Assembly (NCBI GenBank): GCA_013696965.1
Contig: JACCXN010000057.1
Span: forward strand, 1-64,000
DNA from: Bacteroidota bacterium
GTDB lineage: Bacteria > Bacteroidota > Bacteroidia > JACCXN01
Direction: 5' to 3'
DNA length: 64,000 bases
Each line of letters starts with the position of its first letter. Position 1 is the stretch's first letter. This document shows positions 1-64,000 of the stretch, piece after piece. A program made the position numbers and the translations under genes. The notes beneath the pieces are model-generated. The model did not search any database, was not told the origin of the DNA, and saw only the letters and a program-made list of their open reading frames with translations.

Positions 1-264
1 GAACAGGCCAAGGCAAAAGCGGCAGCTGAAGCAGCCGCAAAAGCAAAGGCGGAAGCAGATGCCAAAGCCTTGGCTGAGGAAGCAGCAAGAAAAAAAGCCG
101 AGGAGGAAGCCCGTTCAAAACAATCTACTGAAGAACAGGCCAAGGCAAAAGCGGCAGCCGAAGCAGCCGCAAAAGCAAAGGCTGAAGCAGATGCCAAAGC
201 CCTAGCTGAGGAGGCAGCAAGAAAAAAAGCCGAGGAGGATGCTTTGTTAAGAAAAACAGCTGAG
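1..264 (+). repeat. two tandem 132-bp coding repeats
   Basis: Bases 1-132 and 133-264 are two copies of a 44-codon unit beginning GAACAGGCCAAGGC. They differ at about six positions over the first 108 bases and diverge in the last 24. Shorter, more diverged Ala/Lys/Glu units follow to about base 570. The array probably extends leftward out of the window. Near-identity at DNA level points to recent duplication or ongoing homogenisation. Confidence 0.8.
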
Positions 265-981
265 GAATTAGCAAAAGCAAAAGCAGCTGCAGAAGCTGCA
301 TCAAAGGCAAAATTGGAATCTGAAGCTAAAGCTGCTGCTGATGCAGCTGCAAAAAAGAAGTTGGAGGATGAATTAAAAGCAAAGGCTGTAGCTGATGCTG
401 CTGCTAAAGCAAAAGCAGATGCTGAAGCTAAAGCTATAGCAGATGCGGCAGCAAGGAAAAAAGCAGAAGACGATGCTAGAGCCAAAGCAGCCGCTGAAGC
501 CATTGCTAAAGCAAAAACGGAAGCAGATGCTAAAGCCGCCCAAGAGGAAGCTAAACGTAAAGTACTTGAAGAAAAGGAGAAAAAATATAAGGATGTGATA
601 CAAAAAGCAGATCAATTGTTTAATTCAAAAGAATACAATGCTGCTAAAGCTCTATATAATGAGGCAATTACATTAAAATCGTTAGAGAAATATCCTAAAG
701 ATAAAATTATTGAAATTGAAAAATTAATTGCTGCCTCCAAGCTTGCAAATGTTAAAGACTCACAGCTAGAAAAACCAATCTCAGATTTGGCATCAAAATA
801 CCCACAAGGTGTAACCGAAGAGAGTTATTCAGAAGGAGGTAAAAAGGTTATTAGAAGAATTGTAGTCAGAGATTCGGATGCAAATGAATATACAAAAGTT
901 ATATACAGTTGGGCTGTTTATTATTTTAAAAATGGAAACCAAGCCATTACAGAACAGGTTTGGAATATTGAAACTAAATAA
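1..981 (+). CDS. Ala/Lys/Glu-rich repeat protein with C-terminal TPR-like domain (5' partial)
   Basis: The frame is open from base 1, so the true start lies outside the window. The visible N-terminal ~190 residues are almost only Ala, Lys, Glu, Asp and Arg. They form a long helical, probably coiled-coil stretch of near-identical units. From about base 570 the composition changes to a short helical segment (KADQLFNSKEYNAAKALYNE) that resembles a tetratricopeptide unit. A C-terminal ~70 residues of mixed composition contain paired Tyr, Trp and Val residues. Such low-complexity rods with a TPR-like and a globular end occur in large Bacteroidota cell-envelope proteins, but I do not recognise a named family. 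A terminator follows directly. The gene stands alone on this strand, facing a convergent DUF2267 gene. Function unknown; a structural or scaffold role is only inference. Confidence 0.75.
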   Translation, partial: EQAKAKAAAEAAAKAKAEADAKALAEEAARKKAEEEARSKQSTEEQAKAKAAAEAAAKAKAEADAKALAEEAARKKAEEDALLRKTAEELAKAKAAAEAASKAKLESEAKAAADAAAKKKLEDELKAKAVADAAAKAKADAEAKAIADAAARKKAEDDARAKAAAEAIAKAKTEADAKAAQEEAKRKVLEEKEKKYKDVIQKADQLFNSKEYNAAKALYNEAITLKSLEKYPKDKIIEIEKLIAASKLANVKDSQLEKPISDLASKYPQGVTEESYSEGGKKVIRRIVVRDSDANEYTKVIYSWAVYYFKNGNQAITEQVWNIETK

Positions 982-1031
982 GAGAGACCACTTGGTAGCC
1001 TCTCTTATAAAATTGTTTTTTGTTTTTTTTT
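978..1031. terminator. hairpin terminator after the repeat-protein gene
   Basis: ATAAGAGAG (978-986) pairs with CTCTCTTAT (1000-1008), with an inner ACC/GGT pairing. A T-rich tail follows (1015-1031). It overlaps the stop codon of the repeat-protein gene and lies between two convergent genes. Confidence 0.7.
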
Positions 1032-1033
1032 AA

Positions 1034-1480
1034 TTAATGATAAACTTTTTCATCCCAAAGTTCTTTCAATTCTTTAGGCATAATAGCTCTTATGTCTTCG
1101 ATCTCGCCCGGAGAAACAGTTTCTTTAATAACAGAAAACACAGCATGAACAGCATCCAGACAATCTTCATTTGTTGGAAAATCTTCTTCTGCTGTAAGTC
1201 CGGCAATATGTTTTAAATCATCACAAAAATGATCTATTGATCTTATCCGTCTTGGTGAACCTGAAACTTTCCAGGCGTCAACATAAATACCCTTAATTAC
1301 TAAAGGCAATTGGGCTATGAGATGAAGTGATTCTTCAACAGTTAAAATATCGCGTAAAGCATGTAAAACAGCCTTTAATTGTCGACCAGCTTTATCTCTG
1401 TTGACATCTCCTAAATATTCGGCTACGTCTTTTACGAATTTATTCCCTTTTGCTGCATGTTTTTCAAAATTTAATGCCAT
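1034..1480 (-). CDS. DUF2267 domain-containing protein
   Basis: This 148-residue soluble, all-helical protein matches the DUF2267 family in length and character: an N-terminal segment with LGDVNRDKAGRQLKAVLHALRD, a middle part with QLPLVIKGIYVDAW, and a C-terminal MPKELKELW. DUF2267 proteins have no established biochemical role. They are often found near stress or plasmid-borne genes. The ATG at 1480 is supported by an unusually good Shine-Dalgarno sequence six bases upstream, which is atypical for Bacteroidota. That may reflect transfer from another phylum or strong translation. The gene is single, with 269 bases of non-coding sequence upstream. Confidence 0.8.
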   Translation of the reverse strand: MALNFEKHAAKGNKFVKDVAEYLGDVNRDKAGRQLKAVLHALRDILTVEESLHLIAQLPLVIKGIYVDAWKVSGSPRRIRSIDHFCDDLKHIAGLTAEEDFPTNEDCLDAVHAVFSVIKETVSPGEIEDIRAIMPKELKELWDEKVYH

Positions 1481-1486
1481 TTTTAT

Positions 1487-1493
1487 CCTCCTT
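1487..1493 (-). promoter_or_regulatory. strong Shine-Dalgarno site (AAGGAGG)
   Basis: On the minus strand, AAGGAGG lies six bases before the ATG at 1480. Bacteroidota genes seldom carry such a match, and I see no comparable site at neighbouring genes. It decides the start of the DUF2267 gene. Confidence 0.7.
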
Positions 1494-1749
1494 TTAGTTT
1501 ATAATTAAAGTATATTTTTACTTTAAATTAATAAAAAAAAAGATTTAATCCAAAGCATTTTTTGTAACCCAATACCTGTAGGCAACTAATAATTTATCAG
1601 ATTTTGATAATTTCCTCAAATCTGTATTAATATAGGATGGCAATAACAGTTTATTTATTTTTGTAAGGATCTGAAAAATATGTTTTTTAATTTTGGACAT
1701 TTAATGAGCTGTATGAATGACTTTTTTTAGGCTAAATTAAGCTTAAATC
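1494..1749. other. intergenic region with an 8-bp inverted repeat
   Basis: No convincing gene is visible. TTAAAGTA (1505-1512) and TACTTTAA (1519-1526) form an inverted repeat just upstream of the DUF2267 ribosome site. It could be an operator or a leader hairpin, but AT-rich palindromes of this size arise by chance. The rest is AT-rich and unstructured to my reading. Confidence 0.35.
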
Positions 1750-2700
1750 TCATTTGGCTAAAGTTTTTATTTTTCTCATACTTTTAATTCTTTCCCTTAC
1801 TAATTCTGTATGGATTACAACAGCCGCTTTGGCTCCTTCAGCAGCTGCCACAATTACTAATTTCATATCCTGGGATGCATCACCTGCTACAAATAGCCCG
1901 GGAATATTGGTATGTTGCATCTTGTCATTTATAATAATGCCACTTTTTGTATAACTACATCCCAACTGTTCTGCTAAAATACTTCTTTGGTTAAAACCTG
2001 TACTGAAAAAAACAGAATCCCTATTTATTTTCCTTCCATCTATTAATTCAATATACTTTATACTTCCATTTTCATTGCCAAATCGTTCTATTTTTTGAGT
2101 AAATACTTTTATTTTGTGGGCATAAAGCATGTTTTTCATTTTTTCATCAAGATAGTCAGCACTGTCTGTAAAGAGTATAATGTCTTTACTCCAGTTATAT
2201 AAGTTTAATGCCTGATCATAACCCGCTTTGGTTCGGCTGTAAATGCCTATAGCTTTATCCTTTGCTTCCCACCCATCACAATATGGGCAATGAAATATAC
2301 TTATTCCATAACATTCATCAAAACCAATAATTTTAGGAATGCTGTCCTGTAAACCAGTTGCTAGAAGGAGTTTTTTGGATAAATAAACATTTCCATGTCT
2401 GTCTGTTACTTCAAAACCTTTATCCATTTTTCTGCCATTTTCAATTTCTTCCTCTATAATTTCAATCTGGTACTTTGCAATTTCTAGCCTGCTTAATTTA
2501 ATAAATTCTTTAGGAGCTATTCCATCGCGTGTTAAATAACCATTTATTTGCGTTGCATACTGATTTCTGTATTTTCCCGAATCAAATAAAACTACTTTTC
2601 TTCTGCATCTTCCCAGTATTAATGCTGCACTCAGACCAGCAGGTCCTCCTCCGACAATAATTACATCATATTCAATATTTTGTTTTTTATTTGCTTTCAT
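1750..2700 (-). CDS. thioredoxin-reductase-like NAD(P)/FAD-dependent oxidoreductase
   Basis: A two-domain flavoprotein of about 316 residues from the ATG at 2700. A TTG at 2736 would add 12 residues before the conserved part. The FAD-binding motif VIIVGGGPAGLSAA sits near residues 14-27. The redox-active CPYC (Cys138/Cys141) is followed by DGWE, as in thioredoxin-reductase-like dithiol oxidases. The C-terminal FAD motif GLFVAGDAS is present. The family transfers electrons between NAD(P)H and a cysteine-pair substrate, or oxidises small dithiols. The substrate cannot be told from sequence, and I see no thioredoxin gene beside it. It is divergent from the type III polyketide synthase remnant, with a 168-base spacer that probably holds both promoters. 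Confidence 0.85.
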   Translation of the reverse strand: MKANKKQNIEYDVIIVGGGPAGLSAALILGRCRRKVVLFDSGKYRNQYATQINGYLTRDGIAPKEFIKLSRLEIAKYQIEIIEEEIENGRKMDKGFEVTDRHGNVYLSKKLLLATGLQDSIPKIIGFDECYGISIFHCPYCDGWEAKDKAIGIYSRTKAGYDQALNLYNWSKDIILFTDSADYLDEKMKNMLYAHKIKVFTQKIERFGNENGSIKYIELIDGRKINRDSVFFSTGFNQRSILAEQLGCSYTKSGIIINDKMQHTNIPGLFVAGDASQDMKLVIVAAAEGAKAAVVIHTELVRERIKSMRKIKTLAK

Positions 2701-2868
2701 TTTAGTGTGATTATATTTTTTCAAAACATTGTTCAAGAGATTGGACTTAAAATTATGCCAATAGAATTTTTAGTTAGTTACAGTCTGGTTTTAAACTACA
2801 AATACCTGTTTTTGCTTTTTTAGAAATATTCTTGATATTCCTTATCTTTAATAAAAGAAGAAAGATAA

Positions 2869-3450
2869 ATGGGAAATGCATTTTTATTATCAATAGGAAC
2901 AGCCGTTCCAGTAAATAAAGTTTCACAAAGCCTTCATTTTAAACAACTTATTGAATCTGCTCAGGAAGCCAGGCAAAAACGTTTGTTAAAAATAATTTAT
3001 GAACGTAGTGGAATTTCTTCCAGGTATTCTGTATTAGATGACTTTTCTATAGCGAATAAGGACAGTGGCATATTTTCCCCAGGAAATAAGGAGAGAAGAG
3101 TTCCGGGAATTGGAGAAAGAATGGAGATTTTTGAAGCCCATGCACTCGATTTAGCGGTAAAAGCAGTAGAAGATTCTTTTAATTCTTTGCCTGGTTTTGA
3201 AAAATCAACTATAACACACCTTTTGACCTTTAGTTGCACATGTGAGAAGGCCTTGAATTTATCATCTCATGATAATGCTTATTCTTATAAAATACTCAAC
3301 AATTATGGAAATATGTCATCAGTAACAGTTCTTTTTGTTTTAATGGAAATCCTCCAAAATAGGGATAGTAGGGAAAGTGATAAAAATGTTTTAAGTTTTG
3401 CTTTTGGTCCGGGTTTAACAATAGAATCAATGATTTTAAAGATAGTGTAG
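2869..3450 (+). pseudogene. type III polyketide synthase with in-frame deletion of the catalytic core
   Basis: The first ~124 residues match the N-terminal part of chalcone/stilbene-synthase-type enzymes (IGTAVPVNKVSQ near the start, RSGISSRY, ERMEIFEAHALDLAVKA, THLLTFSCT). The sequence then jumps, at about bases 3235-3243, straight into the family's C-terminal end (CEKALNLSSHDN, NYGNMSSVTVLFVL, FAFGPGLTIESMIL). Family members are about 350-370 residues; this one is 193. The missing segment normally carries the catalytic Cys and the HPGG His of the Cys-His-Asn triad; only the Asn of YGNMSS remains. The reading frame is intact, so this is a clean in-frame deletion, but the product cannot be an active ketosynthase. 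The methyltransferase starts 3 bases after the stop, so the two were one operon. An assembly collapse is the alternative. Confidence 0.8.
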
Positions 3451-3453
3451 TCT

Positions 3454-4155
3454 ATGATGGGCTTTTCAAATCGTTCTCGTTTACCTGAATTAATGGACAA
3501 CCCCTATGTTCCTGATGCCGATGTTAGGATTGCATTAGTAGAAATTGAATTTATTAACCGTTACTTAGGTGGCAATAATTTATTGGTGAATGCATTATCA
3601 AAGGTGGGTTTTACTAATGGAACAACCCTTATGGATTTGGGTTGCGGCAGTGGGGATATGTTAAGAATAATTTCAAATTTCGCCTTGAAAAACAAATTAT
3701 CTTCCTATAAATTATTTGGTGTTGATATAAATCCATCCATGACATCATTTGCTGAATCTCGTTCAAAAGCTTTTCCTGAAATTGAATTCATTAACATTGA
3801 CATTTGGGATGAAAAATTATTTGGTTTTAAACCAGATATCATAATCAACAGTCTTTTTTGTCACCATTTTGATGATGATCAATTGGTGTTGTTAATAAAA
3901 AGAATGTATAACCTGTGTGGGAAAGTCATAATAATTAATGATTTACATCGTCATTGGTTTGCTTATTATGCTATAAAATGCCTTACTTTTTTGTTTTCAA
4001 AATCCTATTTAGTTAAGTATGATGGTCCCTTATCTGTGGCCAGGGCTCTTACAAAAGCAGAATGGATGAAACTGTTATTTAGAGCAGAAGTTTATAATTA
4101 TCAAATTAATTGGAAATGGGCCTGGCGATGGCAAATAATTATCCATAAAAAATGA
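3454..4155 (+). CDS. class I SAM-dependent methyltransferase of the type III PKS operon
   Basis: A 233-residue Rossmann methyltransferase. The SAM-binding motif LMDLGCGSGDML lies at about residues 59-70, the acidic FGVDINPSM at the end of strand 2, and the post-motif INSLFCHHFDDD further on. It resembles UbiE/Coq5-like small-molecule methyltransferases that sit between a type III polyketide synthase and an FAD oxidoreductase in Bacteroidota. There it presumably methylates an alkylpyrone or resorcinol product (inference from context). It looks full length and undamaged, unlike both neighbours. Its stop overlaps the next start (ATGA at 4152-4155), which suggests translational coupling. With the synthase gutted, its present substrate is unclear. 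Confidence 0.8.
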   Translation: MMGFSNRSRLPELMDNPYVPDADVRIALVEIEFINRYLGGNNLLVNALSKVGFTNGTTLMDLGCGSGDMLRIISNFALKNKLSSYKLFGVDINPSMTSFAESRSKAFPEIEFINIDIWDEKLFGFKPDIIINSLFCHHFDDDQLVLLIKRMYNLCGKVIIINDLHRHWFAYYAIKCLTFLFSKSYLVKYDGPLSVARALTKAEWMKLLFRAEVYNYQINWKWAWRWQIIIHKK

Positions 4156-5301
4156 GTTCCAATAATTTTTTTGATGTAATTATTGGTGGTGGTGGCCTTG
4201 CAGGTTTAGTTTCTGCTATCGAATTGAGCAGAGCGGGATTGAAGGTTGCTCTTATTGAAAAAAAACAATATCCTTTTCATCGTGTTTGTGGCGAATATGT
4301 AAGCAATGAAGTTAAACCCTACCTGCAAAGATTAGGTGTAAATTTTAACCAGCTGGCCCCATCAACCATTAATAGCTTAAGGGTTTCATCTTTAAATGGT
4401 GAATTTAATCTTTTTTCAAAATTACAAATGGGCGGCTTGGTATAAGCAGGTACCAACTTGATTATCATCTTTATGAATTATTGAAACAGGAAAATGTTGA
4501 GATTTTTACCAATACAAGGATAAAATCTGTTCTTTATCTTCGAAACTACTTCAATGTGAAACTTGATAATAACAGCATAATTTCTTCTAAAATTGTAATA
4601 GGAAGTTATGGAAAACGAGATTTGTTGGACAGGCAGTTAAATCGTGATTTTTTTAAAGCTAAAACCGGATATATGGCAGTAAAATATCATATAAAAACAA
4701 GTTATGCTGCAAATGAAATTGGTCTTGATAATTTCAAGGATGGATATTGCGGTATTTCTAAAATTGAAGAGGATAAATATTGCTTGTGCTATCTTACAAA
4801 ACGGTCAAATATTGCTGGGTTAAATTCTATTAAGCAAATGGAGGAGGAGGTTTTATATAAAAACAGCCGATTAAAGCATATTTTTGAGCATTCTGAATTT
4901 TTATTTAGTAAACCAGAAGTGATAAATGAAATTTCTATTTCCCCAAAATCATTGATTGAAAATCATATTCTAATGTGTGGTGATAGTGCTGGAATGATAC
5001 TACTTTATGTGGAAATGGAATGGCTATGGCAATCCACTCAGCAAAAATAGTTTCGGAATTAATTATAGCAGCAAACATTAATAAAGAAAATGAAATCAGC
5101 ACTGAAATAAGGAGTTCAATTGAAAAATGCTATGCCAGGCAATGGAAGAGATTATTTGGCCGTAGAATTTATTGGGGAAGAAAGTTGCACTATTTTTCAG
5201 GAAAATCAAGGTATACCGATGTGTTTTTAAGGACTGTTCAACATTTGCCAATTCTTAAAGATAACCTGATTAATCTTACTCATGGAAAAACCATATTTTA
5301 A
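4152..5301 (+). pseudogene. FAD-dependent oxidoreductase (geranylgeranyl-reductase/UbiH-like), two frameshifts
   Basis: Three consecutive frames make one flavoprotein. Frame one (4152-4445) has the FAD motif IIGGGGLAGLVSAIELSRAG and HRVCGEYVSNEV. Frame two (to 5050) ends with CGDSAGMI. Frame three, entered around 5000, continues LCGNGMAMAIHSAKIVSELI to 5301. The first break is near 4438: adding one T gives GGFGISR, the usual continuation, so a T was lost from a TTT run. The second is near 5001-5006 and also fits loss of one base. Intact homologues are about 370-380 residues, matching the sum here. The enzyme probably oxidised or reduced the polyketide made by the adjacent synthase. It is either true decay, consistent with the deleted synthase, or two sequencing errors. 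Confidence 0.75.
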
Positions 5302-5306
5302 TTAAA

Positions 5307-5350
5307 CATAATAATCACATTAAAAGAGAGCTTTCCATGTGATTATTATG
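5307..5350. terminator. bidirectional hairpin terminator
   Basis: CATAATAATCACAT (5307-5320) and ATGTGATTATTATG (5337-5350) form a perfect 14-bp stem. The loop itself contains a short AAAG/CTTT pairing. The hairpin lies between the convergent oxidoreductase pseudogene and superoxide dismutase gene and can serve both. Confidence 0.75.
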
Positions 5351-5378
5351 TCCTTGGTTTTTATAATAGAGTCTGGAA

Positions 5379-6008
5379 TTATTTTACAGCTTCTAAATAT
5401 CTTTTTTCAACCTCATTCCAATTAACTATATTCCAGAATGCAGAAACATATTCCGGTCTGCGGTTTTGATATTTAAGGTAGTAGGCATGTTCCCAAACAT
5501 CAATTCCTAAAATTGGAGTTCCTCTTAATTCAGAAACATCCATAAGCGGGTTATCCTGGTTTGGAGTTGAACCTGTTTTTAGATTATTGTTTGAAACAAC
5601 AAGCCACGCCCACCCAGAGCCGAATCGGTTTATTGTTTCATTTTCAAATTGCTTTTTGAAATCATTAAAAGAACCGAATGATTTATTTATTGCATTAACC
5701 AATTCTCCTTTTGGTTCTCCACCACCATCTGGTGAAATGATTTTCCAGAAAAATGAATGGTTAAAGTGACCACCACCATTGTTTCTAACTTTTTTTGTAT
5801 ACCTGGAAATATTTTTACAAATTTCCTCTATAGAAGTAGCTTCAATATTTTCCTCTTCAATGGCTTCATTTAGTTTTGTAACATAGGCATTGTGATGCTT
5901 TGTATGATGGATTTCCATTGTTCTTCCGTCAATATGCGGTTCAAGGGCCTCATGAGCATAAGGAAGTTCAGGTAAACTGAAGGTTGTAACTGTTTCTTTT
6001 GTTGACAT
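5379..6008 (-). CDS. sodA: superoxide dismutase, Mn type (Fe/Mn family)
   Basis: 209 residues, full length for the family. It converts superoxide to oxygen and hydrogen peroxide in the cytoplasm. The metal ligands are visible: His34 (MEIHHTKHH), His84 (GHFNHSFFW), Asp170 and His174 (DVWEHAYY). Gln151 in NQDNPLM, together with the GGG at 78-80, fits the manganese or cambialistic group. The iron enzymes place their second-shell Gln elsewhere. There is no signal peptide. The gene is monocistronic, divergent from the phosphatase-like lipoprotein and convergent with the broken oxidoreductase. Confidence 0.95.
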
Positions 6009-6152
6009 TTTTTTGAGTTTTTTAGATTAATATATCTTTTAATTTACTTTATCTAATATACTCAAAGGAAAAATAAAATACAAGTTGGATTTGATTTGTA
6101 TTATACAAAATAAATATGGAAATTTAAGTGAAAACATTTATCCATTTGTACT

Positions 6153-7148
6153 ATGAAATTATTTTTTCTTAAAATTCAATATATACTTTTAGCACTTGTC
6201 TGTATTGGCTTTTCTTGCAGGCAAGACCCTCCAATTTCAATTGGAAATAAGCCCAGCGGTATTGCTGAAACCTATGTTACCGAAAATGTAATAATAATAG
6301 TAATGGATGGTCCCAGATATTCTGAAACTTGGGGTGATCCAAATCATACGCATATACCTGTTATGGCTGAAAAGCTAGCAAAGGAAGGGGCTGTATTTAC
6401 TAATTTTTATAACAATGGCCCTACTTATACAAATGCGGGACATGCAGCCATTACAACTGGAATTTATCAGGAAATAAACAACAATGGTGAAGAGGTTCCT
6501 GATAACCCCTCGTTTTTTCAGTATTGGCATTCACAGAATGCCTATTCAATCTCCCCATGGATTATTGCAAGTAAAGGTAAACTGGAGATTCTGTCCAACT
6601 GTAAAAATGATACCTATAAAGATAAATCAAGACCCATGACTAATTGTGGAATAGGAGGAAAAGGCCGCGAGGGTGGATACAGGGATGATTTTCAAACTTT
6701 TGAAACTGCAATTTCAATATTAGATAACTATCATCCAAAATTGGTTTTAATAAATTTTATGGAACCAGATTTATCCGGACATAATGCCAATTGGGAAGGA
6801 TATTTAGCAGGTATCAGACAAACGGATTATTACATTGGGGAAATTTGGAATTTTATCCAAAGGGATTCAATTTATTCGGATAAAACAACGATTTTTGTTA
6901 CCAATGATCACGGCAGACATTTGGATGGTTGGAAAGATGGTTTTGTTTCCCATGGTGATAACTGTGATGGATGCCGGCATATTAATCTTTATGCCTTTGG
7001 TCCTGATTTCAAAAAGAATATGGTAGTTACCTCCTCCCATGAATTAATTGATTTAACAAGGACAACAAATGAGTTGCTGGGCATTAAAAACTTAAGTTCA
7101 ACAGGAAAAGTTTTATGGGATATTTTTAAAAAGCAAGAGGATTATTAA
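6153..7148 (+). CDS. alkaline-phosphatase/sulfatase superfamily lipoprotein
   Basis: 331 residues. The N-terminal signal peptide ends in a lipobox (CIGFSC, Cys22), so the protein is a predicted lipoprotein of the cell envelope. The mature part has the superfamily's metal-site signatures: IVMDG near the start, a nucleophile region GPTYTNAGHAAITTG resembling the nucleotide pyrophosphatase/phosphodiesterase group, EPDLSGHN in the middle, and TNDHGRH late in the chain. The catalytic residue is most likely the Thr of TYTNAGH. The substrate could be a phosphomonoester, a phosphodiester or a sulfate ester. The gene stands alone and ends before a strong hairpin and an intergenic repeat. Confidence 0.75.
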   Translation: MKLFFLKIQYILLALVCIGFSCRQDPPISIGNKPSGIAETYVTENVIIIVMDGPRYSETWGDPNHTHIPVMAEKLAKEGAVFTNFYNNGPTYTNAGHAAITTGIYQEINNNGEEVPDNPSFFQYWHSQNAYSISPWIIASKGKLEILSNCKNDTYKDKSRPMTNCGIGGKGREGGYRDDFQTFETAISILDNYHPKLVLINFMEPDLSGHNANWEGYLAGIRQTDYYIGEIWNFIQRDSIYSDKTTIFVTNDHGRHLDGWKDGFVSHGDNCDGCRHINLYAFGPDFKKNMVVTSSHELIDLTRTTNELLGIKNLSSTGKVLWDIFKKQEDY

Positions 7149-7212
7149 TATTCAGAATTCTAATAAAACCAATTTACCATTTACCTTTTATTATTAAATC
7201 GATAGTATTCAT

Positions 7213-7253
7213 CATAAAAAAAACCGGTAATATAAATACCAGCTTTTTTTATG
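7213..7253 (+). terminator. hairpin terminator
   Basis: CATAAAAAAA (7213-7222) pairs with TTTTTTTATG (7244-7253), with an inner GGTA/TACC stem. The A-run and T-run flanks let it act in either direction. It follows the phosphatase-like lipoprotein gene. Confidence 0.65.
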
Positions 7254-7271
7254 AAATAGTCTTGAACAAAT

Positions 7272-7361
7272 CATTCACAACCAGGAATGAATAAAATGTG
7301 ACTCCCGTTAAATGGGGATGATAATTAAAAATCAAATGCTTTAGCATTCATGAGTTCTTAA
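7272..7361. repeat. dispersed intergenic repeat, copy A
   Basis: This stretch aligns with two sequences near 62327-62520. The shared blocks are TTCACAA, AATGAAT, CCCGTTAAATGGGGATGA and AATTAAAA, then a hairpin AATGCT-TT-AGCATT (7335-7348) and TTCATGAG. CCCGTT/AATGGG also forms a short imperfect palindrome. No open reading frame lies in it. It looks like a small REP- or MITE-like element of the genome. Confidence 0.55.
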
Positions 7362-7407
7362 GTGAAATTAAAAAACCAATAAATTATACATAAAAACAAA
7401 AAAACAA

Positions 7408-7935
7408 TTAAGCTTTTGCTTTAGCTAATTTCGGGAATTTTAAGGAAGCAAGATAAAAGCCTGTGAACAATACCCCACTATATACCAAATCTCCAAGGAT
7501 TGTATAATTAAAGAAAGGAATTGCGGAAATGTAACAGGTTATCAAGCCTGATATATCTTGTGAATAGTAAGGACTTCCCAACCAAACAGCAAAATTTGTA
7601 ACAATAAAGAAAAGTACAGAGGAAACAAGGGAACATCCAATTACCGTTACTATTTTCACCCTTGATGCAAGGCCTAGTCCAATTAATGTAATTAAGATTA
7701 AACTTAAATAAACAGCCCACATGGTATCGTGAAATCCAAGAAATAAATCAGCAATAAGCATTGCTACAATCGGAATTAAAAGCGCAAATTTTCTAGAAAG
7801 GTATGCTCCTCCAAACAATGCAATTGCAGCAACCGGTGTGAAATTAGGAGGGTGAGGAAGCAAACGGGAAAGCGCAGCAACTAGAATAAGAACTGCAACA
7901 AATAGAAATCGTGGGGAAGTAATGGTTTTTATCAT
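7408..7935 (-). CDS. DUF6580 family membrane protein, ECF-transporter S-component-like
   Basis: 175 residues with about five predicted membrane helices. The start SRLLPHPPNFTPVAAIALFGGAYLSRK and the later LIADLFLGFHDTMWAVYLS are typical of DUF6580. This family resembles the substrate-binding S components of energy-coupling-factor transporters. In related families the ligand is often a vitamin such as cobalamin, but nothing here shows the ligand. A TAnnTTTG box (7965-7972) sits about 30 bases upstream, close behind the stop of the SCO1 gene. It is therefore likely transcribed by itself as well as from read-through. Confidence 0.75.
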   Translation of the reverse strand: MIKTITSPRFLFVAVLILVAALSRLLPHPPNFTPVAAIALFGGAYLSRKFALLIPIVAMLIADLFLGFHDTMWAVYLSLILITLIGLGLASRVKIVTVIGCSLVSSVLFFIVTNFAVWLGSPYYSQDISGLITCYISAIPFFNYTILGDLVYSGVLFTGFYLASLKFPKLAKAKA

Positions 7936-7964
7936 TTGTTTATTTTTTAAATTTATTTCTGAGG

Positions 7965-7972
7965 CAAAAATA
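7965..7972 (-). promoter_or_regulatory. candidate -7 box (TATTTTTG)
   Basis: A match to the Bacteroidota -7 consensus TAnnTTTG, reading on the minus strand, 30 bases before the DUF6580 start at 7935. I see no TTG at the -33 distance, so support is partial. Confidence 0.35.
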
Positions 7973-7977
7973 ACAGA

Positions 7978-8643
7978 TTATTCTTTAATATACTCTTTCT
8001 TTAAGATATCAATTTCAGAAATTAGCCGGTTAACATCATTTTTGTCCGTTCCATCATAAAATCCACGTATTCTTTTTTCCTTATCCACCAAAATTAAATT
8101 TTCAGTATGGATGAAATCATGTTCGTCTCCATCCCCTTGAGTGGTTACTGCAAAATAGGATTGGCGGGCAAGTGCATAAATATCTTTTTTATCTCCGGTT
8201 AAAAAGAGCCATTTTCCAGGTAAAGCACCGTACCTTTGTGCATATTCCTGCAGAACTTCCGGAGTGTCAATTTCAGGCATTACTGAATGTGAAACAAGCA
8301 TAATATCCTGGTGGTCTTTGAAATTATCGTTTACCCTTTTCATCTGAGCTGACATGGCAGGGCAAATAGAGGGACAGGTGGTGAAAAAAAAGTCGGCTAC
8401 ATAAATTTTATTTTCCAGTACCTTTTCTGTAACTTTTATTCCTTGCTGACTAATAAGTTCAAAGGCTGCAATACGGTGAGTTCCTGTTTTTTTTTCTTTG
8501 TTTTCATCAACCATTTTTGGATTGATATCCGAGAGCTTGAAAATCTTAAGCTTTTCTTTGGGTTTTATTATGTTAAAAGCTATTATAGAGCCTGTAAATA
8601 CAATTATTACAACAGCAATAACAGTTAAAACAGATGATCTCAT
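7978..8643 (-). CDS. SCO1/SenC family copper-binding thioredoxin-like protein
   Basis: 221 residues. An N-terminal membrane anchor (about residues 5-24) is followed by a thioredoxin fold carrying the SCO copper site: Cys90 and Cys94 in TTCPSICP and His179 in DFIHTENL. Family members deliver copper to the CuA centre of cytochrome c oxidase or act as redox chaperones outside the cytoplasmic membrane. Its ATG overlaps the stop of the upstream TlpA-like gene (ATGA at 8640-8643), so the two are translationally coupled. No cytochrome oxidase genes lie in this window. Confidence 0.9.
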   Translation of the reverse strand: MRSSVLTVIAVVIIVFTGSIIAFNIIKPKEKLKIFKLSDINPKMVDENKEKKTGTHRIAAFELISQQGIKVTEKVLENKIYVADFFFTTCPSICPAMSAQMKRVNDNFKDHQDIMLVSHSVMPEIDTPEVLQEYAQRYGALPGKWLFLTGDKKDIYALARQSYFAVTTQGDGDEHDFIHTENLILVDKEKRIRGFYDGTDKNDVNRLISEIDILKKEYIKE

Positions 8644-10052
8644 AATTTTGGATTCAGTTTTTTCTCAAGCATTTCTTCGAGTTGTTCAACACTTATTTTT
8701 TTCGCAATGATTTCTTTATTCTCATCTAATAAATAAAGAACAGGAGTACTGTAAATATCATAAACTTTTCTGAAATTAGTTTGGTTGTATGGGTCATATA
8801 CATTAAGCCATTTAAGTTCTTTTTCCTCAACAAAACTTTTCATTTTTTCTAAATCCACTTCAGTACAAACGGCAAAGGCTCCAACACCCTGGCTTTTGTA
8901 TTTTTTATATACTTCATAAACTTGGGGGGTTATTTTTTTACAATGCCCACACTCAGGATCCCAAAAATACAATATAGTATACCTGGCTTTAACATTGTGC
9001 AGGCTAGAAACTGTATTGTTCATTTCCTTCATCACCAAATTTGGAGTTACTTTGCCAAGCAACAAAGGCTTTAAAGTAATAGCCCGGTTTGATATTTTTT
9101 CAAGTTGTTGCTCATCTACCCAAAAGGCTTGATTGGTCATGTAATACTTCTCAGCAAGATAAACAAATACCGCATCCATTCCCATTACATTCGATCTTTC
9201 ATAGGTATTGGTTATAAACCAAAGTGTATATTTAAACAATTCAGGACTTGCTTTAGCCTTTCCCAATACTGAATCAGCTGATTTGTATATGGAATCTGGT
9301 ATTTGTACTGTCATGTTTTCAATAAACTTTTTGAGTTTATTGTGATAAATAGGAGTGCGAAGTATTCTATCATCAGAAAAATCAATATTATCAAAATAAT
9401 GCTGTTTGTAGTACCTAAAAGCAAAGGTGGAGTCTTTAGCCCCGTTTTCAAGAATTGGTGCTTCAGGAATATCGATTTCTCCCATGGCATTAAACATCTT
9501 TGCAACAAAGGTCCCTGGATGTTTTTCCTGGAGATTCTTTTTGTAACTTAAAACCTCCTTATCAATAGCAATTAGTTTTTCTTTAATTTCGGCTGCCCCT
9601 TTGTCACCTGATTCCTCTAAAGCAGTCATTATAGTTTTAAGAGAATCAACCATCTTACCCCGGGGAGTAATGTAATTCAAGTATTCATAAAAAAGGATGT
9701 TTTCGGCTGAACCCTTTATTTTCATGTTTTTCACATAATCAACAGCATCGGTCTCAAGGCTGAAATTTTGTGTTGAATCAATAATTATTTCAAAATAACG
9801 GCTACCAGGTAAAATTATCAGGTAAATTCCACCTTCCAGTTTTTCTTTCCCTTCAAATGTAAACCTTCCCTGGGAATCCACTCTTGCCGAATCCTTAAGG
9901 TATTGTTTATCCCCATAATAATTCCCAAGCTGAACCACAGTATCTTTTATGCCCGTAACTTTTAGTTTAATTGAATATCCTTCCTTGGAAGCAAATGTTG
10001 AGGAGGATATTAGTACAGTAAGTATAAATGAAAACAATATCCGTAATGTCAT
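8640..10052 (-). CDS. TlpA-like thiol:disulfide protein with N-terminal DUF4369-type domain
   Basis: 470 residues. A signal peptide (to about residue 21, ending TFAS) is followed by a beta-rich DUF4369-like domain (about 25-125), a helical middle region, and a C-terminal thioredoxin-like domain. The redox pair is in YFWDPECGHCKK at about residues 365-375. Such Bacteroidota proteins are exported and act as thiol-disulfide reductants, often linked to cytochrome or oxidase maturation. The coupled SCO1 gene directly downstream fits that role. A TAnnTTTG box lies about 40 bases upstream. Confidence 0.85.
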   Translation of the reverse strand: MTLRILFSFILTVLISSSTFASKEGYSIKLKVTGIKDTVVQLGNYYGDKQYLKDSARVDSQGRFTFEGKEKLEGGIYLIILPGSRYFEIIIDSTQNFSLETDAVDYVKNMKIKGSAENILFYEYLNYITPRGKMVDSLKTIMTALEESGDKGAAEIKEKLIAIDKEVLSYKKNLQEKHPGTFVAKMFNAMGEIDIPEAPILENGAKDSTFAFRYYKQHYFDNIDFSDDRILRTPIYHNKLKKFIENMTVQIPDSIYKSADSVLGKAKASPELFKYTLWFITNTYERSNVMGMDAVFVYLAEKYYMTNQAFWVDEQQLEKISNRAITLKPLLLGKVTPNLVMKEMNNTVSSLHNVKARYTILYFWDPECGHCKKITPQVYEVYKKYKSQGVGAFAVCTEVDLEKMKSFVEEKELKWLNVYDPYNQTNFRKVYDIYSTPVLYLLDENKEIIAKKISVEQLEEMLEKKLNPKL

Positions 10053-10090
10053 AATTTTATGATTTTATTTTTTTAATAAAACGAACTGCA

Positions 10091-10098
10091 CAAAAATA
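10091..10098 (-). promoter_or_regulatory. candidate -7 box (TATTTTTG)
   Basis: On the minus strand, TATTTTTGTGCAG lies about 38 bases before the TlpA-like start and matches TAnnTTTG. No TTG stands at the usual -33 spacing. Confidence 0.35.
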
Positions 10099-10226
10099 AA
10101 AAAATTAAAGCAAAGAAGACTTTAAACAATTTTTCAAACGCAGATTAAATTTATTTATTTTTTTTCCTTAACCTGATTTTAAATCTTAATTAGTGAGAAA
10201 TGTAGGAGGGATATGGCAAAAATTCA

Positions 10227-11129
10227 TTAAACCATTGGTTGTAGTTCGGTTTTTGTTATCGTTTTTTTATGCTTCCATCTTTTATGAGACCAAAGCCAGA
10301 ATTCAGGGGTTTTTATAATTTCAGCTTCAAGCGCATTCATAAACAAGGATGTTATTTCTCCTGGTTTTTTGGTTGAGGGGTTTTCACAGATCGAATTTAC
10401 ATCTATTTCATAAAAACCTCTTTTAAGTTTTCTAACACTTGCAAACACAACAGGATAGTTAAGCTTAGTGGCAATTTTCTCAACTCCTGTATATACAGGT
10501 GTATCCTGGTTTAGAAACGAAATCCAAAGTGCATTGTCAGGTGAAGGGGTTTGATCAGCTATAAAAGCGGTTACAGCAAGCCCTTCTTTTTTATTAAATA
10601 ATTCTTTAAGGATTAAATTCATTGGCACAAGTACAGCACCAAACCTGGACCGTAAATTAAAAACCATTTGGTCAAAATATTTGTTTTTAAGCGGCTTGTA
10701 CACGGTTTGAACTCTATACTTAAAGAAGCAATTCATGCTAACACCAGCCATTTCCCAATTACCAAAATGCCCCATTACAATAATTACATCTCTATTAGAA
10801 TCATAAAGAGTATTAAATAATTCAGTGGCTTGTTGGCTAAAAGCGCAACGTTTTTTTATGTTGCTTTCACTGATGTTAATCAATTTAATTGTTTCCACTA
10901 CCACATCACATAAATGATGGTAGAATTTCCTTTCTACTTCTATATATTTTTGTTCTGTTAACCCTGGAAATGAATTTAATAAATTGTTCCTAACTACTTG
11001 TTTACGGTAGCCCATAACATGGTACACCAAAAAGAAAAGGAAATCTGAAATTAAATAAAGTAAAGGGTATGGCAGAATGGAAAGAAGCCATATAAAGGGG
11101 AAAAGCAAAAAATAAATAAATGCATTCAT
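10227..11129 (-). CDS. LpxL/HtrB-type lipid A late acyltransferase
   Basis: 300 residues. The N-terminal hydrophobic anchor (about 1-36) is followed by the lysophospholipid-acyltransferase domain. The catalytic motif is His121-x4-Glu126 in GHFGNWE, and a later block reads ADQTPSPDNALW. The family transfers an acyl chain from acyl-ACP to a lipid A precursor at the inner face of the cytoplasmic membrane. It ends an apparent operon with a small basic lipoprotein gene 5 bases upstream and the UbiA-type gene before that. A diverged paralogue lies in the pigment cluster (55828-56706). Confidence 0.85.
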   Translation of the reverse strand: MNAFIYFLLFPFIWLLSILPYPLLYLISDFLFFLVYHVMGYRKQVVRNNLLNSFPGLTEQKYIEVERKFYHHLCDVVVETIKLINISESNIKKRCAFSQQATELFNTLYDSNRDVIIVMGHFGNWEMAGVSMNCFFKYRVQTVYKPLKNKYFDQMVFNLRSRFGAVLVPMNLILKELFNKKEGLAVTAFIADQTPSPDNALWISFLNQDTPVYTGVEKIATKLNYPVVFASVRKLKRGFYEIDVNSICENPSTKKPGEITSLFMNALEAEIIKTPEFWLWSHKRWKHKKTITKTELQPMV

Positions 11130-11134
11130 TGAAA

Positions 11135-11335
11135 TTAAGGCTTTGATTGAAATTTACGCAACCTTTTTTCATTTTTCCTGGCCAGTTTTTTCTGGTATTT
11201 CAAATCACTTTTTCTCATTTCCCTGCTGGGCTTGTTTTTAGAATAAAAGGTTTTATTGGTGGCACCCTGATTGGATTTACAGGAAACCTGGAAAAATAAA
11301 AAAACCGAAAACAGAAGTACTAAGGCCTTGTGCAT
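11135..11335 (-). CDS. small basic lipoprotein
   Basis: 66 residues. A signal peptide ends in a lipobox (FQVSC, Cys19). The mature ~47 residues are strongly basic, rich in Lys, Arg and Asn (MRKSDLKYQKKLARKNEKRLRKF). I do not recognise a named family. It lies between the UbiA-type gene (15 bases) and the LpxL-type gene (5 bases), so it is probably co-transcribed. The charge suggests contact with nucleic acid or acidic envelope polymers, but that is inference. Confidence 0.65.
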   Translation of the reverse strand: MHKALVLLFSVFLFFQVSCKSNQGATNKTFYSKNKPSREMRKSDLKYQKKLARKNEKRLRKFQSKP

Positions 11336-11350
11336 ATCTTACAAATGTAA

Positions 11351-12182
11351 CTATTGGAGACTATTTCCCTTAACTAAATTTTTATTATTTATACTTAACT
11401 GCATATTTGTTGAAAAAAGTACAATTAAAAAACAAACACTCATACATAGTGCAGAAATAGTATTAAGTTTCATACTGCGTTCAAAACTTGCATTATCAGC
11501 ATTATGAATAGAATCCCGCATCCACTTCATAAAATACAAGGTTACGGGAAAAAGAAAAATAAAAAACAAAAAGTAAAAATAATAATTGAAGAATAGAATG
11601 TAAAATATCAAAAGCATAACATTCACAGTTGCGAATAAAAACATGCTTAATAAAAAAGTGCCTTTTATTCCCAACATACTGCTAATGGTTTTATCGCCTC
11701 TTTTCTTATCCTCAATATGCTGGTAAATTTGTGATAAGGGGTAATAGGCCCCTACAAACATGGATGCAATTGCCATTGCAAATACATTATAGAAATTTAA
11801 CCATTCAAAAAGAGTTGTTGAGGTGGAAAAATAACTAACCAGGAAATAGGTATACCCTCCTTGAAAAAGCATTACTAGTACCCAGGAGAATATACCGTAT
11901 TTTTTTAATCGTATTAATGGTAACTTGTGGAGGGTTTTTCAGTCCTCCAATACTTCCTTCATCTTTATCCATATAGCTGTTGTAGGAATTGCTAGCTGGG
12001 TATATAAACAAATGTAAAGAGATGAAAATAATGAAGGAATTTAAAAATAGTATTTCTTTAGCAAAAGTTAAGCTGAAAAGAAAGATTGGAAATAGGTAAA
12101 TTGAAAAAGGGATGCGTAAATGGCTGATAGTGTCCTTATCAAAAATCTTAAATAAATAGATTAAATTCAATTTTTCCTGCAT
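11351..12182 (-). pseudogene. UbiA-family prenyltransferase, one frameshift
   Basis: The N-terminal frame (from ATG 12182) carries the first prenyl-diphosphate-binding motif, NSYNSYMDKDEGSIGG. The C-terminal frame (to 11351) carries the second, YQHIEDKKRGDKT. The frames join if one A is removed from the seven-A run of the coding strand (T-run at 11900-11906), which gives KKYGIFSWVLVMLFQGGYTYF. The joined protein, about 275 residues with about eight membrane helices, has normal family length. Enzymes of this family prenylate aromatic or other acceptors in quinone, haem or lipid biosynthesis. The homopolymer site makes a sequencing error a serious alternative to a true null allele. It is the first gene of the group ending in the LpxL-type gene. 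Confidence 0.75.
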
Positions 12183-12350
12183 TGTTTAATTCCTTTTTGG
12201 TATTTATTCTATCTGAATTAAATATTTTTTTTCATTTCACTCTATGAAAGACTTTTGTTTCTTCTAATTTTGCACTTTGATTTACTTTATGTATAATCTA
12301 CATCTCTAAAATAAGTAAAAATATTTTATAATAGTTAGAACCCAGGATTA

Positions 12351-13394
12351 ATGCTATATAAAAATTTAATTAAACCACTGTTGTTCTTGCTTGAACCGGA
12401 AACAGCTCATTATTTAGTTTCCAGAAGCTTAAAAATAATATTTACTATTCCGGGTGTAAAATCACTGGTGAAAAACAGGTTTGCAATAGAGGATAAAAAA
12501 CTTGAAATGAAACTCTTTGGAATAACTTTCCCAAATCCAGTTGGTCTTGCTGCAGGTTTTGACAAGGATGGCAAGATGTTTAATGAACTTTCATGTTTGG
12601 GTTTTGGTTTTATTGAAATAGGAACAGTAACTCCAAGGCCTCAACCGGGAAATCCCAAACCTAGATTATTCAGGCTGCCAAAGGATGAAGCCCTGCTAAA
12701 TAGAATGGGATTTAACAATGACGGAGCTGAAAAAGCAGCAGAAAGACTTAGGAAAAAAATGCCAGGAATAATTATTGGCGGAAATATTGGTAAAAATAAA
12801 GATACTCCGAACGAACAGGCAGTAAATGATTACTTACAATGTTTTGAAACTCTTTATGATTATGTAGATTATTTTGTAGTGAATGTGAGTTCTCCCAATA
12901 CCCCAGGTTTAAGAGCTCTTCAGGATAAAGGGCCCTTGACAGAAATATTACTAAAGGTAAAGAAAGCGAGTGATCAAAAAAGACAACCAAAACCTATTCT
13001 GCTAAAAATAGCTCCAGATTTAACCAATGAGCAATTGGATGATATAATCGAGATTATAAAAGAAACTAAAACCGATGGTGTAATTGCCACTAATACTACA
13101 ATAGACAGAAGAAACCTTAAAACTAATGCTGTTTTTGTTGAACAATTGGGTGCCGGTGGCTTAAGCGGTAAGCCGGTAAAAGTTAGGTCAACTGAAGTAA
13201 TAAGGTATCTTTCTGAAAAATCGGGTAGTGCTTTTCCTATAATTGGAGTTGGAGGAATTCATGATGCACAGGATGCCCTTGAAAAAATAAAAGCAGGAGC
13301 AAGCCTTATCCAGTTGTATACTGGATTTATCTATGAAGGGCCGATATTAATTAAAAAGATCAATCAGGCAATTTTAAAATCCTTAGAATCCTAA
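12351..13394 (+). CDS. pyrD: dihydroorotate dehydrogenase (quinone), class 2
   Basis: 347 residues, the normal length for class 2 enzymes, including the N-terminal membrane-association helices ([19 protein letters not shown]). It oxidises dihydroorotate to orotate with FMN and passes electrons to quinone in the pyrimidine pathway. FMN and substrate motifs are visible: [32 protein letters not shown] (the class 2 catalytic Ser region) and GVGGI near the C-terminus. A TAATTTTG box at 12265 may be its promoter. The gene is divergent from the UbiA-type gene and followed by HMG-CoA lyase. Confidence 0.95.
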
Positions 13395-13437
13395 CATTTT
13401 TGATTTACAATGCTACTCTATTAAAAAAAAGGATAAG

Positions 13438-13463
13438 TTTAGCTTTTCACTTTTAAAGCTAAA
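13438..13463. other. 9-bp hairpin between pyrD and the HMG-CoA lyase gene
   Basis: TTTAGCTTT (13438-13446) pairs with AAAGCTAAA (13455-13463) around an 8-base loop. No T-tract follows on the plus strand. It may be a 3' processing or leader structure. Confidence 0.35.
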
Positions 13464-13481
13464 AAAACAAATTGTTATCAC

Positions 13482-14330
13482 ATGAAACTAATAGAATGTC
13501 CAAGAGATGCAATGCAAGGCATCAAAGAATTTATTCAAACCGAAAAAAAAGCAGCATATATTAATCAATTGCTTAAAGTAGGTTTTCATACAATTGATTT
13601 TGGAAGCTTCGTGTCCTCAAAAGCAATCCCACAGATGCAAGACACGGAAAAAGTTCTTAAAATGTTGGATTTATCCTCCACCAGTTCAAAACTACTTGCT
13701 ATTGTAGCCAATTTAAGAGGTGCAGAGCAGGCAGCAGATTTTGACGAAATAACTTATCTTGGTTTTCCCTTTTCAATTTCTGAAACCTTTCAGCAAAGGA
13801 ATACAAATTCTTCTGTTAATGAATCTTTAAAGAGGGTAGAAGAAATACAAAAACTTTGTTTAATGCAAAACAAGAAGCTTGTTATTTATATTTCCATGGC
13901 TTTTGGAAACCCTTATGGAGATGAATGGAACAATGAAATAGTAATTCAATGGACCAGAAAAATAGCAAGTATGGGTATTCAAATAATTGCTTTGTCTGAT
14001 ACCATTGGCATAGCTGAACCTTCCAGTATTTCTCATCTTTTTTCTGCAATTATCCCTGAATTTAAAGATATAGAAATAGGCGCTCATCTTCACACCACTC
14101 CTTTTACCTGGGAAGAGAAAGTTCAGGCAGCATACAACAATGGATGCAAAAGATTTGATTCAGCCATAAAAGGATACGGAGGCTGTCCTATGGCTAAGGA
14201 TGATTTAACAGGAAATATGCCAACTGAAAAATTGCTGGGTTTTTTTAAATCACAAAATATAGAAACAGGAATCAATTCAATTGCTTTTGATAAGGCAATG
14301 GAAATTGCTGAAATTACTTTTCCTCAATAA
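13482..14330 (+). CDS. hydroxymethylglutaryl-CoA lyase
   Basis: 282 residues forming a TIM barrel of the HMGL-like family. It splits 3-hydroxy-3-methylglutaryl-CoA into acetoacetate and acetyl-CoA, the last step of leucine breakdown. Visible features are the start IECPRDAMQG (metal-binding Asp after Arg), the metal-binding GAHLHTT (two His), and the C-terminal loop GYGGCPMAKDDLTGN with the conserved Cys. The family is soluble and cytoplasmic. A small hairpin follows the gene. No other leucine-degradation genes lie in the window. Confidence 0.9.
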   Translation: MKLIECPRDAMQGIKEFIQTEKKAAYINQLLKVGFHTIDFGSFVSSKAIPQMQDTEKVLKMLDLSSTSSKLLAIVANLRGAEQAADFDEITYLGFPFSISETFQQRNTNSSVNESLKRVEEIQKLCLMQNKKLVIYISMAFGNPYGDEWNNEIVIQWTRKIASMGIQIIALSDTIGIAEPSSISHLFSAIIPEFKDIEIGAHLHTTPFTWEEKVQAAYNNGCKRFDSAIKGYGGCPMAKDDLTGNMPTEKLLGFFKSQNIETGINSIAFDKAMEIAEITFPQ

Positions 14331-14333
14331 AGG

Positions 14334-14350
14334 AAAAACCCTGCGTTTTT
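14334..14350 (+). terminator. small hairpin after the HMG-CoA lyase gene
   Basis: AAAAAC (14334-14339) and GTTTTT (14345-14350) enclose a 5-base loop. It sits four bases after the stop codon and ends in a T-run. Confidence 0.45.
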
Positions 14351-14475
14351 GTTCATGAGGGCTTAAATCCTTTGCATTACTGCAAATAGTTAAAGTCGTA
14401 ATTATTATTTAACTTTATTATTCAGGTGAATCTTTTTACCTGCAATTTTAAATTAACCTTTAATTATAAAAATTT

Positions 14476-14901
14476 ATGCCTACACGTAAAGCAAGTGCTC
14501 AATGGTCAGGTGACCTAAAACAGGGTTCAGGGAAAATAACAACAGGTGGAGTTATTAAAAATGCAGAATATACATTTACATCGCGTTTTGAGGATGGGGT
14601 TGGAACAAATCCTGAGGAATTACTAGGATCTGCTCATGCAGCTTGTTTTTCAATGGAACTTGCAAGCAAATTGTCAGCTGATGGTTATTCTGTGGACACC
14701 ATTAACACATCTGACAGCATACATTTAGAGAAAAATGGAAATGGTTTTTCCATTTCGAAAATTGTTATTAACTGCGAGGCAAAAGTGCAGGGAATTAACA
14801 AGGAAGAATTTTTAAAATATGCCGAAAATGCAAAGAATAATTGCATTATCTCAAAAGCATTAACTGGAGTAAACATGGAATTGGAGACTGTATTAAAATA
14901 G
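14476..14901 (+). CDS. OsmC family peroxiredoxin
   Basis: 141 residues, normal for OsmC. The enzyme reduces organic hydroperoxides with a pair of cysteines: the peroxidatic Cys in AHAACFSMEL and the second in NNCIISKAL near the C-terminus. The start RKASAQWSGDLKQGSGKI and the GTNPEELLGSAHA block are typical. It is a cytoplasmic dimer in known members. It stands alone, with a 145-base upstream gap and a separate protease gene behind it. Together with the superoxide dismutase and MsrB it adds to the oxidative-stress genes of this window. Confidence 0.92.
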   Translation: MPTRKASAQWSGDLKQGSGKITTGGVIKNAEYTFTSRFEDGVGTNPEELLGSAHAACFSMELASKLSADGYSVDTINTSDSIHLEKNGNGFSISKIVINCEAKVQGINKEEFLKYAENAKNNCIISKALTGVNMELETVLK

Positions 14902-14959
14902 ATTTTAATGTAATGCGTTAAAACTATTTCTTATTCTTGCAGCAAATTTCATCTTACTT

Positions 14960-16567
14960 GTGAAAAAAGCAGGTCTTGTATCCTTGTTTCTCTTATTGAT
15001 TTTTTCTGGTTTCAATTATATTGAAAGCCGGAATGATAAAGTAGACAGAAGTCTTCGTTTGTACGATGCTTATTTCCGTACATTAATGGAGAATTACGTA
15101 GATGAACTTGATCCCCAAATTGTTATTCGAAAATCAATTGATGCAACAAATGCCTCAATTGATACCTATACACGATTTTTTGATTCCACCGAAACCCTTG
15201 ACAGGACAAGACAATGGCAGGGGATCCTTTATGGAGGGATAGGAATTGATTTAATTGACAGAAACGGTTCGGTACTTATAACGGGGGTTAAAGAAAATTA
15301 TCCGGCACAAAAAGCGGCCATATTTCCTGGCAACATTATTTTATCTATTGATAGTAATTCAATTAAAGGGAAACAATTTGCGGAAGTTGTAAATCTAATT
15401 CGTGGTGAAGTTGGAACTGAAGTTTCTTTTACCCTGGCAAATTCAACAGATACTGTAATTAAAAAATTAGTTAGGGTGCAGGTCAAAAGTGAACCCGTTC
15501 CTTATTCTTTTTTAATTGATGAAAATACTGGCTATATTAAATTCAATCATTTTCTTAAAGGTTCCTCAAATGCTTTTAATGAATCCCTGATCGAGTTAAA
15601 AAACAAGATAAAACTAAAAAACCTCATTGTGGATTTAAGGGGAAACTCTGGCGGATTAGTGGATGAGGCAGTTAAATTACTTTCTTTTTTTATCCCTGAT
15701 GGAAAGGAAGTTTGTTCGCTTAAAGGATTTAATTCAGGCAGCAACTATTCTTATTATACTTCTGGGAATCTTGCAGATACAACTTTATTCCTAATTTTAT
15801 TGACAGATGAAAATACTATTTCCGCTGCTGAGATTTTTGCCGGAGCAATTCAGGACTATGACAGGGCAGTAATTGTAGGAAGAACAACCTTTGGTAAAGG
15901 CCTTGTACAAGGAACGCGTTTTCCCGGAGCAGGAACAAGTCTTTACATTACAGCTGCCAGATATTATACACCTTCCGGAAGAGGTATTCACAGATTTAAT
16001 AAACCTAATAATTTTGATAGATTGTTTTATTCAAACAATGGAAGGGAGCTTAAAGCAGAAGGAGGAGTTTCCCCTGATGTATTTATGGATGCAAAAAAAG
16101 TTCCTCCGATCATTAAATCTTTAGAATTGAGTTTTTTGCTTTTTGATTATGCAAACTATTATAAAAAGTTAAATCCTAAGATAATAAATGGAACAGGGTT
16201 TTCTTTTGAGGATAAGGTTTTGAATGATTTTATAAAATTTGTATGGGAAAGACAAGATGAGCTAAAATTACCATCAGATAAAAAACTGGGAGAATTAATT
16301 GAAGTTTTAATCACTGAAAACCAAGAAAATCCCACATCAAAGGAGATTGAAAAATTAATGCAAAACATGCGGAATCAAAAAGCACTAATGCTAAAAAAAT
16401 ATAAAAAAGAAATAAAGGTGCTTCTGGAAAGGGAAATTTTAAAAAGATATTATTATTCATCGCTTATAGCTTCACGGGAAGCCCAACAGGATGAATTGAT
16501 TCAAAAATCGCTTAGTTTATTTAAGGATACTGTTGAATATAAAAAGATATTAAATCTGAATAAGTAA
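14960..16567 (+). CDS. S41 family C-terminal processing peptidase
   Basis: 535 residues from a GTG start. A signal peptide or anchor (about 1-20) precedes an N-terminal helical part, a PDZ domain (about 85-170, GVKENYPAQKAAIFPGNIILSID) and the S41 protease core. The catalytic Ser is in NTISAAEIFAGAI and the Lys in TTFGKGLVQ, as in tail-specific proteases. It cleaves envelope proteins from their C-terminal ends in the periplasm. A charged helical tail follows the core. The TTG/GTG choice rests on the leader beginning just after the first Lys residues. It is convergent with the CvfB-like gene. Confidence 0.9.
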   Translation: MKKAGLVSLFLLLIFSGFNYIESRNDKVDRSLRLYDAYFRTLMENYVDELDPQIVIRKSIDATNASIDTYTRFFDSTETLDRTRQWQGILYGGIGIDLIDRNGSVLITGVKENYPAQKAAIFPGNIILSIDSNSIKGKQFAEVVNLIRGEVGTEVSFTLANSTDTVIKKLVRVQVKSEPVPYSFLIDENTGYIKFNHFLKGSSNAFNESLIELKNKIKLKNLIVDLRGNSGGLVDEAVKLLSFFIPDGKEVCSLKGFNSGSNYSYYTSGNLADTTLFLILLTDENTISAAEIFAGAIQDYDRAVIVGRTTFGKGLVQGTRFPGAGTSLYITAARYYTPSGRGIHRFNKPNNFDRLFYSNNGRELKAEGGVSPDVFMDAKKVPPIIKSLELSFLLFDYANYYKKLNPKIINGTGFSFEDKVLNDFIKFVWERQDELKLPSDKKLGELIEVLITENQENPTSKEIEKLMQNMRNQKALMLKKYKKEIKVLLEREILKRYYYSSLIASREAQQDELIQKSLSLFKDTVEYKKILNLNK

Positions 16568-16592
16568 GATTTATATCCCAAGAGAATTGAAT

Positions 16593-16620
16593 AAAAAAAG
16601 CCTGAATACAGGGGTTTTTA
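16593..16620. terminator. bidirectional hairpin between convergent genes
   Basis: An A-run followed by CCTG (16601-16604) pairs with CAGG (16609-16612) and a T-run (to 16619), with two mismatches beneath the loop. It lies between the S41 peptidase and CvfB-like genes. Confidence 0.5.
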
Positions 16621-16651
16621 GGTATGAATCATTTGCAACAATAAAGGATAA

Positions 16652-17503
16652 TTATTGTTTTTTTGCAAGCGATTCGCTAATAATGCTGATCCCCTTTTCT
16701 TCCAGTTTAATTATTTTTCCTTTATACAGTTTCCCGATTGCTTTTTTAAAGGCTTTCTTACTCATTCCTGCTGTTTCCTTTATTTCTTCAGGACTGCTGT
16801 TATCGGTAAGTGGAAGATAACCATTATGTGATTTTAATATTTTCAGTAATTTCTCACTGTCTGTATCAATTTTTTCTAGGCCTGATTTTTCAAGTGATAG
16901 ATCTATTTTACTATCCTCCCGCACCTTTTTAACCCATGCCTTTAGCTTATCACCTATAAAAAGTTTTTCAAAAACTTCATTCTTGTATAACAATCCCTGG
17001 TAACGATTGTTTACAATTGCTTTAAAGCCTAAATCTGTAACTTCGTATATTATGATATCAGCAGGATCACCATCTTCTAAATAAATGTTCTTTTGCTGCA
17101 AATGCTTGTCTATTTTTGCAGATCCAACAATTCGGTTGGTAAGTTCATCCACATAAATTGCAACAACATATTTTCTCCCAAGTTCCATTTTTTTACGCTG
17201 CTCATTAAAGGGAACCAAAAGATCTTTTTCAATTCCCCAATCAAGGAAAGCCCCTGAACCGGAAGTATCAACAACTTTAAGGTATGCGAATCCACCAACA
17301 GTTGCAGCAGGTTTAAGGGTAGTTGCAATAATCCTGTCTTCAGAATCCCTATAAACAAACACATTAATTAAATCTCCGGGTTTTAATCCCTCTGGAGCAT
17401 ATTTTCCAGGAAGCAAAATCCCTTCTTCTCCATTATCCAAATAAAATCCGAAATCAACTTGTCGGAGCACCTCCAACTCGTTAAATTTACCTAGTTCAAC
17501 CAT
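16652..17503 (-). CDS. CvfB/YitL-like S1 RNA-binding protein
   Basis: 283 residues from the ATG at 17503, where the conserved part begins (VELGKFNELEVLRQVDFGFYLD). An upstream in-frame start at 17584 would nearly touch the divergent helicase gene and adds an unconserved leader. Three S1-like beta-barrel segments are visible (about residues 5-60, 65-130 and 140-210), then a C-terminal winged-helix-like part (LLKILKSHNGYLPLTDNSSPEEIKE). CvfB proteins bind RNA and affect virulence gene expression in Gram-positives. In Bacteroidota the role is unassigned. Confidence 0.85.
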   Translation of the reverse strand: MVELGKFNELEVLRQVDFGFYLDNGEEGILLPGKYAPEGLKPGDLINVFVYRDSEDRIIATTLKPAATVGGFAYLKVVDTSGSGAFLDWGIEKDLLVPFNEQRKKMELGRKYVVAIYVDELTNRIVGSAKIDKHLQQKNIYLEDGDPADIIIYEVTDLGFKAIVNNRYQGLLYKNEVFEKLFIGDKLKAWVKKVREDSKIDLSLEKSGLEKIDTDSEKLLKILKSHNGYLPLTDNSSPEEIKETAGMSKKAFKKAIGKLYKGKIIKLEEKGISIISESLAKKQ

Positions 17504-17589
17504 TTGGCAAAGATATAGTTTAATCAGCAGATATAAAAATATACACTTTCTTCCAAATTCTATTTTTACTTTTAACTTTATCAACTATT

Positions 17590-19521
17590 ATGAGCAAGGA
17601 AACAATAGAGTCTTTATTGAAACTGCAAAACTTGCTATTGGTTGAAAAGGAAGAGGATTTTCGCCAATACCAGGATAAATTTTTAAGAAGCAGCTTAAGC
17701 CAGAGAAGGGAAAATGGATTTACCTGGTATCCAATTCGAATTACTTCTTCTGATATTGGTTTGGGGGAATATTTAATTGTTGAGGTAGAAAGAACCTCAG
17801 GCATGGATGAGGCTCATCAAATGCAGGTAGGAAAAAATGCCGAGCTCTTTACCTCAAACGATGCCTATTCAAAGGAATCAGTTAGTGGAATTATAAAAAA
17901 TGTTAGCAAAAACAGGCTCAAAATTGCCCTTACAATTGATGATTTGCCCGACTGGGCAACTGAAGGAAAATTGGGAATCAATCTTTTGTTTGATGAAAAC
18001 AGTTACCGGGAAATGAATATTGCTCTTAAAAAGGTTATTCTTGCTGAGGATAGCAGACTGGCTGAATTAAGAGAAATTCTTTATGGTACTAAAAATGCAA
18101 CTTTCAATAAGGAAGATGATGCTATAAAAATTAATGCCTTAAATGATTCACAAAACAAGGCCGTAAGAAAAATAGTTGCAGCAAAGGATTTAGCAATCGT
18201 ACATGGTCCTCCGGGAACAGGTAAAACTACTACAATGGTAGAAGCAATAATTCAGGTTTTGAAAACAGAAAAGCAAGTATTGGTATGCAGTCCCAGCAAT
18301 CTTGCCGTTGACCTTATGACTGAAAAATTAGCAGAAAAAGGCATTAATGTTTTACGGTTGGGAAACCCCGTTAGAGTGTCGGAAAATTTGTTGAAAAACA
18401 CACTTGATGCAAAGGTTGCAGCCGATCCTTCCTTTAAGGAAATTAAACAATACCGCAAGCAGGCCGATGAATACCGAAATATGGCATCAAAGTATAAACG
18501 AAGTTTTGGTAAGGCTGAAAGAGACCAGCGCAGAATGCTGCGCCAAGAGGCAAAGGAAATTCTAAAACAAGCAAGGACCATTGAAGAATACATAGTAACA
18601 CTGCAGTTTGATAAAGCACAAGTTATAGCCTGCACACCAGTAGTTTCTTCAGGAAGATATTTAAGGGACAAGATTTTTGACACTGTTTTTATTGATGAGG
18701 CCGCACAAGCACTGGAACCGGCATGTTGGATTCCAATTTCAAGATCAAACCGAGTGATTTTTGCAGGTGATCATTTTCAATTGCCACCAACAGTAAAATC
18801 AAAAGCTGCTGAAGCTGGTGGATTAAGTAAAACCTTGTTTGAAAAATCAATTTCTTCTCCTGGTGTTTCTGTTATGTTAGAAATTCAGTACAGGATGCAT
18901 GAACACATTATGGGATTTTCCAATGAGAAATTCTATGGTGGAAAACTTCTGGCTGATGATTCAGTAAAAAATAATCTTTTGAATTATGACACTTCAGAGC
19001 CATTACTTTCTATGGCACTTGAATTTATTGATACTGCTGGATGTGGGTATTCAGAAGAATTAAATCCGGAATCCTTAAGTTTTTCTAATCCTGAAGAAGC
19101 CCGTTTACTCATCAAACATCTTTCTATGGTACTGGAAAAGTATTATTCCAAAAATAGTGAGCCTGTTTCAATTGGTATTGTTTCCCCTTACAAGGAGCAG
19201 GTTCAATTTATCAATGATGAACTTGCAAATCATGAGTATTTAAATCAGCACCTTGCTAGTATTGCAGTTAAAACAGTAGATGGATTTCAGGGGAGAGAGC
19301 GTGATATCATATACATTAGCATGGTAAGAAGCAACGATACTGGTGAAATAGGCTTTTTAAATGATATTCGAAGAATGAATGTTGCTCTTACACGTGCAAG
19401 AAAAAAACTTGTAGTTATTGGCGATAGCGCAACACTTGCTTACAACAATTTTTACAAGGATTTTTTAACCTATGTAGAATCAATAAACAGTTATAAAAGT
19501 GGCTGGGAGTATATGGATTGA
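17590..19521 (+). CDS. SF1 helicase of the Upf1/IGHMBP2-like group
   Basis: 643 residues. After an N-terminal beta-barrel part come the helicase motifs in order: Q region (LNDSQNKAV), Walker [12 protein letters not shown] (about residue 207), motif Ia VCSPSNLAVD, the DEAA box FIDEAAQALEP, motif III AGDHFQLPPTV, QYRMHEHI, and the C-terminal VDGFQGRERDIIYIS and ALTRARKKLVVIG. Such proteins unwind DNA or RNA using ATP. The substrate is not evident. An insertion of charged helices (about 280-340) sits between motifs Ia and II. It is divergent from the CvfB-like gene, so both may be involved in RNA. Confidence 0.9.
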   Translation: MSKETIESLLKLQNLLLVEKEEDFRQYQDKFLRSSLSQRRENGFTWYPIRITSSDIGLGEYLIVEVERTSGMDEAHQMQVGKNAELFTSNDAYSKESVSGIIKNVSKNRLKIALTIDDLPDWATEGKLGINLLFDENSYREMNIALKKVILAEDSRLAELREILYGTKNATFNKEDDAIKINALNDSQNKAVRKIVAAKDLAIVHGPPGTGKTTTMVEAIIQVLKTEKQVLVCSPSNLAVDLMTEKLAEKGINVLRLGNPVRVSENLLKNTLDAKVAADPSFKEIKQYRKQADEYRNMASKYKRSFGKAERDQRRMLRQEAKEILKQARTIEEYIVTLQFDKAQVIACTPVVSSGRYLRDKIFDTVFIDEAAQALEPACWIPISRSNRVIFAGDHFQLPPTVKSKAAEAGGLSKTLFEKSISSPGVSVMLEIQYRMHEHIMGFSNEKFYGGKLLADDSVKNNLLNYDTSEPLLSMALEFIDTAGCGYSEELNPESLSFSNPEEARLLIKHLSMVLEKYYSKNSEPVSIGIVSPYKEQVQFINDELANHEYLNQHLASIAVKTVDGFQGRERDIIYISMVRSNDTGEIGFLNDIRRMNVALTRARKKLVVIGDSATLAYNNFYKDFLTYVESINSYKSGWEYMD

Positions 19522-19713
19522 TAAATTAGTTTTATAAAACCCAACCTTAGTCTGAAAACATAAAAAACAATGAATGGATAAAGGGTAAAACCTAGACATT
19601 TCTATTATAAATGAAAGATCAAGTTGCTTAAATAATGCAATTCAGATTATATTTATGCCACTTTCATTTAACCATAAAAAATTTTATTAATTAATTAAGA
19701 CAGACCTCATAAA

Positions 19714-19762
19714 AAAAACACAGAGAAAATAGCAAATGCTTTTTTTTATTCTTTGTGTTTTT
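19714..19762 (+). terminator. 14-bp hairpin terminator
   Basis: AAAAACACAGAGAA (19714-19727) pairs with TTCTTTGTGTTTTT (19749-19762), with a single G-U. It lies in the 276-base gap after the helicase gene. Its right arm reaches into the probable promoter of the next gene. The remaining gap sequence shows nothing I can name. Confidence 0.55.
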
Positions 19763-19776
19763 AAGAAAGCATTTCT

Positions 19777-19784
19777 TATTTTTG
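19777..19784 (+). promoter_or_regulatory. candidate -7 box (TATTTTTG)
   Basis: It matches TAnnTTTG fourteen bases before the RsmE start. A TTG at 19753-19755 stands 21 bases upstream, close to the usual -33 spacing. The leader would be only a few bases long. Confidence 0.4.
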
Positions 19785-19797
19785 AAAAAAATACACA

Positions 19798-20514
19798 ATG
19801 CATCTTTTTTATACTCCTGATATTAATTCAGATCTTTACATTTTATCAGAAGAAGAATCAAAGCATGGGGTGAAAGTTCTACGGCTTAAAAACGGGGACC
19901 AAGTAGAATTGATTGATGGTAAAGGAGGTTGGTACAGGGCTGAAATAACAGATGCACATCCAAAAAGGACCCTTGTAAAAGTGCTTAATAAAAAAGAAGA
20001 ATTTAAAAAACGAAGTTATAAACTGCATATAGCACTTGCCCCAACAAAGAATTCGGTGAGAACCGAATGGTTTTTGGAAAAAGCAACAGAAATAGGAATT
20101 GATAGTGTAAGCTTTATTCATTGCAGAAATTCAGAAAGAGTGGTTGTGAAGACTGATCGTTTAAATAAAATAGTAACTTCAGCGGTCAAGCAATCCCTAA
20201 AAGCATATCATCCTTTGCTTAATGAACTTGTTTCCTTTAATGAAATGCTTAATGAGGCAGAAAACTTTAAGGGTCAAAAATTTATTGCTCATTGTAGGGA
20301 GGAACAAAAGGATCATCTATGCAAATTGTATAAAGCAGGAAAAGATGCATTGATACTTATTGGTCCGGAAGGAGACTTTACAAGAGAGGAAGTAAACATG
20401 GCGATGACAAGTGGTTTTGAACAAATAAGTTTAGGGAATAGCCGTTTAAGAACTGAAACGGCAGCCCTGGTTGCTTGCCATACAGTGAGCCTTATAAATG
20501 AAAAATGCAGTTAA
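19798..20514 (+). CDS. rsmE: 16S rRNA (uracil-1498-N3)-methyltransferase
   Basis: 238 residues. RsmE methylates N3 of U1498 in 16S rRNA using SAM through a knotted SPOUT fold. The N-terminal PUA-like domain (about 1-70) contains SEEESKHGVKVLRLKNGDQVELIDGKG. The SPOUT knot motifs are IGPEGDFTREEV and LGNSRLRTETAAL near the C-terminus. It is cytoplasmic. It is followed 55 bases later by a DUF4159 gene on the same strand. Confidence 0.95.
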   Translation: MHLFYTPDINSDLYILSEEESKHGVKVLRLKNGDQVELIDGKGGWYRAEITDAHPKRTLVKVLNKKEEFKKRSYKLHIALAPTKNSVRTEWFLEKATEIGIDSVSFIHCRNSERVVVKTDRLNKIVTSAVKQSLKAYHPLLNELVSFNEMLNEAENFKGQKFIAHCREEQKDHLCKLYKAGKDALILIGPEGDFTREEVNMAMTSGFEQISLGNSRLRTETAALVACHTVSLINEKCS

Positions 20515-20569
20515 GATTTATCATTTAAATCATAATTAAAATAGGTGTTAGATATTTAGAATAGACTGA

Positions 20570-21235
20570 ATGAGGAAAATACTTTTTATACTTTGCATAA
20601 TTGCTTGTGAGCCTGTTTTGGCTCAAAATAAATATGCTTTTCAAATTGCCGTTCTAAAATACGGTGGAGGTGGAGATTGGTATTCCAACCTTGCTACCTC
20701 CTTACCAAACCTGATTAAATTTTGCAATAAAAACCTCAACACAAACATCAACCCCGAACAGGCCATAGTAGAGGTAGGCAGCGTAGAAATTTTCAATTAT
20801 CCTTTTGTTCACATGACCGGACATGGCAATGTGGTTTTTTCAAACAGCGATGCTGAAAACCTGCGCAGGTATCTTTTGGCAGGAGGCTTCCTGCATATTG
20901 ATGACAATTATGGAATGGATAAATTTATCCGCCCGCAAATGAAAAAAGTTTTTCCTGAACTTGATTTCGTTGAACTTCCTTTTGCTCATCCAGTTTATCA
21001 TCAAAAATATATTTTTAAAAATGGTTTGCCCAAAATACATGAACATGACCAAAAACCTTCCCAGGGTTTTGGATTGATTTATAAGGGAAGGTTAATATGC
21101 TATTATTCTTTTGAAACTGATCTTGGTGATGGATGGGAAGATGCTGAAGTACATAACAATACTGAAGAAACCCGCAGCAAAGCACTGCAGATGGGGGCCA
21201 ATCTTTTGCAATATGTTCTTTTGAATAATCCATAA
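20570..21235 (+). CDS. DUF4159 domain-containing exported protein
   Basis: 221 residues with a signal peptide (ending near residue 18, VLAQ). The mature part is a single DUF4159 domain: QIAVLKYGGGGDWYSNLATSL, then MTGHGNVVFSNSDAENLRRYL and GGFLHIDDNYGMD, a flavodoxin/glutamine-amidotransferase-like alpha-beta fold. The family has no assigned function. In Bacteroidota it is often a single-domain exported protein. It is followed after 5 bases by a THUMP-like methyltransferase gene, so the two are likely co-transcribed. Confidence 0.8.
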   Translation: MRKILFILCIIACEPVLAQNKYAFQIAVLKYGGGGDWYSNLATSLPNLIKFCNKNLNTNINPEQAIVEVGSVEIFNYPFVHMTGHGNVVFSNSDAENLRRYLLAGGFLHIDDNYGMDKFIRPQMKKVFPELDFVELPFAHPVYHQKYIFKNGLPKIHEHDQKPSQGFGLIYKGRLICYYSFETDLGDGWEDAEVHNNTEETRSKALQMGANLLQYVLLNNP

Positions 21236-21240
21236 TTCCA

Positions 21241-22428
21241 TTGAACTTACAGAGCTTACTTGATCCGGAAATTCAAAAATTTATTATTGAACACCAATAT
21301 GATGATTTAAGGTTATTGGCTCTTAAACTATCATCGGATAAAAATCCTTTTGGAAAGGAAATTTTAAACCAGGTTCAAGGAAGACAAAAAGCAAAAAATA
21401 AAATTCCGGATTGGCTTCAAATTCCAAATGTTTTATTTCCAACAGGAATTTCAATTGAACAATCCTCTTCTGAGGCTACTGCAAAATATAAAGCCTCCTT
21501 GTTTTCAGGTAAAAAATTAATAGATCTTTCATCCGGTTTAGGAGTTGATTCTTTTTATTTATCCAAAGTATTTGATCAGGTGGTTTTGGTAGAGCCAAAT
21601 GAACAACTGCTGGAGATTGTAAAACACAATTTCCAAAGTGCAGGCATTAAAAATGCATCATTTTATAACAATACTGCCGAATATTTTATTCACCACAATT
21701 CTCCCAAAGCAGACTTAATTTACATAGATCCTTCCAGACGATCGAATACAAATAAGAAACTATTTAGGTTAGAGGATTGCCAACCTAATGTTGCTGAATT
21801 AGTGCCAGAACTGTTTTTAATTGCCCCTAAAATAGTAATAAAAACAGCTCCGCTACTTGATATTCAAGCTGCCATTGCTACACTAAGTGCAGTGAAAAAA
21901 GTATTTGTTTTAGCACAGAATAATGAATGCAAGGAAGTGTTATACCTGCTTGAAAAAGGTTTTGCCAATGAACCTGAAATAGAAACGATAAATTTAATAA
22001 AAGGCAAGAAACAGGTTTTTAATTTTCTGTTTTCTCAGGAAAAACAAGCTATATCAGACTTCTCTATCCCACTAAAATTTTTATATGAACCAAATGCCTC
22101 AGTTATGAAGTCTGGGGCATTTAAACTTATTGCTACACGATTTAATATACAAAAGCTTAGTCCAAACAGCCATTTATATACTTCTCAAACATTAATTAAT
22201 GATTTCCCGGGCCGTTCTTTTCATATACAGGCAGTTTGCAAATACAATAAAAAAGAGGTGCATCACCATTTAAAAGACAAAAAAGCAAATGTTACTTCGC
22301 GGAATTTTAAGGATAATGTAAGTGAAATCGTAAAAAAAACTGGAATTATCCAGGGAGGCGATAAGTATCTGTTTGCAACCACAAATACCGATAAAAAAGC
22401 TGTAATTATTATTTGTAATCGAATTTAA
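21241..22428 (+). CDS. class I SAM methyltransferase with THUMP-like C-terminal domain
   Basis: 395 residues from a TTG start. The N-terminal part is helical. The Rossmann core has LIDLSSGLGVDSFYLSK (SAM motif I, about residue 100) and VEPNEQLLEI, then YIDPSRRS, the catalytic-type DPxR motif seen in this group. The C-terminal ~95 residues match the THUMP-like domain of Bacteroidota RNA methyltransferase relatives. A role in RNA base or nucleotide methylation is likely but not established. It follows DUF4159 by 5 bases and ends before the M48 protease gene. Confidence 0.8.
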   Translation: MNLQSLLDPEIQKFIIEHQYDDLRLLALKLSSDKNPFGKEILNQVQGRQKAKNKIPDWLQIPNVLFPTGISIEQSSSEATAKYKASLFSGKKLIDLSSGLGVDSFYLSKVFDQVVLVEPNEQLLEIVKHNFQSAGIKNASFYNNTAEYFIHHNSPKADLIYIDPSRRSNTNKKLFRLEDCQPNVAELVPELFLIAPKIVIKTAPLLDIQAAIATLSAVKKVFVLAQNNECKEVLYLLEKGFANEPEIETINLIKGKKQVFNFLFSQEKQAISDFSIPLKFLYEPNASVMKSGAFKLIATRFNIQKLSPNSHLYTSQTLINDFPGRSFHIQAVCKYNKKEVHHHLKDKKANVTSRNFKDNVSEIVKKTGIIQGGDKYLFATTNTDKKAVIIICNRI

Positions 22429-22491
22429 CTTAATTAATGCTGTTTTTTCCAGTAATTATTTTTTCTTTGTACTTATATTAATTGCTTTCCA

Positions 22492-24753
22492 ATGATTATA
22501 AAAAATTTATCTGCTGCATTGCTGGCAATAATTGGCACAGTTTGTTTTGCCCAGGACTTCAATAATTATAGGCCGCTTGTATCTTCAGGGAATATTCCGA
22601 AGGATTTTACAACCTTATCCATTGATAAATTTAAGCAGGATATAACAGAGGTTAAAAGCGATAAAAGATCAGAACGTAAAACAAAGGAAAAATTTCTTCT
22701 TGAAAGCAATTACCTAATTGATGAGTTATTACTAAGCGGTAGAGTATTGTTTAATGACCCTATTAGCAATTATGTTGAAAGGGTTGCCTCTAATCTTCTA
22801 AAGGATCAGCCAGAATTAAAAAGCCAACTTAGGTTTTATGTAATCAAATCAACTGCTGTAAATGCTTTGGCCACAAACAATGGTATTATACTCGTTACAA
22901 TGGGTTTAATTGCACAGCTCGAAAATGAGGCCCAGTTGGCTTATATTCTCTCTCATGAAATTATACATTATACACATAAGCACAACATCAACAGTTATGT
23001 TGAAACCTCCAGGATATTAAAAGGAAAGGATTCATACAGAGGATCAAGTGTGGATGATAAAATATTGGCGCGAAGTAATTATTCCAAAGAACTTGAAACG
23101 GAGGCCGATAAAAAAGGGCTTACAGAATTCTTTGAAAAATCTCCTTATGCATCAAGTGCTATTAATGGTGTTTTTGATGTCCTTCAGTATGCATACCTGC
23201 CTATTGATGATGTTGAATTTAATAAATCATACTTTGAAAAAGGTGATTTTATTTTCCCCGATACTTATTTTATGGAGGAAATAAGCAAAATAAAAACAAA
23301 TGAAGATTATGATGATTCCAAAAGCACGCATCCCAGCACAGCAAAAAGAAGAGAAGCTATAGCACGAATGACAAAGGATCTTAAAAATGAAAATAAAAGT
23401 ATGTTTATTCTCCCTAAAACAGATTTTGATCAGGTCAAAAATATTTCAAGGTTTGAATTAACAAGGCTTTACCTTATAAGAAGGGACTATGGAAATGCCT
23501 TGTACAACAGTTTTTTGTTGCTAAGAGATTTTCCCAATAATGCATACCTTGAAAAATCTATTGCTACCTCCTTATATGCCGTAAGTAAATACAAAAATGA
23601 AGGCCTTGCCTCACAGGTGCTTCACCCATTTAAGAATATTGAAGGACATTCTCAACAGGTTTTTCACCTGCTTTTTAAAATGTCAAAAAAAGAATCCACT
23701 ATTCTTGCATTGAAGTATTCATGGGAAATAAATAAAAAGCATCCGGGTGATAATACACTTGAAAAAATAGTTGATGAATTGTTTTACGATCTTGTTTATG
23801 TACAAAAAAATCAACCCAAAGACTTTTTTGATAAATCTAAAAATGACCTTATTCATGCACATTTAAGAGATAGCCTGGCTGAGCAAAAGCCTGCTGAAGA
23901 ATTAAGTAAATACGAAAAAATTAAAAGAAAGAAAACAGAAACATTAGGCGGTGATGAAGATTTTTGGAGATTTGCTTTCGTGGATATATCAAAGGAAAAA
24001 GAATTTAGCACTAAATTTAATGAACTCGTTGAACAAAGAATATCAGAGGAAGATGAAAGGGACAGAATTAAAACCCGGGAGGAGAGAAAAACACTCGCAA
24101 ATAAAATTAAGAAAGATAAAAAATTCACAAAAAAATACGGTTATGCACTGGGTATAAATAAAATTGTTCTGGTAAATCCTGTTTATGTAAAAGTAGATCA
24201 AAGAAAAAAAGATAATGTAAAATACATTGATTCGGAAATCAGCCAATTGGATTTTGTAAAAAAAATCAATGAAAACGCAAATATTTCAGGTGTAGAGGTG
24301 AACATACTTGATGCTAAAACCTTCAAAGAAAACGATGTGGAGGCTTTCAATGATTATTCCCTTATGAGGGATTGGATGAATGAACGTTTTAATCACGACA
24401 GCCAGATGAAAATTGTTAGTTCCGAAACAAATAATATACATGAAATATCAAAAAAACACAATACCAAGTATTTTAATTGGATGGGAGCAGTAGCCTACCG
24501 ACAAAAAAAGAATGATATTGGATATTACCTTTGTTTATCTGCAGTTGGAATCTATACTCTGCCTTTAGGAATTATATATGCACTTACTCCTGGCTATTAT
24601 ACATATTATTACAATATTCTTTTTGATGTTGAAACAGGAAAAATGGAAATGTTAATCTCAGTGGGTACAAATAGAAAAGACAGAGATTCTCTTTTAAATT
24701 CCAAAATTTACGATACTTTTATTCAAATGAAAAACAAACCCAGAAATAAATAA
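22492..24753 (+). CDS. M48 family metallopeptidase, long form
   Basis: 753 residues with a signal peptide (to about residue 21, VCFAQ). The zinc site is LSHEIIHYTHKHN (HExxH, about residue 157), with the downstream Glu in ELETEADKKGL. This is the BepA/Oma1-like layout of the M48 family. Members degrade or help fold envelope proteins in the periplasm. A helical repeat region follows (about 310-450, LTRLYLIRRDYGNALYNSFLLL). A further ~250-residue C-terminal part of unknown type contains one hydrophobic stretch near residue 690, so this form is much longer than the basic enzyme. The next gene, for an outer-membrane-like protein, starts 11 bases later. Confidence 0.85.
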   Translation: MIIKNLSAALLAIIGTVCFAQDFNNYRPLVSSGNIPKDFTTLSIDKFKQDITEVKSDKRSERKTKEKFLLESNYLIDELLLSGRVLFNDPISNYVERVASNLLKDQPELKSQLRFYVIKSTAVNALATNNGIILVTMGLIAQLENEAQLAYILSHEIIHYTHKHNINSYVETSRILKGKDSYRGSSVDDKILARSNYSKELETEADKKGLTEFFEKSPYASSAINGVFDVLQYAYLPIDDVEFNKSYFEKGDFIFPDTYFMEEISKIKTNEDYDDSKSTHPSTAKRREAIARMTKDLKNENKSMFILPKTDFDQVKNISRFELTRLYLIRRDYGNALYNSFLLLRDFPNNAYLEKSIATSLYAVSKYKNEGLASQVLHPFKNIEGHSQQVFHLLFKMSKKESTILALKYSWEINKKHPGDNTLEKIVDELFYDLVYVQKNQPKDFFDKSKNDLIHAHLRDSLAEQKPAEELSKYEKIKRKKTETLGGDEDFWRFAFVDISKEKEFSTKFNELVEQRISEEDERDRIKTREERKTLANKIKKDKKFTKKYGYALGINKIVLVNPVYVKVDQRKKDNVKYIDSEISQLDFVKKINENANISGVEVNILDAKTFKENDVEAFNDYSLMRDWMNERFNHDSQMKIVSSETNNIHEISKKHNTKYFNWMGAVAYRQKKNDIGYYLCLSAVGIYTLPLGIIYALTPGYYTYYYNILFDVETGKMEMLISVGTNRKDRDSLLNSKIYDTFIQMKNKPRNK

Positions 24754-24764
24754 ATTCAAACTCA

Positions 24765-25475
24765 ATGAAAAGCACAGGTATTGTTTTTTTATTCCAATTC
24801 ATGATTCTGCTCTGCTTTGGACAGGAAGTTCCCGGATATCAAGGAAAAAGGTTTTCTGCCAATTACGATGGTTTTATTTTTCCCGCTTTATTTCATCCAA
24901 CAGGAGAGTTTTACGAAACAAGTAGTTTAGCCTTTAACAAAAGGCATAGTTTAGGAATAGATTATGTTATTTCAAGGTCTAGTTCCATGGGAATGGATTT
25001 GCAAACCTTTAAAACAGGTTTTTCTTTTAAAAATTATGGAAATACCAGGGGTTCTATTGCAGCAAAAAATATAGGCATATATTTTAAAAATTTTCATAAA
25101 AACGATATTGCTCCCCTGGGTCTTTATTCTAAATATGAACTGTTATTCCTAAGTTATAACGTATCTTATTCCGCTGAAAGGGTATTTAAGAATTTACATG
25201 AAAGTGAACAATATCCTAGTTATACAAATTTAGGGCCTTATACAGCCCTAATGTTTGCATACTCAATTGGAAAACAAGCTGTGTATTTTGACAGATTAAT
25301 TTTAAATGGAAGTTTTCAATCTGCATTTAGTCCTAAAATGTTTGGAAAATTTTTCGCTCAGGGTATAGGGGATAACCCTTCTGAAAAGAAATATATTGAA
25401 CAAATAACCCAATCCAGGTTGTTTGGTGCTTATTTTATCAATTTTAATTTAGGAATTGGTTACCTGATTTTTTAG
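24765..25475 (+). CDS. predicted outer-membrane protein, unknown family
   Basis: 236 residues with a signal peptide (cleavage near residue 19, LCFGQ). The remainder is rich in Tyr, Phe, Ser and Gly in alternating patterns and ends in an aromatic residue (GIGYLIF), as small outer-membrane beta-barrels do. I do not recognise the family. It lies 11 bases behind the M48 protease gene, so it may be a partner or substrate; that is inference from position only. A gap of 263 bases follows with no feature I can support. Confidence 0.6.
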   Translation: MKSTGIVFLFQFMILLCFGQEVPGYQGKRFSANYDGFIFPALFHPTGEFYETSSLAFNKRHSLGIDYVISRSSSMGMDLQTFKTGFSFKNYGNTRGSIAAKNIGIYFKNFHKNDIAPLGLYSKYELLFLSYNVSYSAERVFKNLHESEQYPSYTNLGPYTALMFAYSIGKQAVYFDRLILNGSFQSAFSPKMFGKFFAQGIGDNPSEKKYIEQITQSRLFGAYFINFNLGIGYLIF

Positions 25476-25738
25476 GGAATAATTTTAACTGCTTTCCCAG
25501 GTCTTTTGAGGTAAAGTCATAGTTTGTGGATCATTTAATTTTTTACCCTTAGTTTTCTTTTAATTTCAAATATTCCTTGTTCATGGTTTAAAGATAAATT
25601 CCACTATTATTCCATAGTTAACAAATAAACTAGGGTATAAAAGGAAAATTTATTCAGAGTTAAAACGTTAATTTATAAGGATCAATATTAGTTTTAATCA
25701 CCATTTAATGAATTACAGTATTATTTATTTTAAAAAGA

Positions 25739-26140
25739 ATGACACAAGATAGGATAAACAAAAGTGAAGAGGAATGGAAAAAAGAACTTACAGAGGAGCA
25801 ATTTAACGTATTAAGAAAAAAGGGTACGGATGCTCCATTTAAAGGGAAATTCACCTATCATAAAGAAAAAGGAATTTATGTTTGTGCCGCTTGTGGAAAT
25901 GAATTATTCGGTTCCGAAACAAAATTTGATTCAGGGTGTGGATGGCCAAGTTTTTATGATTCCCTGGATAAATCTAAAATTAAAGAGATAAGAGACCTTA
26001 GTCATGGTATGGTAAGAACTGAAATTCTCTGTGCCAAATGCGGAGGTCATTTAGGACATGTGTTTGATGATGGCCCTGCCCCTACAAAGCTCCGTTTTTG
26101 TGTTAATAGTGCATCTCTCGATTTTAAGAAATCAGAATAA
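25739..26140 (+). CDS. msrB: peptide-methionine (R)-S-oxide reductase
   Basis: 133 residues, the usual single-domain MsrB. It reduces the R form of methionine sulfoxide in oxidised proteins. Two CxxC zinc pairs are visible (CAACGNE and CAKCGGH). The catalytic Cys121 is in RFCVNSASL, with the conserved GCGWPSF and [10 protein letters not shown] blocks. There is no signal peptide, so it acts in the cytoplasm. It stands alone. A 14-bp hairpin follows, and the 5' side is a 263-base gap without visible genes. Confidence 0.97.
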
Positions 26141-26173
26141 TTTTAAATGATAAAATTAATACGAACATTTTGT

Positions 26174-26215
26174 TTTTTTATTTAAAATCATTTCCTGATT
26201 GTTTTAAATAAAAAA
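26174..26215. terminator. AT-rich 14-bp hairpin after msrB
   Basis: TTTTTTATTTAAAA (26174-26187) and TTTTAAATAAAAAA (26202-26215) are perfectly complementary around a 14-base loop. Confidence 0.55.
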
Positions 26216-26253
26216 GGAACAGAAAAATAAAAGTTATATCAAAAAATAAACCA

Positions 26254-27531
26254 TTGGCAGCAATACAACCCCTTGCGGAAAGATTAAGACCTTCATCACT
26301 GGATAATTATATTGGGCAAAAACATCTGGTAGGGGATAATGCTATTTTAAGAAGCGTAATTCAGTCAGGAAATATTCCATCTATGATTCTTTGGGGTCCT
26401 CCTGGAGTTGGTAAAACTACATTGGCCAATATCATTTCCAGGGAACTCAAAAGACCTTTCTACTCCTTGAGTGCAATTAATTCCGGGGTTAAAGACATTC
26501 GGGAAGTGATTGAAAAGGCTCAAAAACAATCCCTTTTTGCAAGTGGAAATCCTGTTCTTTTTATTGATGAAATTCACCGTTTCAGTAAATCTCAGCAGGA
26601 TTCATTGTTGGGTGCCGTTGAAAAAGGGGTTATTACATTGATTGGGGCAACTACTGAAAATCCATCTTTTGAGGTTATTTCAGCACTTTTATCCAGATGT
26701 CAGGTATATGTACTTAAATCCCTTGATAAAGAAGATCTTTTAGAATTGCTGGATATTGCTATAAAAACCGACACTGAACTTAAAAGAAAAAAAATTGAAA
26801 TTCAAGAATACGAAGCCTTACTTAGGTTATCAGGAGGTGATGCACGCAAACTGCTTAATATTTTCGAGTTGGTTGTAAGTTCATTTGAATCATCGGATGT
26901 GCTAATAACAAATGAACTTGTAATGGACAGGGTTCAGCAGAATATTGCTATTTATGACAAAGCTGGAGAGCAGCATTACGATATTATTTCAGCTTATATT
27001 AAATCAATCAGGGGGAGTGATCCCAATGCGGCAGTATACTGGCTTGCCAGAATGATTCAAGGAGGGGAGGATCCATCTTTTATTGCAAGAAGGTTATTGA
27101 TTTTAGCATCGGAGGATATTGGAATTGCTAATCCAACTGCACTTGTTATTGCAAATAATTGTTTTCAGGCAGTAAATGTAATTGGATGGCCGGAATCAAG
27201 AATTATTCTTTCCCAGGCAACTATTTATCTTGCTTCTTCCCCAAAAAGCAATTCAGCTTATATGGCAATTAATGAAGCCCAGCAACTGGTTAATGAAACT
27301 GGAGATCTTCCCGTTCCTTTGCATATTCGAAATGCCCCTACAAAGCTTATGAAAGAACTTGGGTATGGAAAAGCGTACGAATATTCCCATAGTTATGAAA
27401 ATAATTTTTCCGCTCAGGAATATTTACCTGAAAAAATAAAGGAAACTATTTTTTACAATCCAGGGAATAACGACAAGGAAAAGCAAATCAGGGAAAATTT
27501 AAAAACACTTTGGAAAAAATACAAATATTAA
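26254..27531 (+). CDS. rarA: replication-associated recombination protein A (RarA/MgsA) AAA ATPase
   Basis: 425 residues from a TTG start, since no ATG lies before the conserved PLAERLRPSSLDNYIGQKHLVG. The AAA core shows Walker A GPPGVGKTTL (about residue 48), Walker B LFIDEIHRFSKSQQD, sensor 1 GATTENPSF and the sensor 2 SGGDARKLLN. A helical RarA tetramerisation part follows (SIRGSDPNAAVYWLARMI, AQQLVNETGDLPVPLHIRNAPT). The protein acts at stalled replication forks. It is a single-gene unit between msrB and a convergent membrane-protein gene. Confidence 0.95.
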   Translation: MAAIQPLAERLRPSSLDNYIGQKHLVGDNAILRSVIQSGNIPSMILWGPPGVGKTTLANIISRELKRPFYSLSAINSGVKDIREVIEKAQKQSLFASGNPVLFIDEIHRFSKSQQDSLLGAVEKGVITLIGATTENPSFEVISALLSRCQVYVLKSLDKEDLLELLDIAIKTDTELKRKKIEIQEYEALLRLSGGDARKLLNIFELVVSSFESSDVLITNELVMDRVQQNIAIYDKAGEQHYDIISAYIKSIRGSDPNAAVYWLARMIQGGEDPSFIARRLLILASEDIGIANPTALVIANNCFQAVNVIGWPESRIILSQATIYLASSPKSNSAYMAINEAQQLVNETGDLPVPLHIRNAPTKLMKELGYGKAYEYSHSYENNFSAQEYLPEKIKETIFYNPGNNDKEKQIRENLKTLWKKYKY

Positions 27532-27628
27532 TTTTGCAATAAAGCACTTTGTATTTTCATAAGAGTTAGGAATGGCTCTCAATTTTCATCTCCTGGATAG
27601 GTGATTTTTGAATAAAAAAAGTGTTCAC

Positions 27629-28048
27629 TTAATTGAAAAGAATTTCCCTTTGCTCAATATAATGGTAAACATAAGCAATTGCCATTCCTGCTGCGCCTTG
27701 TTCAATAAGCTGCCATATTAGATCCAGAGTTGCATGAAGAGAATTGATTTGGCCAACCTTAAAGGAAGAGCCTAGCACAAAAATAATCAGGAAAATTATA
27801 AATCCAGCAGCTACTCCCAGGAGAATACCTCGAAGAAAAACATGTTTTTTATCAGCCACAAGAGAATAACAAAAGGCAAGTAAGCCTCCAATAATAATAT
27901 ATAAAAGAGATAGAAAAGAAAGAAAAATTTTTGGAGAATAGGATATTTTATCAAAATCGTTCAACACTACTCCATGCCAAAGATAAGACAAGCCGAACAT
28001 TAAAATAGAACCTGCAATCCAGGAATATATAATTTTTTTACTAAGCAT
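27629..28048 (-). CDS. four-helix membrane protein, unknown family
   Basis: 139 residues with four predicted membrane helices (about 7-27, 45-63, 72-92 and 112-128). The first carries a WHG motif (SYLWHGVVLND). I do not recognise a named family. The gene is convergent with rarA and divergent from the CapD/WbpM-like gene. It has a good promoter candidate (TTG-N20-TAAATTTG on the minus strand) 20 bases upstream, which supports expression as a single gene. Function unknown. Confidence 0.6.
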   Translation of the reverse strand: MLSKKIIYSWIAGSILMFGLSYLWHGVVLNDFDKISYSPKIFLSFLSLLYIIIGGLLAFCYSLVADKKHVFLRGILLGVAAGFIIFLIIFVLGSSFKVGQINSLHATLDLIWQLIEQGAAGMAIAYVYHYIEQREILFN

Positions 28049-28070
28049 TTACTTGATTTCTCATGTTAGG

Positions 28071-28101
28071 CAAATTTAATCATCAATTTTTTAGTAAACA
28101 A
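28071..28101 (-). promoter_or_regulatory. Bacteroidota-type promoter
   Basis: On the minus strand, TTG (28101-28099) is followed after 20 bases by TAAATTTG (28078-28071), close to the TTG-N19-TAnnTTTG consensus. It directs the four-helix membrane protein gene with a leader of about 15 bases. Confidence 0.5.
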
Positions 28102-28194
28102 CTATAAATGTTAATGATCATGGGAAAAGAGTAATTTCTTTTTAACTCTCTAAAGCAATTTTATGAGTATATTTGGCAGGTAAAATTATTGGTA

Positions 28195-30093
28195 ATGCTC
28201 TTCCCTAGCAATAATACACCCAGATGGGTGATTTTTTTTATTGATACATTTATTTGTATCTTTTCCATTGTACTTGCTTATTTGCTGAGGTTTAATTTTT
28301 CAATTCCTGAAAATCTAACTTACCTTCTTACTATAAACCTTCTTTATTTAAACCTGGCTTTAATTATTTCTGTAAGAATAATTAGTTTTCTGTTTGCCCG
28401 AACTTATGCCGGAATTATTAGATATACCAGTAGTAAAGATGCAACCAGGATTTTTATTGTAGTGAGTCTTGGAAGTTTGTTTTTTGTGATTTCAAATTTG
28501 ATAAGTTATTTTTTTGTTTCCGAGTTCATAATTCCTTTTTCCATAGTAATTATTGATTACATGACCACTGTTTTCCTTATGATAACCTTTAGGGTGCTGG
28601 TTAAAATGGTTTATTTCGAAATTAAAAATCCATCCAGAGATAAAAGGAATATTATTATTTATGGGGCAGGCGATGCAGGAATAATAGCAAAAAGAACGCT
28701 TGATAGAGATGCTGGTGCAAAATATAAAGTTTTGGCATTTATTGACGACAATAAAACCAAAGCAAATAAAAAACTTGAAGGTGTTGCAATATATGAATCA
28801 TCTAAACTGGTTGACCTGGTTAGCAAGTATGATGTTGCTCACCTCATAATTTCCATACAGAACCTGCCATCTGTCAGAAAAAAAGAAATTGTAGATACTT
28901 GTCTTGCGTATAAAACAAAAGTGCTTAACGTTCCTCCAGTGAGTACCTGGATTAATGGTTCATTGAGTTTTAAACAGATTAAAAAAGTAAGGATCGAGGA
29001 TTTGCTTGGTCGTGAGCCTATTAAATTGGATGAAGAAAAAATAAATAAACAAATCTCTGGCAAAGTTATTCTTGTTACAGGTGCTGCCGGTTCAATAGGA
29101 AGTGAAATTGTTAGGCAAATTGCCCCCTATAAACCAAAAAAGATTATTATGCTCGACCAGGCTGAATCTGCCTTGTATGACCTGGAAATAGAATTGGGTG
29201 AAAAATATCCAAAATCCCTTTTTGAACCCGTAATTGGAAACATCAGAGTAAATGAGAGAATGGAAAATGTTTTTCGTTCCTTCAGGCCCGAATTGGTTTA
29301 CCATGCTGCTGCATACAAACACGTACCAATGATGGAAAATAATCCATCAGAGGCCATATTTACAAATGTGCTGGGAACTAAAACAATTGCTGATCTTTCA
29401 GTTAAATACCTTGTAAAGAATTTTGTAATGGTATCTACGGATAAAGCAGTAAATCCGAGTAATGTAATGGGTGCCTCAAAAAGAATTGCCGAAATGTATA
29501 TACAGGCCCTTAACAATAAAGCAGATGTTACCAGTTTTGTGACTACGCGTTTTGGGAATGTTTTAGGCTCAAATGGTTCGGTGATTCCATTATTTAAGAA
29601 ACAAATAGAAAAGGGGGGGCCAATAACAATTACTCATCCTGATATTACCCGTTATTTTATGACAATACCCGAGGCTTGTCAACTTGTTCTGGAAGCAGGA
29701 GCTATTGGTAATGGTGGTGAAATTTTGATATTTGACATGGGCAAATCCATTAAAATTGTAGAACTTGCCAAAAAGATGATTAAATTATCTGGCCTTGAAT
29801 TAGGAAAAGATATTCAAATAACCTACACAGGACTAAGACCCGGTGAAAAATTATATGAAGAGTTACTAAATAACAAAGAAAATACAATAGCAACACACCA
29901 TCCACAAATAATGAAAGCACATGTTGCTGAGTATGATTTTGAAACCATTTCAATACGCATTAATGAACTTATCGGGCTTTTTGAAAATCAAAACAATGTT
30001 GCTATTGTTTCCAAAATGAAAGAAATTGTTCCTGAATTCATTAGTAACAATTCTGTTTTTTCTGAATTAGATAAACCCAAAGCAACTGCTTAA
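28195..30093 (+). CDS. WbpM/CapD-type nucleoside-diphosphate-sugar 4,6-dehydratase
   Basis: About 632 residues from the ATG at 28195; a TTG two codons earlier is possible. Four N-terminal membrane helices (about 10-125) are followed by a Rossmann part (IIIYGAGDAGIIAKR, about residue 155) and the catalytic extended-SDR domain (VTGAAGSIGSEI, about residue 295). The active-site region reads STDKAVNPSNVMGASKR, so Met replaces the usual catalytic Tyr, as in WbpM and other large membrane-bound UDP-GlcNAc 4,6-dehydratases. These start the synthesis of rare deoxy-amino sugars for surface polysaccharides or glycans. No glycan locus surrounds it; a thioesterase gene follows after 3 bases. Confidence 0.88.
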   Translation: MLFPSNNTPRWVIFFIDTFICIFSIVLAYLLRFNFSIPENLTYLLTINLLYLNLALIISVRIISFLFARTYAGIIRYTSSKDATRIFIVVSLGSLFFVISNLISYFFVSEFIIPFSIVIIDYMTTVFLMITFRVLVKMVYFEIKNPSRDKRNIIIYGAGDAGIIAKRTLDRDAGAKYKVLAFIDDNKTKANKKLEGVAIYESSKLVDLVSKYDVAHLIISIQNLPSVRKKEIVDTCLAYKTKVLNVPPVSTWINGSLSFKQIKKVRIEDLLGREPIKLDEEKINKQISGKVILVTGAAGSIGSEIVRQIAPYKPKKIIMLDQAESALYDLEIELGEKYPKSLFEPVIGNIRVNERMENVFRSFRPELVYHAAAYKHVPMMENNPSEAIFTNVLGTKTIADLSVKYLVKNFVMVSTDKAVNPSNVMGASKRIAEMYIQALNNKADVTSFVTTRFGNVLGSNGSVIPLFKKQIEKGGPITITHPDITRYFMTIPEACQLVLEAGAIGNGGEILIFDMGKSIKIVELAKKMIKLSGLELGKDIQITYTGLRPGEKLYEELLNNKENTIATHHPQIMKAHVAEYDFETISIRINELIGLFENQNNVAIVSKMKEIVPEFISNNSVFSELDKPKATA

Positions 30094-30096
30094 AAC

Positions 30097-30513
30097 ATGC
30101 CCCTTACGTCAACAATTGAAATACGATTTGCTGATATTGACAAGTTAGGACACGTAAACAATGCCATTTACCTGAGTTATTTTGAACAAGCGCGTTTGAA
30201 ATATTTTAACCAGGTGCTAGGTATGGGGATAGACTGGTCAGAAACAGGAATTATTCTGGCACGGGCTGAAGTTGATTTTATTTTACCCATACATTTGGAA
30301 GATAATCCCTTTATTGAAATATCCTGCACTAGAATAGGAACAAAGAGTTTTGATTTGAATTATCAAATTTTTATTGCAGGAAATTCCAATAAGACACTTG
30401 CAACAAAAGGAAAATCAGTAATGGTATGTTATAATTATAAAACCGCCAAAACCATACAAATGCCTGAAATCTGGATTGAGAAGATTATGGCTTTTGAAAA
30501 TAAATTAGTATAA
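30097..30513 (+). CDS. acyl-CoA thioesterase (4HBT hotdog family)
   Basis: 138 residues. The hotdog fold begins with IEIRFADIDKLGHVNNAIYLSYFEQARLKYF. The Asp of FADID corresponds to the catalytic Asp of 4-hydroxybenzoyl-CoA-type thioesterases, and HVNNAIYLSYFE is the helix over the active site. It hydrolyses acyl-CoA thioesters; the chain preference cannot be read from sequence. It starts 3 bases after the dehydratase gene, so it is probably co-transcribed despite an unrelated role, and is convergent with the AstE-like gene. Confidence 0.88.
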   Translation: MPLTSTIEIRFADIDKLGHVNNAIYLSYFEQARLKYFNQVLGMGIDWSETGIILARAEVDFILPIHLEDNPFIEISCTRIGTKSFDLNYQIFIAGNSNKTLATKGKSVMVCYNYKTAKTIQMPEIWIEKIMAFENKLV

Positions 30514-30531
30514 TATTTTTTAAGCTTGTAA

Positions 30532-31479
30532 TCAAATGCTGATTCCAATATGAATTAAGGCATCACCTCTATTAATTACAGGAAGGTTATTTATCCCTAT
30601 TATATAGCCTGAGGCTGAGGCAATAATTTCTGTTTCAAATTCTCCATAAGGATCAGTTACAGTTCCCAATAGCTCATTTTTCTTGACAAAAGCCCCGTTT
30701 TTTTTCACAGGATGAAAAAGACCTGAGTTTTTCGCCCTTACCCAAGTAGTTTTTTGAATCAATTTGGTTATTCCTGGTTTTGTTTTTGCCTCAATCATTT
30801 TTAAATGGACAAAAAGTCTTTTGCAACCATCAATTCCTTCTTTTATGGCCAATTGGTCAAATCGTGATGATTCTCCACCTTCATATACAAGTATGGTTTT
30901 GCCAATGTTTGCTGCTTCCTTTCTTAATGTTTTATCCCTGAGTCCTGAATTAATAATAAAAGGAGAGCCGAATTGCTCTGCCAGTTCAAGGTTTTGCAAT
31001 GCACCAAAAGAACAGCGGATTTGTGGAAAATTGCTTTTACTTGCCCCCCCGGTATGAAAATCTACACCAAAACTAATTTGAGGAATAATCTCGCTCATAA
31101 GATCATGGGCTATTCTACTTCCAAGGGAACCACCAATGCTACCTGGAAAACACCTGTTAAGATCCCTTCCATCAGGCAGGCTCCTTGTTCCATAAACAAA
31201 AGACACAATATTAATTACCGGAATTGCTATAACTGTGCCTTTGTGAAGCTTTGAAAAAGTATTGTTTACAATAAGACTTCTTATTATTTCTACCCCATTT
31301 ATTTCATCCCCGTGCATGCCTGCCAACAGCAAGACTACTGGCCCATCTTCTAAGGACCTGTAAACGAAAACCGGAATATCAATTACTGTTCTTGTAGGTA
31401 AACGATAAGTATTAAGACTAACTTGGGCAGATTCACCTGGTCTTACTGTTACGCCATTTATCGTGATGTCTTTTGTCAT
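30532..31479 (-). CDS. succinylglutamate desuccinylase/aspartoacylase (AstE/AspA) family protein
   Basis: 315 residues of the M14-like zinc amidohydrolase fold. Visible motifs are AGMHGDEINGVEI (metal-binding His and Glu), the Arg pair DGRDLNRCFPG, and the second metal His in VDFHTGG. A C-terminal beta domain follows (VRAKNSGLFHPVKKNGAFVKK). The family removes acyl groups from N-acylated amino acids. In many bacteria a member sits with rimK and a retropepsin-like gene, as here, so its substrate may be linked to glutamate ligation. It lies 113 bases downstream of the RimK gene. Confidence 0.85.
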   Translation of the reverse strand: MTKDITINGVTVRPGESAQVSLNTYRLPTRTVIDIPVFVYRSLEDGPVVLLLAGMHGDEINGVEIIRSLIVNNTFSKLHKGTVIAIPVINIVSFVYGTRSLPDGRDLNRCFPGSIGGSLGSRIAHDLMSEIIPQISFGVDFHTGGASKSNFPQIRCSFGALQNLELAEQFGSPFIINSGLRDKTLRKEAANIGKTILVYEGGESSRFDQLAIKEGIDGCKRLFVHLKMIEAKTKPGITKLIQKTTWVRAKNSGLFHPVKKNGAFVKKNELLGTVTDPYGEFETEIIASASGYIIGINNLPVINRGDALIHIGISI

Positions 31480-31592
31480 TTAATATCCTAAATATACTAT
31501 TGGAGTTGTGAAAATAAATTACCTAAAAGCTTAAAAAAAATAAATTTCAACACTAAAACATCTGGAAAAAAATAAAAAGAGGCTTTGAGAAT

Positions 31593-32498
31593 TTACACAC
31601 CTATTTTATCTTTTGAACCTTTTCCTTTTGCATTTCGTTCCACAAATTCAATGATTTTGCCGGCAATATTAATTCCTGTAGCATGCTCAATACCTTCAAG
31701 TCCGGGAGATGAATTTACCTCAAGTATAAGAGGCCCTCTTGAAGATTGAAGCATATCAACACCTGCAATTGCAAGTCCGAGTGTTTTTGCTGCTTTAAGT
31801 GCAACTGCTTTTTCTTCTCTTGTTAATTTTATTAAACTGGCACTTCCTCCCCTGTGAAGGTTTGAACGGAATTCTCCGTCTTTACCCTGTCTTTTCATTG
31901 CACCCACCACAATACCATCAACAACAAATGCTCTAATATCCGCTGCCTTTGCTTCTTTTATGAATTCCTGTACAATAATTCTGGTTTTAAGCCCATAAAA
32001 AGCCTCAATTACTGATTCTGCGGCTTTTTTAGTTTCTGCCAGCACCACACCAAGGCCTTGTGTTCCTTCAAGCAATTTAATTACAAGGGGTGCTCCACCA
32101 ACCTTATCAATAACCTGCATAACTTCTTTGGAGTGATTTGTGAAAACAGTTTTAGGCATTCCCAATCCAGCACGTGATAAAATCTGAAGGCTTCTTAATT
32201 TATCCCGTGACCTAACAATGGCTTGAGATTCAACGGCAGTAAACACCTTCATCATCTCAAACTGCCTTACAACTGCAGTTCCGTAAAAAGTAATCGAAGC
32301 CCCGATACGAGGAATTACTGCATCTACATTAGTTAATTTTTCACCCTTGTAATGTATTGCTGGATCTCCCTTTTCTATGACCAAATCGCATTGCGAATGA
32401 TCAATTACTCTTACCTCATGCCCCCGCTCTTTCGCTGCTTCCACCAATCTTTTCGTTGAATAAAGTCTATTGTTTCTGGATAAAATAATGATGTTCAT
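31593..32498 (-). CDS. rimK: RimK-type alpha-L-glutamate ligase
   Basis: 301 residues of the ATP-grasp family, starting [27 protein letters not shown] as in RimK. The ATP-grasp blocks [38 protein letters not shown] and [14 protein letters not shown] are intact. RimK adds glutamate residues to the C-terminus of ribosomal protein S6 or makes poly-glutamate. It lies 48 bases behind the retropepsin-like gene and 113 before the AstE-like gene, reproducing the known rim group. Confidence 0.92.
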
Positions 32499-32546
32499 AT
32501 AATATAAATCAATGGTTAATTAGTATAGTTGGTTTTGAGCTTCGGC

Positions 32547-33020
32547 TTATTTTTTTTCAATTTTTGATGTCAAATTTACCTTTGTAACATCAATAATAAA
32601 TCCTTTGGATAGCACTTTTCTTCCTATCAAAACAGGATACTTCAGATTTGCCCGATCCGAAAGAGAAACTTCTGTCATTATTTCCTTACCTGCAATAATT
32701 AATTTTGTTTTTATCACAAATCGTTTTTCAAATTGCCCAAAAGAACTTTTGATTTTTTTTCGGGTATAAGTTTTAAATTGCATCTCCTTATTACTAAATA
32801 AAGGATGTGAGGGATCAAGTATTTTAAAACATAATATCTTTTCCTTACCTTCTCTTAATTCATAAACATCATTACAATGAAAGGCAGTACTATATGCACC
32901 TGTATCAATTTTGGCCTGAATGGAGAAAACACCCAAATCAGGAAGATCAATAAGTTCCTTTCTACCAATTATGATTTTCTCTACCTTTTTTCCTTTCTTC
33001 TTATCATTTGGCTTTATCAT
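32547..33020 (-). CDS. RimB-like retropepsin-type protease (ATP-dependent zinc protease family)
   Basis: About 157 residues from the ATG at 33020, where homology begins; an upstream start at 33053 adds only a basic leader. The motif KIDTGAYSTAFHC (Asp-Thr-Gly-Ala) is the retropepsin-like catalytic turn of the family long annotated as ATP-dependent zinc protease. A later LIGRKVLSKGFIIDV closes the fold. In Pseudomonas the relative RimB modulates RimK activity toward S6. It lies just upstream of rimK on the same strand, which fits that partnership. Confidence 0.85.
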   Translation of the reverse strand: MIKPNDKKKGKKVEKIIIGRKELIDLPDLGVFSIQAKIDTGAYSTAFHCNDVYELREGKEKILCFKILDPSHPLFSNKEMQFKTYTRKKIKSSFGQFEKRFVIKTKLIIAGKEIMTEVSLSDRANLKYPVLIGRKVLSKGFIIDVTKVNLTSKIEKK

Positions 33021-33131
33021 GAAGCAAAAATATATTTTTTTAAATGCTTTCAAACATAATTAACATTCTTTTTTTAATAAACTTATTTTATCATGGACCC
33101 TTTACATTGTATAAGCAAGTATATTTGGCCC

Positions 33132-33785
33132 ATGCTGATAAATAAATATTTTTCTTTCCCAGTGATAGTAGGCCTTCTTTTGTCTTTCACATTCACAGCT
33201 TGTCATACAAAGAAAACAACCATGGAAAGAGGGGGGGCAAAAAAACACTCTTTGGAAAAGGCTACTGCAAAAAAAAACAATCCAACCAATTCGAAAACAG
33301 CAACAAAAGAAGGTACAAAGGCTGAAAAAACTGTTGAAGCCGACAAAACCTCTAAAGAAATTAATAGGGAAATAAAAATCAAATACTCAGAAATACTTGA
33401 GGTAAAACCCAATGATATTAGTGATGTAAAATTATATGAATTTATTGATAAATGGCTTGGGGTGCCCTACAAGTATGGTGGGCGATGCACCACGGGGGTT
33501 GATTGTTCAAACCTTGCAACCTTAATTTATGCAGAGGTTTACGATAAATCCTTTTCAGGATCCTCAGCAAGTTTGTTTAATCTTTGCAAAGAAGTTAGTA
33601 AAGAGGAGCTACAAGAGGGCGATCTTGTGTTTTTTAAAATAGAACAAACAAAGATATCCCATATTGGAGTTTATTTGCACAACAATAAATTCGTGCATTC
33701 CACCACAAAAAGAGGAGTAATGATTAGTGACCTTAATGAGGCCTATTATAAAAAGTATTTTTTTAAAGCAGGCAGGATTCGATGA
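33132..33785 (+). CDS. NlpC/P60 family cell-wall hydrolase lipoprotein
   Basis: About 217 residues from the ATG at 33132, the start that gives a proper lipoprotein signal (lipobox TFTAC). The in-frame ATG at 33093 would put 13 residues before it. After a Lys/Thr-rich linker (about 30-85) the NlpC/P60 domain has the catalytic Cys in GVDCSNLA and the His in ISHIGVYLHNNKFVHS. Such enzymes cut peptide bonds in peptidoglycan stems. It is divergent from the rim group, with no partner genes. Confidence 0.88.
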   Translation: MLINKYFSFPVIVGLLLSFTFTACHTKKTTMERGGAKKHSLEKATAKKNNPTNSKTATKEGTKAEKTVEADKTSKEINREIKIKYSEILEVKPNDISDVKLYEFIDKWLGVPYKYGGRCTTGVDCSNLATLIYAEVYDKSFSGSSASLFNLCKEVSKEELQEGDLVFFKIEQTKISHIGVYLHNNKFVHSTTKRGVMISDLNEAYYKKYFFKAGRIR

Positions 33786-33912
33786 ATTAATGTTGGAATA
33801 AGCTGCATTGTTTTTAAGGCATTGAATAATTTTTTGCAAACATTATTTTCCTAGCCTCGTTTTTTTCAGCTTCTGTAATATTATGCAAACTAAAGAATAA
33901 TTAGTAAATTCA

Positions 33913-35061
33913 ATGAATAAAAAACTATACGCTTTGAAATTAAAACTAGCAGATTTTGATCAGGAAAAGCGTGTAGGAGCAATAAAATTCATATTGCTTG
34001 CAGCTCTTTTTATTGGAATAATGCTTTCTTATAATTTATGGCTTACAGAGTCAATATATTTTCCATTAACCCCATTGTTTGATTTTTTTCCCGGTTTAAT
34101 CCAGCCATTCGATCATATACTGCTGTATATTATCATTCTGCTTATTGCTGTTGGTTTTGTTTACCCATTTAATTTCCTACTGAACATTTCCCTTTTTATC
34201 CTGTTGCTGATTCTTGCATTCTTGGATATTAACAGGTTTCAACCCTGGGTTTACCAATACCTGCTTATGCTTTTGGCATTTTCTTCTATGACAAAGAAAC
34301 AAGGCCCGGCTTTTCTAATACCTGCTTTGCAGTTGTTACTGTGTGGCATATTTTTCTGGAGTGGAATTTTTAAATTCAACCACCTGTACTTTTCCCAGGT
34401 AGTGAATCGGTTTTCGGAGTCCATGGGAAATAATGTTATTGTTTATGGTATTGGTTTGTTAATTCCTGTATTAGAACTGTTTACAGCTATTGGATTATTA
34501 GTTAGGAAAAGCAGGAAAATTGCAATTTTCACAGCATTTTTCATACATTTTTTTTATTTATTAGTTACAGGGCCTCTTGGGAGTAATACTAACACGGTTC
34601 TTTGGCCCTGGAATACCGCAATGCCATTGTTTGTGTTTTTTCTTTTTACCGGGGAACATTTATATTTTTCACAAAACCTGAAAGGTTTTTTTCAGTTGAA
34701 TATAACAAGGGCCATTCTTCTGCTGGCTTGGATAATTCCCATATTTAATCTGTTTAACCTGTGGCCTGCCTATACTTCTTTTAACCTATACTCTGGAAAT
34801 ACAAACAATGGAAGCATTTATATAAGTGATCAAACAAAATCAATGTTACCAGAAAAAATTGGAAAACTGGTTAAAAATAATGCACTTGAAATTAAAGAAT
34901 GGTCAATGGAAGAAATGAACGTTCCAGCATTTCCTGAGAAAAAAGTTTTTCTCTCAGCCAGAAATTTTATTTATAATTATGCTGCCGATAGCACAGAGGT
35001 AGTTTTATATTACCGGCCAAAAACTCATCTGATTGGAAATCCACAAGCTGAATTTTATTGA
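33913..35061 (+). CDS. polytopic membrane protein, DoxX/HTTM-like
   Basis: 382 residues with about eight hydrophobic helices from residue 22 to 275, then a ~100-residue polar C-terminal part (EWSMEEMNVPAFPEKKVFLSARNFIYNYAA). The core contains FFWSGIFKFNHLYF, PVLELFTAIGLLVRKSRKIAIFTAFFIHFFY and NTVLWPWNTAMP. These recall DoxX/MauE or HTTM-type membrane proteins without a clear assignment. Function unknown. It stands alone, followed by a 340-base gap. Confidence 0.65.
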   Translation: MNKKLYALKLKLADFDQEKRVGAIKFILLAALFIGIMLSYNLWLTESIYFPLTPLFDFFPGLIQPFDHILLYIIILLIAVGFVYPFNFLLNISLFILLLILAFLDINRFQPWVYQYLLMLLAFSSMTKKQGPAFLIPALQLLLCGIFFWSGIFKFNHLYFSQVVNRFSESMGNNVIVYGIGLLIPVLELFTAIGLLVRKSRKIAIFTAFFIHFFYLLVTGPLGSNTNTVLWPWNTAMPLFVFFLFTGEHLYFSQNLKGFFQLNITRAILLLAWIIPIFNLFNLWPAYTSFNLYSGNTNNGSIYISDQTKSMLPEKIGKLVKNNALEIKEWSMEEMNVPAFPEKKVFLSARNFIYNYAADSTEVVLYYRPKTHLIGNPQAEFY

Positions 35062-35401
35062 TTTCTTCCAGCTTTTTTTAAAATAAAACCTTCCTCTTAA
35101 AGGTTGCCTTTCTTTGCTTCAAAAATTTTATTTGCAATTGAAAACCGATTTGGTTTAATAGGAGGAAATGATTGTTTGTTATTGCCTTACTGAAATTTAC
35201 TGGAGCCTATTTTCCCAAAACTTCAATTATTACAGTCTATAAATGCTTTAATAGTATAAAATTCAAGCCTGGCACAGCAATTTTATATTCTATTGAAAAG
35301 GAAATAAAGATTTTCACTGAGATAAGTGAAAGTAATTTTGGATGGATAAAAAGATTGCTGGTTTTATTTGTTCATGTACCTGAAAAAGTTCAATTTAATT
35401 T
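35062..35401. other. 340-base intergenic region
   Basis: A weak hairpin (AAGCTG at 35045-35050 with CAGCTT at 35069-35074, then a T-run) overlaps the end of the membrane-protein gene and may terminate it. A short plus-strand reading frame (35172-35456) crosses the region but overlaps the DinD-like gene on the other strand and has no recognisable content. I see nothing else. Confidence 0.4.
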
Positions 35402-35779
35402 TTATATACCTTTTCTCTTTTCAAAAAAGAACAATTGTGCTCTTGCTACATTATAATTTGCAGGATTGGCATTTATAATCACAAGGTAACAAGCCAAAGA
35501 AGTAAAATGCCATTCAGCATTTAAGGTTTGATGATGATGGCCACTATAAATTCTTTTAAAATGTTGATTAAGTGAAATAGACAATGATTGGCAAGTTTTT
35601 AATGCCCTGTTTACTGCTTCATTGAATTCAAATACATCCGCACATTTTAGTTTTTCCATTAATTCATTTGAAGTGCATATAAATACGGGATTTGCTTCCG
35701 CATAATTCATACTATCTTCCTGAATAATATCCAAATTACTAAACTGTTCCTGCATGTTTTTTAGCATTTTTAATTGCAT
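35402..35779 (-). CDS. DinD-like small protein (DNA-damage-inducible protein D C-terminal type)
   Basis: 125 residues; starts at 35779 or at internal ATGs (35767, 35755) are all possible. The segment [24 protein letters not shown], then [34 protein letters not shown], resembles the part of DNA-damage-inducible protein D that reads sRYACYLIAQNGD...AQTYF. That points to the DinD/BRO-like family, but only the central and C-terminal region is present. It overlaps the end of the DnaJ-type gene by up to 41 bases, so it is translated in the same operon (ftsH, dnaJ-type, this gene). Function in the DnaJ context is unknown. Confidence 0.6.
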
Positions 35780-36707
35780 TAAGTTGTCTGATTAATTCCA
35801 ATTCTTGTTCAGAAAAATCTTTTGGTATTTGAACATTAATTTTGCCATATAAATCTCCGAAAGTACCCGGGTTTTTATATAGGGGCATACCTAAGCCCTT
35901 TAACCGTAACACTTTTCCATTTTCAGTACCGGCAGGAATGTTTATTTTTACACTCCCGCTTAGGGTTCTTATTAACGTGGAACCTCCTAAAATCAGCTTA
36001 TACAAATGCATTGGCACATTCACATAAAGATCATTTTCTTTTCTTTCAAAATGGGGATGACTAGCAACATGGATAGTAAGGTACAAATCTCCTGCAGGGC
36101 CAGTGCCTATACTTTGTGCACCTTTTCCTTTAACCCTTAATTTTTGATTGTCTGCAACACCTGGACTTATTTTGATTTTGATTTTCTGATCATTTAGATT
36201 CAATATTTTTTCTGTACCATGAAAAGCCTCCTCTAATGAGATTTCAATTTCAGCCTGGTAATCCTGACCTTTAAATGCATTCGAACCTTGCCTTTCCCCG
36301 CTATTGGATCTCCTTTTGGAAAAACCACCACCAAATAGAGTTTCGAAAAAATCAGAAAAACCTCCATCTCCAAAAGCATCCCCAAAATCACCAGTAAAGG
36401 TTTCATATCCTCTTCCTGAGCTTTGCTTTGCTCCAGACCATTGGGACCAATCGTAGGGCTTAGATGTTCCAGCTTGCTGGTAATGCCTCCAATCCTTGCC
36501 GAATTTTTCGTATTTGCTTCTTTTCTCAGGATCACTTAATACTTGGTATGCTTCGTTTACCTCTTTGAATTTTTCTTCTGCAGCTTTATTTCCTTGATTT
36601 TTATCAGGGTGATATTTTAAGGCAAGCTTCCTGTAAGCCTTTTTAATATCTGCTTCAGATGCATCTTTTGATAGTCCTAAAATCTTATAATAATCTTTAT
36701 AGTTCAC
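35739..36707 (-). CDS. DnaJ C-terminal domain co-chaperone (CbpA-like)
   Basis: 322 residues from a GTG at 36707, where the J domain begins ([16 protein letters not shown]). An ORF start at 36815 would overlap ftsH and has no conserved content. The J domain carries YHPDKN (HPD motif). A Gly/Phe-rich linker (about 75-130) and two C-terminal substrate-binding beta domains follow ([27 protein letters not shown]). There is no zinc finger, so it is CbpA-like, not DnaJ itself. It stimulates DnaK ATPase. The C-terminal end overlaps the DinD-like gene, and ftsH is just upstream. Confidence 0.88.
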
Positions 36708-36765
36708 AAGTTCATGTTTAATGGTTCTATTACAATAATAAACCCTTGAGATAAAATCATTTCCA

Positions 36766-38730
36766 TTAATTAACAGGGACTGGTTCAAGTGTATCTGTGG
36801 TTTTTCTTTTGCCAATTAATCTTTCAAAATCAGCTACGTATATAATTTCTTTGTCAAGAAGCTCTTGTGCTATTAATTCCATTTCCTTTCTTTTTCCTCT
36901 TAGTAATTTTAATGTTCGTTCATAACTGTTAGCAACAAGTTTTCGTGCTTCATTATCTATCATACGGGCTGTTTCATCTGAATACAATTGTTTATAGGTA
37001 TATTCTCCTGTTGTATCTATATAAGAGAAATGACCTATGTTAGGATTCATCCCGTATTGGGTAATCATGGAATAAACAAGTTTTGTTACCCTTTCCAGGT
37101 CATTTTGTGCGCCTGTAGATATTTGTCCAAAAACAATTTCTTCTGCAGCCCTTCCACCTAGGGTCATACAAATACTATCAATGAGTTGATCGGAAGTATA
37201 CAGGTACTGTTCCTTTGGCAGGTATTGTGCATAACCCAGAGCTGCTAGTCCTCTGGGAACAATTGAGACCTTGACAAGGGGATGGGCATATTTTAAAAAC
37301 CAACCGCAAATGGCATGTCCTGCTTCATGGTAAGCAACTATCTTTTTTTCTTCATTTGATATAATTTTATTTTTCTTTTCAAGTCCACCTATTACCCTGT
37401 CAATTGCATCATTAAAATCAATGAGTTCAACCTCTGATTTGTTTTTTCTGGCAGCAATCAGTGCGGCTTCATTGCAGATATTGGCTATTTCTGCTCCAGC
37501 AAAACCAGGAGTCATTGCTGCCAGCTTTTTTTCTTCTACATCCTTTGATAATTTTATTTTTCTTAAATGAACCTTGAAAATTTGTTCTCGTCCTATCAAA
37601 TCAGGTTTGTCAATGAGTATTTGCCGGTCAAAACGACCTGGCCTTAATAAGGCTGAATCCAGCAAATCGGGCCGGTTTGTTGCTGCCAGTATAATTACAG
37701 CCTTTTCACTGTTAAAACCATCCATTTCAACAAGCAATTGATTGAGGGTGTTTTCTCGCTCATCATTGCTTTGCATCATGTTTTTCCCTCTGGCACGACC
37801 AATAGCTTCAATTTCGTCTATGAAAATTATACAGGGTGCTTTTTCCCTTGCTTGTTTAAACAAATCCCTTACTCTTGCGGCTCCAACACCTACGAACATT
37901 TCAACAAAATCAGAACCTGAAATACTATAAAATGGTACATTAGCCTCTCCTGCCATTGCTTTTGCCATTAATGTCTTACCTGTTCCGGGAGGCCCTGTAA
38001 GTAATACTCCTTTTGGAATTTTAGCTCCCAATGCTGTATATTTTCCTGGGTTTTTTAAAAGATCTACAATTTCCATTACTTCTACTTTTGCCTCATCAAG
38101 ACCAGCTACATCATTAAATGTTACGTTGGTTTTCGAACCTTTTTCAAACAATAAAGCTTTTGATTTACCTACACTGAAAATTCCTCCACCTCCACCTGCT
38201 CCACCACCCATTCCTCCTTTACTTATCCGGTTAATCAGGAAAATCCAAATGGCAACAAAAATTGCAATAGGAATAAGCCAGGCTAGAGCATCTAAACCCC
38301 AGTTTTTACGTTTCTCAAATCTTGGACTAATACGGTCCTCTATAGGTATTTGGCTTTGAGCCTGGTCCAATTGTTCTTGAAAATATTCAACTGAACCAAT
38401 GGTGAAAAAATAATGAGGCCCTTCATTTGGCTTTCCGAAACTTGTTTGTGCAACTTCCTTATACTCATCCTTAGTTAGGCTTTCTGGTTTTAAGTAAACT
38501 TCCACAAGTTCATTATTTACAACAACAATACGAGATACATCATTTGTAAGAAGCATCCCCTGTTCAAATTTTTTCCATTCAATTTCTTTTGAAGTGCTGC
38601 GGGAAGTGAAAAAATAAAGACCGATAAAAATTAATGCAATAATAAAATAGAATTTATAAAGATTAAGAGGTGAATTCTTTAGAAATTTTCCTGTATCATT
38701 ATCTTTTTCATTTTCTTTTTCTTCGCTCAT
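36766..38730 (-). CDS. ftsH: ATP-dependent zinc metalloprotease FtsH
   Basis: 654 residues, the normal length. Two N-terminal membrane segments (about 25-42 and 150-167) flank a periplasmic domain. They are followed by the AAA module with Walker A GPPGTGKT (about residue 248), Walker [12 protein letters not shown], the second region of homology (RPGRFDRQI), and the M41 zinc site HEAGH (about residue 463). It is a membrane-bound hexamer that extracts and degrades membrane and cytoplasmic proteins. It leads the group with the DnaJ-type and DinD-like genes and is divergent from DUF4199. Confidence 0.97.
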
Positions 38731-38886
38731 ATTTATTGCTTTTAACTGTCTATTAAATTTAAGAAAAAAAAATGAATTCTCATTTACCTGATTTTAGAGG
38801 AAAAAGAACAAAAGAGGAAAGTTTTTAATTAAATTTGACTTATATTAATAGCTGTGTTTAATATAATAAATAAAAAAAAGCAGGTA

Positions 38887-39393
38887 ATGAAAACTGAAAT
38901 TAAATATGGATTAATTACTGGGGTTTTAGGGGCAGCTTGGCTTTATATTGAATATGTTATTGGATTGCATGATACATACATTGATTATCATCCTAAGGTA
39001 ACTATGTTTGCCCTTTTTATCCCTGTTGTTACAATTGTTTTGGCAATCAGAGAAAAAAGGAACAAAAGCCAGGAGGGGATGATTACTTTTTGGCAAGGTG
39101 TGTTAACCGGGTTTGGAGTATCCTTGATTGCTGCAATTATTAATGTAGGCGCACAGTGGCTATATTTAACAGTAATAAACCCTGAATGGACAAGTTTTAT
39201 GGTGGAAATGACAAGGATTAAAGCTTCTGAAAAATTAGCTGATCCCATACAAATAGAAAATCAGGTAAAGGAGGCAGAACAATATTTTACAAAAGGAAAT
39301 TACCTACAACAGTCTTTTTATGCCCCATTTATTTTGGGAATTGTTATTTCTTTGATTGCCTCAGGGATTCTTAGGAAGAAAATCACCAATTAA
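38887..39393 (+). CDS. DUF4199 family membrane protein
   Basis: About 168 residues from the ATG at 38887; a GTG at 38854 would add 11 residues of no clear content. Four hydrophobic segments (about 10-28, 40-55, 74-95, 142-160) and the block REKRNKSQEGMITFWQGVLTGFGVSLIAA match the DUF4199 family of Bacteroidota. No function is known. It stands alone, divergent from ftsH and convergent with the PD40 protein gene. Confidence 0.8.
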   Translation: MKTEIKYGLITGVLGAAWLYIEYVIGLHDTYIDYHPKVTMFALFIPVVTIVLAIREKRNKSQEGMITFWQGVLTGFGVSLIAAIINVGAQWLYLTVINPEWTSFMVEMTRIKASEKLADPIQIENQVKEAEQYFTKGNYLQQSFYAPFILGIVISLIASGILRKKITN

Positions 39394-39469
39394 TAAAAGA
39401 GGGATCTGTAAAAAACATTCCTCAATGCTTTTGCTATAGTTTTCCTTATTACTTAAAAAGTTAATTAGA

Positions 39470-41518
39470 TCAGGGTTTAAAATTAACTTTTATCAAATCT
39501 TCCAGAAATATCCGTTTTCCATTGTAGATTGCAGTAACAAAAGAATCAGTGGTTAAGCCACCTTTGGCTATTATTTTCATTTTAAGCATATCCGCCTCTT
39601 TTAGTGTGCTAAAATTACCAAGAGTGAATCTTTCTATTTTATCTTCAAGCATTAGGGTTTCAACTTTTCCAAATTCAACAAGATGTTTATACACGAAATT
39701 CTCAGGCATTCTGTAAGCTCCTATCTGAACCTTATATATTAACCCATCTGTAACAATGTTGCCGTATTTTTCAAGGATTTGATCAAATGTCATTACTTCA
39801 CTATTCACAATGGCTATGGTTTCCGTTTCAACAATTTGTTTTGTTTCTGTTTCCACTTCTGTTATTGTTTCTATTATTGTTTCTGTGTCACTTACAGGTA
39901 ATTTAGCAACAAAATCTTCTGTGTAAAATTTAACATCTATTACTTTTTCAATAAAAGAATCCAGATATGTTGTATTGATTGTTTCAGACTTTGGTTCAAA
40001 TCCTTCAACTTTATAGGTAATAGTATATATAAGTCCTGCCGGAAGGTTTACCAAATATTTTCCGCTTATTTCATTTGAATGGTATGTTCCTTTCTCCTTC
40101 ATTCCTGATGCAACCATTATTTCTGCATACATTGGTTCATCATCAATTGTTACATTACCCTTAACTAACATTAGCACTGTCTTTTTTAAAAGCAGGCCTG
40201 GCTCCACAACATAAATATCTTTTTTGCCCATTCCTCCGGGTTTTCCCGATGCATAATAGCCCCTTTTTCCATCTGCTGTTAAAACGTAAAAAATATCGTC
40301 ATCTGCAGTATTTATTGGATAACCAAGATTTTGTGGTTTTGACCATCTTTGTTCCTTATTAATTTCTGAAACGAAAATATCAAAACCTCCCATACTGTTA
40401 TGTCCCTTTGAACTAAAATGTAGAATTGTTCCATCAGGATGGATAAAGGGAGCATCTTCATCAAAAGATGTGTTAATTGTAGGTCCCATGTTTTTGATAT
40501 TATCCCATGTTCCTTTTTTGGAGATTTCGGCAGTATATAAATCCTTTCCTCCATATCCACCCGGCCTTTCACTGGAGAAATAAATTAATTTTTCATCAGA
40601 GGATAAAGAAGCACTTCCTTCCCAATCTTTAGAATTAATGTTTCCTTTTAACCTTTCTGGCTCAGACCAAACTTCTCCCACTAAGTTACTTACAAAAAGA
40701 TCGCCCTTGTCTTTTTTAGTATGTCTGTAAATAAATAATTTTTGACCATCATTTGAAATAGCTATACTGGCATCATGGTTGGTACCATTGATATTTGTTC
40801 CGATAGAAACAGGTTCGCTCCAAATCTCCTCCACTTTATGAGAAATAAAAACGTCTTCAAAATATTGCCCGAATTGAAAATCACTATTCAATGATTCATC
40901 CATTAAACCACCTGTTGATTTATTTCCTCTATAGGTGAAAATCAAAACTGATTCATCCGAAGAAATTACAGGTACATATTCATCCTCATTAGTGTTTACA
41001 GGAAGCCCAAGGTTGTATATTTTTGCTTCAATAGGATTTTCCATTAATTCTTTTCCATTGTTGCAGTTTTCAATAAGTCTCACAACTTGTTTTTTTCTTT
41101 CATTGCTTGGACTTTCCTTAAGGTGTTGGTTCAAAAATAAGATAGCTTCATCAAATTTTAAATTATAATGTAGGGCTGATCCAAGATAAAAAGAAAGGTC
41201 TGTAGTGTTTGGCCGGGTTTCATAAACCTGTTTTAAATAATTTTCTGCATTAGCATATTCATCACTTTGTTTTAAATAACAAATGCCAATTTTGTATTTA
41301 AGCAATAACTCATCAGGGTATTTTTCCAGTAATTTTTGATATGCATACAAGGCACTGGTATGAGACCCGAATTTAAAAGAATTATCTGCTTCCAATAAAA
41401 GACTTTTGTCTTCCTTGCCCTTTATGTTTTTATTTTTTATCGGTGTATTTCCTCCGGCAAAACAAATAACCGAAATTAAAATTAGAGAGCACGAAAGCAA
41501 TATTCTTAATCTGTTCAT
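39470..41518 (-). CDS. TPR-PD40 beta-propeller protein with C-terminal SPOR-like domain
   Basis: 682 residues with a signal peptide (to about residue 22, CFAG). TPR-like helices (about 40-145) are followed by PD40/WD40-like repeats (about 165-440, recognisable by PVISSDESVLIFTYRG, IAISNDGQKLFIYR and ASLSSDEKLIYFSSERPGG). Then come a carboxypeptidase-regulatory-like beta domain (about 445-515) and a C-terminal SPOR-like segment (IYKVQIGAYRMPENFV). Such architectures are common in Bacteroidota envelope proteins, some linked to type IX secretion or gliding. The role here is not determined. Confidence 0.8.
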   Translation of the reverse strand: MNRLRILLSCSLILISVICFAGGNTPIKNKNIKGKEDKSLLLEADNSFKFGSHTSALYAYQKLLEKYPDELLLKYKIGICYLKQSDEYANAENYLKQVYETRPNTTDLSFYLGSALHYNLKFDEAILFLNQHLKESPSNERKKQVVRLIENCNNGKELMENPIEAKIYNLGLPVNTNEDEYVPVISSDESVLIFTYRGNKSTGGLMDESLNSDFQFGQYFEDVFISHKVEEIWSEPVSIGTNINGTNHDASIAISNDGQKLFIYRHTKKDKGDLFVSNLVGEVWSEPERLKGNINSKDWEGSASLSSDEKLIYFSSERPGGYGGKDLYTAEISKKGTWDNIKNMGPTINTSFDEDAPFIHPDGTILHFSSKGHNSMGGFDIFVSEINKEQRWSKPQNLGYPINTADDDIFYVLTADGKRGYYASGKPGGMGKKDIYVVEPGLLLKKTVLMLVKGNVTIDDEPMYAEIMVASGMKEKGTYHSNEISGKYLVNLPAGLIYTITYKVEGFEPKSETINTTYLDSFIEKVIDVKFYTEDFVAKLPVSDTETIIETITEVETETKQIVETETIAIVNSEVMTFDQILEKYGNIVTDGLIYKVQIGAYRMPENFVYKHLVEFGKVETLMLEDKIERFTLGNFSTLKEADMLKMKIIAKGGLTTDSFVTAIYNGKRIFLEDLIKVNFKP

Positions 41519-41737
41519 TGACTAATATTTAGCTATCAAAGATAATTATATTTTATAAAGTACAAAAAAAATAAATAGTCATTTACCCTGACTTTGCTAC
41601 AATTGAAAGAATTCCTAAGAATTTTCTCCTAAAATTTATTTGTTTCCAAGCAGTATATTATTGTTTTTAATCGTTTCCAATAAAGCCGGTGCTGGAATAA
41701 TAAATGCAACTATTTTTCCATGGTGCAATTTAGTTGT

Positions 41738-41745
41738 TATTTTTG
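41738..41745 (+). promoter_or_regulatory. candidate -7 box (TATTTTTG)
   Basis: Matches TAnnTTTG 22 bases before the rhomboid start. No TTG stands at the -33 distance. Confidence 0.35.
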
Positions 41746-41767
41746 TAAACCTTAATGGATCGAAAAA

Positions 41768-42496
41768 ATGAAAGAAGAAAAAGTAAGGTTTGTTCGTAGT
41801 TTGTTTTTTCCAGCTTTTTTTGTGACTTTAATGTGGATGGTAAAAACAATCGAGCATTTAACAGAATTTAGTTTTATGCACCTGGGTATATTTCCAAGAA
41901 CTGCAAAGGGTTTAGTAGGTGTTTTATTTTCACCCTTCATTCATGGGGATTGGATGCATCTTTTTAATAATTCACTTCCCATTATTATTTTGGGCACTGT
42001 TCTTTTTTACTTTTACAGGCCAATTGCCTACAAAGTTTTTTTTCTTATTTTTTTTATTGCCAATATCTGGCTATGGGCTTTAGGCCGTCCGGCTTATCAT
42101 ATTGGAGCTAGTGGAATTGTTTATGGTTTAGCTGCCTTTGTTTTCTTTAGCGGTATTATTAGATGGCATATTCCATTAATGGTATTGTCACTTTTAGTGA
42201 CTTTTTTATACGGGAGTTTAGTATGGGGAATTTTTCCAATTAGCCATAGAGTTTCTTTTGAAGGACATCTAACTGGCAGTATTGCTGGAATGATTCTGGC
42301 TTATATTTACCGAAAAGAAGGCCCTCAAAGAAAAAAATACGAGTGGCAACAAGAAAATGATGAAGAAGATGATATCCCTGATGATGAAAATGCATATTGG
42401 CGCAAAATACAGCCTGAAGAGCATAAAAATGAAAACAATACTTCTCCTGGTCAGTCACAGGGTGATGTACATTATCACTATAAACCTTTGGAATAA
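41768..42496 (+). CDS. rhomboid family intramembrane serine protease
   Basis: 242 residues with six predicted membrane helices from residue 10 to 178. The catalytic Ser is in HIGASGIVYGL and the His in FEGHLTGSIAG, with the HGDWMHLFNNSLP loop of rhomboids. A polar, acidic C-terminal tail (about 180-242) is unlike the core. Rhomboids cut single-pass membrane proteins inside the bilayer; the substrate is not known. It is divergent from the TPR-PD40 protein gene and convergent with the beta-helix lipoprotein gene. Confidence 0.9.
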   Translation: MKEEKVRFVRSLFFPAFFVTLMWMVKTIEHLTEFSFMHLGIFPRTAKGLVGVLFSPFIHGDWMHLFNNSLPIIILGTVLFYFYRPIAYKVFFLIFFIANIWLWALGRPAYHIGASGIVYGLAAFVFFSGIIRWHIPLMVLSLLVTFLYGSLVWGIFPISHRVSFEGHLTGSIAGMILAYIYRKEGPQRKKYEWQQENDEEDDIPDDENAYWRKIQPEEHKNENNTSPGQSQGDVHYHYKPLE

Positions 42497-42531
42497 AAGA
42501 TTCATTAAATCAAGTTTGAACAATACTTGAA

Positions 42532-43956
42532 CTAAGGAGTGAATTCGAAAGCTCCGAGATCTGGATTTCCACTTCGGATATTGCCATTAATATCAGTAAT
42601 TAAAACACCAGTTACAAAGGTGGGGGAACCTTTTTCAATTGCAAAAGAATTGGGTTTAAGGCTGAAATCACCTTTGGTAATATCTGTGAATTGTGGATCT
42701 TCATTTTTATAAACAAGTGATCCTGAAAGCTCTTTTGCAGTTCTAACCAGTGTGTAATTAAAGCCATAGTTAAAATCAACTCCCTGGCCTATGTCATCAA
42801 CCAATACTTCATCCTCTAAACTTCCATAAATAATACTGTTGTTAAAATCAGCCTTATATAAAGGTGAGGCATAAACCTGTTGGTTCTGGTCTTTATAATA
42901 ATTCAATACCATTACGGAAGGTGTTTTTCTTGTTCCTTGATTCCAGTAATTTGCAAAAGTACAATGGTTAAATTCATAATATCCGCCCATTGTAAGCTCT
43001 GCTGCATACAATCCACAATTAGATATTACAGTGTTTCCAGCTTGTATTTTATAAAAACGACTAAATATTCCGCTCCTTGACATGTTCTTGATTATTGAAT
43101 TATTCAGAGTCAATTGATTGCCCATAAAACCTTCGAGAGTCTCGGCCTGAATGCCGATTAATCCGTTTTTAATAATGGCATAATTGAATTCATTGTCAAT
43201 GCTTCCTTCATTCAACCAAATCCTGTCCCATTGACCTGGAATTTCCTTATAATAAGGTTCAAGCCTGTCTCCTTGAAATACAACGGGTAAATCCTGAGTT
43301 CCATTTACCTTTATAGAACCTCCTTTATAAACCCACAATCCTGAATTATTGTGAAAGTGGATTTGGGTACCCTGCTCAATTGTTAGTTTGCATAAAGAGT
43401 CTATTACAGCATATCCATAAATTACATGTGGAATATTATTGGTCCAGGTAGTATCGCATACAATTGAAAATGGGGGTAAACCTTGCAAATATGTATCAGG
43501 TCTTATATAATGTGCATTTTGTCCCCAAGCTACAAGGTTTACATCCTGTTGGTTTCCATTTGTTTCAAAAAGTATGGAATCAGTAACAATTAATGGACTG
43601 TTACTATTTAAAGGATCAACAGTAACTTCAACAAAAAGAAAAATGCTATCCTTGGCTAATATTTCCAGATCTTTAACTGAGGGGCCAGGTATTCCGTCCA
43701 CGTTAAATCTGTAAGGGGATGCATTTCCATGCCCAAGTCGAATGTTTGAAACAATAACTTTGCTATTGTTGTTGTTATATATTTTCAATTGTTTTGTTGA
43801 AGATCCAATGCTGGTGAAAACTGTATCAAAAAGTACAGTATCCATTGAAAAACTTAACTTTGCTGACGGGTCAGTCAATGTTTTATCCCTGCGGCAGGAG
43901 CATGTAAACATCACAAGGAGAAACAAAAATAATAAGTATGGGATGATTGATCTCAT
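42532..43956 (-). CDS. right-handed beta-helix lipoprotein
   Basis: 474 residues. The signal peptide ends in a lipobox (FTCSC, Cys20 or Cys21). An N-terminal beta-sandwich part (about 25-140) is followed by a parallel beta-helix-like region (about 190-400) with repeats such as YAIIKNGLIGIQAETL, NNSIIKNMSRSGIF and FNNSIIYGSL. A C-terminal NPDLGAFE tag like that of choice-of-anchor Q proteins closes it. Probably surface or periplasmic and possibly carbohydrate-binding, but no catalytic residues are evident. Confidence 0.75.
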   Translation of the reverse strand: MRSIIPYLLFLFLLVMFTCSCRRDKTLTDPSAKLSFSMDTVLFDTVFTSIGSSTKQLKIYNNNNSKVIVSNIRLGHGNASPYRFNVDGIPGPSVKDLEILAKDSIFLFVEVTVDPLNSNSPLIVTDSILFETNGNQQDVNLVAWGQNAHYIRPDTYLQGLPPFSIVCDTTWTNNIPHVIYGYAVIDSLCKLTIEQGTQIHFHNNSGLWVYKGGSIKVNGTQDLPVVFQGDRLEPYYKEIPGQWDRIWLNEGSIDNEFNYAIIKNGLIGIQAETLEGFMGNQLTLNNSIIKNMSRSGIFSRFYKIQAGNTVISNCGLYAAELTMGGYYEFNHCTFANYWNQGTRKTPSVMVLNYYKDQNQQVYASPLYKADFNNSIIYGSLEDEVLVDDIGQGVDFNYGFNYTLVRTAKELSGSLVYKNEDPQFTDITKGDFSLKPNSFAIEKGSPTFVTGVLITDINGNIRSGNPDLGAFEFTP

Positions 43957-44043
43957 GAGAATTTAATGGGGCAAAGATAATGTTCGATGTAATACGTTTT
44001 TATTGAATTATTATTATAGATGGAATAAATGATAAAAAACTCT

Positions 44044-44074
44044 TTGTAATAGTAAAAAAATAATTATATATTTG
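44044..44074 (+). promoter_or_regulatory. Bacteroidota-type promoter of the L31 gene
   Basis: TTG (44044-44046), a 20-base spacer, and TATATTTG (44067-44074), then CAGCCC. It matches TTG-N19-TAnnTTTG well and lies 52 bases upstream of the ribosomal protein gene. Confidence 0.6.
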
Positions 44075-44125
44075 CAGCCCTTTAAAAAAATAATAGGCAC
44101 AATCCTTTAAAGACAAAATATTAAA

Positions 44126-44395
44126 ATGAAAAAAGGTATACACCCGGAATCATACCGCTTAGTGGTATTCAAAGATTTATCAAACGAATATACGTTTATT
44201 ACTAAATCAACAGCAATTACAAATGACACCATTACCATGGAAGATGGTAATGAATATCCTTTAATTAAACTGGAAATTTCTCACACTTCCCACCCTTATT
44301 ATACCGGTAAAATGAAATTGGTTGATACTGCAGGACGTGTTGATAAATTCCGTAGCAGGTATAAAAAATATAAAGAAGAAGAAGGCGAGAAATAA
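44126..44395 (+). CDS. rpmE2: 50S ribosomal protein L31, type B
   Basis: 89 residues: MKKGIHPESYRLVVFKDLSNE start, HTSHPYYTGK in the centre and GRVDKFRSRYKKY near the end. It contains no cysteine, so it is the zinc-free type B form. L31 bridges the two ribosomal subunits. A strong promoter precedes it and a perfect hairpin terminator follows, so it is a single-gene unit. Confidence 0.96.
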   Translation: MKKGIHPESYRLVVFKDLSNEYTFITKSTAITNDTITMEDGNEYPLIKLEISHTSHPYYTGKMKLVDTAGRVDKFRSRYKKYKEEEGEK

Positions 44396-44420
44396 TTTCT
44401 TGTTTCATTTTAAATCTTTA

Positions 44421-44449
44421 AATAGCTGCTTCTTTAGGCAGCTATTTTT
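44421..44449 (+). terminator. hairpin terminator of rpmE2
   Basis: AATAGCTGC (44421-44429) and GCAGCTATT (44438-44446) form a 9-bp stem, followed by further T residues. Confidence 0.75.
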
Positions 44450-44521
44450 GTTTACTTTCGGAAAATTATATGCTCTCTTTTAACATGTAATCAATCTATT
44501 TTATAAAATAAATTCAGGTTA

Positions 44522-45742
44522 ATGAATATAATTTTATTTGATGACAAATCAGCAGATGATTTGCTCCCATTAACATATACAAGACCTGTTGCAGATATTC
44601 GCATAGGAATTCTTACTATCCGCGAAAAATGGGAATTTCTTTTTAATTCCAAAACATCAACAATTACAAGAGATTACCTGCAAAAAAAATTTCCAATGAT
44701 TATTGGAAAGCAAAATCTGTTAATCAACGCTTCAATAGGTCCTTTACCTGAACATTTTGAAGAAATATTAAAATTGGAAGCATCACAACAACTTATTTAT
44801 GATGATTGTGTAATTGCTATTCGATTAACAGATGAAGAATTAAGAACCCTTCTTGAGAATGTGAATAAGCCATTTAAAGAATTAATTGAATTGACAGGTT
44901 TTCTTAAAATTCGATCTAATTATAAACCCATTAGAATTCAAAATCCCTGGGATATTTTCACTCAAAATGGCCACGCCTTGTATTTGGATTTCCAGGCACT
45001 GACAAAAGGGCGTGTATCACAAGTTATTTCTAAAGACAACCAAATTATTGGAGAAGAAAATGTTTTTGTTGAGGAGGGAGCTAAAATTTCTTGTTCAGTT
45101 ATTAATGCATTATCAGGTCCCGTGTATATTGGGAAAAATGCCGAAATAATGGAAGGAAGTTTGATTCGTGGGCCATTTGCCCTTTGTGAGGAATCAACTT
45201 TAAAAATGGGGGCTAAAATTTATGGTCCAACAACCATAGGGCCTCATTCAAAGATAGGAGGAGAGGTTAATAATTCTGTTGTTTTAGGATATTCTAATAA
45301 AGCTCACGATGGTTTTCTTGGAAATTCGGTAGTTGGGGAATGGTGCAATCTAGGTGCAGATACCAATACATCCAATCTGAAAAACAATTACAGCCAGGTT
45401 CAGGTTTGGAGTCACTCTAAGGAATCAAATATTCACACGGGGCTTCAGTTTTGTGGCTTGTTAATGGGCGATCATTCTAAAACAGGTATTAATACAATGC
45501 TTAATACAGGGACTGTGGTAGGAGTGAATGCAAATGTTTTCGGAGCTGATTTCCCCCCTAAATTCATTCCTTCATTTTCATGGGGAGGTGCAAACGGATT
45601 AACTGAATTTTCCATTGAAAAGGCCCAGGAAGTGGCCGCAAGGGTTTATGAGAGAAGAAAAATCACTTTTGATATTAATGAACAGGAGATTTTGACCGAA
45701 ATCTTCAACATTACAAGAGAGCAAAGGAAACTGCACACTTGA
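44522..45742 (+). CDS. GlmU-family sugar nucleotidyltransferase
   Basis: 406 residues. It begins MNIILFDDKSADDLLPLTYTRPVADIRIG, which is typical of the Bacteroidota GlmU-like nucleotidyltransferase family. The catalytic N-terminal domain is diverged from the usual GXGTRM motif. The C-terminal half (about 180-400) is a left-handed parallel beta-helix with hexapeptide repeats (VYIGKNAEIMEG, IGPHSKIGGEV, VVGEWCNLGADTNTSNLK). A role in making UDP-amino sugar precursors is likely. Upstream of Lon, but 132 bases apart. Confidence 0.85.
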   Translation: MNIILFDDKSADDLLPLTYTRPVADIRIGILTIREKWEFLFNSKTSTITRDYLQKKFPMIIGKQNLLINASIGPLPEHFEEILKLEASQQLIYDDCVIAIRLTDEELRTLLENVNKPFKELIELTGFLKIRSNYKPIRIQNPWDIFTQNGHALYLDFQALTKGRVSQVISKDNQIIGEENVFVEEGAKISCSVINALSGPVYIGKNAEIMEGSLIRGPFALCEESTLKMGAKIYGPTTIGPHSKIGGEVNNSVVLGYSNKAHDGFLGNSVVGEWCNLGADTNTSNLKNNYSQVQVWSHSKESNIHTGLQFCGLLMGDHSKTGINTMLNTGTVVGVNANVFGADFPPKFIPSFSWGGANGLTEFSIEKAQEVAARVYERRKITFDINEQEILTEIFNITREQRKLHT

Positions 45743-45883
45743 CATTTTAACATAGTTTTATTCTTGGTACAAGAATTGAAACCCATAGGCTTGTATTTTA
45801 ATAGCAAGATTTACCATAATTTTTACTCCGGTTTTTACTATAAATGCTGGAAATAAATCATTGATACTGACAAATTGACTGAT

Positions 45884-48325
45884 ATGAACGAGTTCGATAA
45901 TATATTTCATTTTACAAATATGATAGAAGAAGATGCAGAATATATCCCTTTATTAAGTTCGGAGGATGAAGAGCAGATGAATTCGGAAGAAACTCCAGAA
46001 ACACTTCCTATACTTCCCCTGAGAAACACCGTTTTGTTTCCTGGAGTGGTAATACCTATAACTGTTGCAAGAGATAAATCAATTAAATTGATTAAGGATG
46101 CATATAAAGGCGATAGAACCATAGGAGTTGTATCGCAAAAAGACGACACAGTTGAGAATCCATTATTTGAAGATTTAAATTCTGTTGGAACCATTGCAAA
46201 AATCATTAAAACTTTACGGATGCCCGATGGTAGTACTACTGCTATTATCCAGGGCAAAAAAAGATTTTTTTTGCAAGAATCCATACAAACTGATCCTTAT
46301 TTAAAAGCTAAGGTTTCACCTTTTGAAAAAAAGCTTCCCATTCCTAAAGATAAAGAGTTTACTGCCCTTTTCGCCACATTAAAAGATACTGCTTTACAAA
46401 TAATAAAGCAATCACCTCATATTCCTTCTGATGCAGGTTTTGCACTCAAAAATATTGACAGTCCTTCTTTTTTGATCAATTTCATTTCCTCTAATATGAA
46501 TGCAATTGTTGCCAATAAGCAAAAAATGCTTGAGGTAGTTGATTTGAGAGAAAGGGCAACAATGGTGCTGAAGTATCTTACTGATGAATTGCAAATGCTT
46601 GAATTAAAAAATCAAATACAGTCTAAGGTAAAAGTTGATATTGATAAGCAACAAAGGGAATATTTTCTTCATCAACAAATTAAAACTATCCAGGAAGAAT
46701 TAGGAGGCAACGGACTTGATGAGGAAATAGATGAAATGCGCAAGATTGCTTCCAAAAAGAAGTGGAGTAAGGAAGTTGCACTAACCTTTAATAAAGAAAT
46801 TGATAAGCTCCAAAGAATGAATCCTGCTTCTGCAGAATATTCTGTTCAGATCAATTACCTTGAAACTTTACTTGATTTACCCTGGAATGAATTTACTAAG
46901 GATAAATTCGATTTGAAAAGAGCAAAAAAAATACTTGATCAGGATCATTATGGCCTGGAAAAAGTGAAGGAAAGAATTCTTGAATACCTTGCTGTTTTGA
47001 AATTAAAAGGAGATATGAAATCTCCTATTTTGTGTTTTTATGGTCCTCCTGGAGTGGGTAAAACTTCGCTGGGAAAATCAATTGCTAAAGCACTTGGAAG
47101 AAAATATTTGCGCATGTCACTTGGAGGACTTAGGGATGAGGCTGAAATAAGAGGGCATAGGAAAACATACATTGGCGCTATGCCCGGGAGGATAATTCAA
47201 AATCTAAAAAAAGTAAAAACTTCCAATCCTGTTTTCGTTCTTGATGAAGTAGATAAAGTAGGAAGAGATTCTCATTCCGATCCTTCCTCTGCCTTGCTAG
47301 AGGTGTTGGATCCTGAACAAAACAATAATTTTCATGATAATTTTTTAGAACTGGATTATGACTTATCCAGGATAATGTTTATTGCAACTGCAAATTCACT
47401 ATCATCTATTCAGCCTGCCCTGCGCGACAGAATGGAAATTATCGAAATTTCAGGTTATTCAACGGAAGAAAAAATTGAAATTGCAAAAAAACACCTTCTC
47501 CCTAAACAACTCGAGGAGCATGGTCTTAAAAAAGGTGACCTTGTATTGAGCCTCAACAATTTACAGTTACTTATTGAAGATTATACTGCAGAATCTGGAG
47601 TTAGGTTACTGGATAAGGTAATTGCCAAAGTAGTGAGAAACATAGCAAAACATGTTGCTATGGGTGAGAAACCAGCCAATAAGCTAACTGAACTACAACT
47701 TAAAAAAATATTAGGCCCTGCTCACTCAAAGGATAAATATGCAGGTAATGATGTAGCAGGGGTTGTTACAGGCCTTGCCTGGACATCAGTTGGTGGCGAT
47801 ATTTTGTTTATTGAAACCAGTTTAAGCAAAGGAAAAGGGAAGCTAACCCTTACAGGAAACCTGGGTGATGTTATGAAGGAATCAGCAATTATTGCTTTGG
47901 AATATTTAAAATCACATGCTGCTAAAATCGGTATAAACCAGGATGTGTTTGATAAATGGAATGTTCACATTCACGTTCCTGAAGGAGCTACCCCTAAAGA
48001 TGGTCCTTCTGCTGGAATTACTATGTTAACTGCATTGGCTTCTGCTTTTACACAAAGAAAAGTAAAGAAAAATTTAGCTATGACAGGTGAAATAACCCTC
48101 AGAGGAATTGTTTTGCCCGTAGGTGGAATAAAAGAAAAAATTCTTGCGGCAAAAAGAGCTGGAATTAAAGAAATAATTCTCTCAGAAGCAAATAAAAAAG
48201 ATATAGAAGAAATTAATCCGAATTACCTTACTGGATTGAAATTTATTTATGTAAAAGAAATGATTGAAGTTGTTCAAAAATCCTTACTTAAAGAAAAAGT
48301 AAGAGATGCAGTTTTGATTGAATAG
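45884..48325 (+). CDS. lon: ATP-dependent protease La (Lon)
   Basis: About 813 residues from the ATG at 45884 (a TTG lies three codons earlier). The N-terminal substrate domain (LPILPLRNTVLFPGVV) is followed by the AAA module with GPPGVGKTSLGKS (about residue 390) and the C-terminal protease domain. The catalytic Ser is in PKDGPSAGITM and the Lys in GGIKEKILAAKRAGI. It degrades misfolded and regulatory proteins in the cytoplasm. The upstream gap has no clear heat-shock element that I can point to. It ends a single-gene unit. Confidence 0.97.
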   Translation: MNEFDNIFHFTNMIEEDAEYIPLLSSEDEEQMNSEETPETLPILPLRNTVLFPGVVIPITVARDKSIKLIKDAYKGDRTIGVVSQKDDTVENPLFEDLNSVGTIAKIIKTLRMPDGSTTAIIQGKKRFFLQESIQTDPYLKAKVSPFEKKLPIPKDKEFTALFATLKDTALQIIKQSPHIPSDAGFALKNIDSPSFLINFISSNMNAIVANKQKMLEVVDLRERATMVLKYLTDELQMLELKNQIQSKVKVDIDKQQREYFLHQQIKTIQEELGGNGLDEEIDEMRKIASKKKWSKEVALTFNKEIDKLQRMNPASAEYSVQINYLETLLDLPWNEFTKDKFDLKRAKKILDQDHYGLEKVKERILEYLAVLKLKGDMKSPILCFYGPPGVGKTSLGKSIAKALGRKYLRMSLGGLRDEAEIRGHRKTYIGAMPGRIIQNLKKVKTSNPVFVLDEVDKVGRDSHSDPSSALLEVLDPEQNNNFHDNFLELDYDLSRIMFIATANSLSSIQPALRDRMEIIEISGYSTEEKIEIAKKHLLPKQLEEHGLKKGDLVLSLNNLQLLIEDYTAESGVRLLDKVIAKVVRNIAKHVAMGEKPANKLTELQLKKILGPAHSKDKYAGNDVAGVVTGLAWTSVGGDILFIETSLSKGKGKLTLTGNLGDVMKESAIIALEYLKSHAAKIGINQDVFDKWNVHIHVPEGATPKDGPSAGITMLTALASAFTQRKVKKNLAMTGEITLRGIVLPVGGIKEKILAAKRAGIKEIILSEANKKDIEEINPNYLTGLKFIYVKEMIEVVQKSLLKEKVRDAVLIE

Positions 48326-48496
48326 TTATTGTTCCATTACAGGTATTATTTCAAATCAATATAAAACAACCTTAACACTTAAATTATCCTGCATGGAAAT
48401 AGGTATAACCTATTATTCTGAAATAATTTTCCATTTGAAATTGTTAAATTTCAGATATTTATTTAATTTCACTGAATACTAACCTCAAAAAACACC

Positions 48497-48916
48497 ATGA
48501 AAACTAGCTTTCAATTTTTTATAATAACTTCATTAATCATTGCAGGATTCATGAGTAATACAGCTTTTTCTCAAGAATTACGTAATTCAAGTGGAAGTAA
48601 AACAGGAAAAATAGAATCAGATGGAACTGTTCGTAATGACAGTGGTTCTAAAATAGGCAAAATCGATTCAGATGGCTCTATTCGTAATTCAAGTGGGAGC
48701 AAAATAGGAAAATTAGATTCTGATGGAACTATACGTAATGGAAGTGGTAGTAAAATTGGCAAATTGGATTCAGACGGGACTGTTCGTAATGATAGCGGAT
48801 CAAAAATAGGATCCATTGAATCAGATGGTACACTTAGAAACGCAAGTGGCAGCAAAATTGGAAGTGCAGGAGGTGTGAAAAAAGAATGGGCAGCAGTTAC
48901 CTTCTTCTTTTATTAA
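48497..48916 (+). CDS. 5-fold beta-flower repeat protein, exported
   Basis: 139 residues with a signal peptide (cleavage near residue 26, AFSQ). The rest is five and a half copies of a 17-residue unit, RNxSGSKIGKIxSDGTx, each starting with Arg-Asn. This is the pattern of the Bacteroidota 5-fold beta-flower family, in which each copy makes one small beta-hairpin of a pentameric-like fold. The tail VKKEWAAVTFFFY leaves the repeat. Function is not known. It is flanked by a long 17-bp hairpin downstream and stands alone. Confidence 0.85.
   Translation: MKTSFQFFIITSLIIAGFMSNTAFSQELRNSSGSKTGKIESDGTVRNDSGSKIGKIDSDGSIRNSSGSKIGKLDSDGTIRNGSGSKIGKLDSDGTVRNDSGSKIGSIESDGTLRNASGSKIGSAGGVKKEWAAVTFFFY
48581..48877 (+). 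repeat. 51-bp tandem coding repeats
   Basis: Units start at 48581, 48632, 48683, 48734 and 48785, with a partial sixth at 48836. Each encodes 17 residues. The copies differ mostly at synonymous or conservative positions, so they are held in frame by selection, not freshly duplicated. Confidence 0.85.
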
Positions 48917-48973
48917 TACTAAATTATTTTTTTTGTTTAAACGATTATTTGTCTAAAACATTAATCCATTATT

Positions 48974-49045
48974 GCCATTAAATGTGCAAAACAGCTGTTC
49001 CCACTTAATTTTGAGAATTAGAGTTTGCACATTTGATGGCTTTTT
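48974..49045 (+). terminator. long 17-bp hairpin terminator
   Basis: GCCATTAAATGTGCAAA (48974-48990) pairs with TTTGCACATTTGATGGC (49024-49040), with one G-U, around a 33-base loop; TTTTTC follows. It is the likely terminator of the beta-flower gene. The loop is longer than usual. Confidence 0.6.
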
Positions 49046-49273
49046 CTTTTCCTCCTATTCACTATCCTGAATCATTTTACCAGAGTCTAAAGCAATAATT
49101 AAGATTATAATAAAAAGGAATGAAATAAATTATAAATCTATAATTATATTCCATAGAAAGGTTTAGTGCAGCTTAAGTTTTAATTTAGATGTAATTCTGC
49201 CTTGTTTTTTTAAATCCACAAGTGTTATTTAAGTTTTGAAAACAATATTCAAAGTGAATAAAAAATAGAAAAA
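49046..49273. other. intergenic remainder after the beta-flower gene
   Basis: The gap from 48917 to 49273 holds only the long hairpin described above. After it the sequence is AT-rich without a recognisable promoter pair or gene. Confidence 0.4.
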
Positions 49274-50074
49274 TTGAAAATACAAACATTACAAAATAGC
49301 GAAATAGGTTTACTAAAGGGCCTACAACCAGATGGATGGCAAGATATAATTCCAATTTTTGATTTTTATACCCAGACAGATTTTTGTTTTCCAGTGAAGG
49401 TAACTATAAACAATAAAATTGTAGGTATAGGAGCAGGCATTGTTCATAATAATATTGCTTGGTTGGGGCATATTATTGTTCATTCAGATAATAGAAACAA
49501 GGGTATTGGAAAACTAATAACCCAATCTTTGATTGAGCTTATGAAAACAAAGCACTGTGAACCAATTTATTTAATAGCCACTGACCTTGGCGCTTCTTTA
49601 TATGAAAGAATTGGTTTTGAAACAGAAACTGAATATATGTTTTTTAAGGATATTAATAAGAAACCAAATTGGCTGGTATCAAAAAATATCAAACCAATTA
49701 CCAAGGATTTTCATGAACAAATTTACTTTATAGACAAAATAAATTCAGGGGAAGACAGGATTTTTCATATTCAGAAATACTTTTCCAGGGGCTTTGTATA
49801 TCTTCATGAAAAGGTTGTTGAAGGTTACTATTTGCCAACTTTTGGAGAAGGTTTAATTATTGCAAATAGACCCACTGCAGGACTTGAACTTATGAAAATG
49901 CGATTATTAACAAAAGATAATGCTGCTTTCCCAATTGATAATTTAAATGCAATTGAATTCATGCATCAGCATAATTACCAGGAATTTAAGAGAGCGAAAA
50001 GGATGAGATTTGGGTCCAAACAAAATTGGTTCCCTGAAAATATTTACAATAGGATTGCTGGAAATCTTGGTTAA
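49274..50074 (+). CDS. GNAT family N-acetyltransferase
   Basis: 266 residues from a TTG start. The GNAT core is in the first half: GHIIVHSDNRNKGIGKLITQSLIELM carries the acetyl-CoA-binding R/Q-x-x-G-x-G/A pattern, and LGASLYERIGFETETEYMFF is motif B. The second half (about 130-266) has a related fold fragment of uncertain function (GEDRIFHIQKYFSRGFVYLHEKV). The acceptor is unknown. It stands alone. Confidence 0.85.
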   Translation: MKIQTLQNSEIGLLKGLQPDGWQDIIPIFDFYTQTDFCFPVKVTINNKIVGIGAGIVHNNIAWLGHIIVHSDNRNKGIGKLITQSLIELMKTKHCEPIYLIATDLGASLYERIGFETETEYMFFKDINKKPNWLVSKNIKPITKDFHEQIYFIDKINSGEDRIFHIQKYFSRGFVYLHEKVVEGYYLPTFGEGLIIANRPTAGLELMKMRLLTKDNAAFPIDNLNAIEFMHQHNYQEFKRAKRMRFGSKQNWFPENIYNRIAGNLG

Positions 50075-50111
50075 TTATTAATGTTAAACCTTAGCCAGTG
50101 ATTTTCATTAA

Positions 50112-50561
50112 TTAATGTACATCTATTAAATGTATATCAAAAATCAATACACTTGAAGCAGGTATTCCATTTCTTGCCTGATTACCATACCCTAATGCTG
50201 ATGGTATTAGCAATCTGCCTTTGCCTCCTTTTCTGAAATATGGAACTCCCTCTGTCCATCCCAATATTACCTGGCTTAGATTGAATTTTATTCCTGAGGA
50301 ATTACTTTGATCAAACACTTTTTCATCAACAAAATATCCTTTATATGCTACTGTAACAGTTGAAGAAGAACTAGGAGAGATTCCTGTACCAATGGAATCA
50401 ATTATGTAATAAAGTCCACTTTCTGTTTTTGTAGCATTTAAACTGTTTTTTTCCAAATAAGCAATTATTTTTTCATCATCCACTTGAGCTTGTGTTTTTA
50501 CATTCTTTTTGCAGGCGCAAAAAACAAAAAGGGTCAAAAGAAGAAGTATTATCCGGGCCAT
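50112..50561 (-). CDS. FKBP-type peptidyl-prolyl isomerase lipoprotein
   Basis: 149 residues. A signal peptide ends in a lipobox (VFCAC). After a short helical linker the FKBP domain has VTVAYKGYFVDEKVFDQS, VILGWTEGVPYFRKGGKGRLLIPSALGYG and SVLIFDIHLIDV, the conserved active-site pattern. It isomerises X-Pro bonds in envelope proteins. A TATATTTG box lies about 30 bases upstream. A single-gene unit. Confidence 0.93.
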   Translation of the reverse strand: MARIILLLLTLFVFCACKKNVKTQAQVDDEKIIAYLEKNSLNATKTESGLYYIIDSIGTGISPSSSSTVTVAYKGYFVDEKVFDQSNSSGIKFNLSQVILGWTEGVPYFRKGGKGRLLIPSALGYGNQARNGIPASSVLIFDIHLIDVH

Positions 50562-50587
50562 GGGTTGATTTTTAATCTGTAATATTG

Positions 50588-50595
50588 CAAATATA
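50588..50595 (-). promoter_or_regulatory. candidate -7 box (TATATTTG)
   Basis: On the minus strand, TATATTTGCAA lies about 27 bases before the FKBP start and matches TAnnTTTG. The -33 element is not obvious. Confidence 0.45.
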
Positions 50596-50732
50596 GTTTT
50601 TTACAAATTATCCTAACATTCAGATGGTACTATTTATAACAGTATATCAATTAATTTGCAGTTATTATTGAATTTAATTCGCGAGTTGAATAATATACAA
50701 AGGGAATAAAAGTAGATTTTGTCTGAGTTCCT

Positions 50733-51551
50733 TTAATTATTGTTTTTATTGGAAAGTATAAGCAAACTGTCTGTTTTTTCTATGTATTCTTTTTCATAAT
50801 AAAAAATAGCGCGGCAATGTTCCCCATTTATTTTCCATAATTCTTTTGGTTCAACTGCATCTTCAAATAATTGTTCACTCATTGACATTAAACAAACCTG
50901 ATCTTCATAACTATGTATTATTAATTTCTGCATATTTTTTATTTCCTTTATTGCTTCAAGAGCGCTATAGGGTGCACGAACAAGCAATTTTGCGAGTGGT
51001 TTAATCTTATCTGGAACAAATCTTATTGCAATATTTTTATGCGAAGAAAAGGCTCCTTCAATTATTAGGACATCAATTTTATCCTGGTTTCTTTTGGCTA
51101 TTTCTACGGCTAAATTCCCTCCCATTGAATGGCCCATAAGTACTATTTTCAAATTTTCAGTTTTGTTGTTATTTACTAAATAATCCAAAAACAATTGACT
51201 GTCCTTTAATAAATTCTTGTGCGAAGGTTTTCCTTCAGATTTACCATATCCCTCATAGTCAAAGAGCAGAACATTGTAGCCGTGATCTGCAAATGGTTTA
51301 ACCCTGTGGATCCAGGTACTAACATTGCCGCCATTGCCATGAAGAAATATGATATTAGCCTTTGCAATCCTTTTAGATGGCCTTAATATTATTCCGTGGA
51401 GTTTTTTATTTTTATGGTTTGTTATTTCTACCTCCTCATAATTTATTCCTTGAATTTCAACATAAGGAGTACTTGTAAAATAAAAGAAATGATTGAAAGA
51501 GCATGATGAGAGAACAAAGCACCCAATTATTATCAAAAGTATTTTTTTCAT
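50733..51551 (-). CDS. alpha/beta hydrolase lipoprotein
   Basis: About 272 residues from the ATG at 51551, which puts the lipobox (VLSSC) at the right distance; an earlier start at 51575 is in frame but only adds a leader. The fold shows FLHGNGGNVSTW (oxyanion region), the nucleophile elbow MGHSMGGNL with Ser, and a late His in NGEHCRAIFYY. It hydrolyses an ester or amide at the cell envelope. The substrate cannot be read from sequence. No partner gene is next to it. Confidence 0.85.
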   Translation of the reverse strand: MKKILLIIIGCFVLSSCSFNHFFYFTSTPYVEIQGINYEEVEITNHKNKKLHGIILRPSKRIAKANIIFLHGNGGNVSTWIHRVKPFADHGYNVLLFDYEGYGKSEGKPSHKNLLKDSQLFLDYLVNNNKTENLKIVLMGHSMGGNLAVEIAKRNQDKIDVLIIEGAFSSHKNIAIRFVPDKIKPLAKLLVRAPYSALEAIKEIKNMQKLIIHSYEDQVCLMSMSEQLFEDAVEPKELWKINGEHCRAIFYYEKEYIEKTDSLLILSNKNNN

Positions 51552-52011
51552 AACATTACCGATCTCGTTTACCAAATCAATTCACTTTATATGCCAAGCA
51601 GAATATTTTAAATAATATATAGTGATTGCAGAATCCTCAAAAACATTAAAAATGAATGGTTCGCCTGTACTATGAATTAATAAACAATAGAGAATATACT
51701 GGATTTATTAAATCAGTTTAATTAGGAATGATACTAAGTATAGAAATTAATGGATATATTGTGGATTCGTTTTCTCAAATAACTTATTGTATTCAACATT
51801 TAGTTAAATTTTTCTTGATGTAAACACAATTTTCATTGATTTTTACATATTAATCAAATGGAAATGAACGTTGTTCTTGTTTTGAATGAATAAAAAATCT
51901 ATTTTAGCCCCTTTTTTAAATTCAAAAACTAAAGTATGAGGTAGTTAAGCCAATAAGATTACTTCGTTTTTTATATTATTCAACAGTACATAAAAGAGAT
52001 AATAATTTCCA
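51552..52011. other. 460-base intergenic region before the pigment cluster
   Basis: The region separates two divergent transcription units. TTG (51877-51879), a 20-base spacer and TATTTTAG (51900-51907) is a one-mismatch match to the Bacteroidota promoter and could serve the ammonia-lyase gene, with a leader of about 100 bases. TTGATT/AATCAA (51836-51857) is a short inverted repeat upstream of it. No gene is visible. Confidence 0.4.
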
Positions 52012-53556
52012 ATGATTTCTATAGGTGAACAACAACTGACTATAAGCGATATTTATGCTATTCTTTTTGAAGAACAAAAGATTAAATTGTCGGAAAAAGC
52101 ATTAAAAAAAGTCAATGAGAGTTATTTGTTTTTAAACGAATTTTCAAAAGGGAAGCTTATTTACGGCATAAACACTGGTTTTGGGCCTATGGCTCAATAT
52201 AAAATAGCCGACAAGGATTTAAGACAATTACAATATAATCTTATTCGTAGTCACTGCTCTGGTTCTGGAAATTTATTATCTGATGATGATTTAAAATCCA
52301 CCATGATTGTTCGCCTTGTTTCATTAATGCGTGGATATTCAGGAGTAAATAAGGAATTGGTAGAGCTGCTTCGTGAGCTAATAAACAAAGGAATTTTACC
52401 CTGTATATATGAACATGGTGGGGTAGGAGCAAGTGGGGATTTGGTACAACTTGCGCATTTAGCACTTACATTAATTGGGGAGGGAGAAGTAGTATACAAT
52501 GGGAAAGTTTCTGATGCTGCAAGCGTATACAAAAAAGAAAAGCTTAAACCACTTACAATTCATAAAAGAGAGGGTATAGCGGTTCTTAATGGAACTTCTG
52601 CTATGTCTGGAATTGGTGCGATAAATTTAATATATGCCAGAAAATTACTGAATTGGTCAGTTGCCTTTTCAACCATTATAAATGAAATTGTTGAAGCCTT
52701 TGATGATCATTTTTCAACAGAACTGAATGGGGTAAAGCATCATGTTGGCCAACAAAAAGTGGCTGCGGCAATGCGTAAGATTGTTGGAAAGAGTAAATTA
52801 ATTAAAAAACGATCTGATACTTTATATCAAAGTAAAAATATAGAACAGCAGGATATTGTAAAGGAAAAAGTGCAGGAGTATTATTCCCTTAGATGCGTAC
52901 CTCAAATACTCGGACCTGTTTATGATTCAATTGTTTATGCCGAACAAGTGGTAATGAATGAGGTTAATTCTGTAAATGACAACCCCATAATTGATTGTGA
53001 AAATCAGGATGTTTTTCATGGAGGAAATTTTCATGGTGATTATGTTGCCCTTGAAATGGATAAATTAAAGATTGCTGTTACAAAACTTGCGATGCTTTCC
53101 GAACGCCAGTTAAATTACTTGCTTAATGATAAACTCAATCAAAAACTACCTCCATTTCTTAATCTTGGTAAACTTGGTTTAAATTATGGTATACAAGGCA
53201 TGCAGTTTACTGCAACATCTACCACTGCAGAGTGTCAAACACTTTCTATGCCTGCATATATTCACAGTATCCCTAATAATAATGACAACCAGGATGTTGT
53301 AAGCATGGGTACCAATGCAGCTTTAATTACCAGGAAGGTAATAGAAAACACTTTTGAGGTTCTTTCCATACACGCTATTGCTGTTGTTCAGGCTGTAGAT
53401 GGATTAGAATGTTCCAACCGACTTTCCCCTTTTTCAAAGAAAATCTACAATGAAATAAGAAAAATATGCCCTGTAATTCTTGAAGACAGACCAATGTACA
53501 AGGACATTAAAAAAGTCAGGGAGTATTTGAAAAAGGAAAAAATCAATATAGTATAA
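52012..53556 (+). CDS. tyrosine ammonia-lyase (aromatic amino acid lyase family)
   Basis: 514 residues, full length for the HAL/PAL/TAL family. The cofactor-forming triad is Ala140-Ser141-Gly142 in HGGVGASGDL. Other family blocks are INTGFGPMAQYKI, QYNLIRSHCSGSG, NDNPIID and IPNNNDNQDVVSMGTN. From memory, the sequence resembles Flavobacterium tyrosine ammonia-lyase much more than histidine ammonia-lyase. It would deaminate tyrosine to 4-coumarate, the starter of the aryl polyene. It opens the cluster, and the ketoreductase follows after 16 bases. Histidine as substrate cannot be fully excluded. Confidence 0.85.
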   Translation: MISIGEQQLTISDIYAILFEEQKIKLSEKALKKVNESYLFLNEFSKGKLIYGINTGFGPMAQYKIADKDLRQLQYNLIRSHCSGSGNLLSDDDLKSTMIVRLVSLMRGYSGVNKELVELLRELINKGILPCIYEHGGVGASGDLVQLAHLALTLIGEGEVVYNGKVSDAASVYKKEKLKPLTIHKREGIAVLNGTSAMSGIGAINLIYARKLLNWSVAFSTIINEIVEAFDDHFSTELNGVKHHVGQQKVAAAMRKIVGKSKLIKKRSDTLYQSKNIEQQDIVKEKVQEYYSLRCVPQILGPVYDSIVYAEQVVMNEVNSVNDNPIIDCENQDVFHGGNFHGDYVALEMDKLKIAVTKLAMLSERQLNYLLNDKLNQKLPPFLNLGKLGLNYGIQGMQFTATSTTAECQTLSMPAYIHSIPNNNDNQDVVSMGTNAALITRKVIENTFEVLSIHAIAVVQAVDGLECSNRLSPFSKKIYNEIRKICPVILEDRPMYKDIKKVREYLKKEKINIV

Positions 53557-53572
53557 ATTCAAATTTACAAAA

Positions 53573-54301
53573 GTGAAATACGCATTAGTTACAGGAGGAT
53601 CAAGAGGAATAGGCAGGGCAGTATGTATAAGACTTGCTCAAATGCAATTCAATATTTTATTGAATTATAAAAGCAACGACACCGAGGCTGAAAAAACAAA
53701 ACAAATGATTGAGTCACAAGGTGTGGTGTGCGAACTGCTGAAATTTGATGTTTCCAGTAAGCAACAAGCAGATGATGTGCTTGCAGGATGGATTGAAAAC
53801 AATAAGGATAAGATTATTGAAGTTCTTGTTAACAATGCTGGAGTAAGAGAAGATAATTTACTGATGTGGATGACAGAAGCTCAGTGGAAGAATGTGATTT
53901 CTACCAGCCTTGACTCATTTTTTTATGTTACAAGACATGTGGTAAATCAAATGCTCGTGAAAAAATATGGCAGAATAATTAATATGGTCTCGCTTTCCGG
54001 ATTAAAAGGATTGCCAGGACAAACAAATTATTCAGCTGCTAAAGCAGGTTTAATTGGGGCTACCAAAGCCCTTGCACAAGAAGTGGCCAGAAGGGGAGTT
54101 ACTGTAAATGCACTTGCACCAGGTTTTATTGAAACTGAAATGACTGCAGATCTGGATGAAAAACAGTTATCAGCCTTGGTTCCTATGAAAAGATTTGGTA
54201 AGGCTGAGGAAGTAGCAGAGGCAGTTGCCTTTTTCGCATCTCCTGGTTCATCCTACATTACAGGTGAGGTATTAAATATTAATGGTGGCCTTTATTCATA
54301 A
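53573..54301 (+). CDS. 3-oxoacyl-ACP reductase (FabG-like)
   Basis: 242 residues from a GTG start. A short-chain dehydrogenase with TGGSRGIGRAV (NADPH-binding, residues 8-18), NNAGVREDN, the catalytic Ser in MVSLSGLKG and Tyr-Lys in NYSAAKAG. It reduces the beta-keto group formed by the cluster ketosynthases during polyene assembly. It lies between the ammonia-lyase and the first ketosynthase in one operon. Confidence 0.92.
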   Translation: MKYALVTGGSRGIGRAVCIRLAQMQFNILLNYKSNDTEAEKTKQMIESQGVVCELLKFDVSSKQQADDVLAGWIENNKDKIIEVLVNNAGVREDNLLMWMTEAQWKNVISTSLDSFFYVTRHVVNQMLVKKYGRIINMVSLSGLKGLPGQTNYSAAKAGLIGATKALAQEVARRGVTVNALAPGFIETEMTADLDEKQLSALVPMKRFGKAEEVAEAVAFFASPGSSYITGEVLNINGGLYS

Positions 54302-54340
54302 TTAATTTAAACAAGAGATAAAAAAGTAAATTTAATTGTC

Positions 54341-55567
54341 ATGAAAAGAGTAGTGATAACAGGTATGGGAATATATTCCTGCATCGGAAAAGATATGGAG
54401 CAGGTAAGAGATTCCTTATTTAATGGAAAATCTGGGATTATACTTGATCAATCCAGAAAGGAATTTGGTTATCGTTCAGGACTTACTGGCCTTGTTGAAA
54501 GGCCTCCTCTAAAGGGAGTATTGGACAGAAGAGCCAGGATAATGTTACCAGAACAAGGAGAATTTGCATATATAGCTACCTTGGAGGCATTAAAAAACGC
54601 AGGTTTAGATCAAACATATCTTGATGAGAATGAGGTTGGAATCATTTATGGGAATGATAGTTCCGCAAAGCCTGTTATGGAAGCCATTGATATAATACGG
54701 GAAAAAAAAGACACTATGCTTGTTGGTAGTGGTTCTGTTTTTCAAACGATGAATTCAACCGTAACAATGAATCTTTCTACAATATTCAGGCTTAGGGGGA
54801 TTAATTACACTATTAGCGCTGCTTGCGCAAGCGGCTCTCATGCCATTGGTACGGGTTATAATTTTATTCGTACAGGCCAGCAGGATATGATTGTTTGTGG
54901 GGGTGCTCAGGAAGTAAATATTTATTCAATGGGAAATTTTGATGCCCTGTCTGCTTTTTCCATAAGAGAACATGAACCTACAAAAGCTTCTCGTCCTTTT
55001 GATAGAGCAAGAGATGGTTTAGTTCCTAGCGGAGGTGCTGCTACTGTTATTTTGGAAAGCCTTGAATCGGCTCTTAAAAGAGGGGCAAACATATTAGGAG
55101 AAGTAATAGGCTATGGATTTTCATCTAATGGCGGGCATATTTCCAATCCTACTGTAGATGGGCCTGTGAAAGCTTTGGCAATGTCCATGAAGGATTCTGG
55201 TATTACTGCTGATCAAATAGATTATATTAATGCCCATGCAACATCAACCCCTGTGGGTGATTCGAGTGAAGCAAAAGCAATTGATGCAGTATTTAATCAA
55301 TCAAGACCTCCAGTAAGTTCTACAAAATCAATGACCGGGCATGAATGCTGGATGGCAGGGGCAAGCGAAATTGTTTACTCAATGATTATGATGAAAGAAG
55401 GTTTCATTGCTCCTAATATCAATTTTGAAAATCCTGATGAAGATTCTGCGCGTTTAAATATTATTGATAAAACTTTGGATAAAAATATTAATGTATTTTT
55501 GTCCAATTCGTTCGGATTTGGCGGGACAAACTCCTCGCTTATTATTAAAAAATGGGAAAAGATATAA
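54341..55567 (+). CDS. beta-ketoacyl-ACP synthase (FabF/FabB-like), first of two
   Basis: 408 residues of the thiolase fold. The catalytic triad is complete: Cys162 (SAACASGSHA), His299 (NAHATSTPVGD) and His334 (MTGHECWMAG). It condenses malonyl-ACP with the growing chain. It starts 39 bases after the ketoreductase gene and ends 3 bases before the ACP gene. It is not a chain-length factor, because the active-site Cys is present. Confidence 0.92.
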   Translation: MKRVVITGMGIYSCIGKDMEQVRDSLFNGKSGIILDQSRKEFGYRSGLTGLVERPPLKGVLDRRARIMLPEQGEFAYIATLEALKNAGLDQTYLDENEVGIIYGNDSSAKPVMEAIDIIREKKDTMLVGSGSVFQTMNSTVTMNLSTIFRLRGINYTISAACASGSHAIGTGYNFIRTGQQDMIVCGGAQEVNIYSMGNFDALSAFSIREHEPTKASRPFDRARDGLVPSGGAATVILESLESALKRGANILGEVIGYGFSSNGGHISNPTVDGPVKALAMSMKDSGITADQIDYINAHATSTPVGDSSEAKAIDAVFNQSRPPVSSTKSMTGHECWMAGASEIVYSMIMMKEGFIAPNINFENPDEDSARLNIIDKTLDKNINVFLSNSFGFGGTNSSLIIKKWEKI

Positions 55568-55570
55568 AAA

Positions 55571-55828
55571 ATGGAAAAAAAAGAAATCATAGAAAAAATC
55601 AATAGTTTTTTGGTTGAAGAATTTGAAGTAGAGTATGAAAAAATTAGTCCAGAGGCAAACTTACGGGAGACCCTTGAACTGGATAGCCTGGATTATATCG
55701 ATTTAGTTGTTGTTATTGAAAGTAACTTTGGATTTAAAGTACAAGCAGAAGATTTTACAGGCATTCAGACCTTTGAAAATTTCTACGATTATGTGTTATC
55801 CAAAGTTGAGCAAAAAGAATCAATATAA
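55571..55828 (+). CDS. acyl carrier protein
   Basis: 85 residues, acidic and helical. Ser39 in LDSLDYID is the phosphopantetheine attachment site. It carries the aryl polyene intermediates of the cluster. Its stop overlaps the start of the acyltransferase gene by one base (55828), so the two are translationally coupled. No dedicated phosphopantetheinyl transferase lies in the window. Confidence 0.93.
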   Translation: MEKKEIIEKINSFLVEEFEVEYEKISPEANLRETLELDSLDYIDLVVVIESNFGFKVQAEDFTGIQTFENFYDYVLSKVEQKESI

Positions 55829-56706
55829 TGCCTCAATGGCAGGGGAAATCCAAGGGAGGATCTGCTGGATACAAATTTTTTGTATTCCTGATTAAAACAT
55901 TTGGAATAAGTTTTTCTTATTTTTTTCTGCGCTTTGTAACACTTTATTATTTTTTCTTTTCGGCAGAAACTTCAAGGCATATACTTGATTTTTACCAAAA
56001 CAAATTGAAGTTTAGCTGGTTCAGATCGAGGATTAAGCTTTATCAGAATTATTACATGCTTGGTCAAACCTTAATTGATAAAATAGCGGTGATGGCCAAA
56101 ATCCCAACCAATTTTAGTTTTGATTTTGATGGCGAGCATAACCTGCGCGAGATGGTTTCTTTGAAAAAAGGAGGATTGTTACTTAGCGGGCATGCAGGAA
56201 ATTGGGAGGCCGCAGGCCACTTATTACAAAGGCTCAATACCAGAATTAACATTGTAATGTATGATGGGGAGGACGCCCAAATCAAAAAATATATGGATGA
56301 GGTTACCGGCCAAAAAACATTCCAGATTATTTTTGTAAAAGAGGACCTTTCCCATATTTATAAAATCAATCAGGCCTTGGCCTCCAATGAACTTGTATGT
56401 ATTCATGCTGACAGGTTTTTGCCGGAGAATAAAACCCTCTCCACCGAATTTTTTGGGAGTTTAGCTCGTTTTCCCGAAGGTCCCTTCCTTTTAGCCCTTA
56501 AACTTAAGGTGCCTATTGTTTATGTTTATGCTTTTAAGGAAAGTAATTCTCATTATCATTTTTATTCTACAAAAATAAAGTATTTTTACCAGCACAATGG
56601 CGATTCAATTCAAAGCGTATTGAATGATTTTGCCTTAGATTTTCAGGGAATGGTAAAAAAGTATCCTGAACAATGGTTTAACTATTATGACTTTTGGCAA
56701 CAATAA
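55828..56706 (+). CDS. LpxL-like acyltransferase of the pigment cluster
   Basis: 292 residues with an N-terminal hydrophobic anchor (about 10-45). The catalytic His-x4-Glu is in LSGHAGNWEAAG, and HADRFLPENKTLS is the second conserved block. It belongs to the same family as the lipid A acyltransferase at 10227-11129 but lies inside the pigment operon. It probably transfers the aryl polyene acyl chain from ACP to its acceptor, perhaps the dialkylresorcinol; that is inference from context. Confidence 0.82.
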   Translation: MPQWQGKSKGGSAGYKFFVFLIKTFGISFSYFFLRFVTLYYFFFSAETSRHILDFYQNKLKFSWFRSRIKLYQNYYMLGQTLIDKIAVMAKIPTNFSFDFDGEHNLREMVSLKKGGLLLSGHAGNWEAAGHLLQRLNTRINIVMYDGEDAQIKKYMDEVTGQKTFQIIFVKEDLSHIYKINQALASNELVCIHADRFLPENKTLSTEFFGSLARFPEGPFLLALKLKVPIVYVYAFKESNSHYHFYSTKIKYFYQHNGDSIQSVLNDFALDFQGMVKKYPEQWFNYYDFWQQ

Positions 56707-56708
56707 AT

Positions 56709-57131
56709 ATGCTGGCTTCTGGTATTGAAATTTTAGAATTTATCCCCCAACGTTCACCTATGGTAATGATAGATAAACTGTTGTTTTCTAATAATGAAAA
56801 AACAGTTTCAGGACTTTCCATTGATGAGGATTGTATTTTCTGCGAAAACGGTCATTTATCTGAAAGCGGATTGGTTGAAAATATTGCTCAAACCGCTGCT
56901 GCTGGCGTTGGTTATCTTTGCAAAATGGAGAATAAAAAAGTTCCAATTGGCTTTATAGCTTCCATAAAAAATTTAAATGTTTTCCATCTCCCACATGCAA
57001 AAGATGAATTAAGAACAGAGGTTACAATTATTAACGAAGTAATGGATGTTACAATCATTAATGGTACAGTACATTGTAAGGAAATACTAATGGCTGAATG
57101 TGAAATGAGGATATTTATTAAACCTGATTGA
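56709..57131 (+). CDS. 3-hydroxyacyl-ACP dehydratase, hotdog fold (FabZ/ApeI-like)
   Basis: About 140 residues from the ATG at 56709, which avoids overlap with the acyltransferase; a TTG at 56694 is in frame. QRSPMVMIDKLLFS and NGHLSESGLVENIAQTAAAG are the dehydratase-type blocks, with the active-site His and Glu in NGH and VEN. It removes water from the 3-hydroxyacyl intermediate to make the conjugated double bonds. Confidence 0.82.
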   Translation: MLASGIEILEFIPQRSPMVMIDKLLFSNNEKTVSGLSIDEDCIFCENGHLSESGLVENIAQTAAAGVGYLCKMENKKVPIGFIASIKNLNVFHLPHAKDELRTEVTIINEVMDVTIINGTVHCKEILMAECEMRIFIKPD

Positions 57132-57140
57132 AAAAATAGT

Positions 57141-57794
57141 ATGATGAATTTTTTTCCATGTAACTTTTTTATCCTTGTACTTTTTGCTACGTTTTCAAAT
57201 TCATTGGAGGCGCAAACCATCAAGGATATATTTTTACCTGAAACCCCAATAACATACCATGGAATAGATTTTTCAGAAACAAGGTATTTTGGTGAAGCAG
57301 GAACTGTTAGTAGTAGTGAAATGAAGATACTGACCAATAAAATCAATTTGTTGATTGTTTCCGAACCTGCAAAATTTAACCTTCTGAAAACTTTTTCTAA
57401 AAACAGGATTAACAATAATCTTACCTTAACGATTAAAATTAATGAGGAGCTTGATGAGGACAAAATTATCACCTATAATTACGCTGATTGTTCAAGACTA
57501 ACACCACAGATTATTCAGTCCATGGTTTACAAATACAACTTTGATAATCCCACTGGCGTTGGTCTGGTTTTTATTATGGAAGGAATGAATAAAAGCATAG
57601 AACAAGCTTCAATTTGGGTTACTTTTTTTAACATGTTTGACAATACTGTGCTGTTAACTCAAAGGGTAAGCGGTAAGGCCTCTGGTATCTCATTTAGAAA
57701 TCATTGGAGTAATTCGGTTCATAATATTTTTATAAAAATATACACCAGGGAATATAAAATGTGGAAAAAGGCTTATGGGCCTTCAAAAAAATAA
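57141..57794 (+). CDS. exported protein of the pigment cluster, unknown family
   Basis: 217 residues with a signal peptide (cleavage near residue 25, SLEAQ). The mature part has no catalytic motif I recognise; it contains ETRYFGEAGTVSSSEMKIL, ITYNYADCSRLTP and GVGLVFIMEGMNKS. The position between dehydratase and thioesterase genes, with 9 bases before and a 4-base gap or small overlap after, implies a role in pigment assembly or transport outside the cytoplasmic membrane. Function unknown. Confidence 0.7.
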   Translation: MMNFFPCNFFILVLFATFSNSLEAQTIKDIFLPETPITYHGIDFSETRYFGEAGTVSSSEMKILTNKINLLIVSEPAKFNLLKTFSKNRINNNLTLTIKINEELDEDKIITYNYADCSRLTPQIIQSMVYKYNFDNPTGVGLVFIMEGMNKSIEQASIWVTFFNMFDNTVLLTQRVSGKASGISFRNHWSNSVHNIFIKIYTREYKMWKKAYGPSKK

Positions 57795-57798
57795 TACT

Positions 57799-58215
57799 AT
57801 GTTATCTGAAATAACCGAGATTAAGGTAAGGTTTAATGAGGTAGATCCTTTGGGGATTACCTGGCATGGCCATTATTTGAGGTATTTTGAGGATGGACGT
57901 GAGGCATTTGGTGCTAAATATGGCTTAGGATATCTTGAAATGTACAAACTTGGTTTTGTTGTTCCAATTGTGAATATAAATTGCAATTATAAAAAATCAC
58001 TACAATATGGGGATAAGGCAATTATTGAAACAACTTTTATTGATAATCCCGCTGCAAAGATAATTTTTGAATATAAAATTTACAATCCTGAAACACTTGA
58101 AATTATTTCTGTTGGAAAATCTGTCCAGGTTTTTTTAGATATTCATACAAAGCAATTACAGATTAAAACTCCAGAGTTTTTTGAAAATTGGAAAATCAAT
58201 AACAATTTAATTTAA
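57799..58215 (+). CDS. acyl-CoA thioesterase (4HBT/YbgC-like)
   Basis: About 138 residues from the ATG at 57799; an ATG at 57775 overlaps the previous gene by 20 bases and is possible. VRFNEVDPLGITWHGHYLRYFEDGREAF has the catalytic Asp of the family and the helix over the active site. It could release the finished acyl chain, or clear stalled ones from ACP. It resembles the thioesterase at 30097-30513 only in fold. Confidence 0.8.
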   Translation: MLSEITEIKVRFNEVDPLGITWHGHYLRYFEDGREAFGAKYGLGYLEMYKLGFVVPIVNINCNYKKSLQYGDKAIIETTFIDNPAAKIIFEYKIYNPETLEIISVGKSVQVFLDIHTKQLQIKTPEFFENWKINNNLI

Positions 58216-58227
58216 TCGATTAAAGTA

Positions 58228-59382
58228 ATGCAAAAGGTTTTTGTTGAGTCTCACAATATTTTATCTCCATTGGGAAACACAACACTTGAAAATTTTATTC
58301 AGGTTCAAAATGGTCATTCAGGTGTAAAACTTCACCATAGAAAGGATTTGCATGATGAAGGAATTTGGGCTTCTATTATTGGAGCGGGTCAATTTGAAGA
58401 AATAACTAAGGGTATCATTAATTGCAACAATTTCACTCGTTTTGAAAAGCTTTTAATAGCCTCCATAAATAATGCTTTAATAACTTCTTCTGTTGATTTA
58501 TCCAGTAATGAAACTATTTTTATATTTTCAACCACAAAAGGAAGCATTGAATTGCTAGAAAAACAAGATGCTTCACCAGAACTTTATGAAAGGATGAGTT
58601 TACATAATTCCTGTTCACTGGTTTCAAATTATTTTAAAAATGAAAATAAACCAGTTATAATTTCGAATGCATGTGTATCTGGTGTCACTGCAATTTTATA
58701 TGCAAGGCGAGTATTGGCTTCTGGAAGCTTTAAAAATGCTGTTATTGTTGGGGCTGATACCTTTAGTAAATTTGTATTTTCAGGATTTCTTTCTTTTCAA
58801 GCATTAAGTCAAGGAAGGTGTAGCCCATTTTCAAATAACAGGGATGGTATTAATTTAGGGGAAGCTGCAGCCACAATTATTATTACTACACAAGCTGAAT
58901 ACGTAGCACAAGGTGTAAAAATGGAAGTTCTCAATGGAGCTATAAGTAATGATTCCAATCATATTTCAGGTCCTTCAAGAACTGGTCAGGAGTTAAGCAC
59001 TGCAATTGATAAGGCAATTCAATTATCAGGAATATCTGCTAAGGATATTGGTTTTATTTCAGCTCATGGAACTGCAACCTTGTTCAATGATGAAATGGAA
59101 GCCAAGGCTTTTAATTTATCCGGCCTGCAAAATACTCCTGTTAATAGTCTTAAGGGATATTTTGGACATACCCTGGGAGCAGCAGGTTTAGTTGAATCAA
59201 TTATTAGTATTTTATCTTTAAAGCAAGGAATTGTAATTCCAACAGCTGGGTTTTCAGAATTGGGAGTTTCCCCTCCTATTAATGTGTGTAACAATAAAAT
59301 TAATAATACAATGCGTTACTTCTTAAAAACTGCTTCCGGTTTTGGTGGTTGTAATGCTACTTTAGTTTTTTCTAAATCATAA
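58228..59382 (+). CDS. beta-ketoacyl synthase, second of two
   Basis: 384 residues. The triad is complete: Cys149 (SNACVSGV), His280 (SAHGTA) and His314 (YFGHTLGAAG). It is diverged from the first ketosynthase (no SAACASG block) and resembles the aryl-polyene ketosynthase type. The two synthases may work on different chain lengths or as a pair. It sits between the thioesterase and methyltransferase genes with gaps of 12 and 15 bases. Confidence 0.88.
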   Translation: MQKVFVESHNILSPLGNTTLENFIQVQNGHSGVKLHHRKDLHDEGIWASIIGAGQFEEITKGIINCNNFTRFEKLLIASINNALITSSVDLSSNETIFIFSTTKGSIELLEKQDASPELYERMSLHNSCSLVSNYFKNENKPVIISNACVSGVTAILYARRVLASGSFKNAVIVGADTFSKFVFSGFLSFQALSQGRCSPFSNNRDGINLGEAAATIIITTQAEYVAQGVKMEVLNGAISNDSNHISGPSRTGQELSTAIDKAIQLSGISAKDIGFISAHGTATLFNDEMEAKAFNLSGLQNTPVNSLKGYFGHTLGAAGLVESIISILSLKQGIVIPTAGFSELGVSPPINVCNNKINNTMRYFLKTASGFGGCNATLVFSKS

Positions 59383-59397
59383 ATAAATACAAAAAAA

Positions 59398-60471
59398 ATG
59401 AAATTTTTTAATAGTGATAATCGTACAGCTCTTGAAGCAATTGAATATGCTCAACACATCGCTTTTGCCCCTATTGTTTTCCAGGCTTCAATAGCACTAA
59501 GGGATTTGGGGATATTAACAATTATTGAAAAACAAGGAAAAGATGGAATAACAACTGAACAGGTTGTTGAGCTATCAGGACTAAAGCCTTACGGTGTAAG
59601 AGTTTTACTTGAGGCTGGTCTTGGAATCGGACTATTAACCATCGATGATAATTACAATTATTTTTTAACTAAAACCGGTTATTTCATTTTACAGGATGAA
59701 ATGACAAAGGTGAATATGGACTTTGTTCAGGATATTTGTTACAAAGGGATGTTTGATTTAACTGGTTCAATTCAAACCGGCAAGCCCGAAGGACTAAAAA
59801 CATTAGGTCCTTGGCCAACGGTTTATGAAGGACTTTCTGTTTTGCCTGAGAAAGAACAAAAAAGCTGGTTTAATTTCGATCATTACTATTCCAGTGATTC
59901 TTTTCCTCTTGTTCTACCACATGTATTTAAGGATAGCCCTAAAAAATTACTCGACATTGGTGGAAATACTGGTAAATGGTCACTTCAATGTGCGAAATAC
60001 AATGAGCAGGTTCAAGTAACAATTGCAGATCTACCAGGACAGTTGAAAATGGCTCAGGCCAATATCGAAAGCCAGGGCCTTTCCTCCAGAGTTGGTTTTC
60101 ATGAAATTAATATCCTTGATAAAAACGCTAAACTTCCTAAAGGTTTCGATGTTATCTGGATGAGCCAGTTTCTAGATTGTTTTTCCGAGGAAGAAATAAT
60201 TTCTATTCTGGAAAGATGCTTTGAAGCTCTTGATGAAAACGGACAAGTATTTATTTTGGAGCCTTTCTGGGATAGGCAGAAGTATAAAGTTTCTGCATTT
60301 TGTCTTCAGATGACTTCCTTGTATTTTACCAATATAGCCAATGGGAATAGTCAAATGTATCATTCAGGTCTTTTTATAAAACTTGTTGAAAAAGCAGGAT
60401 TCCATGTAATTGAGAAAATTGACAATATTGGAGTTAGTCACTCTTTGTTAAAATGCAGTAAGAAAAAATAA
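59398..60471 (+). CDS. SAM-dependent methyltransferase with N-terminal winged-helix part
   Basis: 357 residues. A helix-turn-helix-like N-terminal part (about 20-95) precedes the Rossmann domain with LLDIGGNTGKWSLQCAK (motif I, about residue 184) and VTIADLPGQ (strand 2). This is the layout of plant- and bacterial-type O- and C-methyltransferases. It would methylate the pigment, most likely the aromatic ring or a chain end. It is the last gene before the cluster terminator. Confidence 0.82.
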   Translation: MKFFNSDNRTALEAIEYAQHIAFAPIVFQASIALRDLGILTIIEKQGKDGITTEQVVELSGLKPYGVRVLLEAGLGIGLLTIDDNYNYFLTKTGYFILQDEMTKVNMDFVQDICYKGMFDLTGSIQTGKPEGLKTLGPWPTVYEGLSVLPEKEQKSWFNFDHYYSSDSFPLVLPHVFKDSPKKLLDIGGNTGKWSLQCAKYNEQVQVTIADLPGQLKMAQANIESQGLSSRVGFHEINILDKNAKLPKGFDVIWMSQFLDCFSEEEIISILERCFEALDENGQVFILEPFWDRQKYKVSAFCLQMTSLYFTNIANGNSQMYHSGLFIKLVEKAGFHVIEKIDNIGVSHSLLKCSKKK

Positions 60472-60491
60472 ATTGATATTTTTAAAAAATT

Positions 60492-60546
60492 AGTAAAGAA
60501 AGCCCATTGTACTATAAGTATATATGGGTTTTACTTCATTTTTTTA
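60492..60546 (+). terminator. terminator inside the pigment cluster
   Basis: AGTAAA...AAGCCCAT (60492-60507) pairs with ATGGGTTTTACT (60524-60535) with a short bulge and G-U pairs. A T-run follows. It splits the cluster into two transcription units. Confidence 0.55.
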
Positions 60547-60613
60547 TTAAGCATTTATAGTGCAATTAAACTGAATTTTACCTGTATCTTTTTTAAGCCG
60601 GAAATCCTAGCTA

Positions 60614-62212
60614 ATGAAAAATCTTTACACTTCTGATCTTGCCAATTCAAGCTATGATGCTATTGTTATAGGTTCGGGAATGGGAGGACTTACAACAGCT
60701 GTTTTTCTTGCCAAGTCAGGCAAAAAAGTTCTGGTTCTTGAAAAGCATTATGTTCCCGGAGGTTTTACCCATACATTTAAGCGGAAAAATTTTGTGTGGG
60801 ATGTAGGTGTTCACTATGTTGGGCAGGTTAACCTAAAGGATGCATTATTACGTAAGGCTTTTGATTATATTAGTGAGGGAAAATTAAAATGGTCTGATAT
60901 GGGCGAAATATACGATCAGGCTATTATTGAAGGGGATGTATATAATTTTAAAACCGGGGTTGAAAATCAAATCAATCAAATGATTGAATATTTTCCAGGG
61001 GAAGAAAAAGCCATTCGATCCTATTATGAATTGCTTCAAAAAATAAGTGGTAATTCAATCATGTTTTTTTCTGAACGCACTATGCCTGATTGGCTTAGTA
61101 GAACACTTGGATATTTTCTGCGCAAGGGATTTTATAAATATTCCAATCAAACCACATATGAAGTAATAAGCAAGCTAACTAAAAATCAAAAATTAATTGC
61201 AGTATTATGCGCCCAATGTGGTAATTATGGTTTGCCGCCTAAAAAAAGTAGTTTTGCAATACATGCAATGATTGTTGAACATTTTTTAGAAGGAGGAAAT
61301 TATCCTACAGGTGGTTCTTCAAGCATACATAAAAGCCTTACTGATGTTATTGAATCACATGGTGGTAAGGTTGCCATAAAAGCAGCTGTGAAAAATATAA
61401 TTATTAAAAATAATAAAGCCGTTGGGGTTGAAATGGAAAACGGGGATAGAATTCATGGCTTAAAAATTATAAGCAATGCAGGGGCGCATAACACCTTCAA
61501 TAAATTAATACCAGTAGAATTACAAAAAACTGAAAACACAAAAGCATTAAACAAAATAAAGCCTTCGGTTTCCCATGTTTGTATTTATGTTGGATTAAAT
61601 GCAAGTGACAAGGAATTAAAGCTACCCAAACACAATATCTGGTTATACGATAGTTATTACTTGGATGAAAAATTTCAGAAGCATCTGGATGGTGAAAATA
61701 TAAAATCTCCCCTGGCTTATATTTCATTTCCATCTGCTAAAGATGCGGATTGGGAAAACAAGCATCCTGGAACATCCACCATCCAGGTTATAGGCTCATT
61801 TCCCTATGATGGAGTAAAATTTTGGGAAGATAAAAAATGGCAAAAACGTGGCCAGGATTACCATGCATTGAAGGAAGAAATAAAAAGCCATCTTCTTGAA
61901 AAGTTATATCAGGTATTGCCGCAAGTAAATGGCAAGGTTGAAATTTGTGAATTATCCACACCACTTTCAACAAAACATTTTAGTAATTACAAAAGGGGTG
62001 AAATTTATGGGTTGGAACATTCTCCTGAAAGATTTAAATTAGTGCAATTAAGACCCAAAACCAATTATAAAAACCTATATCTTACAGGTCAGGATATTGT
62101 CTGTGTTGGTGTTGGCGCTGCTCTTTTCTCTGGAATTATTACAGCGGTTTCAATTTTAAACAGGAATTTATTGTGGAGAATTATACGTTATAAAGTGCCA
62201 CAAACAGAATGA
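60614..62212 (+). CDS. CrtI-like NAD(P)/FAD-dependent oxidoreductase
   Basis: 532 residues. The N-terminal Rossmann motif VIGSGMGGLTTAVFLAKSGKKVLVLEK is followed by PGGFTHTFKRKNFVWDVGVHYVG. The C-terminal LTGQDIVCVGVGAALFSG completes the FAD site. It belongs to the phytoene-desaturase / retinol-saturase superfamily. In this cluster it could oxidise or saturate the polyene or tailor the pigment, which is inference. It begins a second transcription unit after the terminator. Confidence 0.85.
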   Translation: MKNLYTSDLANSSYDAIVIGSGMGGLTTAVFLAKSGKKVLVLEKHYVPGGFTHTFKRKNFVWDVGVHYVGQVNLKDALLRKAFDYISEGKLKWSDMGEIYDQAIIEGDVYNFKTGVENQINQMIEYFPGEEKAIRSYYELLQKISGNSIMFFSERTMPDWLSRTLGYFLRKGFYKYSNQTTYEVISKLTKNQKLIAVLCAQCGNYGLPPKKSSFAIHAMIVEHFLEGGNYPTGGSSSIHKSLTDVIESHGGKVAIKAAVKNIIIKNNKAVGVEMENGDRIHGLKIISNAGAHNTFNKLIPVELQKTENTKALNKIKPSVSHVCIYVGLNASDKELKLPKHNIWLYDSYYLDEKFQKHLDGENIKSPLAYISFPSAKDADWENKHPGTSTIQVIGSFPYDGVKFWEDKKWQKRGQDYHALKEEIKSHLLEKLYQVLPQVNGKVEICELSTPLSTKHFSNYKRGEIYGLEHSPERFKLVQLRPKTNYKNLYLTGQDIVCVGVGAALFSGIITAVSILNRNLLWRIIRYKVPQTE

Positions 62213-62326
62213 AAAAATAGATTCTGTAAAATGTAATAAATCTTTAATAGAGTGGCATTTAAAGAAATAATAAGCCTAATTAATTCACCTAAAATAAAAT
62301 CCCCTAGATTACTGGAATTAATTTAT

Positions 62327-62405
62327 GAAATAGCCATGCACACCGTTCACAAACGCTAATGAATATATCAAGGCTCCAGATAAATCGGGATGACAATTAA
62401 AAAAA
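62327..62405. repeat. dispersed intergenic repeat, copy B
   Basis: It starts AAATAGCCATGCACA and contains TTCACAAA, AATGAAT, GGCTCCAGATAAATCGGG, ATGACAATTAAAA. CCAGATAAATCGGG is close to the palindrome CCCGAT-AA-ATCGGG. It aligns with copies A and C but lacks the 3' hairpin. Confidence 0.6.
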
Positions 62406-62413
62406 CACATATA

Positions 62414-62520
62414 AAATAGCCATGCACAAAGGTGAACAACAGAAATGAATTTAACCTGGCCCCTGTTGAATGGAATGACAATTAAAATACGAATGCTTAG
62501 TATTCATGGTTCTATGGAGG
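62414..62520. repeat. dispersed intergenic repeat, copy C
   Basis: It starts AAATAGCCATGCACA, the same as copy B 87 bases before. It continues with AATGAATTTAACCTGGC, CCTGTTGAATGGAATGACA, AATTAAAA and a hairpin GAATGC-TTA-GTATTC. That hairpin matches the AATGCT/AGCATT hairpin of copy A, with a G-U pair in the stem. Confidence 0.6.
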
Positions 62521-62552
62521 AACATTAACAAACGATTTAACTTATTATACAG

Positions 62553-63470
62553 ATGAAAAAAGTATTGGTCATTTATTATACTCAATCTGGTCAATTAAAT
62601 AAAGCATTAAAGGCAACGCTAAAACCATTGGAAGACATTGCCAAAGTTCAATTGTATTATGAACAACTGAAACCGAAAATTCCATTCCCTTTCCCTTGGA
62701 GTTACATGGAGTTTTTTGATGCTTTTCCTGAAACGGTTCAAGGAGTTCCATGTGAGCTGGAATCTTTTGAATTTAATCCTGAAGAAGATTTCGATTTAGT
62801 TATTATTGCCTATCAGCCTTGGTTTTTATCTATTAGTAGACCTGTGAATTCTTTTTTACAAACTCCTCAAGCAAAAATAGTACTTAAAAACAAACCCGTT
62901 GTAACAGTTATAGCCTGCAGAAATATGTGGCTAAACGCTCAACAAAAAATGAAAATTAATTTAAAAAAACTTGAGGCTAATTTAGTGGGTAATATCACTT
63001 TTGTAGACAAAGCTTCAAACTTGGTTAGTCTTATTACTGTTCTGGCTTTTGCTTTGGGAGGTGTTAAAGATAAATTCTTAGGTGTTTTCCCTAAATATGG
63101 GGTTTCAGATAAGGATCTTGATTTGTTAGCTGGAATTTTTGGTGAAATTATCCTGAAAAACCTCAAAAGTGGCGATTATTCAAAGCAACAACAGGAATTG
63201 ATTAACCAGGGAGCAATTAATATAAAATCAAATTTAATGCTCATGGAGGGAAGGGGAAGTGTGCTTTTTCCGCTTTATGCAAATTTCATTTCCAAAAAAG
63301 GAGCCTCTAATAGCAGGGAACGAAGGACACGTGTTCGTATTTTCGGAATTGTATTACCCACAGCAATTTTGATTCTTTCTCCTATTATTACTATAGTTTC
63401 AAGACTAGCTCCGGTTTTATTTCCTAAAAAAATAAAAAAAGAAATTGAGCGCCATTCTTTGATTCACTAG
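62553..63470 (+). CDS. darA: dialkylresorcinol condensing enzyme DarA
   Basis: 305 residues. A flavodoxin-like N-terminal part (KVLVIYYTQSGQLNKALKATL) is followed by an alpha-beta region and a C-terminal hydrophobic hairpin (about 265-295). It matches the DarA family of flexirubin and dialkylresorcinol clusters, which condenses and cyclises two fatty-acid-derived beta-keto chains. With darB after it, it makes the resorcinol part of flexirubin. No close partner such as an aromatase gene is in view. Confidence 0.88.
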   Translation: MKKVLVIYYTQSGQLNKALKATLKPLEDIAKVQLYYEQLKPKIPFPFPWSYMEFFDAFPETVQGVPCELESFEFNPEEDFDLVIIAYQPWFLSISRPVNSFLQTPQAKIVLKNKPVVTVIACRNMWLNAQQKMKINLKKLEANLVGNITFVDKASNLVSLITVLAFALGGVKDKFLGVFPKYGVSDKDLDLLAGIFGEIILKNLKSGDYSKQQQELINQGAINIKSNLMLMEGRGSVLFPLYANFISKKGASNSRERRTRVRIFGIVLPTAILILSPIITIVSRLAPVLFPKKIKKEIERHSLIH

Positions 63471-63639
63471 TAATTTCTTCTGTATAGGAAGTTAAAATCC
63501 CCATTATTAGTAATAAATTTGAAGTTTTTTATATATTCCTTATCTACGTAATAAAAGAAACTATTATCTTTACCCATACCCATAAGAGTTTAATCCATAA
63601 TGCAGAATTTAGCATTATAAAGCAAACCTATTTTAATTC

Positions 63640-64000
63640 ATGAATAAGTCAGTCTATATTAACCGCATTTCCAAATTTTTACCTGGTAATCCTGTCAGTA
63701 ACGATGAAATGGAGCAATATCTTGGATTTGTTGGAGGAGATTTCAAATCCAGATCAAAACCAATTATTCTAAGGAATAATAAAATAACAAATCGCTACTA
63801 TGCTCTTGATAAACAGGGCAAAAGCACATATAGCAATGCTCAACTTTCTTATGAGGCAATTAAAGGTTTAGTAACAAATGATTTTAAGTTAGACGATATT
63901 CAACTCTTAACATGTGGAACCACAACCCCTGATCAACTTTTGCCTTCACATGCATCTATGGTTCACGGGCAATTAAAATCAAAGCCTATAGAGGCCATTT
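63640..64000 (+). CDS. darB: DarB-type ketosynthase III-like enzyme (3' partial)
   Basis: The frame starts at ATG 63640 and runs off the right edge with 120 codons and no stop. The start VYINRISKFLPGNPVSNDEMEQYLGFVGGDFKSRSKPIIL is typical of the DarB family: ketosynthase-III-like proteins that pair with DarA. The block ILRNNKITNRYYALDKQGKST and CGTTTPDQLLPSHASM lead toward the active site, whose Cys lies beyond the window. It follows darA by 169 bases, which is more than the usual operon gap. Confidence 0.85.
   Translation, partial: MNKSVYINRISKFLPGNPVSNDEMEQYLGFVGGDFKSRSKPIILRNNKITNRYYALDKQGKSTYSNAQLSYEAIKGLVTNDFKLDDIQLLTCGTTTPDQLLPSHASMVHGQLKSKPIEAI

Follow-up and report, generated by a model that had tools for sequence, protein, structure and literature searches.

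Probable recent decay of one copy of a prenylated-polyketide pathway in a Bacteroidota genome

In this study, we analyzed a 64,000-nucleotide stretch of a Bacteroidota genome (the window), which holds all four protein families of a putative biosynthetic pathway. Genes for a type III polyketide synthase (T3PKS), a methyltransferase (MT), and an FAD oxidoreductase (FAD) lie compactly at 2869–5301, and a gene for a UbiA prenyltransferase lies at 11351–12182, with 6 kb of unrelated genes in between. The assembly comprises 3.86 Mb in 106 contigs, and a second T3PKS match was found on another contig, C11. The features are listed below; the first four are in the window.

2869–3450, plus strand: T3PKS remnant, 193 aa, identified by Pfam, by alignment, and by the same gene set in relatives
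3454–4155, plus strand: SAM-dependent MT of this pathway with an open frame of 233 aa, studied by a tree and a constraint test
4152–5301, plus strand: broken FAD oxidoreductase of the same family as the geranylgeranyl reductase-like C11 copy, with two single-base frameshifts
11351–12182, minus strand: broken UbiA prenyltransferase, identified by tblastn with the C11 UbiA and by alignment; its Pfam UbiA match is below the cut-off
L035 (G000:C11), 23–5142, all on one strand: intact operon with genes for OMP-like, YceI, UbiA, T3PKS, MT, and FAD proteins

The T3PKS remnant consists of the first half of the N-domain joined to the second half of the C-domain. It matches Chal_sti_synt_N (residues 2–125) and Chal_sti_synt_C (residues 125–192, starting from profile position 76), both above the Pfam cut-offs. 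Alignment with nine intact relatives (L086–L094), to which the surviving parts are 42–49% identical, placed the breakpoints at an in-frame join, SCT|CEK, at 3240/3241. In L092 the absent segment measures 528 nt, and in each of the other eight relatives 534 nt (178 codons); it contains the NFMGC motif with the catalytic Cys and the HPGG motif with the catalytic His. Compared with T3PKSs (chalcone synthase/DpgA-like superfamily), the remnant retains both Pfam halves and the catalytic Asn motif GNMSS but lacks the complete thiolase-fold N- and C-domains and two members of the Cys-His-Asn triad. With approximately 178 residues gone, including the catalytic Cys and His, it cannot act as a T3PKS. 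Short direct repeats at the join, which had been suggested as a feature to look for, were rejected; with the relatives standing in for the ancestor, microhomology of at most 2 bp is possible.

The MT gene retains its motifs, and its stop codon overlaps the start of the FAD gene (ATGA). The reading frame of the FAD gene changes twice, by one base near 4438 and again near 5001–5004, so that the gene passes through three successive frames; neither shift lies in a homopolymer of 3 or more. For these three genes, the alignments bear out the first-pass annotation, which had described a synthase that lost about 170 residues without a frameshift, an intact MT, and an FAD oxidoreductase with two single-base frameshifts. 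It had overlooked the UbiA gene. With the C11 UbiA as query, tblastn matched residues 22–93 in one frame of the window and residues 139–305 in another, indicating an internal deletion of approximately 41–45 codons that shifts the frame, with the join near 11915–11925.

The assignment of these fragments to one pathway draws on gene neighborhoods in relatives. A full-length synthase is present in 70 of the best 80 related loci, and the UbiA family of the window adjoins the synthase in 31 of the 80. The same four protein families are clustered in intact form in L086, L088–L092, and C11. Most close relatives have UbiA beside the synthase in divergent orientation; in the window, UbiA and the synthase are likewise on opposite strands, whereas UbiA sits on the far side of the operon, downstream of the T3PKS–MT–FAD group, and three of the four genes are broken.

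Four lesions have thus broken three of the four pathway genes, in two groups 6 kb apart, and such independent inactivating lesions in several genes are the mark of a pseudogene operon. Judged by open frames, no other visibly split gene was found in the 64-kb window, including the 6 kb between the broken groups. By our own tally of approximately 59 genes, the probability that three broken genes would all fall among these four is about 1e-4. Chance as the source of the fragments themselves is excluded, since they match a four-gene set found in dozens of genomes. The earlier description of an operon decaying in place therefore holds, with UbiA now included.

The lesions look young because little drift has accumulated at conserved positions, defined as those that are the same in at least 90% of relatives. 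Departures at these positions were 0 of 37 in the synthase remnant, 2 of 42 in the MT, 2 of 49 in UbiA, and 8 of 106 in the FAD gene, which ranks 58th of 61. The T3PKS deletion is judged to be recent, as first proposed, because the surviving residues match all 37 strongly conserved positions. In other draft assemblies, the FAD gene of L093 (near 7163–7195) and the UbiA gene of L012 (near 777–788) also look frameshifted; from these two loci, decay of the T3PKS–MT–FAD–UbiA pathway may recur in other genomes.

The intact MT may leave room for partial function. Its closest relatives are 48–53% identical, among searched relatives that all fall outside the genus. In 8 of 80 related loci (L143, L119, L124, L133, L135, L147, L148, and L150), a member of the same MT family is present and no synthase was detected in the flanks retrieved, and because of these occurrences the MT is possibly useful outside the pathway. 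In L143, the gene directly downstream of the MT presumably resembles mqnA of the menaquinone pathway. The surviving MT is not strong evidence of function, as it may have a use outside the pathway or may simply not have been hit.

The second operon is complete. Contig C11 (6.7 kb) carries open genes for a UbiA of 309 aa, a T3PKS of 364 aa with the full Cys-His-Asn triad, an MT of 237 aa, and an FAD protein of 372 aa, the last of which scores best against NCBIfam GG-red-SF (geranylgeranyl-reductase family) but under the cut-off of that model. This operon represents a different branch of the family. The window and C11 MTs share 38–39% identity. In the MT tree, the window copy falls in a 12-row set of Chitinophagaceae-type and Bacteroidetes MAG sequences (support 95/89) and the C11 MT in a separate supported set (98/93); both rows are long-branched, and their exact places within each set are unsure. 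Because of this separation and the low identity, the two operons are, from their sequences, an old pair of paralogs or xenologs, and a recent duplication of the C11 operon was rejected. In plasmid records, only distant T3PKS matches (<60% identity) were found.

Contig C11 probably belongs to this genome; its sole link to the rest of the assembly is that contig ends overlap identically. The 114-base sequence at its end recurs at the start of contig C54 and at no other place in the genome. C54 in turn shares its last 90 bases with the starts of both C5 (72 kb) and C66. At this end of C54 lies a gene, L177 (2560–3862), which we take to be transposase-like and which likely caused the contig breaks. 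No source of C11 as a contaminant was identified, and its YceI and OMP-like neighbors have no close match in 99 relatives. Relatives of the OMP and YceI genes are also found near the T3PKS locus in three genomes (G035, G042, and G097), hinting that the pathway may comprise six genes.

We propose that the window very probably contains a recently decayed, non-functional copy of a four-gene prenylated-polyketide pathway, with an intact counterpart on C11. Selection on the window copy would have lapsed once the C11 operon did the job of the pathway, and the old paralogous or xenologous operon would then have been lost gene by gene following functional replacement. The lesions are independent: the core is deleted in frame in the synthase and out of frame in UbiA, and FAD carries two frameshifts. 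The MT is not yet hit, and the open frame of the synthase remnant would be owed to chance. The first-pass annotation had instead suggested redundancy with an intact flexirubin cluster as the cause. The cluster itself is real: at 52012–63470 of the window, it encodes the tyrosine ammonia-lyase FlxA above the cut-off and an FlxJ-family methyltransferase just under the cut-off. We take it to be of DarA/DarB chemistry, unlike that of T3PKS; this difference makes the cluster an unlikely cause, and redundancy likely stems from the C11 operon, whose genes belong to the same four families as those of the window copy.

Functional replacement must be weighed against plain loss, in which C11 is a contaminant and the organism has ceased to produce the compound. 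The contig is small, its GC content is 36.8% against 33.9 ± 1.7% for the genome, its tetranucleotide composition is at the edge of the range (7th percentile), and the estimated contamination of the genome is 2%. Moreover, an N-terminal T3PKS domain match is absent in 58 of 99 relatives and in both relatives from the same family (81–86% complete). Against these points, the identical end overlaps chain C11 through C54 to C5, whose composition is typical of the genome, and we consider loss without replacement unlikely, though well worth keeping in view. An artefact of sequencing or assembly, with the copy really intact, could be suspected in a draft of 106 contigs, where the lesions, including the join at 3240, are seen in the assembled sequence. 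However, there are four independent lesions of different kinds, all in one pathway in a window with no other visibly split gene; the FAD sites lie outside homopolymers, and the deletion join is not a collapsible repeat. Another contig-end pair overlaps by 127 bp, which suggests a short-read k-mer assembly, where non-homopolymer indel errors are rare. We regard an artefact as very improbable.

Equally improbable is that the 193-aa protein has been kept as a functional half-synthase, for example as a non-catalytic partner or a lipid-binding lobe, with the broken neighbors being incidental. This possibility was raised by the first-pass annotation, which considered a clean excision with an open frame unusual. 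The open frame and the unbroken agreement at conserved positions are in its favor, and an AlphaFold model of the remnant (pLDDT 74, pTM 0.65) resembles one thiolase-like half, with T3PKSs as the best PDB matches in a fold search. However, the model was built with full-length homologs, and those matches reach a TM of at most 0.60 with an rmsd of at least 6 Å; the remnant model is compatible with a retained fold without being evidence for one. The protein has lost the catalytic Cys and His, its neighbors UbiA and FAD are frameshifted, and a scan of 395 genomes of the class gave no equivalent of the gapless short form, short matches in G227 and G382 aside. One in three random deletions preserves the frame. 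The core deletion in UbiA, the only other one in the pathway, is equally clean but out of frame, and because of this the open frame of the synthase is best attributed to such chance. It is hardly credible, in particular, that the deletion joined the two structural repeats of the synthase, at positions that are nearly homologous, into a half-thiolase lobe that folds and has been kept, possibly as a partner of the C11 synthase or to bind its lipid product.

The locus is an ordinary pseudogene operon of recent origin, and its intact counterpart lies elsewhere in the assembly. It shares with other bacterial pseudogene operons the independent frameshifts and deletions across one pathway and the one gene unhit, and nothing essential differs, although one deletion is in frame. 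As a clear small example of pathway-level decay, it has genes 6 kb apart that are broken and intervening genes that are not visibly so, and it illustrates how weakly a frame left open across a gutted enzyme argues for function.

T3PKSs convert an acyl starter into a phenolic or pyrone ring, and YceI-family proteins can bind polyprenyl lipids. In the pathway proposed here, UbiA would prenylate the T3PKS ring, and the MT and FAD enzyme would modify it; the natural guess for the product is a prenylated phenolic lipid or a quinone-like compound. T3PKS clusters are common in Flavobacteriaceae, where they account for 10.74% of clusters (PMC10734526). Our literature search found Bacteroidota T3PKS clusters to be common and returned no paper that assigns a product to this gene set. 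The pathway of T3PKS, MT, FAD reductase/oxygenase, and UbiA is widespread in Bacteroidia, and this conserved set, joined by YceI in C11, is arguably more interesting than the decay of one copy.
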